A DNA stretch of 64,000 nt, from contig NZ_AP023367.1 of the NCBI RefSeq assembly GCF_014218335.1, positions 325,001 through 389,000 on the forward strand. The letters run 5' to 3'. This document shows positions 1 to 64,000 of the stretch, piece by piece; positions within the stretch are counted from its first letter, which is position 1; each line of letters begins with the position of its first letter. Below the pieces are notes generated by a model that worked only from the letters and a program-made list of their open reading frames with translations, had not been told where the DNA came from and searched no databases. Source of the stretch: Anaerocolumna cellulosilytica. Its GTDB lineage: Bacteria; Bacillota; Clostridia; Lachnospirales; Lachnospiraceae. The translations under genes and the position numbers were made by a program.

Positions 1-752
1 TCAAAATCAGAATACTTCTTACATACGTATACTTGATAAAATAATACAACTCTTATAATTTGTGCCAATGTCAGCAGATTACTAATTCTTGTATACTCTC
101 CGTAGCCCTTGTCTAACCGCTCTAATCTTTCATCTAGCTTAAGTTCTTCCTTACTTTTTACGTTATTCATGATATTAAGCCAAGACAATTTAAAAGTTGG
201 GGCTGAACCTAGTAAGTGGAAGTGATTATCCGCCATACCCTGAGACAGCATATTATGAATACGTATATTATTACTTTTCGTTACCACGTCCCATGAAAAA
301 TCTACCCGCTTGCGTCCAGAGAGTACATCACAATAAGCAAAATGGGCAGCAATAAACATATCCTGATCCAGATATAAGGTAGTATCTCTCCATTTTAATA
401 ATTCTTTGTATTTGCATTTAACATTTTCACCATCATTTTCAAGAAAATCTCCTGCATAATTGGCAATCAGATTGAATACAGAATATGTTTGTCCTGTTTG
501 ATAAACGGTCTGCTTGGATTCTTCTCTGGTGACAAAAAAGAGATTCTCTATCTCATCTTTTGAAAATACTTTTGCAATCTCTTGATATAAGTCTACAAAG
601 AGATTGCGGTTTATTTCTTTATCACTGGAATAATTCAACACTTCCATATGCATAGTTTTTTTTCTTACATCTTTTGATAGAAATTGATTAAGAATTCGTG
701 TAGGATTATATTCACATAAAAGAACCCGTAGTGGGAATTGCATATTGTCCAT
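1..752 (-). CDS. rdrB: RdrB-like adenosine deaminase of a RADAR defence system (N-terminal part, cut by window edge)
   Basis: An open frame starts at ATG 752 behind an AGGAGG site (757-764) and runs off the left edge; about 250 residues are visible. An H-x-H metal-binding signature (NHFHLLGS, about residues 176-183) is what adenosine-deaminase-type amidohydrolases carry at the start of their barrel. The ATG lies 14 bp after the stop of the large AAA-type ATPase gene. That ATPase-then-deaminase order is the defining layout of RADAR, in which RdrB assembles with RdrA and deaminates adenosine or ATP during phage infection. The assignment rests on this motif and the pairing; the rest of the catalytic domain (later His, Glu, Asp) is outside the window. 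Alternative: another amidohydrolase partner of a KAP-like ATPase. Confidence 0.7.
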   Translation of the reverse strand, partial: MDNMQFPLRVLLCEYNPTRILNQFLSKDVRKKTMHMEVLNYSSDKEINRNLFVDLYQEIAKVFSKDEIENLFFVTREESKQTVYQTGQTYSVFNLIANYAGDFLENDGENVKCKYKELLKWRDTTLYLDQDMFIAAHFAYCDVLSGRKRVDFSWDVVTKSNNIRIHNMLSQGMADNHFHLLGSAPTFKLSWLNIMNNVKSKEELKLDERLERLDKGYGEYTRISNLLTLAQIIRVVLFYQVYVCKKYSDF

Positions 753-766
753 AATAACCTCCTACT

Positions 767-3559
767 TTATTCTGCTAATTGGTTTGTGGCTTCATCAAAC
801 ATACGAATGATTCTTCTTCCTCGTTCTCCAAAAACCTGCTCTTCTCCAAAATTCATAGCATCTTGATTCATAGTATGGTTTTTGGTTATTGTATCAAAAT
901 AATCTGATATTTCGTTCTCCAAAATTGTTTTCTGAGTAACATCTGTGACATATTTTAGTAACTCATCAAATTTTTTACTAAGTGTCTTTTTAATGGCAGG
1001 TAAGTTAATTTTCATTCCCTGCTGATAATTTCTGGAGCACCTGCTTGCGGAGGAATTAATGTAGTTATAGGCAAGCTTTCTATCATTCATATACTTTTCT
1101 TTTTTTGCTGTAGGTGGTACTGTCTTTTCAAGTGCAAAAGGAGGAGATGTCACAATATTAGCAAAGTGTTCCTTTTGGACTTGTTCTTTTTCAATATTAT
1201 AATCTAAATTTATCTGAACAAAATTTAAGATATAAGCTGGCAATTCTAAGTGAATACTTGGCCTAAGTACAGTAGGAAACTGAGAATACGCCTCATTAAA
1301 GCTGTCGTTTAATAGTTCTATAGAACTTTTTAATTTGCTTTTATAATCCGTTTTTTCAAAGCGTTTATTTTGAATCCTTTTTCGTAAGATTCTTATAAAT
1401 TCAAAATATACATCCATATTAATAATGGATTCAAACATGCTTGGTAGCTCAAGCAAGGAAGCATCCCCAGATACATCCTTTGTATACTGTTCCTCCAAGT
1501 AAAAATCAGAAAAATAATAGTTGATTATATGAAAAGGACTATATGTGAAGTTAGTAATAGTTTCTTTTTCGATAAGCATAGAAGGCTGTTCACTATTCCA
1601 ACTTGTTAATCGAGCAATTTGGCTTACCCGTTGTTGTAGCAATGAATAAAAACAAGCCAACCCTTCATTAACATGTTGCCATTCCTCAATATATTCTGTT
1701 AAGTGCTGATTTTCATTAGGAGAATTAACTTCTTCTTTCTCTAGTATATCAAGTATATTCTGAATAGCTTCAAATGACGTAGATACTTTGTTGTATTGAT
1801 TCAAGGCACCTGCTCTATGTATATACTTTAATAAGCCCTCTTCTTCAACTACATAATTATAAAAAGAGGGTGGCAAGGTAATTTTATCAATAGTCAGTTC
1901 TGGTAATATAATGTCGGTACCCAAATTTATTTCCTCTTTAAAAGCATTGTAATTTCTAGCATCGTTAAAAATACTTCCCAGCCAGTCGTTTCCTAAGAGG
2001 TTATAAAAAATTTCTGCATATGCATGTTGTGATTTAAGCTTTAACAATCGTAAGGAATAAAATAGCTTAACAAGTTCTAAAAATTTGGTTTCATTCTTTA
2101 GATACTTAGTAGCAGTGTAATAAATGCTAATAATATCTCCGTAGGTTACGCGGGCATCGCATATCTTGCTTTTATATTGTACAATTGCTGTATAATCTTC
2201 ACTTCTATCAGCTACATCATTTATTTTTTCGCATAAATTAATGAATAACTTTCTATTAATGCTATCCGCATCTCCTAATCCAATTTCTTTTAATAGTTCG
2301 ATATCAGTATAATTACTTAAATTATCCTTAGCATAACTTAGATAATAGGTAATTATTGCTTGAATATTATTTTGACGATGAACTTCATTGTCGTTCATCT
2401 CATATAGAGTTAATAGGATGTCAACGATTCCACGTAGGTTTTTAGGTATTATATGTTTAAAATGTTTTTTTGTTGCAATACAGTAACCTACCTTTTCGTA
2501 GAACAATTTTGATGTCACTGAATAGAGTGTTTCGGGGGTATTATCATCTAACTCTACCATAATATCAGAGTGAGTTTGCCGCATATAAACCTTTCTGTTA
2601 TATGGTATAATTTTTTCTACGTACTTTTGTGTCTTGTTCTTTAATTCACTGTCTAATTGCAAATTTTGATGTATATCTTTACTTTGATTGATATAATTGA
2701 TATAGCTGTAATACTGTCTGATATTATTCTGCATAATCAACTGATTCATCTGTTCATCATTTATGGCAAATAATATAATAACATTAGGAATAAATAGGTA
2801 TTTGCGTAGGTCCTCAAGAAGCTTATTCGCCCCATTTATATTCATGTCTATATCATCGATGGGTATAATTAGAAAATAATCATCCCCATTCTGATTGATA
2901 TACTTTAAAAAGCTGGTTATAAGCTTAAAGAGGTCATTTTGAAGGTTCATAGCTTGGGCTAAGGAGGAGACGACCTCCAAGTTATCAACATTTTCCTTAT
3001 ACCTTTCTTTTGGAGAAGCGGCAAGCTCTCTTAAATCGGCATATACTTTTTCAAAACTATGGACAACCTCCTTTTTGTCTGCAAAGGTTCCTACATCTTC
3101 TTTTTGACGAAAGACATTAAACATTTCTGCAATGATTACATCGATAATAGAATCTTCATTTTCAAATATGGAAGGGTCAATTGTGTCTAATACGTGATAC
3201 TTTATATGACAAAAGAGAGACTCATAGGTATCTTTTGTACTAGGATTTGAAAAGGCATTTTCATTTTTTGAGGATAATAGTTTGGCAAAATTGGACATAG
3301 TTGAAGTTTTTCCTGTTCCACGGTCTCCAACAAAAGCCAGAATATTGTTAAAGTTACTGTGAAATCGATACGCTTGCGCTGGATTTTTCTCTTTATCTGT
3401 ATATTCACACTTTGCTTTTTTCTGCATATCCAGTATCTGTTTGAATATATTAATTGCCTGATTGTATTGATGACTTGACCAATCCTTTTCATAAGCATTT
3501 GCTATATTGTGAACACCAAATGCAGTATCCTTTTGTATCTTTAAGACTTCTTTTTCCAT
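767..3559 (-). CDS. rdrA: RdrA-like large P-loop ATPase of a RADAR defence system
   Basis: This 930-residue protein has a Walker A motif GDRGTGKT at about residues 78-85. A Walker B stretch of hydrophobics followed by DDID lies at about 231-238, and a sensor-like FAIND at about 264-268. The remaining 650 residues are long, mostly helical and without transmembrane segments. The length and the early P-loop match RdrA, the ATPase that oligomerises and channels substrate to the RdrB deaminase. It is followed 14 bp later by the rdrB-like gene and preceded by a small gene ending 14 bp upstream, so the three are very likely cotranscribed. The role in phage restriction is inferred from family and context. 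A generic KAP/STAND-type NTPase is the alternative. Confidence 0.72.
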   Translation of the reverse strand: MEKEVLKIQKDTAFGVHNIANAYEKDWSSHQYNQAINIFKQILDMQKKAKCEYTDKEKNPAQAYRFHSNFNNILAFVGDRGTGKTSTMSNFAKLLSSKNENAFSNPSTKDTYESLFCHIKYHVLDTIDPSIFENEDSIIDVIIAEMFNVFRQKEDVGTFADKKEVVHSFEKVYADLRELAASPKERYKENVDNLEVVSSLAQAMNLQNDLFKLITSFLKYINQNGDDYFLIIPIDDIDMNINGANKLLEDLRKYLFIPNVIILFAINDEQMNQLIMQNNIRQYYSYINYINQSKDIHQNLQLDSELKNKTQKYVEKIIPYNRKVYMRQTHSDIMVELDDNTPETLYSVTSKLFYEKVGYCIATKKHFKHIIPKNLRGIVDILLTLYEMNDNEVHRQNNIQAIITYYLSYAKDNLSNYTDIELLKEIGLGDADSINRKLFINLCEKINDVADRSEDYTAIVQYKSKICDARVTYGDIISIYYTATKYLKNETKFLELVKLFYSLRLLKLKSQHAYAEIFYNLLGNDWLGSIFNDARNYNAFKEEINLGTDIILPELTIDKITLPPSFYNYVVEEEGLLKYIHRAGALNQYNKVSTSFEAIQNILDILEKEEVNSPNENQHLTEYIEEWQHVNEGLACFYSLLQQRVSQIARLTSWNSEQPSMLIEKETITNFTYSPFHIINYYFSDFYLEEQYTKDVSGDASLLELPSMFESIINMDVYFEFIRILRKRIQNKRFEKTDYKSKLKSSIELLNDSFNEAYSQFPTVLRPSIHLELPAYILNFVQINLDYNIEKEQVQKEHFANIVTSPPFALEKTVPPTAKKEKYMNDRKLAYNYINSSASRCSRNYQQGMKINLPAIKKTLSKKFDELLKYVTDVTQKTILENEISDYFDTITKNHTMNQDAMNFGEEQVFGERGRRIIRMFDEATNQLAE

Positions 3560-3573
3560 AGTATTCCCCTCGT

Positions 3574-4041
3574 TTATTCTTTATAATTGAAACAGATTGC
3601 GTTTAACTTGAAGGTATTCATATATGTTATGAATAAATCATGAAAGCAATCCATAAAATCAACCATTTCAACACTTTTCATCAAAAATTCCAATGGCTCA
3701 TCTTTCGATTTGCTCAGCATATCTTCCCGATGGTATCGAATACTCTCAATTGCTTTTTGAAATTTCTCTACCAGCGTTTTATTGTCATGAAAGTCACCCA
3801 GCCCTTCTTTTTTAAACTGCTGAAATAATCTTACCGTAAGACCTGTTAAAAGAATACATAACTCATTTTTATTATCTAATGTAAGCAGGTCATTAATTTT
3901 AATGTTCTTCTTGTTATAAAGGCTAGATTCACTTGTAATTTCTAATACTAATACACCATCACATTCTAGATAAGGTTTAATATCAGCAGGATAATCATAT
4001 TTTATAGCAGTTGATTCTTTTTTTATTACGATTGCTTTCAT
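3574..4041 (-). CDS. Small soluble protein, first gene of the RADAR-like operon, function unknown
   Basis: The frame is open from 4059, but the GGAGG ribosome site overlaps that first ATG, so ATG 4041 (starting MKAIVIKK) is the likelier start, giving about 155 residues. I do not recognise the family. The N-terminal half looks beta-rich and the C-terminal half helical. No signal peptide, transmembrane helix or catalytic motif is visible. It is the promoter-proximal gene, 14 bp before the rdrA-like ATPase. Known RADAR accessory proteins (RdrC/Csx27-type and RdrD/SLATT-type) are membrane proteins, so this soluble protein is not an obvious match to either. It could be a regulator, a phage sensor or an assembly partner. 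Confidence 0.7.
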   Translation of the reverse strand: MKAIVIKKESTAIKYDYPADIKPYLECDGVLVLEITSESSLYNKKNIKINDLLTLDNKNELCILLTGLTVRLFQQFKKEGLGDFHDNKTLVEKFQKAIESIRYHREDMLSKSKDEPLEFLMKSVEMVDFMDCFHDLFITYMNTFKLNAICFNYKE

Positions 4042-4082
4042 TGAGTATTTATCCTCCATAGCTTACTCATTTAGTTTCCATT

Positions 4083-4111
4083 ATTATACACTAAATCGTA
4101 AAATCCGGCAA
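4083..4111 (-). promoter_or_regulatory. Sigma-A-type promoter of the RADAR-like operon
   Basis: On the minus strand TTGCCG (4111-4106) and a perfect TATAAT (4088-4083) are separated by 17 bp, about 45 bp upstream of the first ATG of the operon. No operator palindrome is obvious around it. Confidence 0.7.
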
Positions 4112-4157
4112 GAATTGCACAGTCAATTGATGTGGTTTATTTCACAAATAAAGATAA

Positions 4158-4203
4158 AGAAATGCCTCCAAACTAAACGATGCATTGCATCAGCTCGGAG
4201 GCT
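4158..4203 (-). terminator. Rho-independent terminator of the MutS2-like gene
   Basis: Read on the minus strand, an 11-bp stem (GCCTCCGAGCT with AGTTTGGAGGC, two G-U pairs) encloses a second 6-bp stem (GATGCA/TGCATC) and is followed by ATTTCTTTATC. It separates the mutS2-like transcript from the defence operon promoter. A related hairpin occurs at 9287-9322. Confidence 0.7.
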
Positions 4204-4252
4204 TATAAGGTCTTTGTAGAACATGTCTTATTGGAACTTATTTCTTTTTATC

Positions 4253-6220
4253 CTATTCGGATCTCTTCCATGATAATTCCTCTTCATAATTAATCTGAAG
4301 GTCTGGCTGATGCCCCTTGCCCATTTTGTGCCTTGCCTTTCTATTTTCGACCGTATCAAACAGAATAGAGAAGTCATAATCCGGGGGATAGAGTTGGCTG
4401 GCAGAAGCTTTCAGTTTCAGTCTTTTATGATTGATAAGCTCCTTCTTTTTTTGTACCTGAACCCCCACTTCACCCTTGTCGTTGGCGGGTTGAAAGACAA
4501 TGCCTATTTTTTTCTGAGGATAGACAACAACACTGTCTCCTAACTGAAAACGGCTGCTTCGCTCATTTACAGGTTTTAGAACGGGCTCTTTTTGAATATG
4601 ATTTACTGCAACCCCATCAATTGTTTCAATTGCATCCTCTATAAATAGTGAATCGATAGGACGCAGTGAAGCCTTCTCATCTTCCTTCTTATAAGCTTCA
4701 TCATAAGCCTTTTGCAGCATATGCTTTGGCAGACCAAGACGTTTGGCAATATATAAAGCACAACTTTCTCCGGCTTCCCCGATTTCCAGCTTATATAAAG
4801 GCTCTAGGCTTTCCTTGTTAAATGCCATACGGGCATTCATAAAGCCTTCGGTTTTAGCGGCATATTCCTTAACCTCCGGGTAGTGGGTGGTGGCAATAAA
4901 CAGACACCCCTTTGCTCTTAATTCTTCAAGAATTGCAATAGCAATTCCCATACCTTCTGCCGGGTCAGTTCCGGAGCCTAATTCATCCAGCAATACCAAG
5001 CTTTCCTTATCGGAATGTCTTAATATCTCTATAATGTTGGTAATGTGTGCAGAAAAAGTTGATAAATTCTCTGAGATACTCTGACCATCACCAATATCAC
5101 ATAGTATGCTATTTGTCATACAAATTTCAGCACTCTCACAAGGAACATGAAGACCGCTTTGAGCCATAAGCTGTAATAAGCCAACTGTTTTTAAAGCAAC
5201 GGTTTTACCTCCCGTATTAGGTCCTGTTATAATAATACCTTTAGTACCATTGCCAATAGAAAAATTCAAAGGTATACATTCTTTTGCTTTTAATAAAGGA
5301 TGTCTTCCGTTGATAATAGTTATATTGCCGGTATCATTTATTTCTGCCGGTTTAGCTTTTAAATCAAGGCTTAATTTTGCCTTTGCAAATACAATATCAA
5401 GAGTCTCCAAAGCCTCCATGTTTAGATGGATAGAAGCAGCTTCTTCATGAACCAAAGAGGTTAAAGTGTATAGTATCTTACGTTCTTCGTTCTCTTCACG
5501 AATAAGCAAAAGGGAGAGTTCTTCTTCTAACTTTAAAACAGCGTTAGGAACGATGAAACAGGTGGAGCCGGTGGAAGAGGTCCCCATGATAGAGCCTCCC
5601 ACCTGGTGCTTGTATTCTTTTTTTACCGGTAGTACATAATGACCGTTTCTGGATGAAATGAAGCCTTCACTAAACCAGTCTTTTTTACTTCTTAGCATAG
5701 TTTCAAGTTTTGAGCGAATATCTGATTTCGTCAGTTCAATTTTTCTCCTTGTATCCTTTAATTCTTTGGAAGCACTGTCATCTACCCGGTCGTTGCGAAT
5801 AGCCTGATTAATTTCTTCTAGCAGAGGAGTTAAATCTTGCAGGGTTTTGCCATAGTAGGCAATGTCAACATCCAAAAACTCTGACTTTTTTAAATAATTT
5901 TTCATTCGGTTACAGGAAGACAGAAATTGTCCCATAAAGGATAGCTGTTCCGCTGTAAGCATGGAACCTTTTTCTGCCAGTTCGAGTAAAGTCTTAATAT
6001 CTTTCATAGTAGGAAGAGGCGGTGTTCCCAAGCTGTCTAGTATTCTTCTGGCGTCTGTTGTTTCTTTTATTTTTGCCCTAACTGTAGTGATGGATAGGGA
6101 GGGACGGAGTGCCGTCAATTTTTCTTTGGCGTTATCAGATGCTGCGTTGTTCGACAACATCTCAAGTATTTGGTCATATTCTAAAGTTTGTATTGTTTTA
6201 TAAATCATAGTATCTTTCAT
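4253..6220 (-). CDS. MutS2-like ATPase lacking the Smr nuclease domain
   Basis: This 655-residue protein is collinear with MutS2: a core/lever and clamp region, then an ABC-type ATPase with Walker A GPNTGGKT (about 333-340), Walker B LVLLDELGSGTD (about 408-419) and an ATTHY switch. Next comes a KOW-like beta segment near residues 558-585. It ends there. Typical MutS2 has about 780-790 residues and finishes with a C-terminal Smr endonuclease domain, which is absent. MutS2 proteins suppress recombination and, in Bacillus subtilis, act on collided ribosomes. ATG 6220 has a distant GGAAAGG site, so a start a few codons later is possible. A 370-nt leader and an attenuator lie upstream, and no clear closer promoter was seen. 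Whether this is the only MutS2 of the organism cannot be told here. Confidence 0.85.
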   Translation of the reverse strand: MKDTMIYKTIQTLEYDQILEMLSNNAASDNAKEKLTALRPSLSITTVRAKIKETTDARRILDSLGTPPLPTMKDIKTLLELAEKGSMLTAEQLSFMGQFLSSCNRMKNYLKKSEFLDVDIAYYGKTLQDLTPLLEEINQAIRNDRVDDSASKELKDTRRKIELTKSDIRSKLETMLRSKKDWFSEGFISSRNGHYVLPVKKEYKHQVGGSIMGTSSTGSTCFIVPNAVLKLEEELSLLLIREENEERKILYTLTSLVHEEAASIHLNMEALETLDIVFAKAKLSLDLKAKPAEINDTGNITIINGRHPLLKAKECIPLNFSIGNGTKGIIITGPNTGGKTVALKTVGLLQLMAQSGLHVPCESAEICMTNSILCDIGDGQSISENLSTFSAHITNIIEILRHSDKESLVLLDELGSGTDPAEGMGIAIAILEELRAKGCLFIATTHYPEVKEYAAKTEGFMNARMAFNKESLEPLYKLEIGEAGESCALYIAKRLGLPKHMLQKAYDEAYKKEDEKASLRPIDSLFIEDAIETIDGVAVNHIQKEPVLKPVNERSSRFQLGDSVVVYPQKKIGIVFQPANDKGEVGVQVQKKKELINHKRLKLKASASQLYPPDYDFSILFDTVENRKARHKMGKGHQPDLQINYEEELSWKRSE

Positions 6221-6589
6221 TATAGTGTTTATACCTTTCCGATACCTGCAAGTTTTGAGTCACAGGTTTATTCATTCATTAGCCCCGGAACAATGATATG
6301 GAGCTTTCAATAATAATACCCACAGAAAAAGCATCCCTACCTTACTAGTGTGTTGTTTGATTGATAACGGACGAATATTTGCCTTAATATTCAACTACTG
6401 CGATGTAATAATAGTCACCGCTACGCCTCAAATGCCTTGCAGTCTGAACATTTATTCTGCTGAATTCGTCTAAGTACCAACCGGACAACACAAGGATACT
6501 CCCTGTGGGTATAGATTTTAAAGTAACGTAACCTTTTAAGCTCGTTACTCAAAAATGTTTGCCGCATAGAGCGACATAGTCTTTTATAC
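6221..6589 (-). other. Long untranslated segment between attenuator and MutS2-like gene
   Basis: No convincing gene was seen. A 63-codon open frame (6421-6612, minus) begins inside the terminator hairpin and lacks a ribosome site. Small inverted repeats are present, for example GTAAC/GTTAC near 6515-6535 and GAATATT/AATATTC near 6376-6400. No good sigma-A promoter was found here, so the MutS2-like gene may depend on readthrough of the upstream attenuator. Confidence 0.45.
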
Positions 6590-6708
6590 AAAAAAGGCAT
6601 AACAGGGTACACCTATTATGCCTAGTTACTATATAACAAGACGGTTTGGAGTATTTTCTGTAAAGGCAGGTTGAGTATAGGCATAACAAATAAAGGCATA
6701 ATTGCCTT
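6590..6708 (-). promoter_or_regulatory. Transcription attenuator with terminator and competing antiterminator
   Basis: On the minus strand four elements occur in order: hairpin AAGGCA-ATTA-TGCCTT (6708-6693); TTATGCCTA (6686-6678); TAGGCATAA (6624-6616); TTATGCCT followed by a T-run (6602-6590). The third pairs with the fourth to form a terminator (8 bp, stem 6595-6623), or with the second to form a perfect 9-bp antiterminator. The two structures exclude each other. A translated-looking leader ORF and a promoter lie immediately upstream, so ribosome-mediated attenuation is the simplest reading. Confidence 0.75.
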
Positions 6709-6751
6709 CTATAAAATATTACATGCTTTTACTCATAGATTTAGTTATGTG

Positions 6752-6790
6752 CTAGTTAGCACGAACCTCACTTACAGATAATACCGACAT
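6752..6790 (-). CDS. Leader peptide MSVLSVSEVRAN of the attenuator
   Basis: A 12-codon ORF starts at ATG 6790, 5 nt after GAAAGGATGG, and ends at TAG 6752. The stop lies in a small hairpin GTGCT-AACT-AGCAC (6749-6762). It sits between the promoter at 6837-6865 and the antiterminator/terminator switch, the usual place for a regulatory leader peptide. Its length, ribosome site and position support it; the peptide itself matches no leader I can name. Confidence 0.65.
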   Translation of the reverse strand: MSVLSVSEVRAN

Positions 6791-6836
6791 CAAAACCATC
6801 CTTTCATTTTTAAAATTTATATTTATTTACAAATGC

Positions 6837-6865
6837 ATGTTACCATAAAGCCCTTGGAAAGTAAA
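6837..6865 (-). promoter_or_regulatory. Promoter of the attenuated leader transcript
   Basis: On the minus strand TTTACT, 17 bp, then TAACAT with an extended -10 (TGG before TAACAT). Transcription would start near 6829, about 40 nt before the leader ATG. Confidence 0.65.
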
Positions 6866-7087
6866 GAGGGAAATGATTATTATTTGATTTGTATTCATTT
6901 CCAGTTAGCATTCAATATGTGAATATGAGTTATAGCTACTGTTCCGTTTGAAGAACAATCGTAATATACTAATATTTTTTTGATTGTCTACTTGACGGGA
7001 TGCGGTTCATGATGCATAATTGGAATCAACTGCATACAAATTATTCCACTCCAATACTATATATTTTATCAGAAAGGGGATTTGATA

Positions 7088-7786
7088 ATGAAAAATAAAT
7101 TGTTAGCATTACTAACGGTAATGTGTTTATTATTTATTAATTATACCACGGTTATAGCACAATCAATAAAAGCTAAGGACGTTAACTTGATTGAGGCTAA
7201 TATTAAAGGTTGTAATATTACCTTTAAAAAAGGTACATCAAAATCTTATAAATTTAGTTATTATGGTACAGCTTCAGATACGATATATGATTTCAAGACT
7301 TCTATAGAAGATGATGTTTTAAAAATAGACCTTCGTTATATTGGAAACGATAAGGCCCCCTCAATAAAAGAAGGTGGAATAGTAGTAAAAGTACCGGATA
7401 AAGCAAAGCTCTCTCTTGATATAACAGGTTCAAGTAGTGCTGGAATCACATTGAATAATATTAATTTAGATACAAATTTGAATACTGAATCCTGCGCAGT
7501 AATTATAACAAATGATAAAGCAGAGAATAAAATTACCATAGAATCAAAGTATGACAGCTATGAGATAATATCTGCATCGCCAAAAAAAGAATTTAATATA
7601 AAAGCAAATGGTTCTGCAATTGATTTTAAGTTGAACAAGGCTCCAAAGAATCTGCATTTTAAGTTAACTGAGAAAAATGCAGATGTTGTGATTCCTAAAA
7701 CTTGGAGGTATGATTATTCAATTGGCTCAGGCAAACCTGATATGGTAATTGATATAGTTGACAGCGTGTTTGAGTTATATTATTAA
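7088..7786 (+). CDS. Secreted protein of unknown function, DUF4097-like beta repeats
   Basis: ATG 7088 lies 8 nt after AAGGGG and is preferred over the upstream TTG. The product of about 232 residues has a clear signal peptide (KNK, a hydrophobic stretch, then AQS) and a beta-rich body of alternating short strands with Asn/Asp turns. This recalls DUF4097/adhesin-like beta-helix proteins, but no signature is decisive. There is no lipobox or cell-wall anchor, so it is probably exported and free. It is monocistronic; a strong hairpin follows at 7855-7886. The upstream intergenic region is shared with the divergent attenuator promoter. Confidence 0.75.
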   Translation: MKNKLLALLTVMCLLFINYTTVIAQSIKAKDVNLIEANIKGCNITFKKGTSKSYKFSYYGTASDTIYDFKTSIEDDVLKIDLRYIGNDKAPSIKEGGIVVKVPDKAKLSLDITGSSSAGITLNNINLDTNLNTESCAVIITNDKAENKITIESKYDSYEIISASPKKEFNIKANGSAIDFKLNKAPKNLHFKLTEKNADVVIPKTWRYDYSIGSGKPDMVIDIVDSVFELYY

Positions 7787-7854
7787 TTAGTATGTAATGT
7801 TGTTTTTTGAAAGTGATGGAAACCCCTGTATAGTAATAGCAGAAACTTTATTTT

Positions 7855-7886
7855 GTACCGTCAAACGTGTTGTTGTTTGACGGTAC
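7855..7886. terminator. Perfect 12-bp hairpin between convergent genes
   Basis: GTACCGTCAAAC and GTTTGACGGTAC flank an 8-nt loop between the secreted protein gene and the convergent esterase gene. The T-run is short on both strands, so termination efficiency is uncertain. Confidence 0.55.
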
Positions 7887-7932
7887 TTTGCAGTTAAAGG
7901 ATATCGTACCAATTAAAATACTATACCAAATA

Positions 7933-8946
7933 TTATTTAAAAGCCATACGGGCAAAGTTATAGAAACCAAGGTACCATACATTAAAGTCATGTCCGCCGC
8001 CCTGAATTGCCTGCCAGGTTAAATTGTTACCGTAAGTTAATTTATTCGTTAGAGAAGTAATTCCGTTTGTAGCACCCGTAGCACTGGCCCAAGCAATGCC
8101 GTCAGAAGTGCCGCACATATTGTAGAAGGTATTAATATTATAATTGCTAAAATTATTGTTTATAGTATTTGCTATCCTTGAGGCATTATAGGTAGTAGGA
8201 GCAGCAGAGAAAGCACCGAAATTGCTTATAAGATCAAGGGATTCGCAGATACCAATATTAATTGTCTGCATACCGCCCATGGATAGGCCGGCCATTGCTC
8301 TATGCCCTCTGGCTGCGGTTTTGTCATAATAGTTAGGGTTATAATTTGCATAAGTAGAAAAATTCTTATCAATATAGGGAATTAAATCATTCCTAAGCTC
8401 CTGTCCAAATTTGTAAAAGGAATTATGGTCAGAGGAGGTATTGGCATAATTTTTACTGGAACGCCCATTAGGAGTTACAATAATAAAAGGATCAATATCT
8501 TTATAATATATTAGGTTATCCATAATAATTTTGACAGTAGAGGAATCGTTAAACATACCCCATTCCCGTTCATTCCCGCCAATACCATGCATCAGGTAAA
8601 GTACATTGTATTTTTGATTACTGTTATAACCATACGGGAGATAGACATAGGCAGGTTTGGTTATCTGTGAATTATTTCCGAAGTAATCATAAGTGGTATA
8701 GTTGATTTGTCGGATTGTACCGGCATTATTCGTTCGCTTTGTGGTGTACTTGGTTGGTATGGAATAGCTGACGGCCGCTGCCAAGATATCTTGTGAGGCG
8801 GTTTCATAATTCCCGGATTCTATTTCTGCAGCAGAAGCTTCTACATAACCACAGGCGGCAAGCAAAATTAACATAAGTAAACTTAATAGCATAGAAAATG
8901 TTCTCTTCATAATCATATTTTGTTGGATGCATATCTCCTTATGCAT
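7933..8946 (-). CDS. CE1-family esterase lipoprotein (feruloyl/acetylxylan esterase type)
   Basis: This 337-residue protein has a lipoprotein signal whose hydrophobic core ends in the lipobox LAAC near residue 32, so it should be anchored on the outer face of the membrane. The rest is an alpha/beta hydrolase of the esterase D / CE1 type: an oxyanion region YLMHGIGG, nucleophile elbow GLSMGG, acid region CGTSDG, and catalytic His in GGGHDFNVW. Such enzymes remove feruloyl or acetyl groups from xylan, which fits the GH30 glucuronoxylanase 3 kb away. ATG 8946 is 7 nt after AAAGGGG. The exact ester substrate cannot be read from sequence. Confidence 0.88.
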   Translation of the reverse strand: MHKEICIQQNMIMKRTFSMLLSLLMLILLAACGYVEASAAEIESGNYETASQDILAAAVSYSIPTKYTTKRTNNAGTIRQINYTTYDYFGNNSQITKPAYVYLPYGYNSNQKYNVLYLMHGIGGNEREWGMFNDSSTVKIIMDNLIYYKDIDPFIIVTPNGRSSKNYANTSSDHNSFYKFGQELRNDLIPYIDKNFSTYANYNPNYYDKTAARGHRAMAGLSMGGMQTINIGICESLDLISNFGAFSAAPTTYNASRIANTINNNFSNYNINTFYNMCGTSDGIAWASATGATNGITSLTNKLTYGNNLTWQAIQGGGHDFNVWYLGFYNFARMAFK

Positions 8947-9482
8947 CCATACACCCCTTTCTTCTCATAGATGATTAATTATTGATACTAACATTGCAAT
9001 AATTCTACAAATCCTCCTTCTTTTCAGATTTTTGTAAACTCCAAGTGTGTTCTTTGGCAGGCATCACTTAGTAATGCTCTCCTTTTTTATGTTATTCCTA
9101 CACATCACCCCGCTTTGTTAAAAAAGTACTCTGTTAGTAGTTACCTTTATATTAATCCGAAGAATAATATAAACAATTTATATCAATTTGTACGTATGAT
9201 TTATAATTAAGAGAGAAAATGTACATACAACTATAAAGACAGATTAACATATATTCCCAATAAAGGGAAGAGGGATTTTTAAAAATCCCTCCAAACGGAT
9301 GTGGATGCATCTGCCTGGAGGGTTCTAATCTCTGAGTATTCTCAATTTTAATGACGGCGTCTATCAAATAACGAAATCACTTTAACTGTCAATTTCAAGT
9401 TATTAACCAAATTATTCATACCGAATATGAATTCTACCTAAAAAAGGCATGTCCGAAAATGGCTAGATAACTTTAAAGAATA
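8947..9482. other. Intergenic region with inverted repeats, no gene seen
   Basis: No coding region is supported. The stretch holds an 18-bp palindrome and overlapping hairpin (9272-9322, listed separately) and AT-rich sequence. A short minus-strand open frame at 9152-9367 overlaps the hairpin and has no ribosome site. Confidence 0.5.
9272..9322 (-). repeat. Palindrome and CCTCC/GGAGG hairpin related to the one at 4164
   Basis: GGGATTTTT/AAAAATCCC is an 18-bp perfect palindrome (9272-9289) joined to a hairpin CCCTCCA ... TGGAGGG (9287-9322). On the minus strand the hairpin reads as a terminator followed by ATTTTTAAAAA. Its inside (GATGCA ... CATC-GTTT-GGAGG) resembles the mutS2-like terminator at 4164-4202. 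Confidence 0.5.
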
Positions 9483-9547
9483 TGATATAATAAATAGAAA
9501 TTATACAAGGAGGCGAAAGGTTGAATAAAAGATATTCAACCTCTTGA
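9483..9547 (+). promoter_or_regulatory. Extended -10 promoter and short hairpin-forming leader ORF of the ada-alkA operon
   Basis: TGATATAAT (9483-9491) is an extended -10 with a poor -35. Downstream AAGGAGG (9508-9514) precedes TTG at 9521, opening an eight-codon ORF (LNKRYSTS, stop at 9547). Most of that ORF is a perfect 9-bp hairpin GGTTGAATA/TATTCAACC. The next real start (9585) has its own ribosome site, so this is a possible leader or simply a folded 5' end. Confidence 0.4.
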
Positions 9548-9584
9548 TTTGTACGCGGCCAAAGGTCGCAGATGGGAGCTGATT

Positions 9585-11045
9585 ATGATAGCAAACGATA
9601 CTGGTCTGTATGCCGCATTTGTAGCAAAAGATACACGGTTTGACGGACGCTTCTTTGTAGGGATATCCTCCACCGGGATTTACTGTCGTCCCGTATGTCG
9701 GGCGCGGCAACCGAAAGCTGAAAACTGCACCTTCTATTCTAGTGCAGCGGAAGCTGAATTAGCAGGATACCGCCCTTGCCTTTTGTGTAGGCCGGAACTT
9801 GCACCTGGCACCGCCATAACTGACGCTACTACTGTATTGGCTCATAAGGCAGCAAGAATGCTTGAGAAAAATTGCGGGACGGGACAGGGGCTAGATGAAC
9901 TTGCGGGACAGCTTGGTTGCACGGATAGGCATTTACGTCGTGTGTTCACATCAGAATACAATGTATCTCCGGTACAGTATCTACAGACATGCCGCTTACT
10001 TCTTGCTAAAAATTTACTTACAGATACGAATTTAAATATCATTGATGTTGCTATGTCGGCAGGCTTTGGAAGTTTAAGACGCTTTAATGATTTGTTCAAA
10101 AAGCATTATAATCTTACACCAACATTAGTAAGAAAGCAGAGTGCAGCAGGAAAGAAAAAGGATAGTAATATTACGTTAGCATTAGGCTATCGTCCTCCTT
10201 ATTGTTGGGAAGAGATGCTGCGCTTCCTTGCCGGACGAGCAATAACAGGAATTGAAGTGGTAAAAGATGGTGAATATATGCGTACAGTTCATTTGCAAAA
10301 TACGGAAGGAAAGCATGTGTATGGTTGGGTACGGGTGGGGCATAAGCCGGGAAAGAATGTATTGAGCGTAACCGTGAGCGAAGCTTTGTTATCTGTACTT
10401 CCGCAAGTATTGGCACGGATACGTCACTTATTTGACTTATATTGCAATCCGGACGCAGTGTATGAAACACTTCAGGTAATGAATCACATTCGCCCGAATC
10501 TTTGTGTTTTGGGAACTCGTGTGCCGGGGTGCTTCAACGCCTTTGAAATGGCAGTACGGGCTGTACTTGGACAGCAAATTACCGTTAAAGCAGCGAGTAC
10601 ATTGGCTGCAAGAATTGTTAAAACCTACGGTACGCCGGTGCTTACAGGTATTGAAGGATTAACCCACATTTTCCCCTCTCCTGAAGCTATATTAGCTCTG
10701 GATGGTTCAATTGAAAATCATTTTGGACCGTTAGGTGTTATCGCAGCCCGTTCAAGAACGATTTATGAACTGGCACGGACAATCGTGCAGGGTGAAATTG
10801 ATTTTGACCTTTGTGCCCAACCGGAGGAGGAAATAAAGAAGCTGATGACGATTCATGGTATTGGAAGCTGGACAGCACAATATATTGCAATGCGTGCTAT
10901 GGAATGGCCTGACGCTTTTCTTGAAACAGACGCGGGCATCAAAAAAGCATTACTACTATTTACTTCAAAAGAGTTATTGAAACTAGCCGAAGGCTGGCGT
11001 CCATGGCGCAGTTATGCCACCGTTAATCTTTGGAATTCATTATAA
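9585..11045 (+). CDS. Ada-AlkA fusion: methylphosphotriester sensor, AraC domain and DNA-3-methyladenine glycosylase
   Basis: ATG 9585 (MIANDTGLYAAF) is 6 nt after GGGAG and is preferred to the upstream TTG at 9549; the product has 486 residues. The N-terminus holds the Ada zinc domain with the four-cysteine pattern (YCRPVC about 28-33, CLLC about 62-65), whose first Cys accepts methyl groups from DNA phosphotriesters. An AraC-type double HTH follows at about 85-190. The C-terminal 280 residues are AlkA-like, with the helix-hairpin-helix HGIGSWTAQYIAMRA and catalytic Asp in ETDAGIKK. It likely senses alkylation damage, activates its own operon and excises alkylated bases. The methyltransferase gene follows after 11 bp. 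Confidence 0.93.
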   Translation: MIANDTGLYAAFVAKDTRFDGRFFVGISSTGIYCRPVCRARQPKAENCTFYSSAAEAELAGYRPCLLCRPELAPGTAITDATTVLAHKAARMLEKNCGTGQGLDELAGQLGCTDRHLRRVFTSEYNVSPVQYLQTCRLLLAKNLLTDTNLNIIDVAMSAGFGSLRRFNDLFKKHYNLTPTLVRKQSAAGKKKDSNITLALGYRPPYCWEEMLRFLAGRAITGIEVVKDGEYMRTVHLQNTEGKHVYGWVRVGHKPGKNVLSVTVSEALLSVLPQVLARIRHLFDLYCNPDAVYETLQVMNHIRPNLCVLGTRVPGCFNAFEMAVRAVLGQQITVKAASTLAARIVKTYGTPVLTGIEGLTHIFPSPEAILALDGSIENHFGPLGVIAARSRTIYELARTIVQGEIDFDLCAQPEEEIKKLMTIHGIGSWTAQYIAMRAMEWPDAFLETDAGIKKALLLFTSKELLKLAEGWRPWRSYATVNLWNSL

Positions 11046-11056
11046 GGAGGCGCAAT

Positions 11057-11587
11057 ATGTATTATTCAACAATGTACCTGTCACCCTTAGGGCGAATTAC
11101 ACTTGCATGTGAGGGTAATAATCTCGTTGGTGTATGGAACGAAGGTCAAAAGTATCATGGTGCAGGCATATCCGGGCAAATGATTGAAAAGGATGATATA
11201 CCAGTATTTGACTTGGCTAAAAAATGGCTGGATAGATATTTTGCAGGTGAAAAGCCCGCTATTACCGAATTGCCGCTGGCTCCAATTGGAGGAGAATTCC
11301 GTCAAAATGTATGGGCAATCTTGTGTGATATACCATACGGAGAGGTTATTACTTATGGAGACATCGCAAAGAAGATGGCGGCAAAAATGAACAAGGCCAG
11401 CATGTCAAGTCAAGCGGTAGGCGGAGCAGTTGGTCACAATCCTATTTCTATCATTATTCCCTGCCACCGGGTTGTAGGCTCAAATGGCAGTTTGACAGGG
11501 TACGCAGGAGGCATTTGTACAAAAATGAAGTTGCTTGAACTAGAGGGTGTTGATATGTCCTGCTTGTATATGCCCCAAATAATATAG
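11057..11587 (+). CDS. ogt: Methylated-DNA-protein cysteine methyltransferase
   Basis: ATG 11057 follows AAGGAGG by 7 nt, so an upstream in-frame ATG at 11030 inside the previous gene is rejected. The product has 176 residues, with the acceptor-cysteine motif IPCHRVV and the downstream GYAGG loop. It repairs O6-alkylguanine by suicidal transfer to that Cys. It is cotranscribed with the Ada-AlkA fusion, which lacks this domain; together they cover the functions of Ada, AlkA and Ogt. Confidence 0.94.
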   Translation: MYYSTMYLSPLGRITLACEGNNLVGVWNEGQKYHGAGISGQMIEKDDIPVFDLAKKWLDRYFAGEKPAITELPLAPIGGEFRQNVWAILCDIPYGEVITYGDIAKKMAAKMNKASMSSQAVGGAVGHNPISIIIPCHRVVGSNGSLTGYAGGICTKMKLLELEGVDMSCLYMPQII

Positions 11588-12173
11588 AGAATCGTAATAT
11601 TATTACAAGAAATCTGTGTAATGAATTATTGGAATAGGATTTTAATTAGCATATAAATACTATTATAATTCGATTATTTAGAAGGACGGACATAAGGATA
11701 AGTCAATTGTTTGCTATAATTACAACATATAAAACCTAAAATATATAGGAATGGGACATTGCTTTATAGTGTAAAAAAGAATTTTAATTCAATTATATGC
11801 AAGTATGTATCATTGAAGCATACATCAGAAATCGATATAATTATGGTAAAAAAAGGAATTGCCAATTCGGGCCATACTTTTCTGGTATTCACTAGTTTTA
11901 CCGGACAAGGTGATATAAACAGGTATTTAGTTTAGTATTACATAGGGCTGACTTTTAGCCTGTAATACGGTAGGAAGGAGAGTAGCGGATTGTATAAAGG
12001 CTGTAATGAGGAAATGATAGTTTCTGGAATTGCAGAGATTGGGGGATTACAATTTTTTAATGAGGGGGATGATAAAGGTCGATTAATTTTGAGAAATGAA
12101 ACGGATATACGCACATGAGGGTAATGTTTTAGACTAGAAACAATAAGTATTATAAATAATAAGGAGGTCAACA
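11588..12173. other. 586-bp intergenic region upstream of the GH30 gene
   Basis: No convincing gene. A hairpin with arms GTATTACA/TGTAATAC and an inner GGCT/AGCC lies at about 11932-11967. A plus-strand frame ending at 12118 could encode about 40 residues from a TTG, but it shows no recognisable domain. The 3' end carries AAGGAGG for the GH30 start. Confidence 0.4.
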
Positions 12174-13844
12174 ATGAATATAAAATTTAAAAAGTTAATT
12201 AGTTTTATGTTAGCATGTGTTATTATGCTGTCTTTTGTCTTAGTGGTGCCGGAACCTGCCGGTGTGTTTGCTGCCAGCGATGTTACTGTTAATTTATCAG
12301 GGGAAAAACAAGTGATTCGCGGTTTTGGAGGGATAAACCACCCGGCCTGGATAGGTGATTTAACAGCTGCTCAAAGACAGACTGCATTTGGTAATGGAAA
12401 TAACCAGTTGGGTTTTTCTGTCTTGAGAATCTATGTGGACGAAAATCGGAATAATTGGTACAGAGAATTAGATACAGCAAAAAGTGCTATTGCACAGGGC
12501 GCAATTGTGTTTGCTTCACCCTGGAATCCTCCAAGTAGTATGATAGAAACCTTTAACCACAATGGAAATACATCGGCAAAACGGCTTCGCTATGATAAAT
12601 ATGCTGCCTATGCACAGCATCTGAATGATTTCGTTACCTATATGAAGAACAACGGAGTGGATTTGTATGCGATATCTGTCCAAAATGAACCGGATTATGC
12701 TCATGACTGGACTTGGTGGACACCTCAGGAAATACTTAACTTTATGAAATATAATGCAGGCTCCATTAATTGCAGAGTAATCGCTCCGGAGTCATTTCAA
12801 TATTTGAAAAACATATCAGATCCTATTTTAAATGATTCCCAGGCTCTTGCCAATATGGACATATTAGGTGCCCATCTATATGGTACACCGGTTAGTAATT
12901 TCTCTTATCCTCTTTTCGAGCAAAAAGGAGCAGGAAAAGAACTTTGGATGACAGAAGTATATTATCCCAACAGCAGCAGTTCAGCAGATTTGTGGCCAGA
13001 AGCACTGGAAGTTTCTTATCATATGCATAGCGCTATGGTTGAGGGAAATTTCCAGGCATATGTATGGTGGTATATAAGAAGAAATTACGGCCCTATGAAA
13101 GAAGACGGTACCATTAGTAAGAGGGGATATAATATGGCTCACTTCTCCAAATTTATCCGTCCAGGATATGTAAGAGTCGATGCAACAAAGAACCCTAATA
13201 CCAATGTTTATACATCCGCATATAAAGGTGATGGTAAAGTGGTGATTGTGGCAATCAACAAAGGTACTTCAGCCGTAAGTCAGAATTTTGTATTGCAGAA
13301 TGGAACTGCCGCCTCCTTATCTTCCTTTATAACAGACCGCAGCAGGAATCTGGCGACCGGATCAACAGTTAATGCATCAAATGGTTCTTTTACGGCTCAG
13401 CTTCCTGCTCAAAGTGTTACAACTTTTGTAGGTACATTGGGCAGCAGCACCGGCAGTGGCACCACCTATGAAGCAGAGACAGATACAACCCTGACTAATG
13501 CGGTTGTAGAGACTGTCAATGCAGGCTATACAGGCAGCGGATATGTCAACTTTAATGCTTCTACCGATGCGGCCGTTCAGTGGAACAATATTTACTGTGC
13601 GGTTACCGGTACTAAGAATATTAGAATTCGTTATGCATTGGCATCCGGAACCAGAAATCTTGATGTTTACGCCAATGGAACGAAAGTAGCCAGCAATGTC
13701 GACTTTTCCTCAACAGGCAGCTGGACAAACTGGAGTGAAAAAACAATTCAGGTATCCTTAAACAGCGGAACGAATACTTTAAAGTTTGTAACGACTGGTA
13801 CAGAAGGACCAAATATAGATAATATAAATGTTACGGCTCAATAA
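12174..13844 (+). CDS. xynC: Secreted GH30 glucuronoxylanase with C-terminal CBM6
   Basis: This 556-residue protein has a signal peptide cleaved after a VFA-A region (about residue 33). The GH30 subfamily-8-like barrel has acid/base Glu172 (VQNEPDY) and nucleophile Glu261 (MTEVYYP). The WWYIRRNYGPM segment and the side beta-domain are typical of XynC. After a Ser/Gly/Thr linker (about 420-430), a CBM6-type beta-sandwich begins at YEAE and ends at NIDNINVT. The enzyme should cleave xylan next to glucuronosyl branches outside the cell. ATG 12174 follows AAGGAGG. It is monocistronic, with a strong terminator at 13887-13926. Its likely partner is the CE1 esterase at 7933-8946. Confidence 0.93.
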   Translation: MNIKFKKLISFMLACVIMLSFVLVVPEPAGVFAASDVTVNLSGEKQVIRGFGGINHPAWIGDLTAAQRQTAFGNGNNQLGFSVLRIYVDENRNNWYRELDTAKSAIAQGAIVFASPWNPPSSMIETFNHNGNTSAKRLRYDKYAAYAQHLNDFVTYMKNNGVDLYAISVQNEPDYAHDWTWWTPQEILNFMKYNAGSINCRVIAPESFQYLKNISDPILNDSQALANMDILGAHLYGTPVSNFSYPLFEQKGAGKELWMTEVYYPNSSSSADLWPEALEVSYHMHSAMVEGNFQAYVWWYIRRNYGPMKEDGTISKRGYNMAHFSKFIRPGYVRVDATKNPNTNVYTSAYKGDGKVVIVAINKGTSAVSQNFVLQNGTAASLSSFITDRSRNLATGSTVNASNGSFTAQLPAQSVTTFVGTLGSSTGSGTTYEAETDTTLTNAVVETVNAGYTGSGYVNFNASTDAAVQWNNIYCAVTGTKNIRIRYALASGTRNLDVYANGTKVASNVDFSSTGSWTNWSEKTIQVSLNSGTNTLKFVTTGTEGPNIDNINVTAQ

Positions 13845-13886
13845 CTGAATACAATATAACGCATAATTCCTTTTTAATAAAATATG

Positions 13887-13938
13887 CCCCTTTCATTTCA
13901 CTATATCCAGGTGAATATGAAAGGGGTATATATATTTT
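13887..13938. terminator. Terminator between GH30 gene and convergent PucR gene
   Basis: CCCCTTTCAT-TTCAC pairs with GTGAA-T-ATGAAAGGGG (about 15 bp, one bulge), followed by TATATATATTTT on the plus strand. Confidence 0.7.
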
Positions 13939-13976
13939 GGATAAACATGATAGGCAGAAACAAATTCATAAAAGGG

Positions 13977-15482
13977 TTACTCATTATACCGGTTTATGAG
14001 AAAAGAAAGCCGGAGCAGGAAAAGTGTATTAATGTCTGAAAGGTCAATACAGCATAGGTCGGTGATTCGATTTAAACGGTAGACAAGGGAATTTCTATGG
14101 ATATAGAGATTTTCTGAAGTTAATTTAATGTTACATCCCTTTTCAATGAAGACAAACAAGGTCTTATAAAGCTGGGAACGATTTTCCTGGTCGTACTGAT
14201 TAAGTACTGTCAGAGCAGGATGACAATACCTTCCTAATTTATCAGGATTCTTTACCTCAGATAATAAATCGTAAATCTGATACGCTTGATAAAGATATAA
14301 CAATTCTTCCGAATCTAATTTATGCCCCAATTCTAATGCCGCATTCGCTTGTTCATAATGGGTTACAAAGTTCTCCATGCAGGAAAAAGAATTACTGATT
14401 CCAATTCGTAAATGTTCCTTTTTGGAAAAGTACTTTAAAAATTCCAGTAACTCAAACCCCATAGGAGTATCGTCTTTTGAAGGAATAACTGCTACAATAC
14501 CGTTATTGTGATAAGTGACATGGGTGCCTGGAATCTGTAGTTTCAGGTTCTTGCATATAAAATTTTTGAAGAATGGTTGTCCGGGATATATTGCAGGACG
14601 AATAAATAAAACCTGCATATTTGAAGGAAATTTAAGGGCCGCCAGTCTTGGCATGATATCTTTCGCAGGTGCTCCAATGAGCATGTCATATAATATTTTA
14701 TAATAGAGGCTGTTTTTCTCAAATAAGTCTGACGTATAGTACGAAATGGTGTAGCTGATAACGTGGCTTATGGTACTTAGCATTTCAAAATGGGACGGTT
14801 GAAAATCGTTCTCCCCTTCAATCATCAATAGAAATCCAATCTGGGTTTGATTATGAAATACTTTACTGCTTAACTTTCGGTATGGAGACTTGGTGCAGGT
14901 GACTTCAATGGCGGCTGTTGTCTGGGCAGCATTTCGTATGGATTTTAATTCTTTTACTGCATTGATAAATTCGTAGCAGCAGTACCCCTGCTTTGTATTC
15001 TCTAACCAAAGAGGATCGAGGACAGGGACAGAGGTCGAAGCTGTAATAATTTTAAAGTTCATATCACAGAATAATAAAGAATTTCCAAGCCTTACAGAGG
15101 CAGCATCGATAACGGTATCAATGTTGTGTGTTTTATCCGCGAGAGCGGTAAGTTCCTCAAAAGTCCCTTTATGAGTCGTTTCAAGTAATGTTTTTGCATC
15201 GTTAAATACACTAAATAAAAGGTCTTCTGTTACCAGCGCTATATTACCATTAGCGGGTATGGGAAGCGCAGCAGTATTTGTGCGTGCAATTATACATTGA
15301 GATGGAACAAAACCTGCATTTATTAATTGTTTATCATAACCAAAGTAAAGTGTAGTTCGAATGGTAGTATCATGCTTGTTGTCAATCAAAGCAACATTCT
15401 GTATATCTAAATTTTCCCCTTGTGACAGTATGTCAATGGGATATTCTTCTGAGATTTTTTCTACCAACGTTGTAAATGTCAT
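13977..15482 (-). CDS. PucR/CdaR-family transcriptional regulator
   Basis: This 501-residue protein has an N-terminal sensory region, a central region resembling the CdaR/GGDEF-like segment (about 270-400), and a C-terminal PucR HTH (LTSENLYIHRNSLVYRLNRI, about 455-475). Members respond to catabolic substrates and usually control a neighbouring operon. This one is transcribed divergently from the oxidoreductase-decarboxylase fusion with 180 bp between them, so it probably activates that operon. ATG 15482 follows GGGGG by about 4-6 nt. The effector is unknown. Confidence 0.85.
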   Translation of the reverse strand: MTFTTLVEKISEEYPIDILSQGENLDIQNVALIDNKHDTTIRTTLYFGYDKQLINAGFVPSQCIIARTNTAALPIPANGNIALVTEDLLFSVFNDAKTLLETTHKGTFEELTALADKTHNIDTVIDAASVRLGNSLLFCDMNFKIITASTSVPVLDPLWLENTKQGYCCYEFINAVKELKSIRNAAQTTAAIEVTCTKSPYRKLSSKVFHNQTQIGFLLMIEGENDFQPSHFEMLSTISHVISYTISYYTSDLFEKNSLYYKILYDMLIGAPAKDIMPRLAALKFPSNMQVLFIRPAIYPGQPFFKNFICKNLKLQIPGTHVTYHNNGIVAVIPSKDDTPMGFELLEFLKYFSKKEHLRIGISNSFSCMENFVTHYEQANAALELGHKLDSEELLYLYQAYQIYDLLSEVKNPDKLGRYCHPALTVLNQYDQENRSQLYKTLFVFIEKGCNIKLTSENLYIHRNSLVYRLNRITDLCCIDLSDINTLFLLRLSFLINRYNE

Positions 15483-15663
15483 AGGGCCCCCAATCCAGAA
15501 TTAATTTGCAATATGAGTTTACTATAGTGCATCATGAACAAATTGTCAAATTTTTATCATTCATGGTACACGTTGTTAAATTGCTGGTTTTCACGTATTC
15601 TTATTGCATTATAAATTTATTATTTATGAAATGCTTTTTATATGAATTTAGCAGGAGGTACAG

Positions 15664-18495
15664 TTGAAAATGGACAAAAAAATGTATAACAAATTATTTG
15701 AAGAGGGGAGAATTGGAAAGGTATCGATTAAGAATCGTTTGGTTATGTCTCCAATGGGGTGTGGACTTGCCAATCTTGATGGGACACCGTCTGAAGATAT
15801 GCTTGCTTTTTATGAAGCAAGAGCAGTTGGCGGTGCAGGAATTATCATACCAGAGATTACCCGTATCAATGATATGCATGGAGCAGGGCTTATGAGACAG
15901 CTGTCCGTCACAAAAGACAGACATATTAAACCACTAGCTGAACTTGCACAAGTAGTACATAAGCATGGCAGTAAGATATTTATTCAGCTGCATCATCCTG
16001 GACGGGAAACGGTGTCTGCCCTTCTTGGCGGACAGCCGGTGGTTGCCCCTTCTCCTATACCTTGCAAATTAGTAAAACAGGAGACCCGCGCATTAACCAT
16101 AGATGAAATAAAACAATTGATTACGCAGTTTATTGAAGGTGCAGTCAGAGTTCAAAAAGCAGGGTGTGATGGTGTGGAATTGCATGCAGCACATGGATAT
16201 CTGTTACACCAGTTTCTGTCTCCCTATACGAATAAAAGAGAAGACGAATACGGTGGAAGTTTTGAAAACCGTCTAAGAATAATTGTTGAAATTATCCATG
16301 GAATCCGAAAGGAATGTGGTACGGATTTTCCGATAGGTGTTCGATTAAGTGTAGAAGAATTTCTGAATAAGACAGGTGTAACAGAAGAATATATACATAT
16401 TCAAGACGGTGTAAAAATTGCTATGGCTTTAGAGCAGGCAGGGATTGATTTTGTTGATACCAGCTGTGGATTATATGAAACAGGTATGACCTGCATAGAA
16501 CCTATTTCTTTCCCTCAGGGTTGGAGACACGACCTGCTTTTAGCAGTAAAAAGTCATGTGAAAATTCCTGTAATCGGTGTATCGGTAATTAGAGAACCTG
16601 CTGTAGCGGAAAAGTTCCTGGAAGAAGGGGTAGTAGATTTTATAGCAATGGGGCGTTCTTGGAATGCCGATGAAGAGTGGGGCAAAAAAGTATTAGAAGG
16701 AAGAGAAAAAGAATTACGCAAATGTATCTCCTGCCTGCGTTGCTTTGAAAGCCTGAATGAATATAACGCTGCTGGCTTACCCCCGGAATGTGCACTAAAC
16801 CCCAGATATGCAAGGGAAGTAAAATATGGAGATCTTGTTCATGATACCAAAGGACACACTGCAATTGTTGTCGGCGGGGGACCGGCTGGAATGTGTGCAG
16901 CACAAACCCTTGCCCTTCGTGGTGTGAAAGTCACTTTGCTTGATCGGCAAAGAGAGCTTGGAGGAACCGTTAATTTAGCCAAGAAACCGCCGTTAAAGGA
17001 ACGTATGCAGTGGATAGCTGATTACTATAACAATGAATTAAAACGGCTTGGAGTAGAAGTAAAGTTGAATACAGAGGCAACCCCGGATATGATTATGGAA
17101 TATAAACCGGATGCAGTAATTCTTGCCACAGGCTCGACCTCTATTATTCCCGGAAAAATCCCAGGAATTACAGGAAGTAATGTATTCACAGTGGAAGCAG
17201 TGCTGTCTGGTGAATCAGCATTAAAAGGGAAAAAAGTAGCTGTAATCGGTGCAGGGCTTACCGGACTTGAGACAGCAGAATATCTATGTGAAGGGGGAAA
17301 TCAGGTTACCATTATTGATATGCTTGATAAGCCTGCCCCAAATGCAAACCATACCAATGTAGCTGATGTCTGTGGACGCCTGGCGAAAGACCGCGTAGAT
17401 TATTTATTTGAACATTCCTTAAAAGAGATAAAAGCGGATCGTATTATACTAGAGAGATTAAAAGACCACCAAGAAGTAAAGGTATCTGCGGATGCAATTG
17501 TACTTTCTCTTGGATTCAGTCCGAATCAATCGTTGCTTTCGGATTTAGAAGCAAAGGGTGTAGAGGTAAAGGTTATAGGAAGTGCTATAAAAGATGGAGC
17601 AATTGCGCCTGCTGTACGTACAGGCTATGAAGCAGGAAGAGAATTATTTTTAGAAACACAAAAAACTCCAAGCTTTCGAATATCGAAAGATGAAATATCA
17701 AACTTTGGAAAGACATCTCTCATGGATAATCAGGAGGGACTCTATCTCAGCTATCTTACTTACCCGGAAGCAATTGCAAGGATACTGCCACCGCCACTGA
17801 AACCATTTTCTATGCCGGTAGTTACTTTATCCATTTGTCATGTGAATAACCCGACTTTTGCAGATGACTACTATGAAGCAATATTAGGGGTTTATGCAAC
17901 CTACGGTAAATCCCTTGGTTTATATACAATGGGACTGGTACTTGGCGGACCCGGAGCTGAGATGGCAGTACAATGTGGCCGTGACAATGGAAGTATTCCT
18001 AAAAAACTGGGAGGAGAATTTGTCATTCGAAGAAATGGTGATACGGTAACAGCAGGAGTAACAAGAAGAGGAACACAACTTGTAGAAGCGACTATGAAAA
18101 TAGGTGAATATAATAATCCCCTGACGGCTGCGCTCTATCAATATCCGGCAGCAGGCAAGCAGACTTTTGGAGGCGGTTTCTATTTTCATTTTGACCGTAT
18201 ACCGGATAAAAACGGAGAATCACATTTTCAAAACGGAGCATTGCTTATGAACCAATGCGAATATAATTATCAATCTTGGGAGCCGGGAATTGTATCGCTG
18301 CATATGAAATCAAGTGTGGATGACCCATGGGCAGAACTGCCGGTTAACACTATAATAGGCGGTGCATATTCAAAGAACAGTTTGTTAGTACATAAACTTA
18401 ATTTAGTAGAAAACGTAGAAGCAGATGATGTAATTCCCTATTTGCTAACCGGACGCTATGATCGTACGGCATTTATGGAAACAGGCCGTATTTAA
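15664..18495 (+). CDS. Old yellow enzyme/enoate reductase fused to an acetoacetate-decarboxylase-like domain
   Basis: This 943-residue protein has three parts. Residues 1-340 are an FMN-binding OYE barrel with HAAHGYLLHQFLSP and the 2,4-dienoyl-CoA/enoate reductase architecture. A 4Fe-4S motif starts at C354 (CISCLRC ... C). Residues about 395-660 form an FAD/NAD(P)-binding domain (VVGGGPAGMCAA; VIGAGLTGLE). The last 265 residues are an acetoacetate-decarboxylase fold, including PKKLG with Lys780-Lys781 where ADC has its Schiff-base lysine pair. Reduction of an unsaturated acid or ketone coupled to decarboxylation is inferred. Both TTG 15664 and ATG 15670 are compatible with GGAGG at 15654-15658. 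An SDR gene follows and a PucR gene is divergent. Confidence 0.88.
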   Translation: MKMDKKMYNKLFEEGRIGKVSIKNRLVMSPMGCGLANLDGTPSEDMLAFYEARAVGGAGIIIPEITRINDMHGAGLMRQLSVTKDRHIKPLAELAQVVHKHGSKIFIQLHHPGRETVSALLGGQPVVAPSPIPCKLVKQETRALTIDEIKQLITQFIEGAVRVQKAGCDGVELHAAHGYLLHQFLSPYTNKREDEYGGSFENRLRIIVEIIHGIRKECGTDFPIGVRLSVEEFLNKTGVTEEYIHIQDGVKIAMALEQAGIDFVDTSCGLYETGMTCIEPISFPQGWRHDLLLAVKSHVKIPVIGVSVIREPAVAEKFLEEGVVDFIAMGRSWNADEEWGKKVLEGREKELRKCISCLRCFESLNEYNAAGLPPECALNPRYAREVKYGDLVHDTKGHTAIVVGGGPAGMCAAQTLALRGVKVTLLDRQRELGGTVNLAKKPPLKERMQWIADYYNNELKRLGVEVKLNTEATPDMIMEYKPDAVILATGSTSIIPGKIPGITGSNVFTVEAVLSGESALKGKKVAVIGAGLTGLETAEYLCEGGNQVTIIDMLDKPAPNANHTNVADVCGRLAKDRVDYLFEHSLKEIKADRIILERLKDHQEVKVSADAIVLSLGFSPNQSLLSDLEAKGVEVKVIGSAIKDGAIAPAVRTGYEAGRELFLETQKTPSFRISKDEISNFGKTSLMDNQEGLYLSYLTYPEAIARILPPPLKPFSMPVVTLSICHVNNPTFADDYYEAILGVYATYGKSLGLYTMGLVLGGPGAEMAVQCGRDNGSIPKKLGGEFVIRRNGDTVTAGVTRRGTQLVEATMKIGEYNNPLTAALYQYPAAGKQTFGGGFYFHFDRIPDKNGESHFQNGALLMNQCEYNYQSWEPGIVSLHMKSSVDDPWAELPVNTIIGGAYSKNSLLVHKLNLVENVEADDVIPYLLTGRYDRTAFMETGRI

Positions 18496-18609
18496 TCTTA
18501 TTGTAGTAAACAGGTCTGAGTAAGTACAAAGTAAATTGTGAATAGCCCATTGATTTTTTGTGGGGAATAATATATGTATTCTAATAATAAAAAGAAAGGG
18601 TGTATTTTG

Positions 18610-19386
18610 ATGGAAAACTTTTTTGATTTAACGGGTAAAGTAGCGGTAGTAACCGGAGCAAGTTCAGGGCTTGGTGCAGATGCAGCAATTGCCTATGCAA
18701 ATGCCGGAGCAGAGGTTGCCTTGCTGGCAAGACGTACCGAAAAGCTAAATGAGGTAAAAGCAGAAATCGAGAAGATGGGCAGAAAGGTAATTGCAGTTGG
18801 ATGTGATGTTACAGAAGAAGAAAGTGTAAAAACAGCAATGAAAACCGTGCTTGATACCTTTGGTCACATTGATATCCTGTTGAATAATGCAGGAATTGCT
18901 GTTCGTGGCGGAGTAGACAGCATGTCTGTGGAGGAGTGGGATAAATCCTTTGATACCAATGTAAAGGGAATCTTTTTAGCAAGCAAATATGTACTTCCCC
19001 AAATGAAGGAAAGAGGCTATGGTAAAATCATTAATATCGCATCCGTAAATGCAGTAGTTGCGGATAAGTTTGATGCCTTTATCAGACACTCCTATAATTC
19101 CTCCAAAGCTGCCGTGGTTGGTTTAACAAGAGGTATGGCGGCTTCCTATGCAAGATATGGCATTACGGTGAATGCTATTGGACCGGCTCTTTTTGAAAGT
19201 GAAATGACCAGTGAAACTTTATTTAAGTCAGAAGAATTTCTAAACAAGTATAATACGCTAAACCCGGCAGGACGCCCGGGAAGAAAAGGAGAATTAAATG
19301 GTACGGTTCTCTATCTTTCCAGTGACAGTTCCAGTTATGTTCAAGGTCAGTTCATAATCGTAGATGGTGGCGGAGCCCTTGTCTAG
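18610..19386 (+). CDS. Short-chain dehydrogenase/reductase
   Basis: ATG 18610 (MENFFDLTGK) follows AAAGGG and is chosen over an upstream in-frame ATG without a ribosome site; the product has 258 residues. It is a classical SDR: TGASSGLGA cofactor loop near the N-terminus, NNAG in the middle, a catalytic Ser region (NIASVN), YNSSKAA with the active Tyr and Lys, and a C-terminal DGGGALV. It is related to FabG/gluconate 5-dehydrogenase-like enzymes. It lies 114 bp behind the OYE-ADC fusion and probably acts on the same carbonyl or hydroxy intermediate. Substrate unknown. Confidence 0.9.
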   Translation: MENFFDLTGKVAVVTGASSGLGADAAIAYANAGAEVALLARRTEKLNEVKAEIEKMGRKVIAVGCDVTEEESVKTAMKTVLDTFGHIDILLNNAGIAVRGGVDSMSVEEWDKSFDTNVKGIFLASKYVLPQMKERGYGKIINIASVNAVVADKFDAFIRHSYNSSKAAVVGLTRGMAASYARYGITVNAIGPALFESEMTSETLFKSEEFLNKYNTLNPAGRPGRKGELNGTVLYLSSDSSSYVQGQFIIVDGGGALV

Positions 19387-19413
19387 TTGAACCTTATAAC
19401 ATTTGGAATAGTA

Positions 19414-19458
19414 TGGACATATGTGTCTATTTACGTTATTTGTAAATAATGCTATCAT
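19414..19458 (+). promoter_or_regulatory. Regulon palindrome plus promoter for the 56-residue membrane protein
   Basis: TGGACATATGTGTCTA (19414-19429), an imperfect copy of the TGGACAT-NN-ATGTCCA palindrome, is directly followed by -35 TTTACG (19430-19435), 17 bp and -10 TATCAT (19453-19458). This is the same geometry as at the bacteriocin-like operon promoter. Confidence 0.6.
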
Positions 19459-19484
19459 TAAATCGTAGGCAGGATGCTTATATT

Positions 19485-19574
19485 ACTCCCCGTTGGCATC
19501 ATGTTGTTGAAGCTGAAACCATACAGATATTCTGTATGGTTTACAGCTTCTATGTCTTAATACGTTCGGGGAGT
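19485..19574 (+). other. Two-tier 90-nt hairpin in a 5' untranslated region
   Basis: Outer arms ACTCCCCG/CGGGGAGT enclose an inner, nearly perfect hairpin of about 18 bp (GAAGCTG-AACCATACAGA with TCTGTATGGTT-CAGCTTC). No T-run follows, so it is not a plain terminator. It lies between the promoter at 19430-19458 and the ORF at 19625, and could be an mRNA-stabilising or regulatory structure. Confidence 0.55.
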
Positions 19575-19624
19575 TGGAGTTCACTAAGTTCTAAGTTTAT
19601 ATAATTAAGAAAGGTATGGGTACA

Positions 19625-19795
19625 ATGAAATCCATAAAAATAATTTTAATAGGCATATCTCTGATGTTAATTGGAATAGGAATTTATATATTTTCTAATT
19701 ATGTTCCTATTAGTTATGACGATGGTCTTTTTATATTATTTTTTATTATTGGTATTATTGTTACAGTAATTGGGAGCATTACTAGGTGTAATTAA
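19625..19795 (+). CDS. Small membrane protein, 56 residues, two transmembrane helices
   Basis: ATG 19625 follows GAAAGG at a long but usable distance. The product is almost entirely two hydrophobic helices (about 4-23 and 34-52) separated by a short polar loop (PISYDDG), with a basic start and the C-terminus TRCN. It has no recognisable family. Its promoter carries the palindrome shared with the XRE regulators and the bacteriocin-like operon, so a role as an immunity or accessory membrane protein of that system is a reasonable but unproven inference. Confidence 0.55.
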   Translation: MKSIKIILIGISLMLIGIGIYIFSNYVPISYDDGLFILFFIIGIIVTVIGSITRCN

Positions 19796-19832
19796 TTGTG
19801 TTACTACAATAGAGAAAGAAAAAGGGTGGTTT

Positions 19833-20774
19833 CTAATTTCTTAATACTTCCGGATAATCCGACTTAGCTAAATCCACTAAAGCAGCCAGCTTCACATCCT
19901 TTCTGGTGACTTTATATAAGTGAAGAGTATGGTTATAACATATTTTAGCCTCATCAAAATTCTCCTCTTGATAAAGAATCTTAAGCTTCATTTCATACAG
20001 TTCGGGAAGAAGCTTAAGACTATATTCTTTTGTTGAAAATGCAATTCCTTTGTTCACATAAAGGAAAGAATCCTTTATATCCCCATGATGAAAGAAATGA
20101 ATACTAAGATTATATAATACAGTCTGATAAAGTTTCTTAGCAAATGGTGATGCTTGAAACATCGGATAAGCAGGATAAATATGATGGGTTTCTAATACAG
20201 CAAGTAAACCTTGAAGCACCTTCATACCTTCCTCTTGTTTATCCATAGCAAAATAATTTTGGCTTGTACAATTTATAAGAGCTAAGCTGGTATTGGAATA
20301 TGTATAATCAGGAATAGTATCGACCTGGAACGCTGCACATTCTATCAGAAGACCTTGAAAGCAATACTGTAAGGAAGTAGTGTAATCTTTATCAGATAAA
20401 GCGGATAAAAGAGCCTTACCATAATAAATATGCCGTAGATTATGTCCTTGCTTAAAATCCTCCAAACCTTGGTATTTTTCAATTAGAGTTTTAATTAAGT
20501 CTAGATTCTCACTCTCAATTGCTGAATTAATTGCTTTTGTTCCTTCCAGACCTACCAGAGTATTTTTCGTAAAATACATCTTATAGTATTCGTTTAAATC
20601 CATATTGAACTTAATAGACAACTGATGTAAGAGATAGATGGAGGGTTCGGAGGTACCTTTCTCCAGACGGTAAATCTGCTTGGTGGTACAAATATTCTCA
20701 GCAAGTTTTTCTCTGGACATATTATGCTTTTTTCTCAATTCTTGGAGTAGCATACCAAAATGTTCATAATGCAT
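19833..20774 (-). CDS. XRE-TPR regulator, RRNPP-like paralog 1
   Basis: This 313-residue protein has an N-terminal XRE helix-turn-helix (about 8-60; LSREKLAENICT-like) followed by TPR-type helical repeats to the C-terminus, the architecture of PlcR/Rgg-type peptide receptors. It lies 51 bp behind paralog 2 without a promoter palindrome of its own, so the two are probably cotranscribed. Start ATG 20774 follows GGGAGG. It diverges more in its C-terminal half than in its HTH, which suggests shared DNA targets but different ligands. Confidence 0.85.
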   Translation of the reverse strand: MHYEHFGMLLQELRKKHNMSREKLAENICTTKQIYRLEKGTSEPSIYLLHQLSIKFNMDLNEYYKMYFTKNTLVGLEGTKAINSAIESENLDLIKTLIEKYQGLEDFKQGHNLRHIYYGKALLSALSDKDYTTSLQYCFQGLLIECAAFQVDTIPDYTYSNTSLALINCTSQNYFAMDKQEEGMKVLQGLLAVLETHHIYPAYPMFQASPFAKKLYQTVLYNLSIHFFHHGDIKDSFLYVNKGIAFSTKEYSLKLLPELYEMKLKILYQEENFDEAKICYNHTLHLYKVTRKDVKLAALVDLAKSDYPEVLRN

Positions 20775-20825
20775 TCTATATTCCTCCCTATCTTTTGTGT
20801 CTTAAAAGGTGTATTATATATATTT

Positions 20826-21767
20826 TTATATTCCTAGAATTACTGGATAATCGGATGTGATTTCTTCTATGAATTCTGTTAAGCTGTTCTCATTCCCGGC
20901 TATTTGGTATAAATGAACTGCATGTTCGTAGTATTCTTTGGCTTCATGTATAAGTTGCATGCGGTAGAGAATCTTGCACTTTAAAGAAAGTAGAGATGGC
21001 AAACGCCGAAAGTTTTGTTTTTCTATGGCATAATCAATGCCTTTTTCTGTGTGGATTAGTGATTTTTCAATTCCACCATGCTGAAAAGAGTAACCACTTA
21101 TATTAGATAAAACAAATTGAAGAGCATTAGATATAAATTCACTTGAATCATATATGGGATATGCTGAATTTAGAAAATGAGTCTCTAAAACAATGAGCAA
21201 TCCGTGAAGGACATTCATTCCGGAAGTGTAATGATTCATTGCAAAGTAATTATTACTAATACAAATTAACAGGGTTATGCCAACATTTGAGTATGTTCTT
21301 TCTGTTATATCATCTAAAACAAACTCGGGACATTCTAATCGAATTCCTTTTAGGCAATAATCTAAGGATGTTTTATAATCTTTATTTAACAGGGCAGAGC
21401 AAAGGGCTTTACCGTAATAAATATGCTGTAAAAGGTCTCCGTTTTGAAATTCTTCTAGTGTTTCATACTGCAAGATTATAGACTTTAACAAAGGTATATT
21501 CTCAGCTTTTAAAGCCGAATTAATGGCTTTTATACCTTCTAACCCGGTTATAGTATAGTTCTTAAAGTACATTTTATAATACTCATTTAAATCTATATTA
21601 AATATCATAGATAGCTGGTGCAAAAGGTAGACAGAAGGTTCCGACTTTCCTTTTTCTATTCTATAGATCTGCTTAGGTGTACAAATATTTTCAGCAAGTT
21701 TTTCTCTGGACATATTATGTTTTAGCCTTAAATCTTGAAGCAATATACCAAAATGTTCATAATCCAT
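20826..21767 (-). CDS. XRE-TPR regulator, RRNPP-like paralog 2, divergent from the bacteriocin-like operon
   Basis: This 313-residue protein has an HTH at about 8-60 and TPR-like helices from about 70 on. Its start (21767, GGAG 8 nt upstream) faces the bacteriocin-like operon. The 218-bp intergenic region has one palindrome (21847-21862) with a -35 element immediately on each side, so this regulator or a paralog probably activates both directions. Family behaviour (binding of a short exported and re-imported peptide by the TPR domain) is known for RRNPP members; the ligand here is not known. Confidence 0.87.
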   Translation of the reverse strand: MDYEHFGILLQDLRLKHNMSREKLAENICTPKQIYRIEKGKSEPSVYLLHQLSMIFNIDLNEYYKMYFKNYTITGLEGIKAINSALKAENIPLLKSIILQYETLEEFQNGDLLQHIYYGKALCSALLNKDYKTSLDYCLKGIRLECPEFVLDDITERTYSNVGITLLICISNNYFAMNHYTSGMNVLHGLLIVLETHFLNSAYPIYDSSEFISNALQFVLSNISGYSFQHGGIEKSLIHTEKGIDYAIEKQNFRRLPSLLSLKCKILYRMQLIHEAKEYYEHAVHLYQIAGNENSLTEFIEEITSDYPVILGI

Positions 21768-21816
21768 GAAAGCGACTCCTGTATATGGAAAAATATAGTG
21801 AAATTTGTTATATACA

Positions 21817-21891
21817 ATAGTAAACCAATTTACCTATTTTTACAAGTGGACATAAATGTCCATTTACATTATTGTATCATATAATTATACT
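21817..21891. promoter_or_regulatory. Divergent promoters sharing one activator palindrome
   Basis: The palindrome TGGACATAAATGTCCA spans 21847-21862. To the right, TTTACA (21863-21868), 17 bp, TATACT (21886-21891) drives the bacteriocin-like operon. To the left (minus), TTGTAA (21845-21840), 17 bp, TACTAT (21822-21817) drives the regulator. Both -35 boxes abut the palindrome (0 and 1 nt), the place of a class II activator. Confidence 0.7.
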
Positions 21892-21985
21892 GAAATTGTA
21901 AATAAACGGAATGAAAAAAATGTTTTATATTCATTTTAATGGTGTATTTTAAATTAATATGAATAAAGGGAAAGGAGGGACAAAA

Positions 21986-22645
21986 GTGAATGACGAAGAA
22001 AATATAGCTGACCCAGACTATGAAGTTAAAAGAAATGTAAGTATCTATTGTTCATGGCTTCCTTTTTGTGGATTAATAATATCTATAATCACTACATTCA
22101 TTATGTTTATCAAACAAAAAGAGTGGTCATTGTCGCTTGTATTTTATACATTGATATCATTAATAGGTATGTCCTTAATTTTTCTTTTAGTATTTGTTTT
22201 ATTAAGAAAAGTGCTGTATTTAGAGTTTCCATATTTAAAGGGGAAAATGAAATATCTAACAGTCCTTGCAGTTTTAATTCTTATTATTTTGCAGGTAATA
22301 ATTTTCATTTTCAATCCAGTTTTTAAATTAACAACAATCCAACTAAATGAAGTTGAGACAATTATCAAAAATGAAGCTTCTTCAAATTATTACATTGTAT
22401 ATGGTGCAGAAAATTGTGTATATTGTATTCGAATGGAAGATACATATAAGGCAGCATTCAAAAAAGAAAGAGAAAAAAATGTGTTTTATTGCGACTTAAC
22501 TAATGAAAATTATAGTGATGAACGCCTCAAAGAGTTAAATGTTCAAAAAATTCCTGTGTTAATAAGTTATGAGAAAGGAGTGGAGGTTGAGCGTCTAGAG
22601 GGTATGCAGTCTGTTGAAGAACTAAAAAAATTTCTTAACAAATAG
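21986..22645 (+). CDS. Membrane-anchored thioredoxin-like protein of the bacteriocin-like operon
   Basis: GTG 21986 is 6 nt after AAAGGAGGG, better placed than ATG 21959; the product has about 219 residues. Three hydrophobic segments fill the first half (about 22-45, 52-78, 92-114). A thioredoxin-like domain follows, with the redox motif CVYC and a downstream cis-Pro-like KIPVLI. It probably sits outside the membrane and oxidises or isomerises disulfides, as accessory thiol proteins do for disulfide-containing bacteriocins. Its neighbour, 13 bp downstream, encodes a Cys-rich secreted precursor, the obvious candidate substrate. First gene of the operon. Confidence 0.82.
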   Translation: MNDEENIADPDYEVKRNVSIYCSWLPFCGLIISIITTFIMFIKQKEWSLSLVFYTLISLIGMSLIFLLVFVLLRKVLYLEFPYLKGKMKYLTVLAVLILIILQVIIFIFNPVFKLTTIQLNEVETIIKNEASSNYYIVYGAENCVYCIRMEDTYKAAFKKEREKNVFYCDLTNENYSDERLKELNVQKIPVLISYEKGVEVERLEGMQSVEELKKFLNK

Positions 22646-22658
22646 GAGGGTGACAAAA

Positions 22659-23312
22659 ATGATTAAAAATTCCAAAGCATTTATATCGATGTTGCTGATT
22701 ACAACAATAATCTTATCAAGCCTACCTTTATTAGTCAATGCTAATGATGACATTGATAGTTCCAATGTTGTGGATATTATTCAAGAAGCCATTGATAGCG
22801 AAGATTATGCAGCAACTGCTACAAAAGTTGCTGTTGATGAAGCAGAATATATATGGGGAATGATAAGGACTAAACTTGATACTATTGGCTTTTGTGAAGA
22901 ACTTAGAGGGAATATTTATATTGAGAAGGATGATACAAAAATTGAGCCTGTCAAGATAATTGATGATCGATATACTAATCTTATGGTTTACTATTATGTA
23001 AAAATTTATGAAGATAATTTTGGAAATCTGGTTTCCGCAATGTTTGTTTATGATGAAAATACAAATAGTTTATTAAAAGTTGAAGCAAATAAAATTTCAA
23101 AAGAAGGTGATTTTGAGAGTTTCTTTAATTATTCAGAATATAACAAGCGTTTGACACGGGACTTTAGCATATGGGGACAAAATTTTCTTTGTGCGACAAC
23201 AGGGCTTATAGCTTGTACAGCATATTGTGCTATGATTGGTGTTCTTAGTGCACCTGTAGCTATAGGGTGCTCACTGGTTTGTGGAACTGCCTTTAATGCT
23301 GCATGCTCATAA
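22659..23312 (+). CDS. Secreted precursor with C-terminal symmetric six-cysteine hydrophobic domain, putative bacteriocin
   Basis: ATG 22659 follows GGAGGG by 8 nt (the in-frame GTG at 22650 overlaps the ribosome site); the product has 217 residues. A Sec signal peptide ends at about VNA (28). A soluble middle part of about 140 residues follows, then a hydrophobic Cys-rich tail (about 170-217). The six tail cysteines, at about 178, 186, 190, 204, 208 and 216, are spaced 7-3-13-3-7, a mirror-symmetric pattern suggesting a disulfide-locked helical hairpin. The layout recalls halocin C8-type precursors, where an N-terminal segment gives immunity and a Cys-rich C-terminal peptide is released. Function as an antimicrobial is inferred from architecture and neighbours. 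A terminator follows at once. Confidence 0.7.
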   Translation: MIKNSKAFISMLLITTIILSSLPLLVNANDDIDSSNVVDIIQEAIDSEDYAATATKVAVDEAEYIWGMIRTKLDTIGFCEELRGNIYIEKDDTKIEPVKIIDDRYTNLMVYYYVKIYEDNFGNLVSAMFVYDENTNSLLKVEANKISKEGDFESFFNYSEYNKRLTRDFSIWGQNFLCATTGLIACTAYCAMIGVLSAPVAIGCSLVCGTAFNAACS

Positions 23313-23396
23313 GTAGAATAAATTTAAATTATCAGTTAGGAACGTGCAAGGTATCATAGATGATATATAATGACTTGGAAAAAATGTTTTATTCTT

Positions 23397-23442
23397 AAAG
23401 TTAATTATCAATGGTCAACGTCATTGATAATTAACTTTTTTT
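23397..23442 (+). terminator. Strong terminator after the precursor gene
   Basis: An about 16-bp perfect stem (AAGTTAATTATCAATG with its complement) is followed by seven T residues. It would leave the precursor message in excess of the transporter genes, common in bacteriocin operons. Confidence 0.85.
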
Positions 23443-23609
23443 CTTCAGCTTTTCTACCTCGTAATAGTAATGTGCTTACAGCTACTGCTGAAATTAACAC
23501 TATTTACCATAAAATGGATGAAACTGTAATGCTGGAATGGATAATTGTTAAGATATAGGCTATAATGGTAAATTATACAATAATAATTAAAGATTAGGAA
23601 GGTATCGAA

Positions 23610-23826
23610 CAATGAAAAAATATATTATTGCAACAGATATTTGAGGCTTTAATGGTATTTGTAATAACTTAGAACATGGTTGAAAATGAAAGTGTTGTAA
23701 AAAGGTACATAAAAAAATATCAAATGTAAGCAGTGTGAATTCCGCTTTGGATGCACAAATTGTAATTCATTAGGCAAGGTTGATGAGTATTGTTCTTATG
23801 ATGTGGAGGTTGGTCAATGGAAGTAG
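23610..23826 (+). pseudogene. Remnant of a SPASM-domain peptide maturase
   Basis: The frame from ATG 23610 (behind GGAAGG) is broken by TGA codons after MKKYIIATDI and again 12 codons later. A shifted frame from about 23713 reads CKQCEFRFGCTNC, then YCSYDVEVGQWK and a stop at 23826. The C-x2-C-E-F-R-x-x-C-x2-C pattern and a terminal C-x-Y-D ... G-x-W are hallmarks of SPASM Fe-S domains of radical-SAM-linked peptide maturases. Only the last 30-50 codons survive, with at least one frameshift and several stops. The remnant runs straight into the ABC ATPase start. Confidence 0.6.
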
Positions 23827-24728
23827 AAATAAAGAATATTGTTAAGAACTTTAAAGACATAAGAGTTTTAAATAATATTAATTTAAAGACTTACAGTGGA
23901 GATACCTTATTAATTGTAGGTAAAAATGGTGCAGGAAAAACAACATTGTTAAGACTGCTATTAGGATTATATAAAGCTGATTCTGGAACGATAACAGTAA
24001 ACAATGTGAATGTGTTAGATAAAAAATACAATGAAATCAAAAAAGAGATTGGTTTCCTAAATGATAACATTGGTATATTTAGGGATTTAACAGCATGGGA
24101 TAATATTGAATTTTTTCATAGAATGTATTTTCCAAATGCCAATAAGGAAACCAGAGAATCCGATATTTCAAATGTTTTAAAAAAAGTTGATTTATATCCT
24201 CATAGAAATAGTAAGACTGATTTCTTTTCAAGAGGAATGAAACAAAGATTAGTCATAGCTAGAGCTATTGTAAATAAACCGAAGCTATTAATTCTAGATG
24301 AACCACACCGCGGGTTAGATGTGGAAGGGAAAGAAATGATTAAGGAAGTATTAGGGGATTTCCATAAATCCGGTAGTACAATTATTATAAATTCACATGA
24401 CTTAAATGATGTACAAGAGTCAATTACGCACCTTGCCTTTTTATATAATAGTGAAATCGTCTGTCAAGGCTCCTATAAGGATTTGATAAACAAGTTCAAT
24501 GAAAGCAGGTATAAATTAGTTGTTGATAAACCACAGGTTATCAAAGACCTTCTATCAAAGCAAGCTTTTGTAAAAAGTGTGAGTTCTATGAATAATGAGC
24601 TGATTATTGAACTAAATGGCAATGTAGAACAGCTGAGTAAGTGGTTGTATAGTCAAAGTATTCCTATTCACGAGCTGGTTAAAATGAATGATAATTTAAC
24701 AACACTTTATAAAAAAATAATATCTTAA
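23817..24728 (+). CDS. ABC transporter ATP-binding protein
   Basis: This 303-residue cytoplasmic ATPase has Walker A GKNGAGKTT (about 38-46), signature FSRGMKQRL, Walker B LLILDEPHRGLD (His replaces the usual Thr/Ser after DEP) and the switch His in INSHD. A C-terminal extension of about 90 residues is typical of ABC-2 bacteriocin immunity/export ATPases. ATG 23817 follows GGAGG by 7 nt and overlaps the end of the SPASM remnant. Two membrane proteins follow at 1 and 23 bp, completing an ABC-2 type exporter or self-protection pump. Confidence 0.92.
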   Translation: MEVEIKNIVKNFKDIRVLNNINLKTYSGDTLLIVGKNGAGKTTLLRLLLGLYKADSGTITVNNVNVLDKKYNEIKKEIGFLNDNIGIFRDLTAWDNIEFFHRMYFPNANKETRESDISNVLKKVDLYPHRNSKTDFFSRGMKQRLVIARAIVNKPKLLILDEPHRGLDVEGKEMIKEVLGDFHKSGSTIIINSHDLNDVQESITHLAFLYNSEIVCQGSYKDLINKFNESRYKLVVDKPQVIKDLLSKQAFVKSVSSMNNELIIELNGNVEQLSKWLYSQSIPIHELVKMNDNLTTLYKKIIS

Positions 24729-24729
24729 A

Positions 24730-25359
24730 GTGGAAAGTGTGGTTAAAAATATGGCGGTTTTATGGCGAGAATGTCAAAGAGATATAAAATCTTATAAGAA
24801 ACTTGTAATCTATATTTTAATTCTTGTTTTTTATATATACAATTGTAATTCGGCATTTGAAATTAGTGAAAAAATAACGGATATTATGATAGGGTATTTA
24901 ATGGTAGCATTATATTCCTCTCTAGGCTCATACTCTAATATTGCTGTTATTCTAGCATTGCCTGTTGATATAAAAGCTTACAATTCATATAAGACGATTT
25001 ATTTTTTTATTAAAATAACACTGGTAACAATTATAACGATGATAATTCTTAAACTTAAGTTAGGGAGTCTGATGGTACTTAATTTGATGAACCTTTATTT
25101 TATATTTACTGTAATCTGCACATTACTATGCATTAATTATCTATCTCACTATCTGCTGGCGATATGTAAAAAGAAGCACTCATACATGATATTCTTAGTC
25201 ATTATGGTACTCGTTAGTGGGGTGAGATTATTAATCTTAAATTCATTTCATATTGTGCTAGGATTAAACTTGCTGGTGGCTAGTCTTCTCATTTGTTTGT
25301 TGATTGGAGCTTTATATGAAAGAATTAATACTGAAAAAGTACTTCACAATTGGTTTTAG
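24730..25359 (+). CDS. ABC-2-type membrane subunit, first permease
   Basis: This protein of 209 residues (or 202 if ATG 24751 is used; neither start has a strong ribosome site) has about six hydrophobic segments and basic cytoplasmic loops. It begins one base after the ATPase stop, so translational coupling is likely. It has no named-family signature, but position and topology fit the membrane component of the transporter. Confidence 0.75.
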   Translation: MESVVKNMAVLWRECQRDIKSYKKLVIYILILVFYIYNCNSAFEISEKITDIMIGYLMVALYSSLGSYSNIAVILALPVDIKAYNSYKTIYFFIKITLVTIITMIILKLKLGSLMVLNLMNLYFIFTVICTLLCINYLSHYLLAICKKKHSYMIFLVIMVLVSGVRLLILNSFHIVLGLNLLVASLLICLLIGALYERINTEKVLHNWF

Positions 25360-25382
25360 AAGAATGAATATAGGAGGTTACT

Positions 25383-26060
25383 ATGGGTGCTTTGTGTTGG
25401 AAAAAAGGGAAAGAAATATTGACAAACAAAATTAAGTTGGTTGTTTCTTTATTTTTACCCGTGCTCGTATTCGGATGGATTGTTTATAATAAGAATACAA
25501 TGGAGAATATATTTTTCATATTTCCTTTGGTTTCTATATTATTATTTTGGCTGGTTATGTTTTCTATTGAAGACTATATTTATACAGAAGCCATACTAGG
25601 TACTAATGTTACGTTAAAGGATGTATGGGTTTCTAATTTGTTTTTAACAACATTTGTTGGATTTTTTTATTCATTGGTATTGAGTATTATTTATTTAGTA
25701 TTTACAAATCAGATGCATGTAATTTTTGAAATCGGTTTCTTGGTTAATATGATGTCTGGTTTAATCATAGGAGGTGGGTTAGTGGCTTTTTCAACCTTCT
25801 ATATTTCTAATTACAGCAAACTAAGGCAAACAATATCGTCCATTGGTTCCATTGGAAGCCTGGCTTTACTGGTGGTACTATTGCTGACAGACCAAAAAAT
25901 GATTATATTGGAAAATAAAAGTCTGCTTGTTATGATATTAGCAGTGACAGGTTTACTTTCTTTCGTTGTAGTTGACAAGTATAGCAGTCCAGAAGCTTTT
26001 TTATGCAATATAAAAAAACTGGGGCAGGTATATGAAGATAAACAAACAACGGATGAATAG
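25383..26060 (+). CDS. ABC-2-type membrane subunit, second permease
   Basis: This 225-residue protein has about six transmembrane segments (near 15-33, 40-60, 82-105, 115-140, 150-170, 178-196). ATG 25383 follows AGGAGG by 5-6 nt. It probably pairs with the preceding permease and the ATPase. Export of the Cys-rich peptide or self-protection are both possible; the precursor already has a Sec signal, which favours protection or export of a processed product. Confidence 0.77.
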   Translation: MGALCWKKGKEILTNKIKLVVSLFLPVLVFGWIVYNKNTMENIFFIFPLVSILLFWLVMFSIEDYIYTEAILGTNVTLKDVWVSNLFLTTFVGFFYSLVLSIIYLVFTNQMHVIFEIGFLVNMMSGLIIGGGLVAFSTFYISNYSKLRQTISSIGSIGSLALLVVLLLTDQKMIILENKSLLVMILAVTGLLSFVVVDKYSSPEAFLCNIKKLGQVYEDKQTTDE

Positions 26061-26069
26061 GGGAAGCTT

Positions 26070-26921
26070 ATGATTCTACCAAGAACAATTGTTATGCAAC
26101 TCATAAATAAGTATGAAGATTTAGATATAAGTTTAATTATAGATGATTCATATAGGAGTAAAAAAAGGGCATTGTTAAATAAAAAGATAATAAGGAAAGT
26201 GGATTTTTACAAGTTCATTGAAGAAACCAAAACCAGTACATATACTAATTTTATTATACTGCCGTACTTAACTTTGAACTCCCTAATTTCGATACCTTCT
26301 AAAAGATATAGTATAAGTTTTTATAATGATATAAAGTTCAAAAAAATTCTTTATATGAAATTTACTGCATTTACAATGGATAACTATATTTCAGTAGAAG
26401 AGGTTATTAGTAAAACTGTATGTGATGAAATTATATTTGACTTAAGGGATAATGGCGGGGGGATATTAAATGCTTGCTTAAAAATGCTTGATTTATTTTT
26501 ACCAGAAAAAGAATATTTGAAGCTAATTACTAAAACAGGTACTCAGGTTATAACAAGTAGTAGTCCTTACCGAATGTTTTCAAAAATATACATATTTTTA
26601 AATGAAAACACTGCTAGTTGCAGTGAAATATTTAGTTTAGCTCTAAGAAAATATTTAGATAATGTTTTCTTAATTGGAGAAAAGACCACATCTAAAGATT
26701 GTACACAGCATTCAATAAAAAATAAACTTTATGGTTACATATTCACAATTGAAGATAGTAAATGGCTGGTTGGAAATGAGAGTGCAGAGAGTTTGTCAAA
26801 TTATATGAAAATTGACAGCGGTAAAAGAAGCTACTTAAATGAAAGCGACTATTTGAAGCAAGTGTTATTGATAAGGAATAATGGTTATGAAAATACACTG
26901 GATAGTAGCTTAATGTGTTGA
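26070..26921 (+). CDS. S41-family (C-terminal-processing-like) protease domain protein
   Basis: This 283-residue protein starts at ATG 26070 behind AGGGG, 9 bp after the second permease. The C-terminal half shows S41 hallmarks: FDLRDNGGG, then a nucleophile region TASCSEIFSLAL (Ser in an S-C-S-E context) and Lys in GEKTTSK, the Ser/Lys dyad of tail-specific proteases. No signal peptide and no PDZ domain are evident, so it may act inside the cell, or its N-terminal 100 residues may dock a substrate. In this operon the natural hypothesis is cleavage of the precursor between its N-terminal part and the Cys-rich tail, but localisation must fit. Confidence 0.72.
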   Translation: MILPRTIVMQLINKYEDLDISLIIDDSYRSKKRALLNKKIIRKVDFYKFIEETKTSTYTNFIILPYLTLNSLISIPSKRYSISFYNDIKFKKILYMKFTAFTMDNYISVEEVISKTVCDEIIFDLRDNGGGILNACLKMLDLFLPEKEYLKLITKTGTQVITSSSPYRMFSKIYIFLNENTASCSEIFSLALRKYLDNVFLIGEKTTSKDCTQHSIKNKLYGYIFTIEDSKWLVGNESAESLSNYMKIDSGKRSYLNESDYLKQVLLIRNNGYENTLDSSLMC

Positions 26922-26982
26922 TTTTACAGATAAAAATAAGAACCCCCAAAAGTATTCTTTAGAAGACCAGGAGCATTTAATT

Positions 26983-27783
26983 ATGTCAAAGAAGAAAATA
27001 ATTATTGCAAGTAGTTCTGTTATTTTAGGCATAACATTAATTGGAATTTATTATTGGTTCTTTTCTGTGCCTTGGATATCTAATAATAAATTTATCCAGT
27101 TTCAAGGATATGTAGCTAATGATATAAATACTACATACCCCTTAAGCCTACCTTTTATAGCAAATAGGATAGTTAAAAATGAAATAAACATTGAGGATAT
27201 TGTTGATGTAAAGTTAAAAGATTCAAAACTGTTAAAAGTAAAGGAGTTCCATTTATCATATGGTGAAAAAAGAAAAAATTATCAATTTAAGACGTTAACA
27301 TTAACCATTGGATTCGATAAATGTGGTATTGAAGATATAACAAACATTGAAATTATTTTAAAAAATGGAGAGGTTATAAATTATCCTATAGGAAGTCTGA
27401 AATTCGAAATTATTGACACCAAAAACGAAGAAGAATCTTATTTGAAATTAAATTCGCATATTGCAATGAATCAGAATATTTCTTTTTATGAATTGGATAT
27501 AGTAAACCAGTCAACTGATTTAATCAATATAACTGATATCAAAGTAGATATACCTGAGCTTAAGATTGAAAATATGTCATATTGGATAGAGCCCAAAGAC
27601 AGTTTTCTTAAAAGGTACAAGATTGATAAAGTAAATAAAGAAAGTAGCGATTTCTTTATAATAAAGCCGTTAATTAAATACAGGATAGATAATAAACAAA
27701 AAATATTTCTGCCGGAAGGGACTACATATGGAACTATGTCAATTGATGAAAAAATGGTATTAGAAATACTAAAAAAGAAATGA
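26983..27783 (+). CDS. Membrane-anchored extracytoplasmic protein of the bacteriocin-like operon
   Basis: This 266-residue protein has a single N-terminal hydrophobic helix (about 5-27, KKKIIIASSS...YYWFF) without a lipobox, followed by a soluble beta-rich domain predicted outside the cell. No conserved motif was recognised. It is the last plus-strand gene of the cluster, 61 bp behind the protease. It may be an immunity factor or a surface chaperone of the system; this is inference from position only. Confidence 0.6.
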   Translation: MSKKKIIIASSSVILGITLIGIYYWFFSVPWISNNKFIQFQGYVANDINTTYPLSLPFIANRIVKNEINIEDIVDVKLKDSKLLKVKEFHLSYGEKRKNYQFKTLTLTIGFDKCGIEDITNIEIILKNGEVINYPIGSLKFEIIDTKNEEESYLKLNSHIAMNQNISFYELDIVNQSTDLINITDIKVDIPELKIENMSYWIEPKDSFLKRYKIDKVNKESSDFFIIKPLIKYRIDNKQKIFLPEGTTYGTMSIDEKMVLEILKKK

Positions 27784-27839
27784 GTATATTTTTGCAACAG
27801 CAAGCTAGATAATAATTAAGCGGCCCCTTAATTATTATA

Positions 27840-27874
27840 AACCGCTTAGGTTAATTCTCACAACTTAAGCGGTT
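27840..27874 (-). terminator. CCGCTTA/TAAGCGG hairpin downstream of XRE remnant
   Basis: AACCGCTTA pairs with TAAGCGGTT. On the minus strand it is followed by TATAATAATTAAG. It is the same hairpin type that ends the intact XRE paralogs (30872, 32018, 33154, 34333). Confidence 0.55.
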
Positions 27875-27875
27875 G

Positions 27876-27938
27876 TCATGAAAAATACCTGATTCTCAAA
27901 TCATGCAGGAAAGCTCCCAAGTATTCGTAATTCAACAT
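27876..27938 (-). pseudogene. Internally deleted eighth XRE regulator, first 17 codons only
   Basis: From ATG 27938 the minus strand reads MLNYEYLGAFLHDLRIR, closely matching the paralogs' N-terminus MNYEHFGAFLQDLRIR, then YFS and a stop at 27876. The sequence passes straight into a paralog-type terminator hairpin, so about 900 bp between start and terminator seem to have been lost. It lies just downstream of paralog 3. Confidence 0.75.
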
Positions 27939-27981
27939 ATAAGCTACTCACTTTATAAGTAGCAGGTTCATAAGTCACTAG

Positions 27982-28923
27982 TTAATAATTCAAAAGTTCA
28001 GGATATTCAGTTCTAACTGATTCTTCTAGTTCAGCAATTTTATCGTCTGCATTAGTTATTTTATAAAGATAGATAGTGCGGTTATAATATTCTTTGGCAT
28101 CTACAAAATTTTTCCCATAGTAAAGTATCCTAAGTTTCATAAAGATAAGATTAGTCAGAAATTTTAAGTGGTGTTCCTTTAAAGAGAATTCAATACCTTT
28201 TTCAACATAATATAATGCTTCGTTCCAATCTCCGTGTTCAAGTAAATGTCCACCTAGATTATTTAGAACCACCTGATAAATGTTTTTAGAAAATTGAGAG
28301 GCATGTATAAAGGGATAAGGTGAATTAATGAAGTAAAACTCCAGTACAGCATGAAGTTCAGTTAATACTTTCATTCCGTTCGAATACTGTTTTAATGCAA
28401 AATAATTCTGACTTATGCAGTTAAGAAAGGTTAAACCTACATTCGAATACATGGTTTTAGCAATATGGTTCAAGTTAAAATCAGGATTTTCAATTCTAAT
28501 ACCTTTCATACAATATTCTAAAGAAGTTGAGTAATTCTTATCCAACAATGCATAGCAAAGTGCCTTGCTATAGTAGATATGCTGTAAGTTGTCTCCGTTC
28601 TTAAATTCATCGAGTATCTCTAATTCCTCAATCAGGGTCTTTAACAAAGGGATATCTCCTTTTTCTAAGACTGCGTTAATGGATTTAATACCTTCAATGC
28701 CCGTTATAGTATCACGGCGAAAATAGATGGTATAGTATTCATGTAAATCCATATTGAACTTAATGGACAATTGTGTAATTAAGTACAGCGAAGGTTCAGA
28801 TAGTCCCTTTTCTATTCTATAAATTTGCTTGGAAGTACAAATATTATCAGCAAGTTTTTCTCTTGATAAATTATGTCGGATTCTCAAATCTTGAAGGAAA
28901 GCTCCAAAGTGTTCGTAATTCAT
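27982..28923 (-). CDS. XRE-TPR regulator, RRNPP-like paralog 3, operator side replaced by IS
   Basis: This 313-residue protein has an HTH at about 8-60 and TPR-like helices after it. Start ATG 28923 follows GGAGGG. The promoter region matches the other paralogs up to TTGTAA at 28997-28992, but the palindrome expected next to it is missing and the IS terminus begins exactly there. If the family activates through that palindrome, this gene may be poorly expressed now. The coding frame is intact. Confidence 0.85.
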   Translation of the reverse strand: MNYEHFGAFLQDLRIRHNLSREKLADNICTSKQIYRIEKGLSEPSLYLITQLSIKFNMDLHEYYTIYFRRDTITGIEGIKSINAVLEKGDIPLLKTLIEELEILDEFKNGDNLQHIYYSKALCYALLDKNYSTSLEYCMKGIRIENPDFNLNHIAKTMYSNVGLTFLNCISQNYFALKQYSNGMKVLTELHAVLEFYFINSPYPFIHASQFSKNIYQVVLNNLGGHLLEHGDWNEALYYVEKGIEFSLKEHHLKFLTNLIFMKLRILYYGKNFVDAKEYYNRTIYLYKITNADDKIAELEESVRTEYPELLNY

Positions 28924-28997
28924 TATATACCCTCCTGACGATTTCTTTGGAAATAATATACTATATATTATTTTAAGCTAATTCAAGAAAATTACAA

Positions 28998-30816
28998 GGG
29001 GCTGTAAAAAAACTCCCCTAAAAGAAAAATCGCTGAGGTCATGAGACTTCAGCGATTTTTTGGTATAATTAATTATGCAAATAAATAAAAACACCAATGA
29101 TAATTATACAGTACGTCAGCTGAAATTACCATTGGAAATCGAAAAATTAATTAATATATCTGATCCAGTATACACGTTCTGTGAGGTGATGGATCACATC
29201 GACCTATCAAAATATTTTGTAGAGAAAGGCTACAGAACAGGTCGTCCAAGATGTGATGAACAGAAACTCCTTAAAGTGATACTCTTTGCCTTCATGGAGC
29301 ACGGAATTAGTTCTCTGCGTGAAATAGAAAAACTCTGTAGGAATGATATACGATACCTGTATCTTCTTGATGAGATGAAGGCTCCTTCTTTTGCGACCTT
29401 TGGCAATCTTATACGCAATGAACTAACAGATTCCATAGAACAGATTTTTATTGACTTAAACAGTTACATTTTTGAAAAGGAGCATGTGGACCTGGAGCAT
29501 ACTTACATAGATGGAACAAAAATGGAAGCGAATGCCAACCGATATACCTGGGTATGGAAAAAGTCTTGTACAAAAAACCGAGGAAAGGTTTATGAAAAGA
29601 TATCCACGCTAATTGATGCAATGAACCAGGAAGTATTAGGATATTTCGGTGTAAAACTTGATAAGAGAGATGAGTATGCTGTCGAATATGTATCTGAACT
29701 CTTGGAAATGTACAAGAATGCAACAAATCTGGTGGAATCCACGTTTGTATCTGGTTGTGGTCATAGAAAAAGCCTTCCGCAAAAACAATATCAGGAATTA
29801 GAGGGGTATCTAGAACGATTAAAGACATATGCACATCATATAGAAGTTTGTGGCGATGAAAGAAACAGTTATTCCAAAACCGATCACGATGCCACTTTTA
29901 TGCGCATAAAACGGGATTATATGGGGAATGATCAGCTTCTCCCAGCGTACAATCTACAGACCGCTGTCTGTGATGAATATATAGCGGTAGTTGATGTAAA
30001 ACCATATGCATCAGATATGGAATGCTTTGTTCCTTTGATGGAAAAATTCAATGAAATCTATGGTCATTATCCAAAGTATCCAGTTGCAGATGCAGGCTAT
30101 GGTTCCTATAATAACTATCTTTACTGTGAAGAGCATGGGATGGAAAAATATATGAAATTTACCATGTTCAAAAAAGAAACATCCGATAAGAAGTATCATG
30201 AAAATCCATATCGCGCAGTCAACTTTAAAAGAGACGAGAATGGAAATTTAATATGCCCAAATGGAAAGACTTTTCACTTTAAAAGCAAACAACATGTCTA
30301 TAAAAACAAATACAGCAGAACCGAAGAAATCTATGAATGCAAATCATGTGAAGGCTGCCAGTTTAAAAACGATTGTTGTCCTAAGGCAAGCAAAAATAGA
30401 ACTATTCGAATGAATCAGGAATTAACATCAATACATCAAGAGGTAATGACAAATCTTGAATCAATACATGGCGCACTGTTGAGAATGAATCGTAGTATTC
30501 AAGCGGAAGGAACCTTTGGTATTTTAAAATGGAATAAATCCTACAAAAGATTATTTCGAAGAGGTGAGAAAAACGCAATTCTTGAACTCACACTGATTTC
30601 TTGTGGTTTTAATCTTTATAAATATCATAATAAAAAACAGAGAAACAAGTTGGCTGCTTAAAATCCAAGAACTATACTCACAGCTTTATTAAGTGCACGC
30701 TTTTTTATGGAAAAATCAATCATAATCATAAAAAATAAATAAAAAAAAGAAGAATCACCAGAACCGGCATCTGTCGGAACTGGCGATTCTTAATTAAGGA
30801 CTTTTTTTACAGCCCC
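28998..30816 (+). mobile_element. IS1182-family insertion sequence
   Basis: The terminal inverted repeats are GGGGCTGTAAAAAAA at the left and its complement TTTTTTTACAGCCCC at the right, enclosing one transposase gene. A hairpin with a T-run on the plus strand (29026-29060) stops read-in from the left. A second hairpin (about 30751-30791), reading on the minus strand into a long T-rich run, stops read-in from the right. No clear target-site duplication is visible (ttacaa on the left, attaat on the right), and the regulator palindrome expected at the left flank is absent on both sides. Confidence 0.85.
29075..30661 (+). CDS. IS1182-family transposase
   Basis: This intact 528-residue protein has an N-terminal DUF772-type domain (RTGRPRCDEQKLL, then HGISSLREIEKLC), a DDE catalytic region with Asp in YIDGTKMEANAN and in PVADAGYGSYNN, and a Cys-rich segment CESC-like (CKSCEGCQFKNDCC) before the C-terminal helix with the final Glu in QAEGTFGILK. 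Length and order are typical of IS1182. The start has almost no ribosome site and lies shortly after a terminator hairpin, which keeps expression low. It looks functional. Confidence 0.92.
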   Translation: MQINKNTNDNYTVRQLKLPLEIEKLINISDPVYTFCEVMDHIDLSKYFVEKGYRTGRPRCDEQKLLKVILFAFMEHGISSLREIEKLCRNDIRYLYLLDEMKAPSFATFGNLIRNELTDSIEQIFIDLNSYIFEKEHVDLEHTYIDGTKMEANANRYTWVWKKSCTKNRGKVYEKISTLIDAMNQEVLGYFGVKLDKRDEYAVEYVSELLEMYKNATNLVESTFVSGCGHRKSLPQKQYQELEGYLERLKTYAHHIEVCGDERNSYSKTDHDATFMRIKRDYMGNDQLLPAYNLQTAVCDEYIAVVDVKPYASDMECFVPLMEKFNEIYGHYPKYPVADAGYGSYNNYLYCEEHGMEKYMKFTMFKKETSDKKYHENPYRAVNFKRDENGNLICPNGKTFHFKSKQHVYKNKYSRTEEIYECKSCEGCQFKNDCCPKASKNRTIRMNQELTSIHQEVMTNLESIHGALLRMNRSIQAEGTFGILKWNKSYKRLFRRGEKNAILELTLISCGFNLYKYHNKKQRNKLAA

Positions 30817-30871
30817 ATTAATGATTGGATAGAATGCTTTGAATTTTTTGTAAGTCTTTCAAATAAATAAA

Positions 30872-30907
30872 AACCGTTTAGGCTAATAAATCAATACCTA
30901 AACGGTT
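30872..30907 (-). terminator. Terminator of XRE paralog 4
   Basis: AACCGTTTAGG and CCTAAACGGTT form an 11-bp stem. On the minus strand TTTATTTATTTG follows. Confidence 0.75.
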
Positions 30908-30922
30908 ATGTAAATATGAATA

Positions 30923-31864
30923 TTAATAGTTAAAAATTTCAGGAAAATCAATTCTTACAGATTCTTCTAGTTCAATCAATTTTTTATCTTTATTTGTTAT
31001 TCTATAGAGATAAGAAGCACGTTCATAATAATCTTTGGATTCAATATAGTTTTGTTCATTATATAGTATTTTGCACTTCATAATAAACAAATCAGGAAGA
31101 AAACGTATGTTATATTCCTTTATGGAATATTGAATTCCTTTTTCTACATAACTTAATGCCTTAATATTTTCACCGTTATTTAGTAGGTGGGAGCTTATAT
31201 TACATAGTACTGCCTGGTAAATTTTCTTTGAAAAATCTGATACTTGAAACATAGGGTAAGGAGAATTAATTATATGTGTTTCTAACACAGTAAGTAATTC
31301 AAAAAGCACTTTAGCACCATTTGAAGGTTCATCTAAGGCAAAATAATTTTGACTGATACAATTTAATAAAGCTATACCTACATTCGAATACATATTTTTT
31401 GATATATTGTCTAAATTAAACTTTGGGAATTCAAGCTTTATGCCTTTTATACAATAATCTAAAGAAGCATTATAATTACTATCTAATAACGCAGAACAAA
31501 GAGCTTTACCATAATAAATGTATTGTAGATTTCTACCTTTCTTAAAATCATCAACCTTTTCATATTTTTCCATTAATGTTTTTAGAGACAATAAATCTCC
31601 ACTTTCTATAGCAGAGTTAATATATTTAACACCCTCTAAACCAATTAAGGTTTTATTAGTGAAATGCATCTTATAATATTCATGTAAATCCATGTTGAAC
31701 TTAATGGATAATTGAGTTATGAGATAGAGTGAGGGTTCTGACACCCCTTTTTCTATTCTATAAATCTGCTTAGTCGTACAAATATTTTCAGCAAGTTGTT
31801 CCCTTGAAAAATTATGTTGTATTCTCAAATCATGTAGAAAAGCTCCAAAATGTTCGTAGTTCAT
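30923..31864 (-). CDS. XRE-TPR regulator, RRNPP-like paralog 4
   Basis: This 313-residue protein has the same HTH-TPR layout as its neighbours. ATG 31864 follows a GGGGGG site by about 8-9 nt. Upstream it has the full module: weak promoter TTGCAA/TAAAAT, and palindrome TGGACATGGATGTCCA (31947-31962) one base before the -35. A dedicated terminator lies downstream at 30872-30907. Gene, promoter, operator and terminator thus form a unit repeated head to tail. Confidence 0.87.
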   Translation of the reverse strand: MNYEHFGAFLHDLRIQHNFSREQLAENICTTKQIYRIEKGVSEPSLYLITQLSIKFNMDLHEYYKMHFTNKTLIGLEGVKYINSAIESGDLLSLKTLMEKYEKVDDFKKGRNLQYIYYGKALCSALLDSNYNASLDYCIKGIKLEFPKFNLDNISKNMYSNVGIALLNCISQNYFALDEPSNGAKVLFELLTVLETHIINSPYPMFQVSDFSKKIYQAVLCNISSHLLNNGENIKALSYVEKGIQYSIKEYNIRFLPDLFIMKCKILYNEQNYIESKDYYERASYLYRITNKDKKLIELEESVRIDFPEIFNY

Positions 31865-31946
31865 CTTAAGTTACCCCCCTCTAATGATATATTTTTGGAA
31901 ATAATATACTGTATAATATTTTAAACGAATTTAAAAGATTTGCAAG

Positions 31947-31962
31947 TGGACATGGATGTCCA
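31947..31962. promoter_or_regulatory. Activator palindrome upstream of XRE paralog 4
   Basis: TGGACATGGATGTCCA; one base separates it from TTGCAA on the minus strand. Confidence 0.65.
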
Positions 31963-32017
31963 TATACCTTAGAAATAAGTAATTAGTACATATAAAAGCA
32001 TTATAAAATATATAAAA

Positions 32018-32042
32018 CCGCTTAGAATAAAAATCTAAGCGG
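32018..32042 (-). terminator. Terminator of XRE paralog 5
   Basis: CCGCTTAGA/TCTAAGCGG stem; TTTTATATATTTT follows on the minus strand. Confidence 0.75.
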
Positions 32043-32063
32043 CAGGTTCGTAAATTTATTTAG

Positions 32064-33005
32064 TTAATCAGTAAAAATTTCTGGATATTCTATTCTAGCT
32101 GATTGTTCCAATTCAGTTAATTTATCGTCTTTGTTTGTTATTTTATAAAGATAGATGGTACGGTTATAATACTCTTTAGCTTCCTCATAATTTTGTTCAT
32201 GATATAGAATCTTGAACTTCATGTATATAAGGTTAGCAAGGTGACGTAAATTGTATTCTTTTAGTGAGAATGTGATACCTTTTTCAATGTAATTTAAAGC
32301 TTCTTTTATTTCTCCATTATCAAACATCTCATATGCTATGTTGTTTAATACTAATTGATACATCTTCTTTGAAAATTGAGAAGCTCTTAGAAAAGGGTAA
32401 GGCGAATTAATTGCAAACTTTTCTAAAATAATAATAAGTGCTCGAAACACATTTTTACCACTGTCATATTGATTTAAAGCAAAACAATTTTGTCCTATAC
32501 AATTCATTAATGTTATGGCAACATTTGAATACATATTTTTGGAAATGTTAGCTATATCAAAATTCGGACACTCAATTTGAATACCACTAAAGCAAAACTC
32601 TAAGGAAGTTTCATAATTTCTGTCTAACAATGCAGAACAAAGTGCTTTACCGTAGTATATATGTTGTAGATTTTCACCTTTTTTAAAATCCTCAAGTTTC
32701 TCATATTTTTCAACCAGAGATTTTAAGAGTGGTATATTGAAAGTTTCTATTGCAGAATTAATTGCATTAATTCCTTCTAAGCCAGCTATAGTATTGTTAG
32801 TAAAATACATCTTGAAATATTCATGTAAATCCATATTGAATTTAATGGACAATTGTGTTATTAAATACAGCGAAGGTTCTGATAGTCCCTTTTCTATTCT
32901 GTATATTTGCTTAGAAGTGCAAATGTTCTCAGCGAGTTTTTCTCTCGATAAATTATGTTGAATTCTCAAATCTTGAAGAAAAGCTCCAAAGTGTTCGTAA
33001 TTCAT
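32064..33005 (-). CDS. XRE-TPR regulator, RRNPP-like paralog 5
   Basis: This 313-residue protein has an HTH (about 8-60, nearly identical to paralogs 3, 4 and 6) and a TPR-like C-terminal region. ATG 33005 is 7 nt after GGGGGGG. The palindrome at 33083-33098 abuts TTGTAA of its promoter, and a terminator lies at 32018-32042. The near identity of the first 60 residues among paralogs 3-6 contrasts with more variable TPR regions, consistent with duplication followed by ligand divergence. Confidence 0.87.
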   Translation of the reverse strand: MNYEHFGAFLQDLRIQHNLSREKLAENICTSKQIYRIEKGLSEPSLYLITQLSIKFNMDLHEYFKMYFTNNTIAGLEGINAINSAIETFNIPLLKSLVEKYEKLEDFKKGENLQHIYYGKALCSALLDRNYETSLEFCFSGIQIECPNFDIANISKNMYSNVAITLMNCIGQNCFALNQYDSGKNVFRALIIILEKFAINSPYPFLRASQFSKKMYQLVLNNIAYEMFDNGEIKEALNYIEKGITFSLKEYNLRHLANLIYMKFKILYHEQNYEEAKEYYNRTIYLYKITNKDDKLTELEQSARIEYPEIFTD

Positions 33006-33082
33006 TATATATCCCCCCCTAACGATTTCTTTGGAAATAATATACTATGTATTATTTTAAACTAATTTAAGAAATTTACAAG

Positions 33083-33098
33083 TGGACATGGATGTCCA
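33083..33098. promoter_or_regulatory. Activator palindrome upstream of XRE paralog 5
   Basis: TGGACATGGATGTCCA. On the minus side TTGTAA follows after one base. On the plus side TTTACT, 17 bp, TAATAT also resembles a promoter, but no gene lies that way before the terminator at 33154. Confidence 0.65.
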
Positions 33099-33153
33099 TT
33101 TACTTAGCTGGATTAGTGGAGTAATATAAGGACAGAAAGATTGAATAAAATTA

Positions 33154-33180
33154 CCGCTTAGAGTAGATAAATCTAAGCGG
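33154..33180 (-). terminator. Terminator of XRE paralog 6
   Basis: CCGCTTAGA/TCTAAGCGG stem, followed on the minus strand by TAATTTTATT. Confidence 0.7.
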
Positions 33181-33199
33181 TTGTATTATTTAATAATAA

Positions 33200-34141
33200 C
33201 TACTCAGTGAAGATTTTAGAATAATCAGATTTCACTACTTTTTCTGTTTCTGTTAACTTGTTATCTTTGTTTGTTATTTTATATAAGTAAAGAGTTCTGT
33301 TATAATATTCTTTAGCTTTCTCATAGTTTTCTTGATGATAAAGAATTCTGAACTTCATATAAAATAAGTCAGGTAGGTAACTCATATTATTTTCCATTAT
33401 TGAGAATTGTATCCCCTTATTTACATATATAAGTGCTTTCTCTACTTCATCACAGGTTAATAAATGAGCACTTAAATTGCATAATACTACTTGATAAATT
33501 TTTTTAGAAAATTGAGAAGCTTGAAACATAGGAAATGGAGAATTTAGTACGTATCGTTCTAACATGATTAGTAGTTCCATAAGTATTTTAGTCCCTTTTT
33601 CATACTCATTTAATGCAAAGTAATTTTGGCTTGTACAATTTAATAGTACTATACCTATGTTCGAATACATTATATTAGAAAAATTATTTATGTTGAAATT
33701 TGGATTTTCTACATATAATCCCTTAAAGCAATATTCTAAAGAAGTTTTGTAATCCTCATTAAACAATGCAAAGTATAGTGCTTTTCCATAAAGTATATGC
33801 TGTAGATTTTCGCCTTTTTTAAAATCTTCAAGCTTTTCATATTTTTCTATTAATGTATTAAGTAATTGCAAATCACCATTTTCAATAGCAGAATTTATTG
33901 CATTAATACCTTCTAATCCAATAATTGAATTACTAGTAAAATACATTTTAAAATATTCATTTAAATCCATATTGAACTTAATGGACAATTGGATTAATAA
34001 AAAAAGAGAAGGTTCTGATAATCCCTTTTCTATTCTGTAGATTTGCTTAGAAGTACAAATATTTTCAGCGAGTTTTTCTCTTGATAAATTATGTTGCGTT
34101 CTCAAGTCTTGAAGAAAAGCTCCAAAGTGTTCGTAATTCAT
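33200..34141 (-). CDS. XRE-TPR regulator, RRNPP-like paralog 6
   Basis: ATG 34141 is chosen over the adjacent ATG 34144 because it has better spacing from AGGGGG and aligns with the paralogs; the product has 313 residues. It has the HTH-TPR layout as above, with the palindrome at 34216-34231 against the promoter and a terminator at 33154-33180. The C-terminal end differs from its neighbours after the last TPR. Confidence 0.86.
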   Translation of the reverse strand: MNYEHFGAFLQDLRTQHNLSREKLAENICTSKQIYRIEKGLSEPSLFLLIQLSIKFNMDLNEYFKMYFTSNSIIGLEGINAINSAIENGDLQLLNTLIEKYEKLEDFKKGENLQHILYGKALYFALFNEDYKTSLEYCFKGLYVENPNFNINNFSNIMYSNIGIVLLNCTSQNYFALNEYEKGTKILMELLIMLERYVLNSPFPMFQASQFSKKIYQVVLCNLSAHLLTCDEVEKALIYVNKGIQFSIMENNMSYLPDLFYMKFRILYHQENYEKAKEYYNRTLYLYKITNKDNKLTETEKVVKSDYSKIFTE

Positions 34142-34215
34142 CATATACCCCCTAATGACTTCTTTGGAAATAATATACTAAATATTATTTTAAACTAATT
34201 CAAGAAATTTACAAG

Positions 34216-34231
34216 TGGACATAGATGTCCA
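34216..34231. promoter_or_regulatory. Activator palindrome upstream of XRE paralog 6
   Basis: TGGACATAGATGTCCA, one base before TTGTAA on the minus strand. Confidence 0.65.
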
Positions 34232-34332
34232 TACTTTATTTATATTACTGCCTATTCTAGGATTACTAATAAGTAACTACTGAAAATTGTTAGAATAATA
34301 AGCACGTTTGAGAAGCCTAAATAGTATAAAAA

Positions 34333-34356
34333 CCGCTTAGTATGAAATCTAAGCGG
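34333..34356 (-). terminator. Terminator of XRE paralog 7
   Basis: CCGCTTAG/CTAAGCGG stem, followed on the minus strand by TTTTTATAC. Confidence 0.75.
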
Positions 34357-34370
34357 CGGTTCATAAATAG

Positions 34371-35315
34371 TTAGTTCTCAGTGAAAATTTCAGGATATTC
34401 TATTCCAGCTGATTCTTCCAATTCAGTTAATTTATCGTCCTTGTTTGTTATTTTATAAAGATAGACGGTTCGGTTATAGTATTCTTTTGCTTCAGAGTAA
34501 TTTTGTTCTTTGTATAAAATTTTAAATTTCATATAAGTTAAATCGGGCAGAAAGCGTAAATTATATTCTTTTATTGAGAACTGAAGGCCTTTCTCAACAT
34601 AATGAAGTGCATCTTCTAAATCACCTTTATTCAATAAATGTGCACTGATATTATAAAGAACCCCTTGGTAAATTTTCTTAGAGAATTGAGGAGCTTGAAA
34701 CATCGGGTAAGGGGCATTAAGTATATACGTTTCCAAAACTTCCAGTAACCCAAAAAGTACATTCATTCCAACAGTGAATTGGTTCATAGCAAAATAATTC
34801 TGACTAATACAAGTTATAAGCGTTATACCAACATTTGAATAAGTAAATTTACTTATATTATCTACACTAAAATTTGGACATTCTATCTGAATACCTTTAT
34901 AACAGTATTCCAATGAAGTTTTATAATCTTTTTCTATTAAGGCCGAGCATAAGGCATTTCCATAGCAGATGCACTGTAGGTTTTCGCCTTTTTTGAAATC
35001 TTCTAGTTTTTCATATTTATCAATAAGAGACTTAAGCAATTGCACATCTTCTCTTTCAATAGCTGCGTTGATTGCATTGACACCCTCTAAACCAATGATG
35101 GAATTATTTGCGAAATAAGTTTTGAAATATTCGTTTAAATCCATATTAAATTTTATTGATAGCTGATTTATTAAATATAAAGATGGCTCATAGACTCCTT
35201 TTTCAATTCGATAGATTTGTTTTGGAGTACATATGTCTTTTGCTAATTGTTCTCTGGTCATATTTCGTGATATTCTTAATTCTTGTAGAAATTTTCCAAA
35301 ATATTCGTTGTTCAT
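34371..35315 (-). CDS. XRE-TPR regulator, RRNPP-like paralog 7, divergent from a secreted peptide gene
   Basis: The open frame extends to 35345, but ATG 35315 (MNNEYFGKFLQ) follows AGGTGG by 7 nt and matches the paralog start; the product has about 314 residues. The HTH is the most divergent of the set (NMTREQLAKDICT), and its operator is also a variant (TGGACGC-AA-GCGTCCA). This suggests a specific regulator-site pair. That palindrome is about 22 bp from its own start codon, and on the other side directs the 52-residue peptide gene. This is the textbook arrangement of a receptor next to its signalling-peptide gene. Confidence 0.87.
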   Translation of the reverse strand: MNNEYFGKFLQELRISRNMTREQLAKDICTPKQIYRIEKGVYEPSLYLINQLSIKFNMDLNEYFKTYFANNSIIGLEGVNAINAAIEREDVQLLKSLIDKYEKLEDFKKGENLQCICYGNALCSALIEKDYKTSLEYCYKGIQIECPNFSVDNISKFTYSNVGITLITCISQNYFAMNQFTVGMNVLFGLLEVLETYILNAPYPMFQAPQFSKKIYQGVLYNISAHLLNKGDLEDALHYVEKGLQFSIKEYNLRFLPDLTYMKFKILYKEQNYSEAKEYYNRTVYLYKITNKDDKLTELEESAGIEYPEIFTEN

Positions 35316-35336
35316 TGCCATACCACCTAACTTGAA

Positions 35337-35381
35337 TGGACGCAAGCGTCCATTTATTGATTAGAAAAAGGGTGCTATAAT
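35337..35381 (+). promoter_or_regulatory. Variant palindrome and activator-dependent promoter of the secreted peptide gene
   Basis: TGGACGCAAGCGTCCA (35337-35352) is followed at once by a poor -35 TTTATT (35353-35358), 17 bp, and a perfect -10 TATAAT (35376-35381). On the other strand the site lies close to the start codon of paralog 7, where binding could repress that gene. Confidence 0.65.
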
Positions 35382-35414
35382 TTAAATACAAATTTGAAAG
35401 AAGAGGGCATGTAG

Positions 35415-35573
35415 TTGAAGAAATTTATTGTTAAATTTCGTTATTATCTAGCTTTACTTTTTATTATTACTACAATCTCAAGTGTTTCACCATTATTTTC
35501 ACTAAACACCACTTCAGATGGGATATTTACAACTGCAAATGATGGGGGAAAATGGATGTTTGAGTATCGATAA
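35415..35573 (+). CDS. 52-residue secreted peptide precursor, candidate signal of an RRNPP-type regulator
   Basis: TTG 35415 is 7 nt after AGAAGAGGG. The product starts KKFIVKFRYY, has a hydrophobic core LALLFIITTISS and a likely signal-peptidase region SVSPLFSL. It ends in a short polar tail, finishing NDGGKWMFEYR. Size, export signal, absence of Cys and divergent position next to an XRE-TPR gene under a shared palindrome match PapR-like pro-peptides. The mature pheromone would come from the C-terminal tail. Identity is inferred; the sequence matches no peptide I know. Confidence 0.6.
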   Translation: MKKFIVKFRYYLALLFIITTISSVSPLFSLNTTSDGIFTTANDGGKWMFEYR

Positions 35574-35831
35574 CATATTATAACATAATAAAGTACTAGT
35601 TTCAAATATGTTATAACAAATACTTTACAGAATTTTCTAGCACATCAAAGTACAACAGACATGTCCATATAAGGAACGGGAATTCATATCTTTTGCTCGC
35701 TTAGAAGCCTGAGTCAAGGGGTGTACATAGTAACTCTTAGTTAGGGTTTCCGGTAAATTTAATAATAAAATTTTATTAAAACTTTGAGGGGAGTTTACAT
35801 AAAATTTTACCATAAGTAGTCCAAAGGATAC

Positions 35832-35904
35832 TAGCAAAGCTGTTGAAAAGCAGTGACGCAAAGCTATAGGGTCTAAACCAATACGGTAAGGCAGCCAGTT
35901 GCTA
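35832..35904 (+). promoter_or_regulatory. c-di-GMP-I (GEMM) riboswitch
   Basis: The closing stem TAGCAA/TTGCTA encloses the conserved core GTGACGCAAAGC-TATAGGGTCTAA and the second-domain GGCAGCCAGTTGC. These are the class I c-di-GMP aptamer signatures. About 70 nt separate it from the start of the EAL protein; a hairpin with arms TGTAC/GTACA (about 35921-35953) may belong to the expression platform. No T-run is seen, so control could be translational. Confidence 0.88.
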
Positions 35905-35976
35905 TATGGTTATGTCAGATTCTTGTACTGAAGGAGCTAGTAATTTCTGTACAGGTTGTGAAAAGTGAGGTTAGTT

Positions 35977-37683
35977 ATGTACGAAGGAGAAGGCAGTTCT
36001 GCAATCAATACGAAGGATTATAATGCACTCGGTAAAATTTGTGAACGTTTTGACACAATTATTGAGCAGACAAATCTAATCATCTTTGACTTGAATTTAG
36101 AAGATGAAGAACTATACGTTTCGGACAACTTTTTAAAGCTGACAGGAATCGAATATAACAAAAAGGATATCTTAAAGCAAATGCTTGACCTTAAATATAT
36201 TCATCCAGGGGATGTCAGCAAATACAAAGGTTATCTAAGGCGTGGGAAACAAGGACTGCCTTCTGATACCATAACTTATAGAAGACGAATTCCAAGGGGA
36301 AGATATGCGTGGATTCGCAGCAATCGTAAGAATTTTTACGATGACAATGGAAAGCTAATCCGGGTGTTGGGAACCGCCCAGGATGTCAGCACGGAGATGG
36401 AAGCTCATATTGAAGCAATAGTTAAAACTGACTTAGACGCTTTGACAAATCTTCCGAATTTTAAAAAGTTTACCTCTGATGCTGAGTTAATCATTCAGAA
36501 AAATCGTGATAAGAATTATGCTGTCTTAGTGTTTGACATTGATAAGTTCAGAATAATCAATGATTTATTTGGAGCCCATGAGGGAGACGGAGTATTACGA
36601 TACATAGCAAACATATTAAGAAACCTGATTGTAAGACCGAATATATTTTGCAGGATGTATGCAGATACCTTTGCAATCTTAATGTCTTATAATAAGGATT
36701 CCGAATTCGGTTATATTGCCAGTACTTTTTCAGAAGAAGCTTTAAAGTATCCGCTAGAGCATGAGATTGGTTTGTCTTTTGGTGTCTGCAAAGTGGACGA
36801 CCCTAAAACGGCGGTAGCAACTTATTGTGACCGCGCAAGTCTGGCAAAGAAATCCGTGAAAGGTAACGTACTGCATTTGTTATCTTTTTATGACGATACA
36901 TTAAGGAAAAGGAGCATAGAAGACAAGGATATTGAGAACGAGATGAATTATGCCCTTGAGCATGGTGAATTCGAGATGTACCTCCAACCGCAAGTGTCCA
37001 TTGCTTCCACCGATGTGGTAGGTGCTGAAGCTTTGGTCAGATGGATTCATCCGACTAAGGGAATTATTTCTCCGGAGCGATTTATACCTCTCTTCGAAAA
37101 CAACGGATTTATTGTAAAGCTTGATTACCTGATATGGGAAAAGGCTTTTGCGACAATCAGGAGCTGGATAGATGAGGGCTATCCGGTTGTTCCTATTTCC
37201 GTTAATGTGTCACGGATTCATTTATATAATTCCAATCTATTGGAACGTTTTATTATGTTGGCGGAAAAATATAATGTACCGCGTAAATATATAGAACTGG
37301 AACTTACGGAAACTGCGTTTTTTAACAATGCAAGAGAGTTGAATTATCTGGTACACTCTTTGAAAAAAGAGGGCTTTATTCTAGCTATGGATGACTTTGG
37401 TTCAGGATATTCTTCCTTGAATATGCTTAAGGATATTCCGGTGGATGTTATTAAAATAGACCGGGGATTTCTGAACGAAATTGTGGCAACAGAAAAAGGT
37501 AAAACAGTTATCAGATATACCATTGCAATGGCAAAAAAGTTAAACATAGATGTAGTCGCAGAGGGTGTGGAAAGCTTTGTACAGGCAGAATTTCTGTATC
37601 ATGCCGGCTGTGAAACGGTTCAGGGATATTACTATTCAAAACCTTTACCAGTGAATAAGTTTGAACAATACGCATTTCATTAA
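35977..37683 (+). CDS. PAS / degenerate GGDEF / EAL c-di-GMP phosphodiesterase
   Basis: ATG 35977 is 6 nt after GTGAGG; the product has 568 residues. A PAS domain lies at about 25-145. The GGDEF domain (about 150-290) carries YADTF at the signature position, so cyclase activity is unlikely. The EAL domain (about 315-565) retains EALVRW, NVS, ELTET, MDDFGSGYSSL, KIDRGF and AEGVES, the metal- and substrate-binding residues of an active phosphodiesterase. It is cytoplasmic, with no membrane segments. It lies downstream of a c-di-GMP-I riboswitch, so the substrate of the enzyme probably controls its synthesis. Confidence 0.93.
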   Translation: MYEGEGSSAINTKDYNALGKICERFDTIIEQTNLIIFDLNLEDEELYVSDNFLKLTGIEYNKKDILKQMLDLKYIHPGDVSKYKGYLRRGKQGLPSDTITYRRRIPRGRYAWIRSNRKNFYDDNGKLIRVLGTAQDVSTEMEAHIEAIVKTDLDALTNLPNFKKFTSDAELIIQKNRDKNYAVLVFDIDKFRIINDLFGAHEGDGVLRYIANILRNLIVRPNIFCRMYADTFAILMSYNKDSEFGYIASTFSEEALKYPLEHEIGLSFGVCKVDDPKTAVATYCDRASLAKKSVKGNVLHLLSFYDDTLRKRSIEDKDIENEMNYALEHGEFEMYLQPQVSIASTDVVGAEALVRWIHPTKGIISPERFIPLFENNGFIVKLDYLIWEKAFATIRSWIDEGYPVVPISVNVSRIHLYNSNLLERFIMLAEKYNVPRKYIELELTETAFFNNARELNYLVHSLKKEGFILAMDDFGSGYSSLNMLKDIPVDVIKIDRGFLNEIVATEKGKTVIRYTIAMAKKLNIDVVAEGVESFVQAEFLYHAGCETVQGYYYSKPLPVNKFEQYAFH

Positions 37684-37707
37684 GGAATGTATAAATAACA
37701 ATCTTCG

Positions 37708-37753
37708 GACACGTATACGATGCTATGCTGCATTGTAGTATGTGTCTTTTTTT
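37708..37753 (+). terminator. Terminator of the EAL gene
   Basis: GACAC-GTATAC ... GTAT-GTGTC followed by seven T. It is very similar to the terminator at 43698-43743, including the sequence after the T-run. Confidence 0.8.
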
Positions 37754-37915
37754 CTTGGGCAGTTGCCTAAAAGTATATGCATTGAAGTCAAAAACATTTT
37801 TTAATTGTTAAATTATGAGAAATCAGGATAAACTAAAAAGTGATACTTGACTTTTAGACGCCGTACTATCATACTATGGAAGGATAGAAATTGAACATAC
37901 TTTAAGGAGGTTTTT

Positions 37916-38779
37916 GTGGAAACCCAGAATACATTATCGACGAAATTGAAAGAATACTTATTGATTACGTTAGGCGTAGAGTTGGTGGTTATCGGTGTTT
38001 ACTTTTTTAAGTTTCCGAATAACTTTTCCATAGGCGGTGTAACCGGTCTGGCAGTATTATTGAGTCAGGTTATAGGACCTGCAATTAGCTCAGGAACTCT
38101 TGTTTTAATTATTAATCTGGCATTACTGGTAGTAGGATATTTCGTGTTAGGCAGAAGCTTTGGTAATCGAACCGCTTATGGAAGTATCTTAATGTCAGGC
38201 TCCCTTAGTTTCTTAGAATATATCTTTCCAATGCATGGTCCGTTTACCAATGAACCTGTACTAGAGCTGGCTTTTGCAGTTATCCTGCCGGCGGTTGGAG
38301 CAGCGATTCTTTTTAATATTGGCTCGTCTACGGGAGGGACAGATATTATTGCTCTAATATTAAAGAAATATACCAATATAGATATTGGACGTTCCTTATT
38401 TTATTCTGATTTGCTGTTAACGCTGTTTGCTTTCTTAATATTTGATGTTCAGACAGGGCTTTTGTCACTACTTGGTCTTATATTAAAATCAACGTTAGTA
38501 GACACCGTAATAGAGAATCTGAACCTTCACAAATATTTTACGATTATTTGCGAGAATCCAAAACCTATCAGCAGTTATATCTGCAAGACACTACACCGCA
38601 GTGCAACGATTTGCGATGCCAAAGGTGCCTTTTCTGAGAAGGAAAGAAAGGTTATTTTAACCGTTTTAAACCGTAGTCAGGCGGTGCAGTTAAGAAGATT
38701 TATTAAACAGGAAGAACCGGATGCATTTATTCTAATCACAAACACCAGTGAAATTGTAGGACGAGGCTTCCGAGCATAA
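37916..38779 (+). CDS. YitT-family membrane protein with DUF2179 domain
   Basis: GTG 37916 follows AAGGAGG by 5 nt; the product has 287 residues. Five hydrophobic segments in the first 200 residues include the conserved FSIGGVTG and IGSSTGGTDI stretches of the YitT/DUF161 family. A soluble C-terminal DUF2179 domain follows (about 205-285; KGAFSEKERKVI). The transport or signalling substrate of these proteins is not established. Monocistronic, with a terminator at 38889-38937. Confidence 0.9.
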   Translation: METQNTLSTKLKEYLLITLGVELVVIGVYFFKFPNNFSIGGVTGLAVLLSQVIGPAISSGTLVLIINLALLVVGYFVLGRSFGNRTAYGSILMSGSLSFLEYIFPMHGPFTNEPVLELAFAVILPAVGAAILFNIGSSTGGTDIIALILKKYTNIDIGRSLFYSDLLLTLFAFLIFDVQTGLLSLLGLILKSTLVDTVIENLNLHKYFTIICENPKPISSYICKTLHRSATICDAKGAFSEKERKVILTVLNRSQAVQLRRFIKQEEPDAFILITNTSEIVGRGFRA

Positions 38780-38888
38780 TAATATACAGTTTGAAAAAGA
38801 TATAATAGAGTACCAGATATAATGAAAGATATTGGTATAGATGTTATAGCAACACCAAGTAATTGAAGGAAATAAAATCATATATAGT

Positions 38889-38940
38889 AAGAACCACCAT
38901 GCAGTTCACGTAATCGTTCATTGCATGGTGGTTCTTTTTA
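38889..38940. terminator. Bidirectional terminator between YitT and TSUP genes
   Basis: AAGAACCACCATGCA and its complement form a 15-bp stem flanked by T-rich sequence downstream and TATATA on both sides. Confidence 0.8.
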
Positions 38941-39065
38941 TATATGAAACCTCTACACAATTACCAGATTGTTCATAGGTTATAACGGTAGAAATCTGAG
39001 GAAGCTTCAAGTGCAGTTAGGGAGTTACAATTATCGTTTTATACCGCTCTGGGAATGAGGTTACT

Positions 39066-39821
39066 TCATTCTGGTTTTATAAGGGATATAAATAATAAAA
39101 CCAGAACCACCAGTATAAGTGGCTTTACAATTTTATAACCATTCTTTAATACTAAACCAGAACCGATAGAATGTCCGGCAATGCTGAACAGAGCAGCAGT
39201 AAGTCCGAGTGGAAGAAGGATTTTGCCATTGATAAGAAATGTTACCAGAGCAGCTATATTAGATGAAAGATTAACCAGTTTGGTATTACCAGAGGCAATT
39301 CGGATATCCATTTTCCCAAGTCCTGTGTATAGAAGAAGTAAAAAAGTACCGGTACCAGGCCCGTAAAACCCATCATAAGTCGCCACCCCAAGGGACACCA
39401 GACTTATAATAACAAATAGTTTTTTTCTTGGTAAAGGTGTTATAACCTCATCTGTATTCAGGTTTTTGTTTCTAAATATGTAAAAAGCAACGATTGGCAA
39501 TACTACCAGTAGAATATTTTTCATTATATCCTCATCAACCAGCAGGGCAAGCTTTGCACCCAGTGCCGAGCCAGTGAGCGCAAGTAAGATGGATGGAACT
39601 GCCAATCCCCAGTTCACTGATTTGTTACGGCAGAAACGAAAGGTTGAGATAGCAGTGCCGATACTAGAGGATAACTTGTTCGTTCCGATGGAAAGATGCG
39701 GGGGAATACCTGCTAAAAAATAAGCAGGAAGTGATATAAGTCCGCCGCCACCGGCAATGGAATCCACCAATCCGGCTAAAAATACCAAAGGGCAGACGAT
39801 AAAATATACGGTTAGTTCCAT
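39066..39821 (-). CDS. TSUP/TauE-SafE family membrane permease
   Basis: This 251-residue protein has about eight transmembrane segments and the family motifs GGGGLISLPAYF near the start and GTNKLSSSIGT at about 46-56. The half repeat GFYGPGTGTFLLLLY follows with the matching SGNTKLVNLSSN. Members export or import sulfonates, sulfite or related organic anions; the substrate is not predictable. ATG 39821 follows GGAG. Monocistronic, divergent from the Rieske oxidoreductase with 220 bp between them. Confidence 0.9.
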   Translation of the reverse strand: MELTVYFIVCPLVFLAGLVDSIAGGGGLISLPAYFLAGIPPHLSIGTNKLSSSIGTAISTFRFCRNKSVNWGLAVPSILLALTGSALGAKLALLVDEDIMKNILLVVLPIVAFYIFRNKNLNTDEVITPLPRKKLFVIISLVSLGVATYDGFYGPGTGTFLLLLYTGLGKMDIRIASGNTKLVNLSSNIAALVTFLINGKILLPLGLTAALFSIAGHSIGSGLVLKNGYKIVKPLILVVLVLLFISLIKPE

Positions 39822-40044
39822 AGTGTCTCCATTTTCTTATAATTTCTAAAGTTCTCAATTGATGTTAAGTATACGTAGTTTATTTGATGCTGTCAATGAT
39901 GTTTCTTAGCACCATGATAAAGTAAATTATGAAATGCCTTTGATTTCAATAAAAATCATCGATTCTGTTTATGTTTATCTTTAATTGGTAAACATATGCT
40001 TATAATGCCATTTAACATGAACAGAAGGGAGATACAATTCATAT

Positions 40045-41505
40045 ATGCCGAATAATAGAATGGAATCCATATGGAAAAAAGAGCAGACCTTTGAGGAAAG
40101 AGAACCGTTAAGAGGAGATATATCGGTTGATGTTGCCATTATAGGCGGTGGAATGGCTGGTTTGCTGACAGCATTTTTCTTACAGCAAAAAGGACTAAAA
40201 ACGGTGGTGCTGGAAGCGCAGACCATAACTAGTGGGCAGACCCAAAATACTACTGCCAAGATTACTTCTCAGCATGGATTGATATATGATAATCTGATAC
40301 AAAACTTTGGAGCAGAAAAAGCAGCATTATATGCGAATGCCAATGAGGAGGCGATTAAACGGTATGAAGCCATAATTAAAGAGAGGGGGATCGATTGTCA
40401 TTTTGAAAAGAAGCCTTCGTATCTGTATTCCCTAAAGGATAGCAGAGTAATTGAAAAAGAAGTAGATGCTGCCGTAAACTGTGGGATTTCTGCAACGTTT
40501 ACAGTGAACACAGCCTTGCCCTTTGACGTGAAAGGTGCAGTAAAGTTCGAGAAGCAGGCACAATTCCAACCCTTAGAGTTCCTAAAGGAAATTATTAACC
40601 CCCTGACAATCTATGAGCATACCCAGGCAAAGGCTATTGATGATTCAATTATCTTAACGGAGCAGGGAAGAGTAAGAGCAGAGCATATAGTAGTAGCCAG
40701 CCATTACCCCTTCATTAATACACCGGGCTACTATTTTCTTCGCATGCATCAAGAACGGTCTTATGTTATGGCCCTGAAAAACACCCCATCCTTGGATGGC
40801 ATGTATCGTGATGAAAGCATGGAAGGTCTGTCTTTTCGAACCCATAAGAATATGCTTATTCTCGGAGGCGGAGGTCACCGTACCGGTGAGAATACACCCG
40901 GTACCGGCTACGGTATGTTAAAGGAGGCAGCGGCAAAATACTATCCGGAGCATGAGTTGGTATGCAGATGGTCAGCCCAGGATTGTCATACGATTGACAG
41001 TGTACCTTATATTGGGAAATATTCTCCATCAACGCCTAATCTATATGTTGCTACCGGATTCAAAAAATGGGGTATGACCGGCTCTATGGTTTCCGCAGGA
41101 ATTCTAAGTGATATGATTACAGGCGTTAAGAACCCCTATGAGGATTTGTACACCCCTCACAGATTTCAGGTAAGTGCTTCTATGGTTAGTCTACTTGATG
41201 AAACCAGACATGTAGCCTCAGGGCTTCTGATTGATAAGTTAAAGCCTGTAAAAAAACATCTGGACACAATTAGTAATGGACAGGGGGGGATTATTGAAGA
41301 GGACGGACAGAAGATGGGGGTATATAAAGAAAAAGACGGTAAGACTCATTGTGTTTCTATAACCTGTACTCATTTAGGGTGTCAGCTTGCATGGAATGCA
41401 GAAGAACTCACTTGGGACTGCCCCTGCCATGGCTCTCGATTTTCTTACACGGGTGAATTAATTGATAACCCGGCTTTGGAGGATATTCATTATGAGGAGG
41501 CATAA
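40045..41505 (+). CDS. FAD-dependent oxidoreductase (DAO fold) with C-terminal Rieske domain
   Basis: This 486-residue protein has an N-terminal FAD-binding motif (VAIIGGGMAGLL, about 31-42) and the DAO-family body. The last 110 residues form a Rieske 2Fe-2S domain with CTHLGC and CPCHGS (two Cys, two His). Such DAO-Rieske fusions occur in Firmicutes and are annotated as FAD oxidoreductases of unknown substrate. Start ATG 40045 lies about 13 nt from GGGAG, rather far. The next gene overlaps its end by 14 bp, so the two are translationally coupled. Confidence 0.9.
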   Translation: MPNNRMESIWKKEQTFEEREPLRGDISVDVAIIGGGMAGLLTAFFLQQKGLKTVVLEAQTITSGQTQNTTAKITSQHGLIYDNLIQNFGAEKAALYANANEEAIKRYEAIIKERGIDCHFEKKPSYLYSLKDSRVIEKEVDAAVNCGISATFTVNTALPFDVKGAVKFEKQAQFQPLEFLKEIINPLTIYEHTQAKAIDDSIILTEQGRVRAEHIVVASHYPFINTPGYYFLRMHQERSYVMALKNTPSLDGMYRDESMEGLSFRTHKNMLILGGGGHRTGENTPGTGYGMLKEAAAKYYPEHELVCRWSAQDCHTIDSVPYIGKYSPSTPNLYVATGFKKWGMTGSMVSAGILSDMITGVKNPYEDLYTPHRFQVSASMVSLLDETRHVASGLLIDKLKPVKKHLDTISNGQGGIIEEDGQKMGVYKEKDGKTHCVSITCTHLGCQLAWNAEELTWDCPCHGSRFSYTGELIDNPALEDIHYEEA

Positions 41506-42394
41506 AACCTTTGAAGGCTGGTATTTTAAGCATCAAAATAACGATACGGTTTTAGCCTTTATACCCGGGAAGAGTGTAGATGAGACGGGAAAAAGCAGGG
41601 TATTTTTACAAATAATTTGGAATGAGGATTCTTACTCACTAGATTTTAATGAAGAAGAATACAAAGTGGATAAATACCATAAAAGAATATCTATTGGAAA
41701 CAATGTGTTTTCCAAACAGGGTGTCCGGGTAGATATTCAGTCTAAAGATATCACGTTAAAAGGGATAATCCGCTATGGATGTCTAAACCCTATACGTTAC
41801 ACAATCATGGGGCCGTTTCAGTATTTGCCCATGATGGAATGTAAGCATGAAGTAATTAGTATGTCCCATGCCTTGCAGGGAAAAATAATGATTAATGGCA
41901 GAGTGCTTGTTTTTAATGGGGGACAAGGCTATATTGAGGGAGACAGCGGCTGTTCTTTTCCTAAGGATTATTTGTGGCTGCAATGCAACCGATTTGAAGA
42001 AAATGAGGCTTCTATTATGATTTCTGTTGCTCATATTCCATTTCTGGGGCTTAGTTTTAAGGGCTGTATCTGTGTTATTCACTATAAGGGTAAAGAGTAT
42101 CGTTTTGCCACGTATCTGGGAACAAGAGTTATCTGTAGCTGCCCCAAAGCCATTGTTTTAAGTCAGGGGAATTACAGGTTGAAGGTATATTTATCAGAGC
42201 AGAGTCAAACTCAAGCTAGGCAAGAGGATAAAAAGCTTAATTTTTCACATAGTCTGTTAGCTCCTTTAAATGGCTTAATGAACCGGTATATTAAGGAAGA
42301 GCATTTGCTGCAAGGAAGATTTTTGTTATTCAAAAAGGGAAAGCTTACGTTTGATTTGTTCAGTAACTATGTAAGCTATGAATATGTGGAATAA
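41492..42394 (+). CDS. Tocopherol-cyclase-like (TOCC) domain protein
   Basis: ATG 41492 (MRRHKTFEGWYFKHQ) is used instead of 41462 because GGAGG sits 9 nt upstream; it overlaps the previous gene by 14 bp. The 300-residue protein begins with F-E-G-W-Y-F-K, then shows alternating strands, WLQCNRFEE and a KLTFDLFSNYVSYEY end, features of bacterial tocopherol-cyclase-like proteins. The bacterial function is unknown. Coupling to an FAD-Rieske oxidoreductase hints at modification of a quinone, lipid or hydrophobic compound. Confidence 0.75.
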   Translation: MRRHKTFEGWYFKHQNNDTVLAFIPGKSVDETGKSRVFLQIIWNEDSYSLDFNEEEYKVDKYHKRISIGNNVFSKQGVRVDIQSKDITLKGIIRYGCLNPIRYTIMGPFQYLPMMECKHEVISMSHALQGKIMINGRVLVFNGGQGYIEGDSGCSFPKDYLWLQCNRFEENEASIMISVAHIPFLGLSFKGCICVIHYKGKEYRFATYLGTRVICSCPKAIVLSQGNYRLKVYLSEQSQTQARQEDKKLNFSHSLLAPLNGLMNRYIKEEHLLQGRFLLFKKGKLTFDLFSNYVSYEYVE

Positions 42395-42710
42395 TAAATT
42401 TTTTTGTGTATTGTTGTACTAATTTAATGAGTACATGTTTTAATTTTATACTACCTACCAGGCGGGTGATTCTGCCTAGTAGGTAGTATAAAAAGTTTGC
42501 ATGAGTATCTTGTAAAAAAATGAAATAATATGTAAAAATTGCACTTGAAATACATCGATTCACTTAATATAATGAAATTGGAGAAAGTATTCCAGTTAAT
42601 AAATTGTAAAAAATGAATGATTATGTAACAAAATTTGCGAATGACTGGAGAGGTTAGTATTTTTATATTTATAGAATATTAAATTTTATTACAACGTTGG
42701 GAGGTAACTT
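42395..42710. other. Intergenic region with a strong hairpin
   Basis: A hairpin ATACTACCTAC-AGGC ... GCCT-GTAGGTAGTAT (42449-42489) has A-rich flanks and no T-run on either strand, so it ends messages poorly or protects 3' ends. No supported gene; a 14-codon ORF at about 42613 lacks a ribosome site. Confidence 0.5.
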
Positions 42711-43685
42711 ATGTTAGACATTACTCCAGTCAAGGATGATGGGATGACTAGTTGTTATGATGTACAGCTTGAATCAGTAGGAAAATGGAAAGGTATTGGC
42801 TATGAATTAATGTATTTAGATAATTGGAAGTTTCTTTTTAAAGAGGAGAGTACTAAAGGAGAAGGAATATGGGAAAGAGGAGTAATTGCTCCTCGATTGT
42901 ATTTTGATAACTTACTAGAGACTAATTATTTGATTGAAAAATTTCACGGTATACATATAGATTTTATTGATATTCCACTGGTTGAATTAGAGAGTGCATT
43001 AGATAGTATATTGGATAAAAGATTACCAGTATTATTGCCTGTTGATACATATAATTTGCCATGGCTTAATGGGTTTTATGGAAATATCCACTCTAGGCAT
43101 ATTATTCTAGTAGTAGGGAAAAGTAAAAATGAAGGCTATTACTGCAACGATACTCGACCATATTTACAAGAACCAATTGCAGGAGGACTATTAACTCTTA
43201 AAGAGCTTAATGAGGGATATGCAGGTGGAATTGGACATTTTAAGATAAGCGAGCCACAATATTCATTTGAAGATATTTGTAAGATACTTAAAAATATAGA
43301 TTTTAACATGTTTAATTCTATGAGAGAATTCAGTAGATATATAAAAGAAAATGAAATATTATCTGATGACATTGACGAATTTGATGGTGGAGATGGGATT
43401 ATTGTAAGAGCAATTCGAAATATAGTACGTGCAAGGATTCATTTTCAAAAGTCTCTAAAATATATAAATTATAAATATAATGAAATTTGTTTGGACAGTA
43501 ATGTTAACTCTTTTAATATATTTATTGATAAGTGGAAGATTATTAAAGGATTGTTTTATAAGTCATATATAAAAGGAGATTATTCTTGTAATAATATCAA
43601 AATATCAAAAATTATTAATGAGCTGGCAGACGAGGAAGAAGAAGCAGCTATAAATATGATGAAGGAATTATCCAGTATTAGATAA
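42711..43685 (+). CDS. BtrH N-terminal-like protein (acyltransferase/peptidase-type fold), stand-alone
   Basis: This 324-residue protein starts at ATG 42711 behind GGGAGG. The first 165 residues resemble the BtrH N-terminal domain (C39/papain-like fold): Cys15 in MTSCYD, PVLLPVDTY, and a His in SRHIILVVG, a plausible Cys/His pair. The C-terminal 150 residues are helical, as in BtrH-associated DUF4872-type domains. BtrH moves an acyl group from a carrier protein in butirosin synthesis. No carrier protein or NRPS/PKS gene is visible nearby, so the partner is unknown. Confidence 0.72.
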   Translation: MLDITPVKDDGMTSCYDVQLESVGKWKGIGYELMYLDNWKFLFKEESTKGEGIWERGVIAPRLYFDNLLETNYLIEKFHGIHIDFIDIPLVELESALDSILDKRLPVLLPVDTYNLPWLNGFYGNIHSRHIILVVGKSKNEGYYCNDTRPYLQEPIAGGLLTLKELNEGYAGGIGHFKISEPQYSFEDICKILKNIDFNMFNSMREFSRYIKENEILSDDIDEFDGGDGIIVRAIRNIVRARIHFQKSLKYINYKYNEICLDSNVNSFNIFIDKWKIIKGLFYKSYIKGDYSCNNIKISKIINELADEEEEAAINMMKELSSIR

Positions 43686-43697
43686 AAGTATAAAATT

Positions 43698-43743
43698 GAC
43701 ACATATACTATGCTGTGAAGTATTGTAGTATGTGTCTTTTTTT
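43698..43743 (+). terminator. Terminator of the BtrH-like gene
   Basis: GACACATATAC ... GTAGTATGTGTC followed by seven T. It is a near duplicate of 37708-37753. Confidence 0.8.
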
Positions 43744-43752
43744 ACTGAGGCA

Positions 43753-43781
43753 GTCACCTAAAAATTTAAATCTCATACTAT
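43753..43781 (+). promoter_or_regulatory. Possible sporulation (SigE-like) promoter of cotJABC
   Basis: GTCACCT (43753-43759), 14 bp, CATACTAT (43774-43781) resembles the mother-cell SigE pattern and lies about 32 bp upstream of cotJA. No sigma-A promoter of similar quality was seen. Confidence 0.4.
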
Positions 43782-43812
43782 AAAGCATAAAGATAATAAG
43801 GAGATTTACGAA

Positions 43813-44109
43813 ATGGATAACTACAGACGTCCGATGTATAACCGCGGTAACCGTGGTATGGGAAATTATAATAATCAACCATGTGGATGTACTCCGGTTA
43901 TGGATACAGGTAAGGAAGACTGTTGCGAAAAAGATATGTTTGCTAGTTGTGTTGATAAATTACCATTGGCCATGGCCTATGTACCGTTTCAAAAATGGCG
44001 TAAGGTTTACGATGCCTCTGTAGGTTTAGCAAGAGGGACTATTTTTGAAGAATTGGATTTGCCCTTTTATGGAGACAGGAATATGTGTGGAATGAGGGGT
44101 GACAGGTAA
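43813..44109 (+). CDS. cotJA: Spore coat-associated protein CotJA
   Basis: This 98-residue protein starts at ATG 43813 behind AAGGAG. An Arg/Gly/Asn-rich N-terminus with Cys pairs is followed by the CotJA core LPLAMAYVPFQKWRKVYDAS. It is part of the inner spore-coat complex with CotJB and CotJC. The stop codon TAA overlaps the ATG of cotJB (TAATG), so the genes are translationally coupled. Its presence implies endospore formation. Confidence 0.93.
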   Translation: MDNYRRPMYNRGNRGMGNYNNQPCGCTPVMDTGKEDCCEKDMFASCVDKLPLAMAYVPFQKWRKVYDASVGLARGTIFEELDLPFYGDRNMCGMRGDR

Positions 44110-44366
44110 TGGCAAATAAGAGTCGTGATCAATTAATGTGTATTATCACTGAAGCTAGTTTCGCAATTGACGATGTAAAGTTATACCTTGACACACATCC
44201 TTGTGATAGGGAAGCTCTGGAATATTATCAGAAATACAGGCAGATACGAAAAGAAGCCATGAAGGAATATAGAGACTGCTATGGTCCTATTACAGCTTAT
44301 GACGTGGAAGCCTCAAAAGAATGGACCTGGATAGAAGAACCATGGCCATGGGAAGGAGTGTGCTAA
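44109..44366 (+). CDS. cotJB: Spore coat peptide assembly protein CotJB
   Basis: This 85-residue protein shows the conserved CotJB features: I-x-E-A-S-F-A-I-D-D near the start, LYLDTHP, and a Trp/Pro-rich C-terminus WTWIEEPWPWEG. It interacts with CotJA and CotJC for coat assembly. Its start overlaps the cotJA stop by one base and cotJC begins one base after its stop. Confidence 0.94.
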   Translation: MANKSRDQLMCIITEASFAIDDVKLYLDTHPCDREALEYYQKYRQIRKEAMKEYRDCYGPITAYDVEASKEWTWIEEPWPWEGVC

Positions 44367-44367
44367 T

Positions 44368-44964
44368 ATGTGGACTTATGAAAAGAGATTACAGTATCCG
44401 GTAAATATCAAGAATACCAATGCAAAAACTGCAAAATTCATAATGAGCCAATTCGGTGGTCCAGACGGTGAACTGGCAGCCTCCATGCGCTATCTTTCTC
44501 AAAGGTATACCATGCCTTATAAAGAAGTAACGGCGATACTAACTGATATTGGTACGGAAGAATTAGCTCATATGGAAATCGTAAGTGCTATTATCTATCA
44601 GTTAACAAAAAATCTTACAATTGATGAGATCAAAGCGCAGGGCTTTGAAACCTATTTTGTTGACCATACGCTTGGGTTATGGCCACAGGCAGCCAGCGGT
44701 ACACCGTTTACTTCTACCTTCTTCCAGTCAAAAGGCGACCCTATTACAGACCTACACGAAGATATGGCAGCAGAGCAGAAAGCAAGAACCACCTATGACA
44801 ACATTCTTCGTATGGTAAAAGATCCAGATGTAGCTGATCCTATTCGTTTCTTAAGGGCCAGAGAGATTGCCCATTATCAAAGATTCGGTGAAAGTCTTAG
44901 AATCGTTCAGGATCATTTGGACTCCAAAAACTTCTATGCCTTTAACCCGGAATTTGATAAATAG
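44368..44964 (+). CDS. cotJC: CotJC, spore-coat manganese catalase family protein
   Basis: This 198-residue ferritin-like protein has metal-binding Glu/His patterns GTEELAHMEIV and REIAHYQRFGE, typical of Mn catalases. It completes the cotJABC operon and may detoxify peroxide at the forespore surface. A terminator follows at 45017-45057. Confidence 0.95.
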   Translation: MWTYEKRLQYPVNIKNTNAKTAKFIMSQFGGPDGELAASMRYLSQRYTMPYKEVTAILTDIGTEELAHMEIVSAIIYQLTKNLTIDEIKAQGFETYFVDHTLGLWPQAASGTPFTSTFFQSKGDPITDLHEDMAAEQKARTTYDNILRMVKDPDVADPIRFLRAREIAHYQRFGESLRIVQDHLDSKNFYAFNPEFDK

Positions 44965-45016
44965 ATTAAAATTGCATTGATTTTCCCATGTGATTAATTT
45001 ATACATTCAGAAGCAA

Positions 45017-45057
45017 AAAACCGTACTGGCTCCTTAACAGCCTTCAGTACGGTTTTT
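45017..45057. terminator. Bidirectional terminator between cotJC and GH36 genes
   Basis: AAAACCGTACTG and CAGTACGGTTTT form a 12-bp stem with T-runs on both strands. Confidence 0.85.
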
Positions 45058-45071
45058 AAGATTATTTCTTT

Positions 45072-47243
45072 TTATTCTTGGATAGCAGACAATTTCAGAC
45101 AGCAGCTGGCAAAATCACCACGGAGTCCTTCCGGCAGGATTCCGCTATTCATTAATTCATCACCTCCAAGTATTACACCGGTATCATTCACACGGTACTG
45201 ATAATCTGGGTGCAAGCCCATAAGTCTAATTTTTTTGTGAGGCATATTAGGTGTAGCCAGTACACGGTAATAAAATGCAACCGCTTCGGTTTGTGCTTCA
45301 TTCACATATATCCATGCAGTATCATTGCCTTCAAAAGGGCTTAACAGACGATACTGATTGCCAAACTGTATAACATGACGAATGGTCTTATAAAAAGCCA
45401 CTTGTTCTTTTACCAAAGCCTTTTCCTCATCTGATAGTTCGGTTAAATCCAGCTCATATCCAAAATTCCCTGCCATAGCTACATTTCCTCTGGTCATCAG
45501 ACTTGTACTTCTGCCAACCTGATGATTGGGAGAAGCTGAAATATGGGAGCCCATAGTAACGGCAGGATACACAAGACTGGTACCATATTGTATTTTTAAT
45601 CGTTCCATGGCATCGGTATCATCACTAGTCCAGGTTTGCGGCATATAGTATAACATACCAGGGTCATATCTGCCGCCACCGGAGGCACAGCTTTCGAACA
45701 GTACATCTGGAAACCTTGTTGTAATGACATCAAGGATGTGATACAGCCCAAGCATGTAGCGATGGGTAATTTCTCTTTGTCTTGTTTCAGGCAGTAAAGC
45801 AGACCCCATATCGGAAAAACTCCGGTTCATATCCCATTTTACATAGGAGATGGGAGCAGAAGTGAGAATATGAGATATCCTATCTATAATCTCATTACAC
45901 ACATCCTCTCTGCTTAAGTCCAGAACCAACTGATTCCTTTGGAAAGGTGTGGAGAGAGGAGTTCTGTCCGGGACATGAAGGCACCAATCGGGATGTGCCC
46001 GGTATAAATCGCTGTCCGGAGATATCATCTCCGGCTCAATCCATAAACCGAAGCGAATTCTTTTACTTGTAATGTTACCAGCTAGCGTATCAAGGCCATG
46101 GGGAAGCTTATTCTTATCAACCACCCAATCTCCAAGTGAGCTATTATCAGAATCTCTTTTTCCAAACCATCCGTCATCAAGAACAAACAATTCCATTCCT
46201 AGTTCTTTGCCGGCAGTTGCTATCTGCTCTATCTTTTCTTCATTAAACTGAAAATAAGTAGCTTCCCAATTGTTGATTAAAATAGGTCTTTCTAGATTTT
46301 TATAGGTGCCTTTACACAATCTATCCCGGTAGAACTTATGGTAAATCCGCGACATCTTCCCAAGCCCCTTATCAGAGAAGACAAGAATTACTTCCGGGGT
46401 TTGAAAGGTTTGATTCCAATCTAAGCTCCAGGAGAAATCAAATGGTTGAATTCCCATCTGTACCCTTGCGGATAAGAACTGATCAACCTCGACCTCAGCC
46501 AAAAAGTTACCGCTATAAGCGAGGTTAAAGGCGTAAACATCCCCCTGATTTTCTGTAGTATGCTTATTTAAAAGTGCAATAAAAGGATTTTGCTGATGAC
46601 TGCTGAAACCTCTTTTGCTATCTACCCCTTGAAGACCGGGTACCAGAGGGCGGCGGCAGATGTATTTTTCTCTGCCCCAGGCTCCGGATAACTGGAGTAG
46701 TTCATAATCAGAGGTATCAAAGTCTATGCATAGACTTAATGCCCTAAGTAGCTTTAAGTTCTGTTTGTCCTCTCTGGTATTAGTAAGTCGAACGGATCTG
46801 GTTATGACTGGATATGTTTCGAATACGGTATAGGCTAGTATCACTTCAAGACCTGAAACGGCATCTCTTAAAGTAATTTCAAGAGTAGTGGCCTCTTCCT
46901 CTGATTCTGCATAAGAAGCAGGAAGACCAGAAAGAGCCGGTTTGCCTTTCATGATGCGGTGAAGACTATACTTTAGTTCACTAGTAGTTGAGCCGTTTTT
47001 TTGTAAAACCTCTACGGAAGGGGTTCGCAAATCGCCGGTTCCATAAACAGAATATTCTTGTGGCAGGACATCTAAATTAACAAAGCTTTCTTTGCAAAGT
47101 GCATGTCCGGTTTTAAAGGTTTTAATTGGTTTCCCCCAATACAAATGAGCCAGATATCCACAATCTAAAACCTGTAGGATATAACTGCTTTCACTGGTTT
47201 GCAGATGAAAAAGTTTTTGTTCTTCCATATAAATAATTCCCAT
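45072..47243 (-). CDS. GH36 alpha-galactosidase
   Basis: This 723-residue cytoplasmic enzyme has an N-terminal beta-sandwich (1-330) and a GH36 barrel with LDDGWFG, GLWIEPEMISP, nucleophile Asp in VKWDMNR and acid/base Asp in SDDTDAMERL; CASGGGRYDPG is also typical. It hydrolyses alpha-1,6-galactosides such as raffinose, melibiose or galactomannan oligosaccharides. ATG 47243 follows GGGAGG by 5 nt. There is no transporter or regulator next to it, so it stands alone. Confidence 0.94.
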   Translation of the reverse strand: MGIIYMEEQKLFHLQTSESSYILQVLDCGYLAHLYWGKPIKTFKTGHALCKESFVNLDVLPQEYSVYGTGDLRTPSVEVLQKNGSTTSELKYSLHRIMKGKPALSGLPASYAESEEEATTLEITLRDAVSGLEVILAYTVFETYPVITRSVRLTNTREDKQNLKLLRALSLCIDFDTSDYELLQLSGAWGREKYICRRPLVPGLQGVDSKRGFSSHQQNPFIALLNKHTTENQGDVYAFNLAYSGNFLAEVEVDQFLSARVQMGIQPFDFSWSLDWNQTFQTPEVILVFSDKGLGKMSRIYHKFYRDRLCKGTYKNLERPILINNWEATYFQFNEEKIEQIATAGKELGMELFVLDDGWFGKRDSDNSSLGDWVVDKNKLPHGLDTLAGNITSKRIRFGLWIEPEMISPDSDLYRAHPDWCLHVPDRTPLSTPFQRNQLVLDLSREDVCNEIIDRISHILTSAPISYVKWDMNRSFSDMGSALLPETRQREITHRYMLGLYHILDVITTRFPDVLFESCASGGGRYDPGMLYYMPQTWTSDDTDAMERLKIQYGTSLVYPAVTMGSHISASPNHQVGRSTSLMTRGNVAMAGNFGYELDLTELSDEEKALVKEQVAFYKTIRHVIQFGNQYRLLSPFEGNDTAWIYVNEAQTEAVAFYYRVLATPNMPHKKIRLMGLHPDYQYRVNDTGVILGGDELMNSGILPEGLRGDFASCCLKLSAIQE

Positions 47244-47564
47244 ATATACCTCCCATTTTCTGTTCTGTGGTAAATTTTACTGCTTTGTAAGTAAATTTAG
47301 TGAAATTTATCAATTTCATCTTTTTAAATATACCCAATTTTTACTATATAAGAAATAGAGAAAACAGTCAATCACTATAGTAAATAATAATGGAGAAAAG
47401 TGGAATGTACTAGGAAGCTTGCATTGAAAAATGGAGGGGGAGAGAGTTATATATCAATTCAGGCGGTATAAGTAAAGCAATTGTACAAACAGTTATAATA
47501 AAAAAAGAACGAAATGGATGATACGCACTCAATTTCATTCTTTTTTACTATGCATTTTAGGGAA
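47244..47564. other. Intergenic region between GH36 and plsC
   Basis: AT-rich, no gene seen. A hairpin with arms AAAAAAGAA.GAAAT and ATTTC.TTCTTTTTT (47501-47546) reads as the plsC terminator on the minus strand (G-U pair instead of a mismatch). Confidence 0.55.
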
Positions 47565-48281
47565 TTAGTAACGGTCTTCATATTCTTCAATGGTCTTGCG
47601 GATACTTTCTGCTACATATTCAGCAATTTCATTGGATTTCATGTCTTTGTAATCCTCGTAATATAGTGGTTCTAAATAATGTATCTGAACGGTTAATTTA
47701 GCTATGGAGTGGGTATCAAAGGCTTTATAGGAATCAATGATGGCAATGGGAACAATAGGGCTTTTGGCATTCATTGCACATTTAAAGCTTCCTCCCTTAA
47801 ATTCCTGAATTTTATTACCATTTCTTGAACGGGTACCTTCCGGAAATATAAGATAATTTCTGCCTTCCTTTACTTCCTTTGTAACTTCTATAAGTATCTT
47901 CATAGATTGTCTTACGTCTTCCCGGTCTATAAATTTAGACTGAAGCAGTTTAAATACTTTACTGATAAAGAACAGGTTTTCCACTTCTTTTTTAGAAACC
48001 GTAGCGAAAGGACGTTCATGGGTTTCTAATAAAATCAGTGCATCGAATAGTCCCTGATGGTTACCGTATATAACATAACCATTCTCTTTAGGAAGATTCT
48101 CAAGACCATGGCACTTTATATCAACCCTGCCACGTTTATTAGCAAGTCTGGTTATATGACGCAGCAGAGCATATCTTGTGGTTTCATCATATTCATCTGT
48201 TTTGCAGTATTTATTAATTTTATAAGACCAGTAGGGTAACTGGAAGATACTTCGAATTACCATTAATATAATACGTTCCAT
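47565..48281 (-). CDS. plsC: 1-acyl-sn-glycerol-3-phosphate acyltransferase family protein
   Basis: ATG 48281 (MERIILMVIRS) follows GGGAG by 5 nt and is preferred to ATG 48293; the product has 238 residues. It has an N-terminal hydrophobic segment, the acyltransferase HX4D motif in NHQGLFD, block III FPEGTRSRNG and block IV-like PIVPIAI. It acylates lysophosphatidic acid in phospholipid synthesis at the membrane. It is followed on the strand by its own terminator. Confidence 0.9.
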   Translation of the reverse strand: MERIILMVIRSIFQLPYWSYKINKYCKTDEYDETTRYALLRHITRLANKRGRVDIKCHGLENLPKENGYVIYGNHQGLFDALILLETHERPFATVSKKEVENLFFISKVFKLLQSKFIDREDVRQSMKILIEVTKEVKEGRNYLIFPEGTRSRNGNKIQEFKGGSFKCAMNAKSPIVPIAIIDSYKAFDTHSIAKLTVQIHYLEPLYYEDYKDMKSNEIAEYVAESIRKTIEEYEDRY

Positions 48282-48422
48282 ATAGACTCCCATCTGTGTG
48301 TAATAGCATATATATATTTTACACTCGTAATGCTTATTTGTGCTAGTGCCTGCATTACCGCACCAGTAGTTATTTTTTGCATGAGTGTTTAATCCTTAGC
48401 AGTAACTTATACAAATTGTGAT

Positions 48423-49538
48423 TTACATGAGGTCATAGCCTTTTAACATGCGGGCTCTACTTGGATGTCTTAATTTTCTTAAAGCTTTCGCTTCAATCTG
48501 TCTGATTCTTTCTCTGGTAACATTAAATTCCTTACCAACTTCTTCTAATGTTCTGGTTCTTCCGTCCTTTAAACCGAAACGAAGGATTAAGACACGTTGC
48601 TCTCTTTCTGTCAGAGTTTCCAATAATTTGGATATCTGATCCTGCAATACAGAATAAGAGGCTGCATCTTCGGGACCCATAATGGAATCATCCTTTATAA
48701 AATCACCTAAATGGCTGTCATCTTCCTCGCCAATAGGAGTATCTAGAGAGATTGGGTCAGCAGATACTTTTAGTATTTCTCTTACCTTTTCAATAGGAAG
48801 TTTCATAGCATCCGCAATTTCCTGCTCGGAGGGTTCACGGCCTAGTTCCTGTAAAAGGCTCCGGGATACACGATAAGTCTTATTAATAACTTCAGACATA
48901 TGTACCGGAATACGAATCGTACGGGATTGGTCTGCAATAGATCTTGTTATCGCTTGTCTAATCCACCAGGTAGCATAGGTACTGAACTTGTAACCTTTAT
49001 TATAATCGAATTTGTCAACGGCCTTTATCAGACCTAAATTACCTTCTTGAATTAAATCAAGGAAGGACAAACCTCTACCCACATAACGTTTTGCGATACT
49101 GACAACCAGTCTTAAGTTTGATTCTGCCAGTACTTGTTTTGCGTGGGCGTCACCTTCTTCAATTTTTTTTGCTAATTCAATTTCTTCTGCGACCGACAAT
49201 AGAGGATAGCTTCCGATTTCTTTTAGATAAAGTTTAACCGGGTCATCGGACATGGCACCAACCATAGAAAAATCATCAATGTCGAGTAAAGCCGCTTCAT
49301 CACTGTCTTCTAATTCCAGAATAATTTCATCATCCGGTTCATCCTCTTCAATAGGATTTAGAATGACAATATTATGTGCTTCCAGGTACTCATATATTTT
49401 ATCAATTTGTCTGACATCCAGGTTTAATTCTTTGAAAAAATCATTCACCTTTCCTACATCGACAACACCCTTATTGTCATTGGCATAAGACAACAGTTCT
49501 TTTAGTTTTTCTTCAAATTTTTGTGCTACTTCGCTCAT
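48423..49538 (-). CDS. rpoD: Primary sigma factor RpoD (sigma-A)
   Basis: This 371-residue protein has region 1.1 at the N-terminus, region 1.2 ([11 protein letters not shown], about 110-120), region 2 with [17 protein letters not shown], region 3, and region 4.2 with the [35 protein letters not shown]-like end. It directs RNA polymerase to vegetative promoters. ATG 49538 follows GGAGG. dnaG, often immediately upstream in Firmicutes, is not adjacent here: the 540 bp upstream hold no gene. Confidence 0.97.
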
Positions 49539-50008
49539 TATATTCCTCCATGGGTCTTGTTGCTTAATCTACAATAAAAAAAGAAACTATTTACAAAACA
49601 AGTGTCCCTGCATGTATAGTATGAGGAATCAGGGGACATTTCATGCAAAATATTTAGTAAATAAGTTTCTTGGGACAATATTATCACCAAATATCATTAT
49701 AGCACAGGCTGTCCGAGAAGAAAAGATAATTTTTTATTTTCGACGGTTTTCGCCAGACATATTTCGCTTCTTTCTATTTAGTGTTAGTAAATTGTGAAAT
49801 TCTTAGAATAGTATAAGGATGTAGGCAAAATCATCAAAATAAGAATTATAAATTAGTAATTTGCAATTGTCTATGCGGTTGCGAATAGACGTTTTCGTAT
49901 TTTCGAATCATTATTGTTTAAGTATCTTTAGAATAAAATATGTTTAAAGCTTGCAAAATATCCATAGTAACATATATTATATAGGATACCATTTTTGAAT
50001 ATAAGTAT
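49539..50008. other. Non-coding region upstream of rpoD
   Basis: No gene seen. A hairpin with arms TGTCCC and GGGGACA lies at about 49602-49638, and its right arm (TCAGGGGACATTT) recurs at 58557-58569. The rest is AT-rich and should contain the rpoD promoter. Confidence 0.45.
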
Positions 50009-50050
50009 CCCCATGACTTTCACATGGCACATGGTGGAAAAGTCATGGGG
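50009..50050 (-). terminator. Hairpin after the GH26-like gene
   Basis: CCCCATGACTT and AAGTCATGGGG form an 11-bp stem. The downstream T content is modest on both strands. Confidence 0.6.
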
Positions 50051-50078
50051 TATTATTGGATTAAAACAACACTGTCAA

Positions 50079-51530
50079 TTAGGGTTCGATGGGTGCAAAA
50101 CGTAAGCGTACCTGGGGCAGTTTAGGAATGGTTGTATAATAATTAATCGCCCAGTCCTTTCCCTGAGAGGAATCATTTTCACCGGAGGCAGGAGGTGCAA
50201 AAAGCTTAAGCGTCATGTCACAGGCTTTATTCAGAGGTTTCTCAAAGAAAGCAGATATCATATCAACAACCGTAACACCGGGGGCTTTATAAAACCACTT
50301 ACCGTTGATTTCCATCATTAAATTCAAATCTTTGATTTCATCCTCAAAACGCACTTCCAGAAACACTGGATTCTCAGCAAAATGAAGAGGTATCGAAAGA
50401 CCGGTGGCATCTTCTGAACCGCCCCAGCGCAAAGTAACCGGTAAGGAAATCTCTTCTGTCTGGGTCATAACAGGGCTAAAGTAATCATCATGAATAATTT
50501 CTTTATAAGTTTTTAAAACAGGCTGTTCAATACCTACATCTTTGTTGTTAGGATCTGTAATCTCAAGTCCAAGCCTTCCGTCATCTCTGAACTGGTAGAA
50601 AGTGAAGCCGCTGAACCAATCGGAGGATTCGGTTTTTAACATATTACAGAATTCTTTTACCATATCTGCCTGATCATAAGGCCCCGTAACATCACCATCC
50701 GCATTCAATTCTGACATTACCATAGGCTTTGATTCGCCGTTATTAAGGAATTTATAACGTTCATAGCTTTTCTTGGTCAACCGATAGGTCTGCTCTACGG
50801 TATCTCTCTTATGGCTGGTACCGCCCTTTTCAGCAACATCATAAGGCCAGCCCCAATGCAGTGCCATGTATTTGTCAACAGACCAGATATCGGTAACTTT
50901 TACAGCTTCTTTGAATTCTTCTTCTTTTTCTATTTCGTCTTCTGTAAAACTTGTTACTCCGTCCAGGCAAAGAATGGTGCTTACATTGGGTGCATATTCT
51001 TTTACGATATTATGAAAACGGACATAGAAGTCAGCCACTTCCTGATAAGTACAACGTTTGTTAAACGAAAACCAATTACCGGTTGCCTCATGGTTAATAC
51101 GGAATAACACACGTCCAAAGGTAGTTAAATCCTTGGCAATGGCAATTAAATGCTCATCGGAGACATGGGGGTCAATGGTAAGGGTAAGTAATACATCCTG
51201 TCCGTGACGTCTGACGTCTCTCATTAAGGTAAAGGGTTCATCGTCAAGGGTACCGTGCAGGCCTCCTTTGTAGGGAAAATAATCATCATATGGATAACCC
51301 CAGGCAAAGGTTACTTTATCACTTTTATGGGCAATACTGGCTCTTTCAGGAAAACCCTCGTCCAGAGGGTAATAGCAAAACATCAAATTAATTGCTCTAT
51401 GGGGGCGTCCCAATTTATGAAGTATGTAATCCTGATTCACATATAAACCCCGTTCGCTGCCATCACCTAAATCAACTGCACATTTAGCTGGTCCCATATG
51501 CAGGTTGTAAGCTTTTAATACATTATTCAT
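50079..51530 (-). CDS. Glycoside-hydrolase-like TIM-barrel protein, GH26-like
   Basis: This 483-residue protein has no signal peptide. A barrel-like N-terminal part carries RVLFRINHEATGNW, resembling the acid/base Glu strand of GH26 mannanases (H-E-x-N/T-G-x-W), and VMSELNADG, which could hold the nucleophile Glu. The C-terminal 150 residues look like a beta-sandwich. Beta-mannan or related oligosaccharide hydrolysis in the cytoplasm is an inference; a GH5/GH39-clan enzyme is also possible. ATG 51530 follows GGAGAG. Monocistronic. Confidence 0.6.
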   Translation of the reverse strand: MNNVLKAYNLHMGPAKCAVDLGDGSERGLYVNQDYILHKLGRPHRAINLMFCYYPLDEGFPERASIAHKSDKVTFAWGYPYDDYFPYKGGLHGTLDDEPFTLMRDVRRHGQDVLLTLTIDPHVSDEHLIAIAKDLTTFGRVLFRINHEATGNWFSFNKRCTYQEVADFYVRFHNIVKEYAPNVSTILCLDGVTSFTEDEIEKEEEFKEAVKVTDIWSVDKYMALHWGWPYDVAEKGGTSHKRDTVEQTYRLTKKSYERYKFLNNGESKPMVMSELNADGDVTGPYDQADMVKEFCNMLKTESSDWFSGFTFYQFRDDGRLGLEITDPNNKDVGIEQPVLKTYKEIIHDDYFSPVMTQTEEISLPVTLRWGGSEDATGLSIPLHFAENPVFLEVRFEDEIKDLNLMMEINGKWFYKAPGVTVVDMISAFFEKPLNKACDMTLKLFAPPASGENDSSQGKDWAINYYTTIPKLPQVRLRFAPIEP

Positions 51531-51830
51531 GCGTCTCTCCTTTGATACTCCTTTGGTATTTTATTACTTTTACACAGTATAGCATGAGGGAACAAATATT
51601 TACAATGTAGTATATTTTCATGTGAATGTGGTATCTGGATATACCTTTAAGTAGGTATAGTTAATTGTGATACTACTATTTTTATGATGGAAGCAGTCAA
51701 AGTCACCAAAAACGGGTTCAGAAAGGTATATTGTGCCACATTCTACTTGACAAATTTTTTAGTAATCATTATCCTAAAAAGGAAAAGAATGTATACATTT
51801 TGTAAGATATCTATCAGAGGAGGTTAAGCC
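51531..51830. other. Intergenic region between GH26-like and MIF-like genes
   Basis: AT-rich divergent promoter region, with no gene and no strong repeat seen. The plus-strand gene is preceded by GAGGAGG. Confidence 0.4.
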
Positions 51831-52175
51831 ATGCCTTATATTAGCACGAAAACCAATATAGTTATAACAAAAGAAAAAGAAACCACCATTAAGGAAAAGC
51901 TTGGAAAAGCAATTGAGTTGATTCCAGGTAAGAGTGAACACTGGCTCATGTTATCTTTTGAAGACAACGCTTCCATGTATTTTCAGGGTAAGTCTGACAG
52001 CGGTATAGCATTTGTTGAGGTTAAATTATTTGGAAGCGCTTCAAGCAGTGCATATGATAAGCTGACGGCCGCCATTACCGATATTTTAAAGGAAGAACTG
52101 GAACTGGCACCGGATAAGGTTTATGTTAAGTACGAAGAGGTTAGCAATTGGGGCTATAACGGCAATAACTTTTAA
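51831..52175 (+). CDS. MIF/phenylpyruvate tautomerase-like protein
   Basis: This 114-residue protein begins MPYIST, so Pro2 becomes the N-terminal catalytic base after Met removal. The body has the tautomerase superfamily pattern with G-K-S-E-H-W-L-M and VEVKLFG, and ends YVKYEEVSNWGYNGNNF, similar to the MIF C-terminus (WGWNGxTF). It probably tautomerises keto-enol compounds; the physiological substrate is unknown. ATG 51831 follows GAGGAGG. Its stop overlaps the convergent gene by four bases. Confidence 0.88.
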   Translation: MPYISTKTNIVITKEKETTIKEKLGKAIELIPGKSEHWLMLSFEDNASMYFQGKSDSGIAFVEVKLFGSASSSAYDKLTAAITDILKEELELAPDKVYVKYEEVSNWGYNGNNF

Positions 52176-54586
52176 GATAAAATCTGAACAGTACCTTTAT
52201 CTCCGTTCACTAGAATTTCCTCTCCGTCATGTAATGCATCGGTTGCGTTGCCACAGCCTAAAACAGCAGGAATATTATACTCTCTTGCTACGATAGCGCT
52301 ATGGGATAAGGGACCGCCGGTATCGGATACGACAGCGGACGCTAAGACAAACAATGGCGTCCATGACGGATCGGTATAACGGCACACCAGAATGTCACCG
52401 GGCTGCATTTTATCAAATTCCTGAAACGTTAGAATTTTTTTGACTTTTCCTCTACAAAGTCCTCGATTACCGGATATACCTGTCAGTGTATTTTGGTCAT
52501 TCAATTTTCCGCCAAGTGAAAGGCTGTTCCACAATCTTACGTTTTGAGGGCGGTTTGCCTTTCTTGTTGCAATTTTTCTTTTATAGTCTTCAATAGTACC
52601 AGATAGATTATAGACCTCCTCTAATGAAAGAAAAAGAATGTCCTTTGGTTGTTCAAATAGTTCAGGAAAGCGGAGATTTAGCTCGAATACAATTCTGCGT
52701 GCCAGACCATAACACATTTCAATCAGGTACAGGCTTTCTTCCCGGTTTACATGATACCCGCGTATTTCCTCAATCCTTTTAATTACCTTAGAAGCTTTTT
52801 TGGCAGAGAAACTCTTAATAATTTTTGCATGGATTGTCTGATACTTGTTATTCGAGGTGGTCTTTTTATCAGACTGTAACAGGACTTTTATTAAAGGCAG
52901 CAGAGAAGTCATATCTTCAAACCATGATACAGAGCTAAAGGCAGAATAGCTGCTACTCGATTTCCAACCGAATTCATTGAGAAAATCCTGCAACCGGTCA
53001 GAGAACTCAGGATGGTTGTTTTGAAGGTCTGTTAGGGTACTATTGTCTGCTGCCTTAAGTCCCATAATTGTATTTTCTAATTCATTGTGATTATTTATAT
53101 AACCCGCAAGCTGTCTGAGTGCAACATTCATTTTCCATGTCTTATAGGGCAAGTCGCTTAGTAAATCATATTCATTAATACTAGTATCTACACGGTGTAA
53201 GGCTGGATAAAGCAGCTTGGATATAGCAACAGAAGGAAAAATATTGTAGCGAAAACGTATGTATGCAATCTCTTCTGATACATTCATAAGCTCTCTTAAA
53301 TCTTGTAGCAATGCATGAACTGACAGGTGGGAGACATCAGACATTGATTTCTTATGTAGTTCTTTTTTGATTCTGGAAAACGCACAATTTGTGTTGGATG
53401 AATTAACTTCATAGTTTGTAAATTGGGAAAGAATAAAGGGAATTTTAATAATGCGGGGGGAGATGTGCAGTGTACCTGCTGTGAAAAAGAGTACACCTTT
53501 TTCATCCATACTTAATTCGCCGCCGATTGAAATACCTAAGTCGTGAAACACTTTTGATTTTGCTTGTTCTACTAATATACATGGATTTACATCCAGAGGA
53601 TAAAGAGGGATAGGGCAATGTTCAATCCAATTATTTAAAACCGCCTTCTGAGAAGCATTCAGCTTTTGTTGAATATCATTTGTTTTGTGTAAAGTTGTAA
53701 TAGGACGAGACTGTAATATATATAGCTTGCCTTTAGAAATAGCCCATTCAATATCCTGAGGACTTCCATAATGCTGTTCTACCTTTCGTCCCATTTCAAA
53801 AAGTGCAAGAGCCTGTTCGTCTGTCAGGCAAAATTGATTTCTTTGCTCTGCCTGCGTTTTTCTCTCTTCAACGCCTGTTGTATCATAACAGATAAGTATA
53901 TCCTTATCACCTAACTTTCTATCTACAATACACTTTTTCGCCTTACTAATTATATAAATATCCGGTGTAACTCTTCCGGAGACAATTGCTTCACCTAGTC
54001 CCCATGAGGCATTGAGCATCATTTGTTCTGCATTTTGACTGACCGGGTCAGCAGTAAAAAGAACGCCTGAAACCTCACTCTCAATCATTTTTTGTATAAC
54101 CACTGCTAAGGACACTTTGATTGTATCAAAGTTTGCCTGTTTTCGATAGGTAACGGCACGCACCGAATACAAGGATGCGAAGCACTTCTTGATTGCGGTG
54201 ATAAGCTGCTCTTTGCCGACAACGTTAAGATATGTTTCCTGCTGTCCTGCAAAACTGGCTTCCGGCAAGTCTTCCGCAGTGGCTGAGGAGCGAACAGCAA
54301 CTCTTATATTCTGCCCAAGAGCAGTGTAACATTCTGTAATTTCCTGTTCCAGTTCCGCCCAAAACTGCCCTGAGGCTACGGAGTCACTAAGTTTGTCACT
54401 GTGGTTTAATGACTGTGTATCAAAGTCATTTCGATGCATATATTCATCAAACGCATTTCCCATAATACAAAATCCATCGGGGACAGGCAGGCCGGCGTGA
54501 AACAGTTCACCCAAATTTGCACCTTTTCCTCCAACGTCAGAAACATCCTCTTTCCTTACTTCTTGAAAATTTCTGATGTATTTCAT
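52172..54586 (-). CDS. PEP synthase/rifampin phosphotransferase-like protein
   Basis: ATG 54586 (MKYIRNFQEV) follows GAAGGAGG by 8 nt; the upstream extension to 54667 is rejected because it lies in the neighbour's end. The product of about 804 residues has an N-terminal PPDK/PEP-synthase ATP-grasp domain (GGKGANLGEL; AVRSSATAEDLPEASFAGQQ; LFTADP), a less conserved middle, and a C-terminal swivelling His domain (DTGGPLSHSAIVAREYNIPAV, His as phosphoryl carrier). There is no PEP-binding barrel. That three-part layout is closer to Rph-type drug phosphotransferases than to true PEP synthase. Its operon with TetR and MFS genes supports a role in resistance. Confidence 0.75.
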   Translation of the reverse strand: MKYIRNFQEVRKEDVSDVGGKGANLGELFHAGLPVPDGFCIMGNAFDEYMHRNDFDTQSLNHSDKLSDSVASGQFWAELEQEITECYTALGQNIRVAVRSSATAEDLPEASFAGQQETYLNVVGKEQLITAIKKCFASLYSVRAVTYRKQANFDTIKVSLAVVIQKMIESEVSGVLFTADPVSQNAEQMMLNASWGLGEAIVSGRVTPDIYIISKAKKCIVDRKLGDKDILICYDTTGVEERKTQAEQRNQFCLTDEQALALFEMGRKVEQHYGSPQDIEWAISKGKLYILQSRPITTLHKTNDIQQKLNASQKAVLNNWIEHCPIPLYPLDVNPCILVEQAKSKVFHDLGISIGGELSMDEKGVLFFTAGTLHISPRIIKIPFILSQFTNYEVNSSNTNCAFSRIKKELHKKSMSDVSHLSVHALLQDLRELMNVSEEIAYIRFRYNIFPSVAISKLLYPALHRVDTSINEYDLLSDLPYKTWKMNVALRQLAGYINNHNELENTIMGLKAADNSTLTDLQNNHPEFSDRLQDFLNEFGWKSSSSYSAFSSVSWFEDMTSLLPLIKVLLQSDKKTTSNNKYQTIHAKIIKSFSAKKASKVIKRIEEIRGYHVNREESLYLIEMCYGLARRIVFELNLRFPELFEQPKDILFLSLEEVYNLSGTIEDYKRKIATRKANRPQNVRLWNSLSLGGKLNDQNTLTGISGNRGLCRGKVKKILTFQEFDKMQPGDILVCRYTDPSWTPLFVLASAVVSDTGGPLSHSAIVAREYNIPAVLGCGNATDALHDGEEILVNGDKGTVQILS

Positions 54587-54611
54587 AGATAAGACCTCCT
54601 TCATTACATTC

Positions 54612-55910
54612 TTATACTTTTGGTTTATTTGCAATATGCTTAAATCGAAAAGATATAGCTGCCGCAATTGCTCCTGCTAAGGCGAGAATCAAAACGCCTC
54701 CTATATAATATTCCTGTGGATAACTCAGTGAAAACTGAAATAGTATGGTTCCAATACTACCGCCAAAATTGCGGACTAAATGGACGGTGCTGTTCACGCC
54801 GGCAGCATGCTCCTTCGTTCGGGTTGCAGTATATCCTAATAATACGGACATTAACACGCCAGCGCCAAGTCCCAGCAATCCCAGAGCCAGCGTTAAGAAG
54901 ATTGGAATGATAACACTGCCTATAAGACCTGCCGTCCACCCCATTAAGATGGCAGAACGTTCAGAAATTTTAATCCACCCGCCCAGTACGCTTCCGACAC
55001 CCATGAGAATAACGAATATGGACAGCAGATTCCCGGCAGTATCTGCACTTAAGCCCATGGAAAACTGCATGAAACTTGGAAGATATGCAAGACAAACATT
55101 GTAAAATCCTCCGAGTATAAATACTTGAAGACATAGGTTTCTCAATAAAGGGTCATTTACAAATTCTTTTGGAAGCAGTATGTTTCCTCCTTTGGCATCC
55201 TTTAATACCACAAAGAAAAACATTGCTACACCGGTTAAGAGCAATAGATATTGATGATAATACGCTTGCTCTATGCCTAGGGTTATAAGAAAAATAGCGA
55301 TAATCATTAATACATGTTGTCTGAGCTGAAAGGCTTCTAAAGGCATTGTTAAAACGGTACCCGGAAGGTTGTGAAATACCAGCCAGAAGCTTAGCAGTTC
55401 CAATGGAAGTAGAAGGTAAAAGATGGTCTTCCAAGAAGTAATTTGAGGCAGGTAACCGCCGGCTAGACTGCCTAGCCCATTGAATACTATCTGTACGACT
55501 GCAAAGGCAGCAAAAAGTGCGGGGTACTTTTTCTTCTCAAAATGCTCGCCTATGATTCCGTAGGTTGCTGGTACTACAACTCCTGCACCTATTCCCATAA
55601 CAACTCTGGATAGAACAAGATGAAGCATCGAGCTGCTGAAGGGGGCTATTACAGTGCCTATACCAAATAATATAGAACCTATAATGAAGTTTCTCTTATT
55701 ACCAAATCTTTGACACAGTCCACTTGATAGTATGATAACCGCAGAAGAAGCCAATATGTAGCTTGCATGTATCCAGGAATAAAAAGCAAACGATCTAAAG
55801 CTGTCACTGATTGCGGGCAGTGCACTGCTGAAATAGGTCTGCATAATGGTTGAAGTTCCCATGCAAAGCAATAAGCCGGTGAGTATTGCGGTTCTTTTCT
55901 GTTTGTTCAA
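54612..55910 (-). CDS. MFS drug-efflux-type transporter
   Basis: The start is assigned to TTG 55910 (LNKQKRTAILTG), 9 nt after GGAGG; the open frame upstream to 55946 is outside the ribosome site. The product has about 432 residues with 12-14 transmembrane helices. LSRVVMGIGAGVVVPATYG resembles motif C of DHA-type antiporters, and GNKRNFIIGS is the loop 2-3 region. It is likely a proton-driven efflux pump. It lies 25 bp ahead of the PEP-synthase-like gene and behind a TetR gene. Confidence 0.85.
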   Translation of the reverse strand: MNKQKRTAILTGLLLCMGTSTIMQTYFSSALPAISDSFRSFAFYSWIHASYILASSAVIILSSGLCQRFGNKRNFIIGSILFGIGTVIAPFSSSMLHLVLSRVVMGIGAGVVVPATYGIIGEHFEKKKYPALFAAFAVVQIVFNGLGSLAGGYLPQITSWKTIFYLLLPLELLSFWLVFHNLPGTVLTMPLEAFQLRQHVLMIIAIFLITLGIEQAYYHQYLLLLTGVAMFFFVVLKDAKGGNILLPKEFVNDPLLRNLCLQVFILGGFYNVCLAYLPSFMQFSMGLSADTAGNLLSIFVILMGVGSVLGGWIKISERSAILMGWTAGLIGSVIIPIFLTLALGLLGLGAGVLMSVLLGYTATRTKEHAAGVNSTVHLVRNFGGSIGTILFQFSLSYPQEYYIGGVLILALAGAIAAAISFRFKHIANKPKV

Positions 55911-55990
55911 GTTAATGCACCTCCAATAAGAACAGCATAGCACCAACCTGTGAAAAAATCAAATTATTTTCATAGATTAAGAAAAAATAA

Positions 55991-56566
55991 TTAAAGATGG
56001 TCGAGAAGTAGCTTTTCTATTACCTGATACCACGAATCAAAACCAACGCCTATCTTGTCTTTATGAGTACACAGTACAGCTAGCATAGCAACGGCAGATG
56101 CTAATTCTTGGTCGGAGGCAGAAATATAGATACCCTTTTTTACCCATATCTTTCTAATTTGTTGTATGAAAAATAAGTTATCCGCTGTGGTAACAGGATC
56201 CTCGTTGTAGACCAATGTTTCTAATAAACTGCTATATTCATTTGTGTAAAATTTGTTGCTGGTTGTTTTATCTAAAAGAACATTAGCAAGATCAGTAAAA
56301 AAGTCCTTCGGTGTTTGATTTTCTTCTTCAATTATTGTAAGAATTTTTTTTCGTATTCGATGCTTCTCATCACGCAGGATTTCTTCATAAAGAGCTTCTT
56401 TATCTTTGTAAAATGTATAAAAGCCGCCTAACGAAATGCCGACTTGCTTTGTTAATTCCTGTATTCTAAAATCCTTGAAACCTTGGTGCATGAACATCGT
56501 CGAAGCAATCTCTTTTAATTTTATCTTTAGCTCCGCGCGTTCTTCCTCCGTATATGCACGTCCCAA
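55991..56566 (-). CDS. TetR-family regulator
   Basis: The annotated frame to 56575 begins with a GTG overlapping the AGGAGG site; TTG 56566, 8 nt after it, is the likelier start, giving about 191 residues. The HTH is in the first 60 residues (FRIQELTKQVGISLGGFYTFYKDKEALY), with a helical ligand domain after it. It is the first gene of the tetR-MFS-PEP synthase-like operon and probably represses it until an inducer binds. No operator palindrome was assigned. Confidence 0.88.
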   Translation of the reverse strand: MGRAYTEEERAELKIKLKEIASTMFMHQGFKDFRIQELTKQVGISLGGFYTFYKDKEALYEEILRDEKHRIRKKILTIIEEENQTPKDFFTDLANVLLDKTTSNKFYTNEYSSLLETLVYNEDPVTTADNLFFIQQIRKIWVKKGIYISASDQELASAVAMLAVLCTHKDKIGVGFDSWYQVIEKLLLDHL

Positions 56567-56772
56567 AAAGTTCACCTCCTACCGTAATGAATGTCTATGT
56601 ATAGTATATTACCTTTTCATCCTTAATTAGTCAATAAGCATCATAGGAGCTAATAAACGACTTGACAAACTAGCAGAAACTGCCGATACTATAACAAACA
56701 AGACAAGGCGTTTTACTTATGCTTGTAGGCATTGCTTAAAGCTGCCTTATAAAAGCATGGATTGGAGTTCAT

Positions 56773-57819
56773 ATGAAAAGACTAAAGAAACTGTTGGCAG
56801 CCGTTACGATATGTACTTTATTAGCCGGAGGCGGAATCCTGTCACCTGTTTATGAAGGGGCAGCCTATGTACAGGCAGCCGCTGTAAAGCTGAATGTGAC
56901 AAATTCTGAACTTAAAATTGGTGCAACGCTTCAATTAAAATTAAATGGGGCTGAAAAAACCACACGGTGGTACTCAAACAATGAGAAGATAGCAAAGGTG
57001 AGCAAAAGTGGACTAGTAACAGCATTAGGAAAAGGCACCGTTAAAATAACTGCCGTTACAGGCACTAAAAAGTACACCAGTACCATTAAGATAATACCGA
57101 AAGAGCTGACAGCCACAGAAGTATATCAAAAGACAGAAAAAGCTACTACTGAGGTGATTGCTTATCTTTCAGAGGAGGAATATAGCCTAGGTACCGGATT
57201 CTTTATTGATGACGGTGTGCTGGTAACAAATTATCATGTTGTAGCTGGAGGAAAGGTTATCGGCATAGTAACCTATGACGGAAAGGTTCTTCCCGCTACT
57301 AAGGTTTTAGGGTATGACAGGGATATAGATATCGCTATTCTAAAAATAGATACACAAAATGAAGTTTTAACCACGAACACAGAAGGCGTGACAGTTGGAG
57401 AAACTGTTTATAGCCTTGGTAGTCCTCTGGGACTTACTGCAACGTTTGCAGAAGGGATGATATCGGCTGCTTCCCGTGTATTAGAAGGGGTTACCTATAT
57501 ACAGACTACCGCACCTATGTCAAGAGGGAACAGTGGAGGTCCACTGCTTAACCGCTATGGTCAGGTCATGGGAATTAATACCTGGCAGGTTAGTGAAGGG
57601 CAGAACCTAAACTTTTCAATACATATAAAGGAACTGGAACGGGTTAAAACAACCAATCCAATCACAGTAACAGAATTTTTTGAATTATCAAAGGATGACA
57701 GAGAAGAAGGGCAGGAATTAACATATAGATTGACAAAGGGGTTTGAGACGCAAGAATTAACCACCGATGACAGTCTGTCCCTGCCATCCATCTATTTAGA
57801 GATAACAGCAAGTTATTAA
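56773..57819 (+). CDS. Exported S1C (DegP/HtrA-like) serine protease with N-terminal Big2 domain
   Basis: This 348-residue protein has a signal peptide ending about AQA-AAV (residue 36). A Big2 bacterial immunoglobulin-like domain lies at about 38-112 (LKIGATLQLKL, KGTVKITAVTG). A trypsin-like S1C domain follows with the His in NYHVV, Asp in DRDIDIAIL and Ser in RGNSGGPL. No PDZ domain follows, unlike standard HtrA. It is probably a surface or cell-wall-associated protease. The terminator at 57882-57921 ends it. Confidence 0.88.
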   Translation: MKRLKKLLAAVTICTLLAGGGILSPVYEGAAYVQAAAVKLNVTNSELKIGATLQLKLNGAEKTTRWYSNNEKIAKVSKSGLVTALGKGTVKITAVTGTKKYTSTIKIIPKELTATEVYQKTEKATTEVIAYLSEEEYSLGTGFFIDDGVLVTNYHVVAGGKVIGIVTYDGKVLPATKVLGYDRDIDIAILKIDTQNEVLTTNTEGVTVGETVYSLGSPLGLTATFAEGMISAASRVLEGVTYIQTTAPMSRGNSGGPLLNRYGQVMGINTWQVSEGQNLNFSIHIKELERVKTTNPITVTEFFELSKDDREEGQELTYRLTKGFETQELTTDDSLSLPSIYLEITASY

Positions 57820-57879
57820 AGGCTGAAGCAGGATGAACGTACAGTTATAGTTTATACATGGAGCGATAAAGTTAATAAG

Positions 57880-57922
57880 AAGGCTGTTGTATTGGATATA
57901 AAACCATGCAGCAGCCTTTTTA
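57880..57922 (+). terminator. Terminator of the S1C protease gene
   Basis: AAGGCTGTTG pairs with CAGCAGCCTT, and the stem runs into TTTTT. Confidence 0.75.
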
Positions 57923-57947
57923 GCGATGATTAATTGACTTTGTTTAG

Positions 57948-58520
57948 CTACTGGGGGCTTAGGCCAAAGTAAGCCAGCAGGCCCTCATAAATAGCATATG
58001 CAAAATCATACTGTCTTGTACCTAATTTCTGGGCATCGGAATAATTCGTAATGTACCCCAATTCAATCAGGACAGAAGGCATATTTGTTCTTCTTAAAAC
58101 ATAAAGAGATGGATTTATTCTGACACCATTGTTTTTCGTACCTAGCCGGCTGACAATAGCAAGCAGGATTCGTTCACCCAGATAGTATGCCTGGGTATAA
58201 TTTTGATATACATAACATTCAGTTCCGTTAATTGCCGGATTGTCATTGGCATTACAGTGAATACTTAAGAAATAATCAGCCGGCCAAGAATTGGCTAACC
58301 GTACCCGTTCTGCCAGACTGGAAGTGTTGCTGTAACCTAGGCTTTGTTCTGGTGTAGTTCTTGAGGTGCGAGCCTCAAAGCGTGGATCTTCATTTAAAAT
58401 ATTGGCAAGATAAATCCCTACTTCATAATTAATATCCTGTTCCCTTAACCCAAAACCTTCCGCCCCGGCATTAATTCCAGATGGATTGTGTCCTTGATCT
58501 ATAAATATCTTAATAGCCAA
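57948..58520 (-). CDS. N-acetylmuramoyl-L-alanine amidase (Ami_3)
   Basis: TTG 58520 follows AAGGAG by 7 nt; the product has 190 residues. A zinc-dependent amidase_3 domain fills it: His in DQGHNPSG, a Glu about 45 residues later, His in LSIHCNAND, and catalytic Glu in VLIELGYITN. It cleaves the bond between muramic acid and the stem peptide. No signal peptide is present, so release may be by another route or it may act during sporulation or lysis. Convergent with the protease gene. Confidence 0.92.
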   Translation of the reverse strand: MAIKIFIDQGHNPSGINAGAEGFGLREQDINYEVGIYLANILNEDPRFEARTSRTTPEQSLGYSNTSSLAERVRLANSWPADYFLSIHCNANDNPAINGTECYVYQNYTQAYYLGERILLAIVSRLGTKNNGVRINPSLYVLRRTNMPSVLIELGYITNYSDAQKLGTRQYDFAYAIYEGLLAYFGLSPQ

Positions 58521-58733
58521 AACGATTCTCCTTAAAACGATAGTATTATATAGTATTCAGGGGACATTTTTTTTGTTACTAACCAAATACAACGCTCCAA
58601 TCTGGCATAAGTATTTTTGGAACATGATCACGAGGATATTCGTGGGAGAATTCCATATATTTCTTGACAATACATGCTGATGTAGTATAATTGTTTTGTG
58701 CATATGCACATAATAAAGGGAGGGGGATACTTT

Positions 58734-59087
58734 GTGCCAAGAAATAGAAAATACAGAAAAGTCTGTGCTGAATTTCAGCATAAGGTATTTGTACCGGAGG
58801 AGAAGGGAAGGGGTTATATAACCTTGACCGTTGAGGAACTGGAAGCAATGCGCCTGTGTGATTTTGAGGGTCTTGACCAAGAGGAAGCAGCCGTCAGAAT
58901 GGAAATATCCAGAGGTACACTCCAAAGAATCCTTTATTCAGCCAGACATAAATCTGCGGAAGCCCTGTGCGAAGGAAAAGGTGTACGTATACAGGGAGGT
59001 ACCTATGAAGTTGCCGAATCCTGCTGTTGTAATTACCGTTGTAAGAAATGTAAGCGGGGAAGAGACACGGCTTCGAAGGAAATATAA
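58734..59087 (+). CDS. DUF134 (UPF0251) DNA-binding-like protein
   Basis: GTG 58734 (read MPRNRKYRKVCAEF) follows GGGAGGGGG by 7 nt; the product has 117 residues. DUF134 features are present: P-R-x-R-x-x-R-x-V, ELEAMRLCDFEGLDQEEAA and an HTH ISRGTLQRILYSAR. A C-terminal cluster CCCNYRCKKC could bind a metal or Fe-S cluster. It lies directly before the Mrp-NifX fusion, a common pairing, and may regulate that Fe-S-related gene. Confidence 0.9.
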   Translation: MPRNRKYRKVCAEFQHKVFVPEEKGRGYITLTVEELEAMRLCDFEGLDQEEAAVRMEISRGTLQRILYSARHKSAEALCEGKGVRIQGGTYEVAESCCCNYRCKKCKRGRDTASKEI

Positions 59088-59121
59088 AGAAAATTACTAT
59101 ATGGAAAGGAAGACAAAAAAT

Positions 59122-60396
59122 ATGAGTGAAACATATGAGTCACAAAGCAGTTGTTCCAGTGACTGCTCTAGCTGTGGGGCAGAATGTTCATCTAGGACAG
59201 GAAGTAAGGAGGATTTTTTTGTACCATTAAACCAATACAGCAGAGTAAAAAAAGTAATCGGTATTGTAAGTGGAAAGGGAGGGGTTGGTAAGTCTTTCAT
59301 CACTTCGTATATGTCCGTATTAATGAATCGGAAAGGCTACAAAACGGCGATTTTAGATGCAGATATCACCGGACCGTCTATTCCAAAAGCGTTTGGAATA
59401 CACAGCAAAGCCCAAGGAAATGAACTTGGAATATTTCCTGCCACTACCAAAACAGGGATAAAGGTTATGTCTGTGAATTTATTATTAGAAACAGAGGATA
59501 CACCGGTCATTTGGAGAGGACCTGTTATTGCAGGTACTGTGAAACAATTCTGGTCTGAGGTGTTATGGGAAGAGGTTGACTATATGTTTGTGGACATGCC
59601 TCCCGGAACAGGGGATGTTCCTTTAACCGTATTTCAGTCACTTCCGGTAGATGGATTGATTATTGTAACGTCGCCTCAGGAATTGGTTTCTATGATTGTA
59701 GCCAAGGCAGTAAACATGGCAACGGCAATGAATATACCAATACTTGGTCTGGTGGAAAATTATAGTTACATCAGCTGTGGTAATTGCGGAGAAAAGATAA
59801 GTGTATTCGGTACCAGTCACATTGAAGAGAACGCTAAAAAATACAACTTAAAAGTACTTGGTAAATTACCAATTGACCCTGCCATAGCCGCTGCTATTGA
59901 TGGCGAAAGAGTAGAAGAACTTTCGGGCTCCTGGTTAGATACCGCCGCAGATATTCTTGAAAATGAGCATCCGGTACGAGATACAAAAGAGGTGCAGGAG
60001 TCGGGTACCTATAAAATAGCAGTAACAACCGATGAAAAGAATAATGTATTTCAACATTTTGGAAAGTCTGAAAGATTTACAATATATGAGTTTAACGGAA
60101 AAGAGTTAATTAGCAAAGCTACAATCACAAGCAACGGAAAAGGACATGAGGAGCTTGTAGTATTCTTGGCGAATCAAAAAGTGAAGGTTCTAATCTGTGG
60201 AGGAATCGGAATGGGTGCCATGGAAGGTCTTATGGCAGCGGGAGTTCTTGTAATTCCGGGAACTTCAGGCGATGTTGATGTGGCAGTGGCCTCCTATCTG
60301 GATGGAAGTCTTGCAGATAGAAATGAGCCTACCTGTAACCATTCCCATGAAGACGGAGAAGGATGCAAGGGAGAATGCCATTGCCACGAAGAGTAA
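59122..60396 (+). CDS. Mrp/NBP35 Fe-S carrier ATPase fused to a NifX/NifB-type domain
   Basis: ATG 59122 (MSETYESQ) has AAAGGAAG upstream; the longer open frame from 58831 is a shadow of DUF134. The product has 424 residues. A Cys-rich N-terminus (CSSDCSSCGAEC) precedes the P-loop GKGGVGKS with deviant Walker A, and CxxC in SCGNCGEK. The C-terminal 120 residues (about 295-410) are a dinitrogenase Fe-Mo cofactor domain (FQHFGKSERF, ICGGIGMGAME), ending in a His/Cys-rich tail. This architecture matches ORP/Mrp-type Fe-S cluster carriers of anaerobes. Confidence 0.92.
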   Translation: MSETYESQSSCSSDCSSCGAECSSRTGSKEDFFVPLNQYSRVKKVIGIVSGKGGVGKSFITSYMSVLMNRKGYKTAILDADITGPSIPKAFGIHSKAQGNELGIFPATTKTGIKVMSVNLLLETEDTPVIWRGPVIAGTVKQFWSEVLWEEVDYMFVDMPPGTGDVPLTVFQSLPVDGLIIVTSPQELVSMIVAKAVNMATAMNIPILGLVENYSYISCGNCGEKISVFGTSHIEENAKKYNLKVLGKLPIDPAIAAAIDGERVEELSGSWLDTAADILENEHPVRDTKEVQESGTYKIAVTTDEKNNVFQHFGKSERFTIYEFNGKELISKATITSNGKGHEELVVFLANQKVKVLICGGIGMGAMEGLMAAGVLVIPGTSGDVDVAVASYLDGSLADRNEPTCNHSHEDGEGCKGECHCHEE

Positions 60397-60398
60397 TT

Positions 60399-61604
60399 TT
60401 AATCGATTTTATCCGGTTCCAAAAAGGCAGCTCGTTTGACGGAATCCTTACCAAATCTGTTTCGGATATCATCCAGTGCTTTATCCAGTTTTTCAAGCTT
60501 TTCATTTTTAACTAAATCAAATAAGTTTAATTGGGTATAATCCTCCTCACCCAGCTTAGTTGCCCGGATGCCTAATAAACGAATGGGTGTACCATTCCAG
60601 AATTCTTTTAATAGCTGACAGGCGGTTTTGTAAATCAGGTTGGTGGTATGAATGGGTGATAACAAAGTCGTCTGGTGAGATTGATGATTGAAAAAGCAAT
60701 CTGTAAGCTCCACCATGATACAGCTGGATTTCAAATTTTCCGTACGAAGTCTGGCAGCCACCGTCTCACTCAGGGAAAGCAGAATCTGACAGGCCTCTTC
60801 ATAGTCGGATACGTCCTGTGATAAGGTGGTGCTATTGCCGATTCCTTTACTGGGAGCAGGGGTGGACACTACAGGACTGGCATCTCTGCCATGTGCATAG
60901 TGATAGACCCTTTCCCCGTGTTTATTCCCTAGGTGAGCTTTTAATACAGAAAGGTTTGTATTGGCAATATCACCAATAGTATTAAGGCCTAAGTCTCTTA
61001 AGGTTTTACTGGAGGAACGGCCGACGGAATAAAGTTCTTCTAATGGAAGAGACCAAAGCTTTTCCTGCACCTCCTCCGGAAACAAGGTGTGAATTTTATC
61101 TGGTTTTTCAAAGTCAGAAGCCATTTTGGCTAATAATTTGTTGGTAGAAATACCTATATTTACAGTAAATCCAAGTTCCCTGTAAACCCTCGTCCGAATG
61201 AGATTGGCCAGCTCAAGGGGAGAGGAATAACTAAAACAAGCACCGGTCATATCCATAAATGCTTCATCAATGGAAAAAGGTTCTATATTGGGAGTATACT
61301 CGTGTAGTAAAGAATGCAGGCTTTTAGAGCACTTCTCATATAAAGGGCGGTTTGGCGGAACCAACAGAAGTTCAGGACATTTTTGTAATGCCTGATGAAT
61401 TGGTTCTCCGGTCTGTACTTTGAATTTTTTGGCAGATGTTGATTTTGCCAGAATAATACCGTGACGTTTTGTGGAATCCCCCCCAACGGCAGAAGGTATG
61501 GTTCTTAAATCTAGAGTTTCACCTAAGACTTCCAGACGGTATACTGCTTCCCAGCTTAAAAAGGCGGAATTAACGTCCACATGAAATATAATTCTTTGCT
61601 GCAT
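60399..61604 (-). CDS. dinB: DNA polymerase IV (Y family)
   Basis: This 401-residue protein has catalytic Asp in FHVDVNSAF and SIDEAFMD (Asp-Glu), a helix-hairpin-helix thumb (LRDLGLNTIGDIANT) and a little-finger domain, ending without a clear beta-clamp motif. It performs translesion synthesis. ATG 61604 follows AGGATAACC. It shares a 337-bp intergenic region with fba that contains a LexA-like site. Confidence 0.92.
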   Translation of the reverse strand: MQQRIIFHVDVNSAFLSWEAVYRLEVLGETLDLRTIPSAVGGDSTKRHGIILAKSTSAKKFKVQTGEPIHQALQKCPELLLVPPNRPLYEKCSKSLHSLLHEYTPNIEPFSIDEAFMDMTGACFSYSSPLELANLIRTRVYRELGFTVNIGISTNKLLAKMASDFEKPDKIHTLFPEEVQEKLWSLPLEELYSVGRSSSKTLRDLGLNTIGDIANTNLSVLKAHLGNKHGERVYHYAHGRDASPVVSTPAPSKGIGNSTTLSQDVSDYEEACQILLSLSETVAARLRTENLKSSCIMVELTDCFFNHQSHQTTLLSPIHTTNLIYKTACQLLKEFWNGTPIRLLGIRATKLGEEDYTQLNLFDLVKNEKLEKLDKALDDIRNRFGKDSVKRAAFLEPDKID

Positions 61605-61941
61605 GGTTATCCTACTCCCCTTTCTTACGTTAGGTTTAACGTTTCATGCTTTGACAGGTACAAAAACTTAATTCCACCGATATAGATAACGTTTCGCACT
61701 TGTCTTAGTTTAAACTTTCGTGCAATATTCTGGTTCAATTTTATAACAGCCTGACGGGTTTGGCAATAGGTTTGGATAATTTTTAAGAACGTTCGTTCTT
61801 TCCTTAAAAAGATTGACAAAAAAGTAACGAAATATGCTTTCGTCCGAATTTTATATTTCTTTTTCTAGGAAAATAGGTTATAATAACAAAAAGTTGTATC
61901 ACAGCTTAAGTCAAAATTGTTTATGAAAATGGAGGTATATT
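61605..61941. other. dinB-fba intergenic region
   Basis: On the minus strand TTGCCA, 17 bp, TAAAAT (about 61761-61733) is a plausible dinB promoter. On the plus strand TATAAT at 61879-61884 probably serves fba. A 64-codon minus-strand frame at 61625-61819 starts with TTG without a ribosome site and is not called. It also contains an inverted repeat CGAAA/TTTCG near 61829-61842. Confidence 0.45.
61787..61798. promoter_or_regulatory. LexA-type SOS box
   Basis: GAACGTTCGTTC fits the Firmicute LexA consensus GAAC-N4-GTTC, with arms extending to AAGAAC/GTTCTT. It lies upstream of dinB, an SOS gene. Confidence 0.6.
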
Positions 61942-62805
61942 ATGTTAGTATCAGCAAAAGATATGCTTAACAAAGCAAAAGCAGGCCATTATGCAGTGGG
62001 TCAGTTTAACATCAATAATCTGGAATGGACCAAGGCTGTACTATTAACAGCACAGGAGTTAAATTCCCCTGTAATACTTGGTGTATCTGAAGGTGCTGGA
62101 AAATATATGTGCGGATATAAAACTGTTGTAGGTATGGTTAACGGAATGTTGGAAGAACTAAAGATTACAGTTCCTGTAGCCCTTCACTTAGACCACGGCA
62201 GTTATGATGGAGCATTAAAATGTATAGAAGCAGGATTTTCTTCCATCATGTTCGACGGTTCCCATTATGCAATTGAAGAAAATATTGCAAAGACTACAGA
62301 ACTAGTTAAAATCTGTAATGAAAAGGGACTATCCTTAGAAGCAGAAGTAGGCTCCATCGGTGGCGAAGAAGACGGTGTAGTAGGTTCAGGTGAAGTTGCA
62401 GACCCTAAGGAATGCAAGGCGATTGCTGATCTTGGTGTAACGATGCTTGCAGCAGGTATTGGTAATATTCATGGTAAATATCCTGAAAACTGGACTGGAT
62501 TAAGTTTTGATACCTTAGCTGACATTCAGAAATTAACAGGAGAGATGCCTTTAGTACTTCATGGTGGTACAGGTATTCCTGAAGACATGATTAAAAAAGC
62601 GATTAACCTTGGTGTTGCTAAAATCAATGTTAATACAGAGTGCCAGCTGACTTTTGCAGCAGCAACTCGTGAATACATTGAAGCAGGAAAAGACAAATCA
62701 GGAAAAGGCTTTGACCCTCGTAAGCTTTTAGCACCTGGCTTTGAAGCAATCAAAGCAACCGTGAAAGAAAAGATGGAATTATTCGGCTCTGTAGGAAAAG
62801 CTTAA
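61942..62805 (+). CDS. fba: Class II fructose-bisphosphate aldolase
   Basis: This 287-residue protein has zinc ligands in HLDHGSYD, an Asp/His pair in NIHGKYP, and LHGGTGIPED with KINVNTE, the DHAP and phosphate-binding motifs. It catalyses reversible cleavage of fructose 1,6-bisphosphate in glycolysis. ATG 61942 follows TGGAGG by 7 nt. It is monocistronic with a strong terminator. Confidence 0.96.
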   Translation: MLVSAKDMLNKAKAGHYAVGQFNINNLEWTKAVLLTAQELNSPVILGVSEGAGKYMCGYKTVVGMVNGMLEELKITVPVALHLDHGSYDGALKCIEAGFSSIMFDGSHYAIEENIAKTTELVKICNEKGLSLEAEVGSIGGEEDGVVGSGEVADPKECKAIADLGVTMLAAGIGNIHGKYPENWTGLSFDTLADIQKLTGEMPLVLHGGTGIPEDMIKKAINLGVAKINVNTECQLTFAAATREYIEAGKDKSGKGFDPRKLLAPGFEAIKATVKEKMELFGSVGKA

Positions 62806-62832
62806 GAAACATAATATTGTATATAGTGTAGA

Positions 62833-62891
62833 AACCTGGCAGTTCAGCCCATGTATTTTAACATGATTTGAACCTGCCAGGTTTTTTTTTA
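62833..62891 (+). terminator. Terminator of fba
   Basis: AACCTGGCAG-GTTCA-like arms close on CCTGCCAGGTT and run into nine T. Confidence 0.85.
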
Positions 62892-62950
62892 TTAGCCAAG
62901 TCATAAAAGTATTCAAATGCTAAAATATTGTAAGAATTAAAAAGGTTAAA

Positions 62951-64000
62951 TTATAGTAGGCTTATTTTTGCAGTTTCTTCTTCAATGACTTTTTTATCAA
63001 TCCGCTCAAAGAGAATCTCTGTGTCTGGCAGCCTAAAATCAGAAGGAACAAAATCAGGTTCCCATTCTTTTTTTAGTTCCAGCCATTCTATTATCTTAGC
63101 AGACGAAAAAGGAAGGAATGGGGATAAGAGAATGCTTAAATTTGCAATGATTTGCGTGCAATTATATAAGGTGTTCTGGCAGGCGATAATGTTTTCCGTT
63201 CTGGTAACCCAAGGCTTTTCCGTATCAAAGTATTTATTAGAATATCTGACAAAAGTAAAAATATCATCTAAGGCCTCTTTAAAATGCCCTTTTTCAATCT
63301 TTTCTCCGGTAGTGGTATATAAGTCTTTTATACACGTTTCTATACCCTTCTCTAATACGCCAAATGTAACTTTATTATCAAAAAATTTATGAAGAAAGGC
63401 AAAGGTACGATTAATAAAGTTACCATAGGCTCCTAGAAGTTCGCTGTTATGGCTATGAACAAATTCCCTCCAAGAAAAATCAGTATCCCGCTTTTCAGGT
63501 CCATTTGCTATAAAAAAATATCGCAGGGAATCAGGTGAGTAACGGCTGACAATATCCTTTACCCATATGGCATAGTTTTTACTAGTGGAGATTTTCCTGC
63601 CTTCTAAGGTTACATGTTCACAGGATATGATTTCATCCGGAAGTCTTAAGCCTTCGCCATGTGCTAGTAAAAGACCAGGCAGTATAATTGTATGAAATGG
63701 TATATTGTCTTTGCCGTGAACGTAATAATGTTTTGCAGTATCACCCCATAGTAATTTAAAATCTGTACCACGCTGGCTGGCGGCTGTTTTGCTGGCAGAA
63801 AGATATCCCAGCACATTTTCTGCCCAGATATAGATGCTTTTATTCTTATAATTTTTCTTTGGGACAGGTACGCCCCAATCTAAATCCCTGGTAATGGCAC
63901 GATCTTTGAGACCTTCTTCTAAATAACGGTTTGAAAAAGCAAGCGCATTTTTACGCCAGCTGATGTGAGAGCTAAGATAGCCGGATAGTTCTTGCTCTAA
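62951..64000 (-). CDS. metG: Methionyl-tRNA synthetase, C-terminal part in window
   Basis: About 350 residues are visible, and the frame stays open beyond 63814 to the window edge (VPVPKKNYKNKSIYIWAENVLGY). The catalytic half shows HGKDNIPFHTI and the signature loop as KISTSKN rather than the usual bacterial KMSKS. An all-helical anticodon domain with WREFVHSHNSELLGAYGNFINRT follows. It ends without the C-terminal tRNA-binding barrel common in Firmicute MetG. The KISTS loop and short form resemble archaeal/MetRS2-type enzymes, which in some bacteria are second copies tolerant to MetRS inhibitors. Confidence 0.88.
   Translation of the reverse strand, partial: LEQELSGYLSSHISWRKNALAFSNRYLEEGLKDRAITRDLDWGVPVPKKNYKNKSIYIWAENVLGYLSASKTAASQRGTDFKLLWGDTAKHYYVHGKDNIPFHTIILPGLLLAHGEGLRLPDEIISCEHVTLEGRKISTSKNYAIWVKDIVSRYSPDSLRYFFIANGPEKRDTDFSWREFVHSHNSELLGAYGNFINRTFAFLHKFFDNKVTFGVLEKGIETCIKDLYTTTGEKIEKGHFKEALDDIFTFVRYSNKYFDTEKPWVTRTENIIACQNTLYNCTQIIANLSILLSPFLPFSSAKIIEWLELKKEWEPDFVPSDFRLPDTEILFERIDKKVIEEETAKISLL

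Follow-up and report, generated by a model that had tools for sequence, protein, structure and literature searches.

The genes at 21986–27783 of the window, by which the whole 64-kb stretch of DNA analysed is meant, raise the question of whether a thiol protein, a cysteine-rich precursor, an ABC pump and an S41 protein form a single bacteriocin operon, as an earlier note had proposed, and what might switch it on. The genes named there and their order (thiol protein, precursor, ABC ATPase, two permeases, S41 protein and the protein at 26983–27783) are all confirmed (Table 1). The reading favoured here, to which we assign a probability of roughly two in three (0.66), is that the first two genes constitute a two-gene bacteriocin operon switched by the surrounding array of RRNPP-type receptors, while the ABC/S41 genes are a second unit. 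A housekeeping locus was considered and dropped, since 14 other genomes of the genus match 21986–27783 only in short ABC ATPase stretches (at most 20 candidates scored per genome).

Table 1. Features of the locus, in window coordinates.
Feature	Position	Strand	Remarks
RRNPP-type receptor reg1	19833..20774	-	51 nt behind reg2
RRNPP-type receptor reg2	20826..21767	-	PF01381 6.7e-10; divergent from putative bacteriocin operon
Operator palindrome TGGACATAAATGTCCA	21847..21862	.	between reg2 (-) and putative bacteriocin operon (+)
Promoter, putative bacteriocin operon	21863..21891	+	TTTACA-17-TATACT directly after operator; 10 of 12
Thiol protein	21986..22645	+	219 aa; PF00085, hydropathy
Bacteriocin precursor	22659..23312	+	217 aa; TIGR04450
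Intrinsic terminator	23397..23438	+	ends thiol-precursor pair; RNA hairpin
SPASM-like cysteine stretch	23716..23823	+	36 codons; overlaps ABC start; weak
ABC transporter ATPase	23817..24728	+	PF00005 1.1e-34
Probable ABC permease 1	24730..25359	+	multi-pass; no family match
Probable ABC permease 2	25383..26060	+	multi-pass; PF13346 0.028, under cut-off
S41-family protein	26070..26921	+	PF03572 2.6e-19
Protein without family over cut-off	26983..27783	+	one N-terminal hydrophobic segment
RRNPP-type receptor reg3	27982..28923	-	IS element where operator expected
RRNPP-type receptor reg4	30923..31864	-	operator 31947-31962
RRNPP-type receptor reg5	32064..33005	-	operator 33083-33098
RRNPP-type receptor reg6	33200..34144	-	operator 34216-34231
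RRNPP-type receptor reg7	34371..35345	-	adjoins propeptide; listed from TTG
Operator variant TGGACGCAAGCGTCCA	35337..35352	.	directly before propeptide promoter TTTATT-17-TATAAT
Pheromone-type propeptide, 52 aa	35415..35573	+	TTG start behind AGAAGAGGG; adjoins reg7

The precursor falls within NCBIfam TIGR04450 at 57.1 bits against a curated cut-off of 27 (56.1 bits in the genome search), which bears out the earlier description of a bacteriocin-type cysteine-rich precursor. Translation starts at 22650, giving a 220-aa form, or at 22659, which is better spaced behind AGGAGG. The match covers only residues 115–220 of the longer form, and an N-terminal immunity domain is thus without support. Against NF040679, the halocin C8 precursor family, the score was 10.4 bits (E 0.36; cut-off 200 bits), which places the protein outside it. 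An N-terminal hydrophobic segment, read from its sequence as a probable signal peptide, is followed by a middle part and a C-terminal hydrophobic core with six cysteines, all common to the precursor and its Priestia and Staphylococcus plasmid relatives in an alignment of three rows only. The precursor matches 464 plasmid records (TIGR04450 relatives on Staphylococcus and Priestia plasmids) and none in phages; viral_contigs and genome_contigs gave no relatives in one scan each, made with the three-row alignment and strict patterns that leave much unseen.

The thiol protein has a GTG start codon preceded by AAAGGAGGG. Its N-terminal half is hydrophobic, with about three membrane segments by hydropathy, and is followed by a thioredoxin domain (PF00085, 8e-7) with CVYC at residues 144–147, so that the postulated thiol partner is present. 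The topology suggests that this domain would lie outside the cell. The sole match in PHROGs is a thioredoxin family, and the match to TIGR01295 (PedC/BrcD) is weak (2.4e-4; 21 bits, cut-off 120) and outside that family. Among 397 family genomes, 4 have a relative, one of them being the own genome; of the remaining three relatives, two seem to be truncated or split. None was found in plasmids or viral_contigs. A second thiol-precursor pair was not found in the genomes searched either, and as no thiol partner is annotated beside two plasmid relatives of the precursor, the pairing is without a second witness.

The tight spacing claimed for the whole cluster does not hold, since the 504 nt from the precursor stop (23312) to the ABC start (23817) contain the terminator and split the cluster into two tight groups. 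The hairpin (-18.9 kcal/mol, z -6.95, with 0 of 200 shuffles as good) confirms the terminator noted earlier and argues against the single operon proposed together with it. It is therefore unlikely, in our judgement, that one operon runs from the thiol protein to the 26983–27783 gene with the ABC pump exporting and the S41 protein cutting the precursor. Such an arrangement would agree with the common strand and order and the similarly low G+C (0.26–0.33), and in bacteriocin operons the precursor gene is commonly followed by a terminator that lets some transcription through. Nevertheless, in addition to the strong terminator and the gap, the precursor N-terminus resembles a signal peptide, so ABC export would not be needed, and the annotation around two plasmid TIGR04450 loci shows neither a thiol gene nor an ABC or S41 gene, the gene tables of these plasmids being incomplete.

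The S41 protein bears on the same point. It is a member of peptidase family S41 (69.9 bits against a PF03572 gathering score of 24), and each of the 11 other S41 rows of an alignment has the residues of Lys209 and Gln213, so it may be active, which counts for a single operon; Ser183 agrees with the 11 rows too, but these were selected by a motif containing Ser183. Ctp/Prc proteases are defined as exported proteins with a PDZ domain. Family search gave no PDZ match here and hydropathy no hydrophobic segment, and the score against TIGR00225 (68 bits, cut-off 219) leaves the protein outside Ctp/Prc. Lacking a hydrophobic segment, it is in a poor position to process a precursor that is exported, and the suggestion that it is the maturation protease finds no support. 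A structure model from one sequence reached a pLDDT of 37 and was of no use. Of the 200 family genomes searched, 34 gave a match to the S41 protein, as did 6 of the 398 phylum genomes (own genome in both); in other genomes the matching frames are open over at least 386 aa and 28–41% identical; 12 phage records match partially, and no specific relative was found in genome_contigs or plasmids. The protein at 26983–27783 has no plasmid match, and the best NCBIfam sub-families of the ABC ATPase, drrA and galliderm_ABC, are both under cut-off. The ABC-permease-permease-S41-26983 set looks like a separate unit behind the terminator.

The short cysteine stretch at the ABC start invites another interpretation of this second set, namely that the locus is composite and the ABC, S41 and 26983 genes were left from a second cluster, for a radical SAM RiPP, with the SPASM-like stretch as the last trace of its decayed maturase. 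The spacing CxxC-x5-CxxC and a weak TIGR04193 match (E 0.0059) are consistent with it, and in one congener (G701) the receptor array adjoins a radical SAM/SPASM maturase with equal tail cysteine spacing and other residues. We nonetheless hold this origin to be improbable: the stretch has 36 residues only, and Pfam gives a zinc-binding domain instead (PF23895), also weakly (0.02). It matches only itself in its own genome and nothing in plasmids or PDB, and none of the ORFs of 60 aa or more in the loci scanned has the fuller pattern CxxC[EQDKAS][FYW][RKLI]xxCxxC. A single 20-residue match (0.005) was found in the three thiol-relative loci. The surroundings of TIGR04068-like maturases (20 regions, with 11 maturases over cut-off and 9 below) contained no relative of the S41 protein, the permeases, the 26983–27783 protein or the thiol protein, and ABC matches were general; a CCPM-type remnant was rejected on this basis. 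With the precursor as query these regions yielded an isolated phmmer match (0.00068, 13.8 bits, within a long ORF) and one tblastn match at 0.32, and the best TIGR04068 (CCPM-type) match in the own genome is 2.5 Mb away and below cut-off.

The seven receptors and the propeptide gene appear to make up a full quorum-sensing system of the RRNPP family (PlcR/ComR type). For a structure model of reg2 (pLDDT 85) the top match is PlcR bound to peptide and DNA (3u3w, 4.8e-8), followed by ComR (5juf, 8.6e-7), Rgg2 (4yv9, 1.1e-6) and PrgX (2axu, 3.9e-4), and the model thus has the HTH and TPR fold of RRNPP receptors; the family match to ComR_TPR is below cut-off (1.5e-4; 21.9 of 26.5 bits). Mean pairwise identity among the receptors is 78% in the HTH, 55% in the TPR part and 83% in residues 26–46, a contrast that, judged from sequence, would be expected if different signals were read onto one operator. 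The likely start of reg7 is an ATG a few codons inside the listed TTG. The propeptide has a secretory-looking N-terminus (judged by eye) and a variable C-terminus. A profile search of 15 genomes of the genus gave one strong match (E 2.5e-15 or better) in each of 8, the own genome among them, the next best being 0.024; one of the eight, G696, was absent from the profile. All eight adjoin a receptor gene, as is typical of RRNPP pairs. When the ten gaps were scanned for pheromone-like ORFs (12–70 aa, ribosome-site motif required), just two others turned up, one of 25 aa at 20760 and one of 18 aa at 35308. Only one propeptide was found for seven receptors, and none adjoining the bacteriocin genes, which counts against the switch favoured here.

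The 16-bp operator (6+4+6) can be likened to the PlcR box, itself a palindrome. Exactly five copies of TGGACRNNNNYGTCCA exist in the 5.43-Mb genome, all five within 13.5 kb of the array, for which the rough chance, calculated after seeing the clustering, is 4e-11; TGGACATNNATGTCCA at 0 mismatches has four copies, 4/4 in the array. The earlier note's shared palindrome stands to the extent that all exact copies are in the array, but not as an excess in looser searches. With three mismatches six were found in the window against 3.3 expected, a number reached by 14 of 100 shuffles and not above chance, and a wider pattern did not exceed its reversed-pattern control in the own genome (5 vs 6) or in 15 genomes (20 vs 31). 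As genome-wide counts do not exceed the control, the operator is argued from clustering and promoter geometry only. Similarly, the promoter scan as a whole gave no excess over shuffled sequence (51 found, 42.9 expected, sd 6.9), and the promoter at 21863–21891 is argued from its position. An offset of 0 and a 17-nt spacer are found at the bacteriocin operon and at all seven tabulated propeptide promoters. This geometry, with the pheromone-type propeptide, supports the proposed link between the bacteriocin genes and the palindrome.

The operator at 21847 has a -35-like box adjoining on both sides and could serve reg2 alone. In that event the palindrome would autoregulate receptor and propeptide genes only, and the bacteriocin pair would be otherwise controlled or a decaying acquisition. 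The location of the operator in the shared divergent region allows for this, and decay would fit both the presence of TIGR04450 in 1 of 299 sampled family genomes, the own one, and the broken appearance of two of the three thiol relatives elsewhere. We consider it a minor possibility, given that TTTACA-17-TATACT follows the operator at offset 0, as at the propeptide promoters, and that both the thiol and the precursor ORF are open and have ribosome sites.

The thiol and precursor genes thus look like a two-gene bacteriocin operon under a cell-density (peptide pheromone) switch, and the following mechanism is proposed. The propeptide would be exported, cut down to a short pheromone from its C-terminus and re-imported. 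A PlcR/ComR-like receptor carrying this pheromone would occupy the TGGACRNNNNYGTCCA operator, which adjoins the -35 box on its upstream side, and activate the bacteriocin operon, the propeptide gene and several receptor genes. The precursor would leave the cell by the Sec route, its six-cysteine core may be oxidised or isomerised outside by the membrane-anchored thioredoxin domain, and an extracellular protease may free the core, presumably for killing, while the pump of the second unit plausibly confers self-immunity. The host is anaerobic, and the oxidant source for disulphides is a point against this scheme.

More tentatively, and with somewhat less than even confidence, the array may be a genus-wide hub in which one pheromone gene is kept, receptor paralogues expand and species plug different cassettes behind the same operator-promoter module, the extra receptors, similar in their DNA-binding part and varied in their sensing part, possibly letting the bacteriocin be deployed in answer to other signals such as the pheromones of rivals. 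Among seven congener operator copies outside receptor arrays three show the offset-0 geometry, one of them preceding a lasso-type cluster, and these are a lead; the other four (G024, G694 twice and G698), with geometry scores of 6 of 12 or less, were judged to be chance. The candidate cassettes are the halocin C8-like bacteriocin here, the lasso-type cluster in G692, an acetolactate-synthase-like/SDR set in G701 and, in G696, a gene that weakly matches B12-binding and radical SAM families, the family matches in G696 and G692 being below their cut-offs. If the switch proposed above is true, a little-described bacteriocin family would be tied to a concrete inducer, the tail of the 52-aa propeptide; several receptors with one pheromone gene and one operator would make a compact case in which to ask whether additional RRNPP receptors eavesdrop on neighbours; and an operator abutting the -35 box would mark further hub outputs in the genus.

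Among known systems, the precursor shares its C-terminal six-cysteine core with TIGR04450, the Gram-positive halocin C8-like "putative immunity/bacteriocin fusion"; no paper was found under this family name, which itself says putative. The plasmid relatives are 34–37% identical over 43–48% of the precursor query in the best 20 of 464 rows. Here the gene is chromosomal and has beside it an RRNPP array and the gene for a membrane-bound thioredoxin; the annotation of two plasmid loci shows neither. The Priestia plasmid locus adjoins a gene for an S8-family peptidase. With PedC/BrcD, the disulphide isomerases of bacteriocin maturation, the thiol protein shares a thioredoxin-like character and a gene position next to a cysteine-rich precursor of bacteriocin type, but it differs in its score (21 bits vs 120) and its added membrane segments. 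In haloarchaea, according to PMC11509114, the long secreted precursor ProC8 uses Tat and yields the small antimicrobial peptide HalC8 as well as the immunity peptide HalI; the long secreted-type precursor is the likeness, and the apparently Sec-type N-terminus the difference.

The switch is similar to PlcR-PapR, ComR-ComS and Rgg-SHP in its HTH and TPR receptor fold and adjacent small propeptide. What sets it apart is the set of seven receptor paralogues, served by a single propeptide and by one operator in five copies, and its presumed output, a halocin C8-like bacteriocin. In PMC10075063, 196 predicted biosynthetic clusters with an RRNPP pair inside are reported, and an antimicrobial cluster presumed to be under a nearby receptor-propeptide pair is common to those and to the present locus. 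The criterion there is a pair within the cluster, whereas here the receptor array is expanded, and the clusters next to it or behind its operator vary among congeners.

Several lines of sequence evidence make predicted quorum control of the bacteriocin operon well supported. The shared 16-bp palindrome (the operator) occurs without mismatch at four places in the organism's own genome as TGGACATNNATGTCCA, and only one further copy, TGGACRNNNNYGTCCA, is found, before the 52-aa pheromone-type propeptide. Operator counts by themselves prove nothing, being 5 versus 6 for the reversed control in this genome and 20 versus 31 in 15 genomes of the genus, and it is the clustering that carries the evidence: the five copies span 13.5 kb, and 13 of the 20 matches sit at receptor arrays. 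Before the bacteriocin operon, as in each of the seven propeptide promoters tabulated, the operator runs directly up to a −35-like hexamer, and 17 nt separate this from a −10 box. The promoters of the receptor genes reg2, reg4, reg5 and reg6 are offset by 1, with best spacers of 17, 16, 16 and 16, and no such promoter was seen on the reg7 side of the operator (best 6/12). In ComR- and PlcR-type promoters an activator touching polymerase sits at such a position, and by analogy the operator would occupy the place of a polymerase-touching activator. The predicted regulation by the palindrome, as proposed in the earlier note, is supported by copies that cluster at the array, one of which abuts the −35 of the bacteriocin operon.

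Features of the locus, as positions in G000:C1:325001-389000 of the single-contig, 5.43-Mb genome
Feature	Position	Strand	Details
Seven receptor paralogues, reg1-reg7	19833 to 35345	minus	313-324 codons each
Operator, TGGACATNNATGTCCA	21847, 31947, 33083, 34216		0 mismatches
Thiol protein	21986-22645
Precursor	start 22650 or 22659, end 23312
Terminator hairpin	23397-23438		perfect stem of 17 bp, then T's; −18.9 kcal/mol, z −6.95
Promoter-like site	23538-23566		promoter scan
ABC ATPase	23817-24728
Permeases	24730-25359 and 25383-26060
S41 protein	26070-26921
Unknown protein	26983-27783
Two neighbouring hairpins	27809-27874		between unknown gene and reg3; together −25.6 kcal/mol, z −5.2
IS element	28996-30819		transposase 29075-30661
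Operator, TGGACRNNNNYGTCCA	35337		before propeptide
Propeptide ORF	35415-35573		52 aa, divergent from reg7
c-di-GMP-I riboswitch	35823-35906		Rfam RF01051, 65 bits; directly 5′ of GGDEF gene
GGDEF gene	35965-37683

The seven receptors are of the RRNPP type, the other six being 52-55% identical to reg2. The structure predicted for reg2 from all seven window receptors (mean pLDDT 85) has fold matches to PlcR bound to peptide and DNA (3u3w, 4.8e-8), ComR (5juf, 8.6e-7), Rgg2 (4yv9, 1.1e-6) and PrgX (2axu, 3.9e-4), with moderate TM-scores by query of 0.44-0.56. Mean identity among the receptors is 78% in the HTH parts and 55% in the TPR parts. Among the 26 receptors selected by length and motif for a tree, reg3-reg6 group separately from the rest (97/97), the longest end branches are those of reg1 and reg2, and reg7 sits next to propeptide-neighbouring receptors of three congeners (G701, G702, G693). 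The expected place of the reg3 operator is occupied by an IS element, of which the rest of the genome carries nine identical copies (100%) and two at 93%; reg3 retains a TTGTAA-type promoter and lacks the operator.

The propeptide emerged from a small-ORF scan of ten gaps in which a ribosome site was required. Its N-terminus is basic and hydrophobic, and orthologues adjoin a receptor in six congener stretches (L050, L051, L052, L054, L055 and L056). A profile of seven sequences, searched in 15 genomes of the genus including the organism's own, gave a single strong match (2.5e-15 or better) in each of eight genomes and nothing else below 0.024; the eighth propeptide, from G696, was outside the profile set and likewise has an operator before it and a receptor as neighbour. 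The N-terminus is kept (K7, R9, Y10, A13) and the tail varies between species, as would be expected of pherotypes. The congener G692 retains the operator (one mismatch) and promoter, and no propeptide was seen at that site. Relatives of the neighbouring GGDEF gene stand at the array in 8/9 congener stretches, as fragments only in L057 and L058, and are absent from L053, the second G701 array.

The precursor matches NCBIfam TIGR04450 at 57.1 bits against a cut-off of 27 (residues 115-220 covered), which makes the predicted family assignment solid and bears out the earlier note on this gene; all genes that it named were found at the locus. The protein is hydrophobic at both ends: in an N-terminal segment at 5-29 (217-aa form numbering) and at the C-terminus, whose six cysteines are shared with the aligned Priestia and Staphylococcus plasmid members. 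On plasmids the family is matched by 464 records, 463 of them from Staphylococcus and all at less than 60% identity, while the sole match among genomes is the window's own (1/299 of its family, 1/398 of its phylum). No annotated thiol, ABC or S41 neighbour was found at two plasmid loci, for which the gene tables are incomplete; the Priestia gene adjoins an S8-family peptidase gene. The genes whose G+C was measured in the 19.8-35.4 kb interval have 0.26-0.34 (IS transposase 0.36), compared with 0.37-0.45 in 10/11 flanking genes and 0.30 in the other.

In the thiol protein a hydrophobic N-terminal half precedes a thioredoxin domain (PF00085, 8e-7) with CVYC, which by the usual topology rules would lie outside the cell. 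Relatives are scarce (4/397 family genomes, own counted): of the three in other genomes one is truncated, another split, and the third, thioredoxin-like, adjoins a second such protein and an ABC transporter. At L129 (721-5236) two thioredoxin-like proteins precede an ABC ATPase and probable permease, all 3′ of a gene in which an HEYFH motif resembling that of site-2 proteases was recognised by eye. This set is possibly a disulphide-bacteriocin cassette, with no obvious precursor there.

A single operon, as previously proposed, is not supported, since the terminator and a 504-nt gap following the precursor split the bacteriocin pair from the ABC gene. The promoter-like site in this gap carries no weight because it is one of 51 found where 43 were expected. 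A 36-codon Cys-rich stretch in the gap resembles a SPASM domain end (TIGR04193, E 0.0059; Pfam alternative a zinc-binding domain at 0.02), and its cysteine spacing is identical to that in the tail of a G701 maturase; nothing is built on this resemblance. No relatives of the permease, protease or unknown genes turned up in 20 regions that surround radical SAM maturases. The paired hairpins beyond the second unit are a possible two-way terminator.

The suggestion that the S41 protein matures the precursor is likewise not supported: it has no hydrophobic segment and no PDZ match, and a cytosolic protease is badly placed for cleaving a Sec-secreted precursor. Lys209 and Gln213 agree with 11/11 other S41 rows, as does Ser183, for which it must be noted that the rows were chosen by a motif that includes it. 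A search for specific relatives found none; the nearest one found (32% identical) is a larger S41 protein encoded elsewhere in this genome (G000:C1:3380574-3381050), and the two have a one-residue insertion beside the active site that is absent from the other ten rows.

Congener arrays have other neighbours. In G701 these are a 78-aa Cys/Gly-rich ORF, a radical SAM/SPASM maturase and an ABC exporter (L052 12333-16553, convergent with the array), the maturase being nearest to PapB- and SCIFF-type maturases and below every cut-off among the 25 families listed. ABC transporter genes adjoin the array in G702 and the second G701 array. Outside arrays, promoter geometry (score at least 9/12; background 0.0017 per orientation in fetched loci) was present at 3/7 operator matches and absent at 4/7, by a rule derived from arrays and with the neighbours of the three positive sites known before the other four were scored. 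These modules in G692, G696 and G701 are a lead. The G692 site (L111 9097-13343) has an exact operator copy before a lasso-type cluster, in which the first gene is a class V aminotransferase (cysteine-desulphurase-like), the PqqD-like (43 bits of 80) and cyclase-like (162 of 525) proteins are both below cut-off and a short protease homologue scores 25.3 of 26; a longer palindrome encloses this operator, which may serve a different regulator. Behind the G696 site stands a 245-aa ORF that weakly matches a B12-binding domain (19 of 32 bits) and, at 20 of 600, a radical SAM family. In G701 the first gene, without NCBIfam match and apparently GAF-like by reading, is followed by an acetolactate-synthase-like gene and one read as SDR-like.

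A literature search returned no paper with the wording 'immunity bacteriocin fusion bifunctional', and among the matches listed no paper joined RRNPP with Lachnospiraceae, lasso peptide or halocin. Published sources cover halocin C8 (PMC11509114) and clostridial RRNPP systems (PMC7206700). The locus holds one representative of a known family of putative bacteriocins, and its setting is unusual. That RRNPP systems can control antimicrobial clusters next to them is established in principle, one source listing 196 candidate clusters (PMC10075063).
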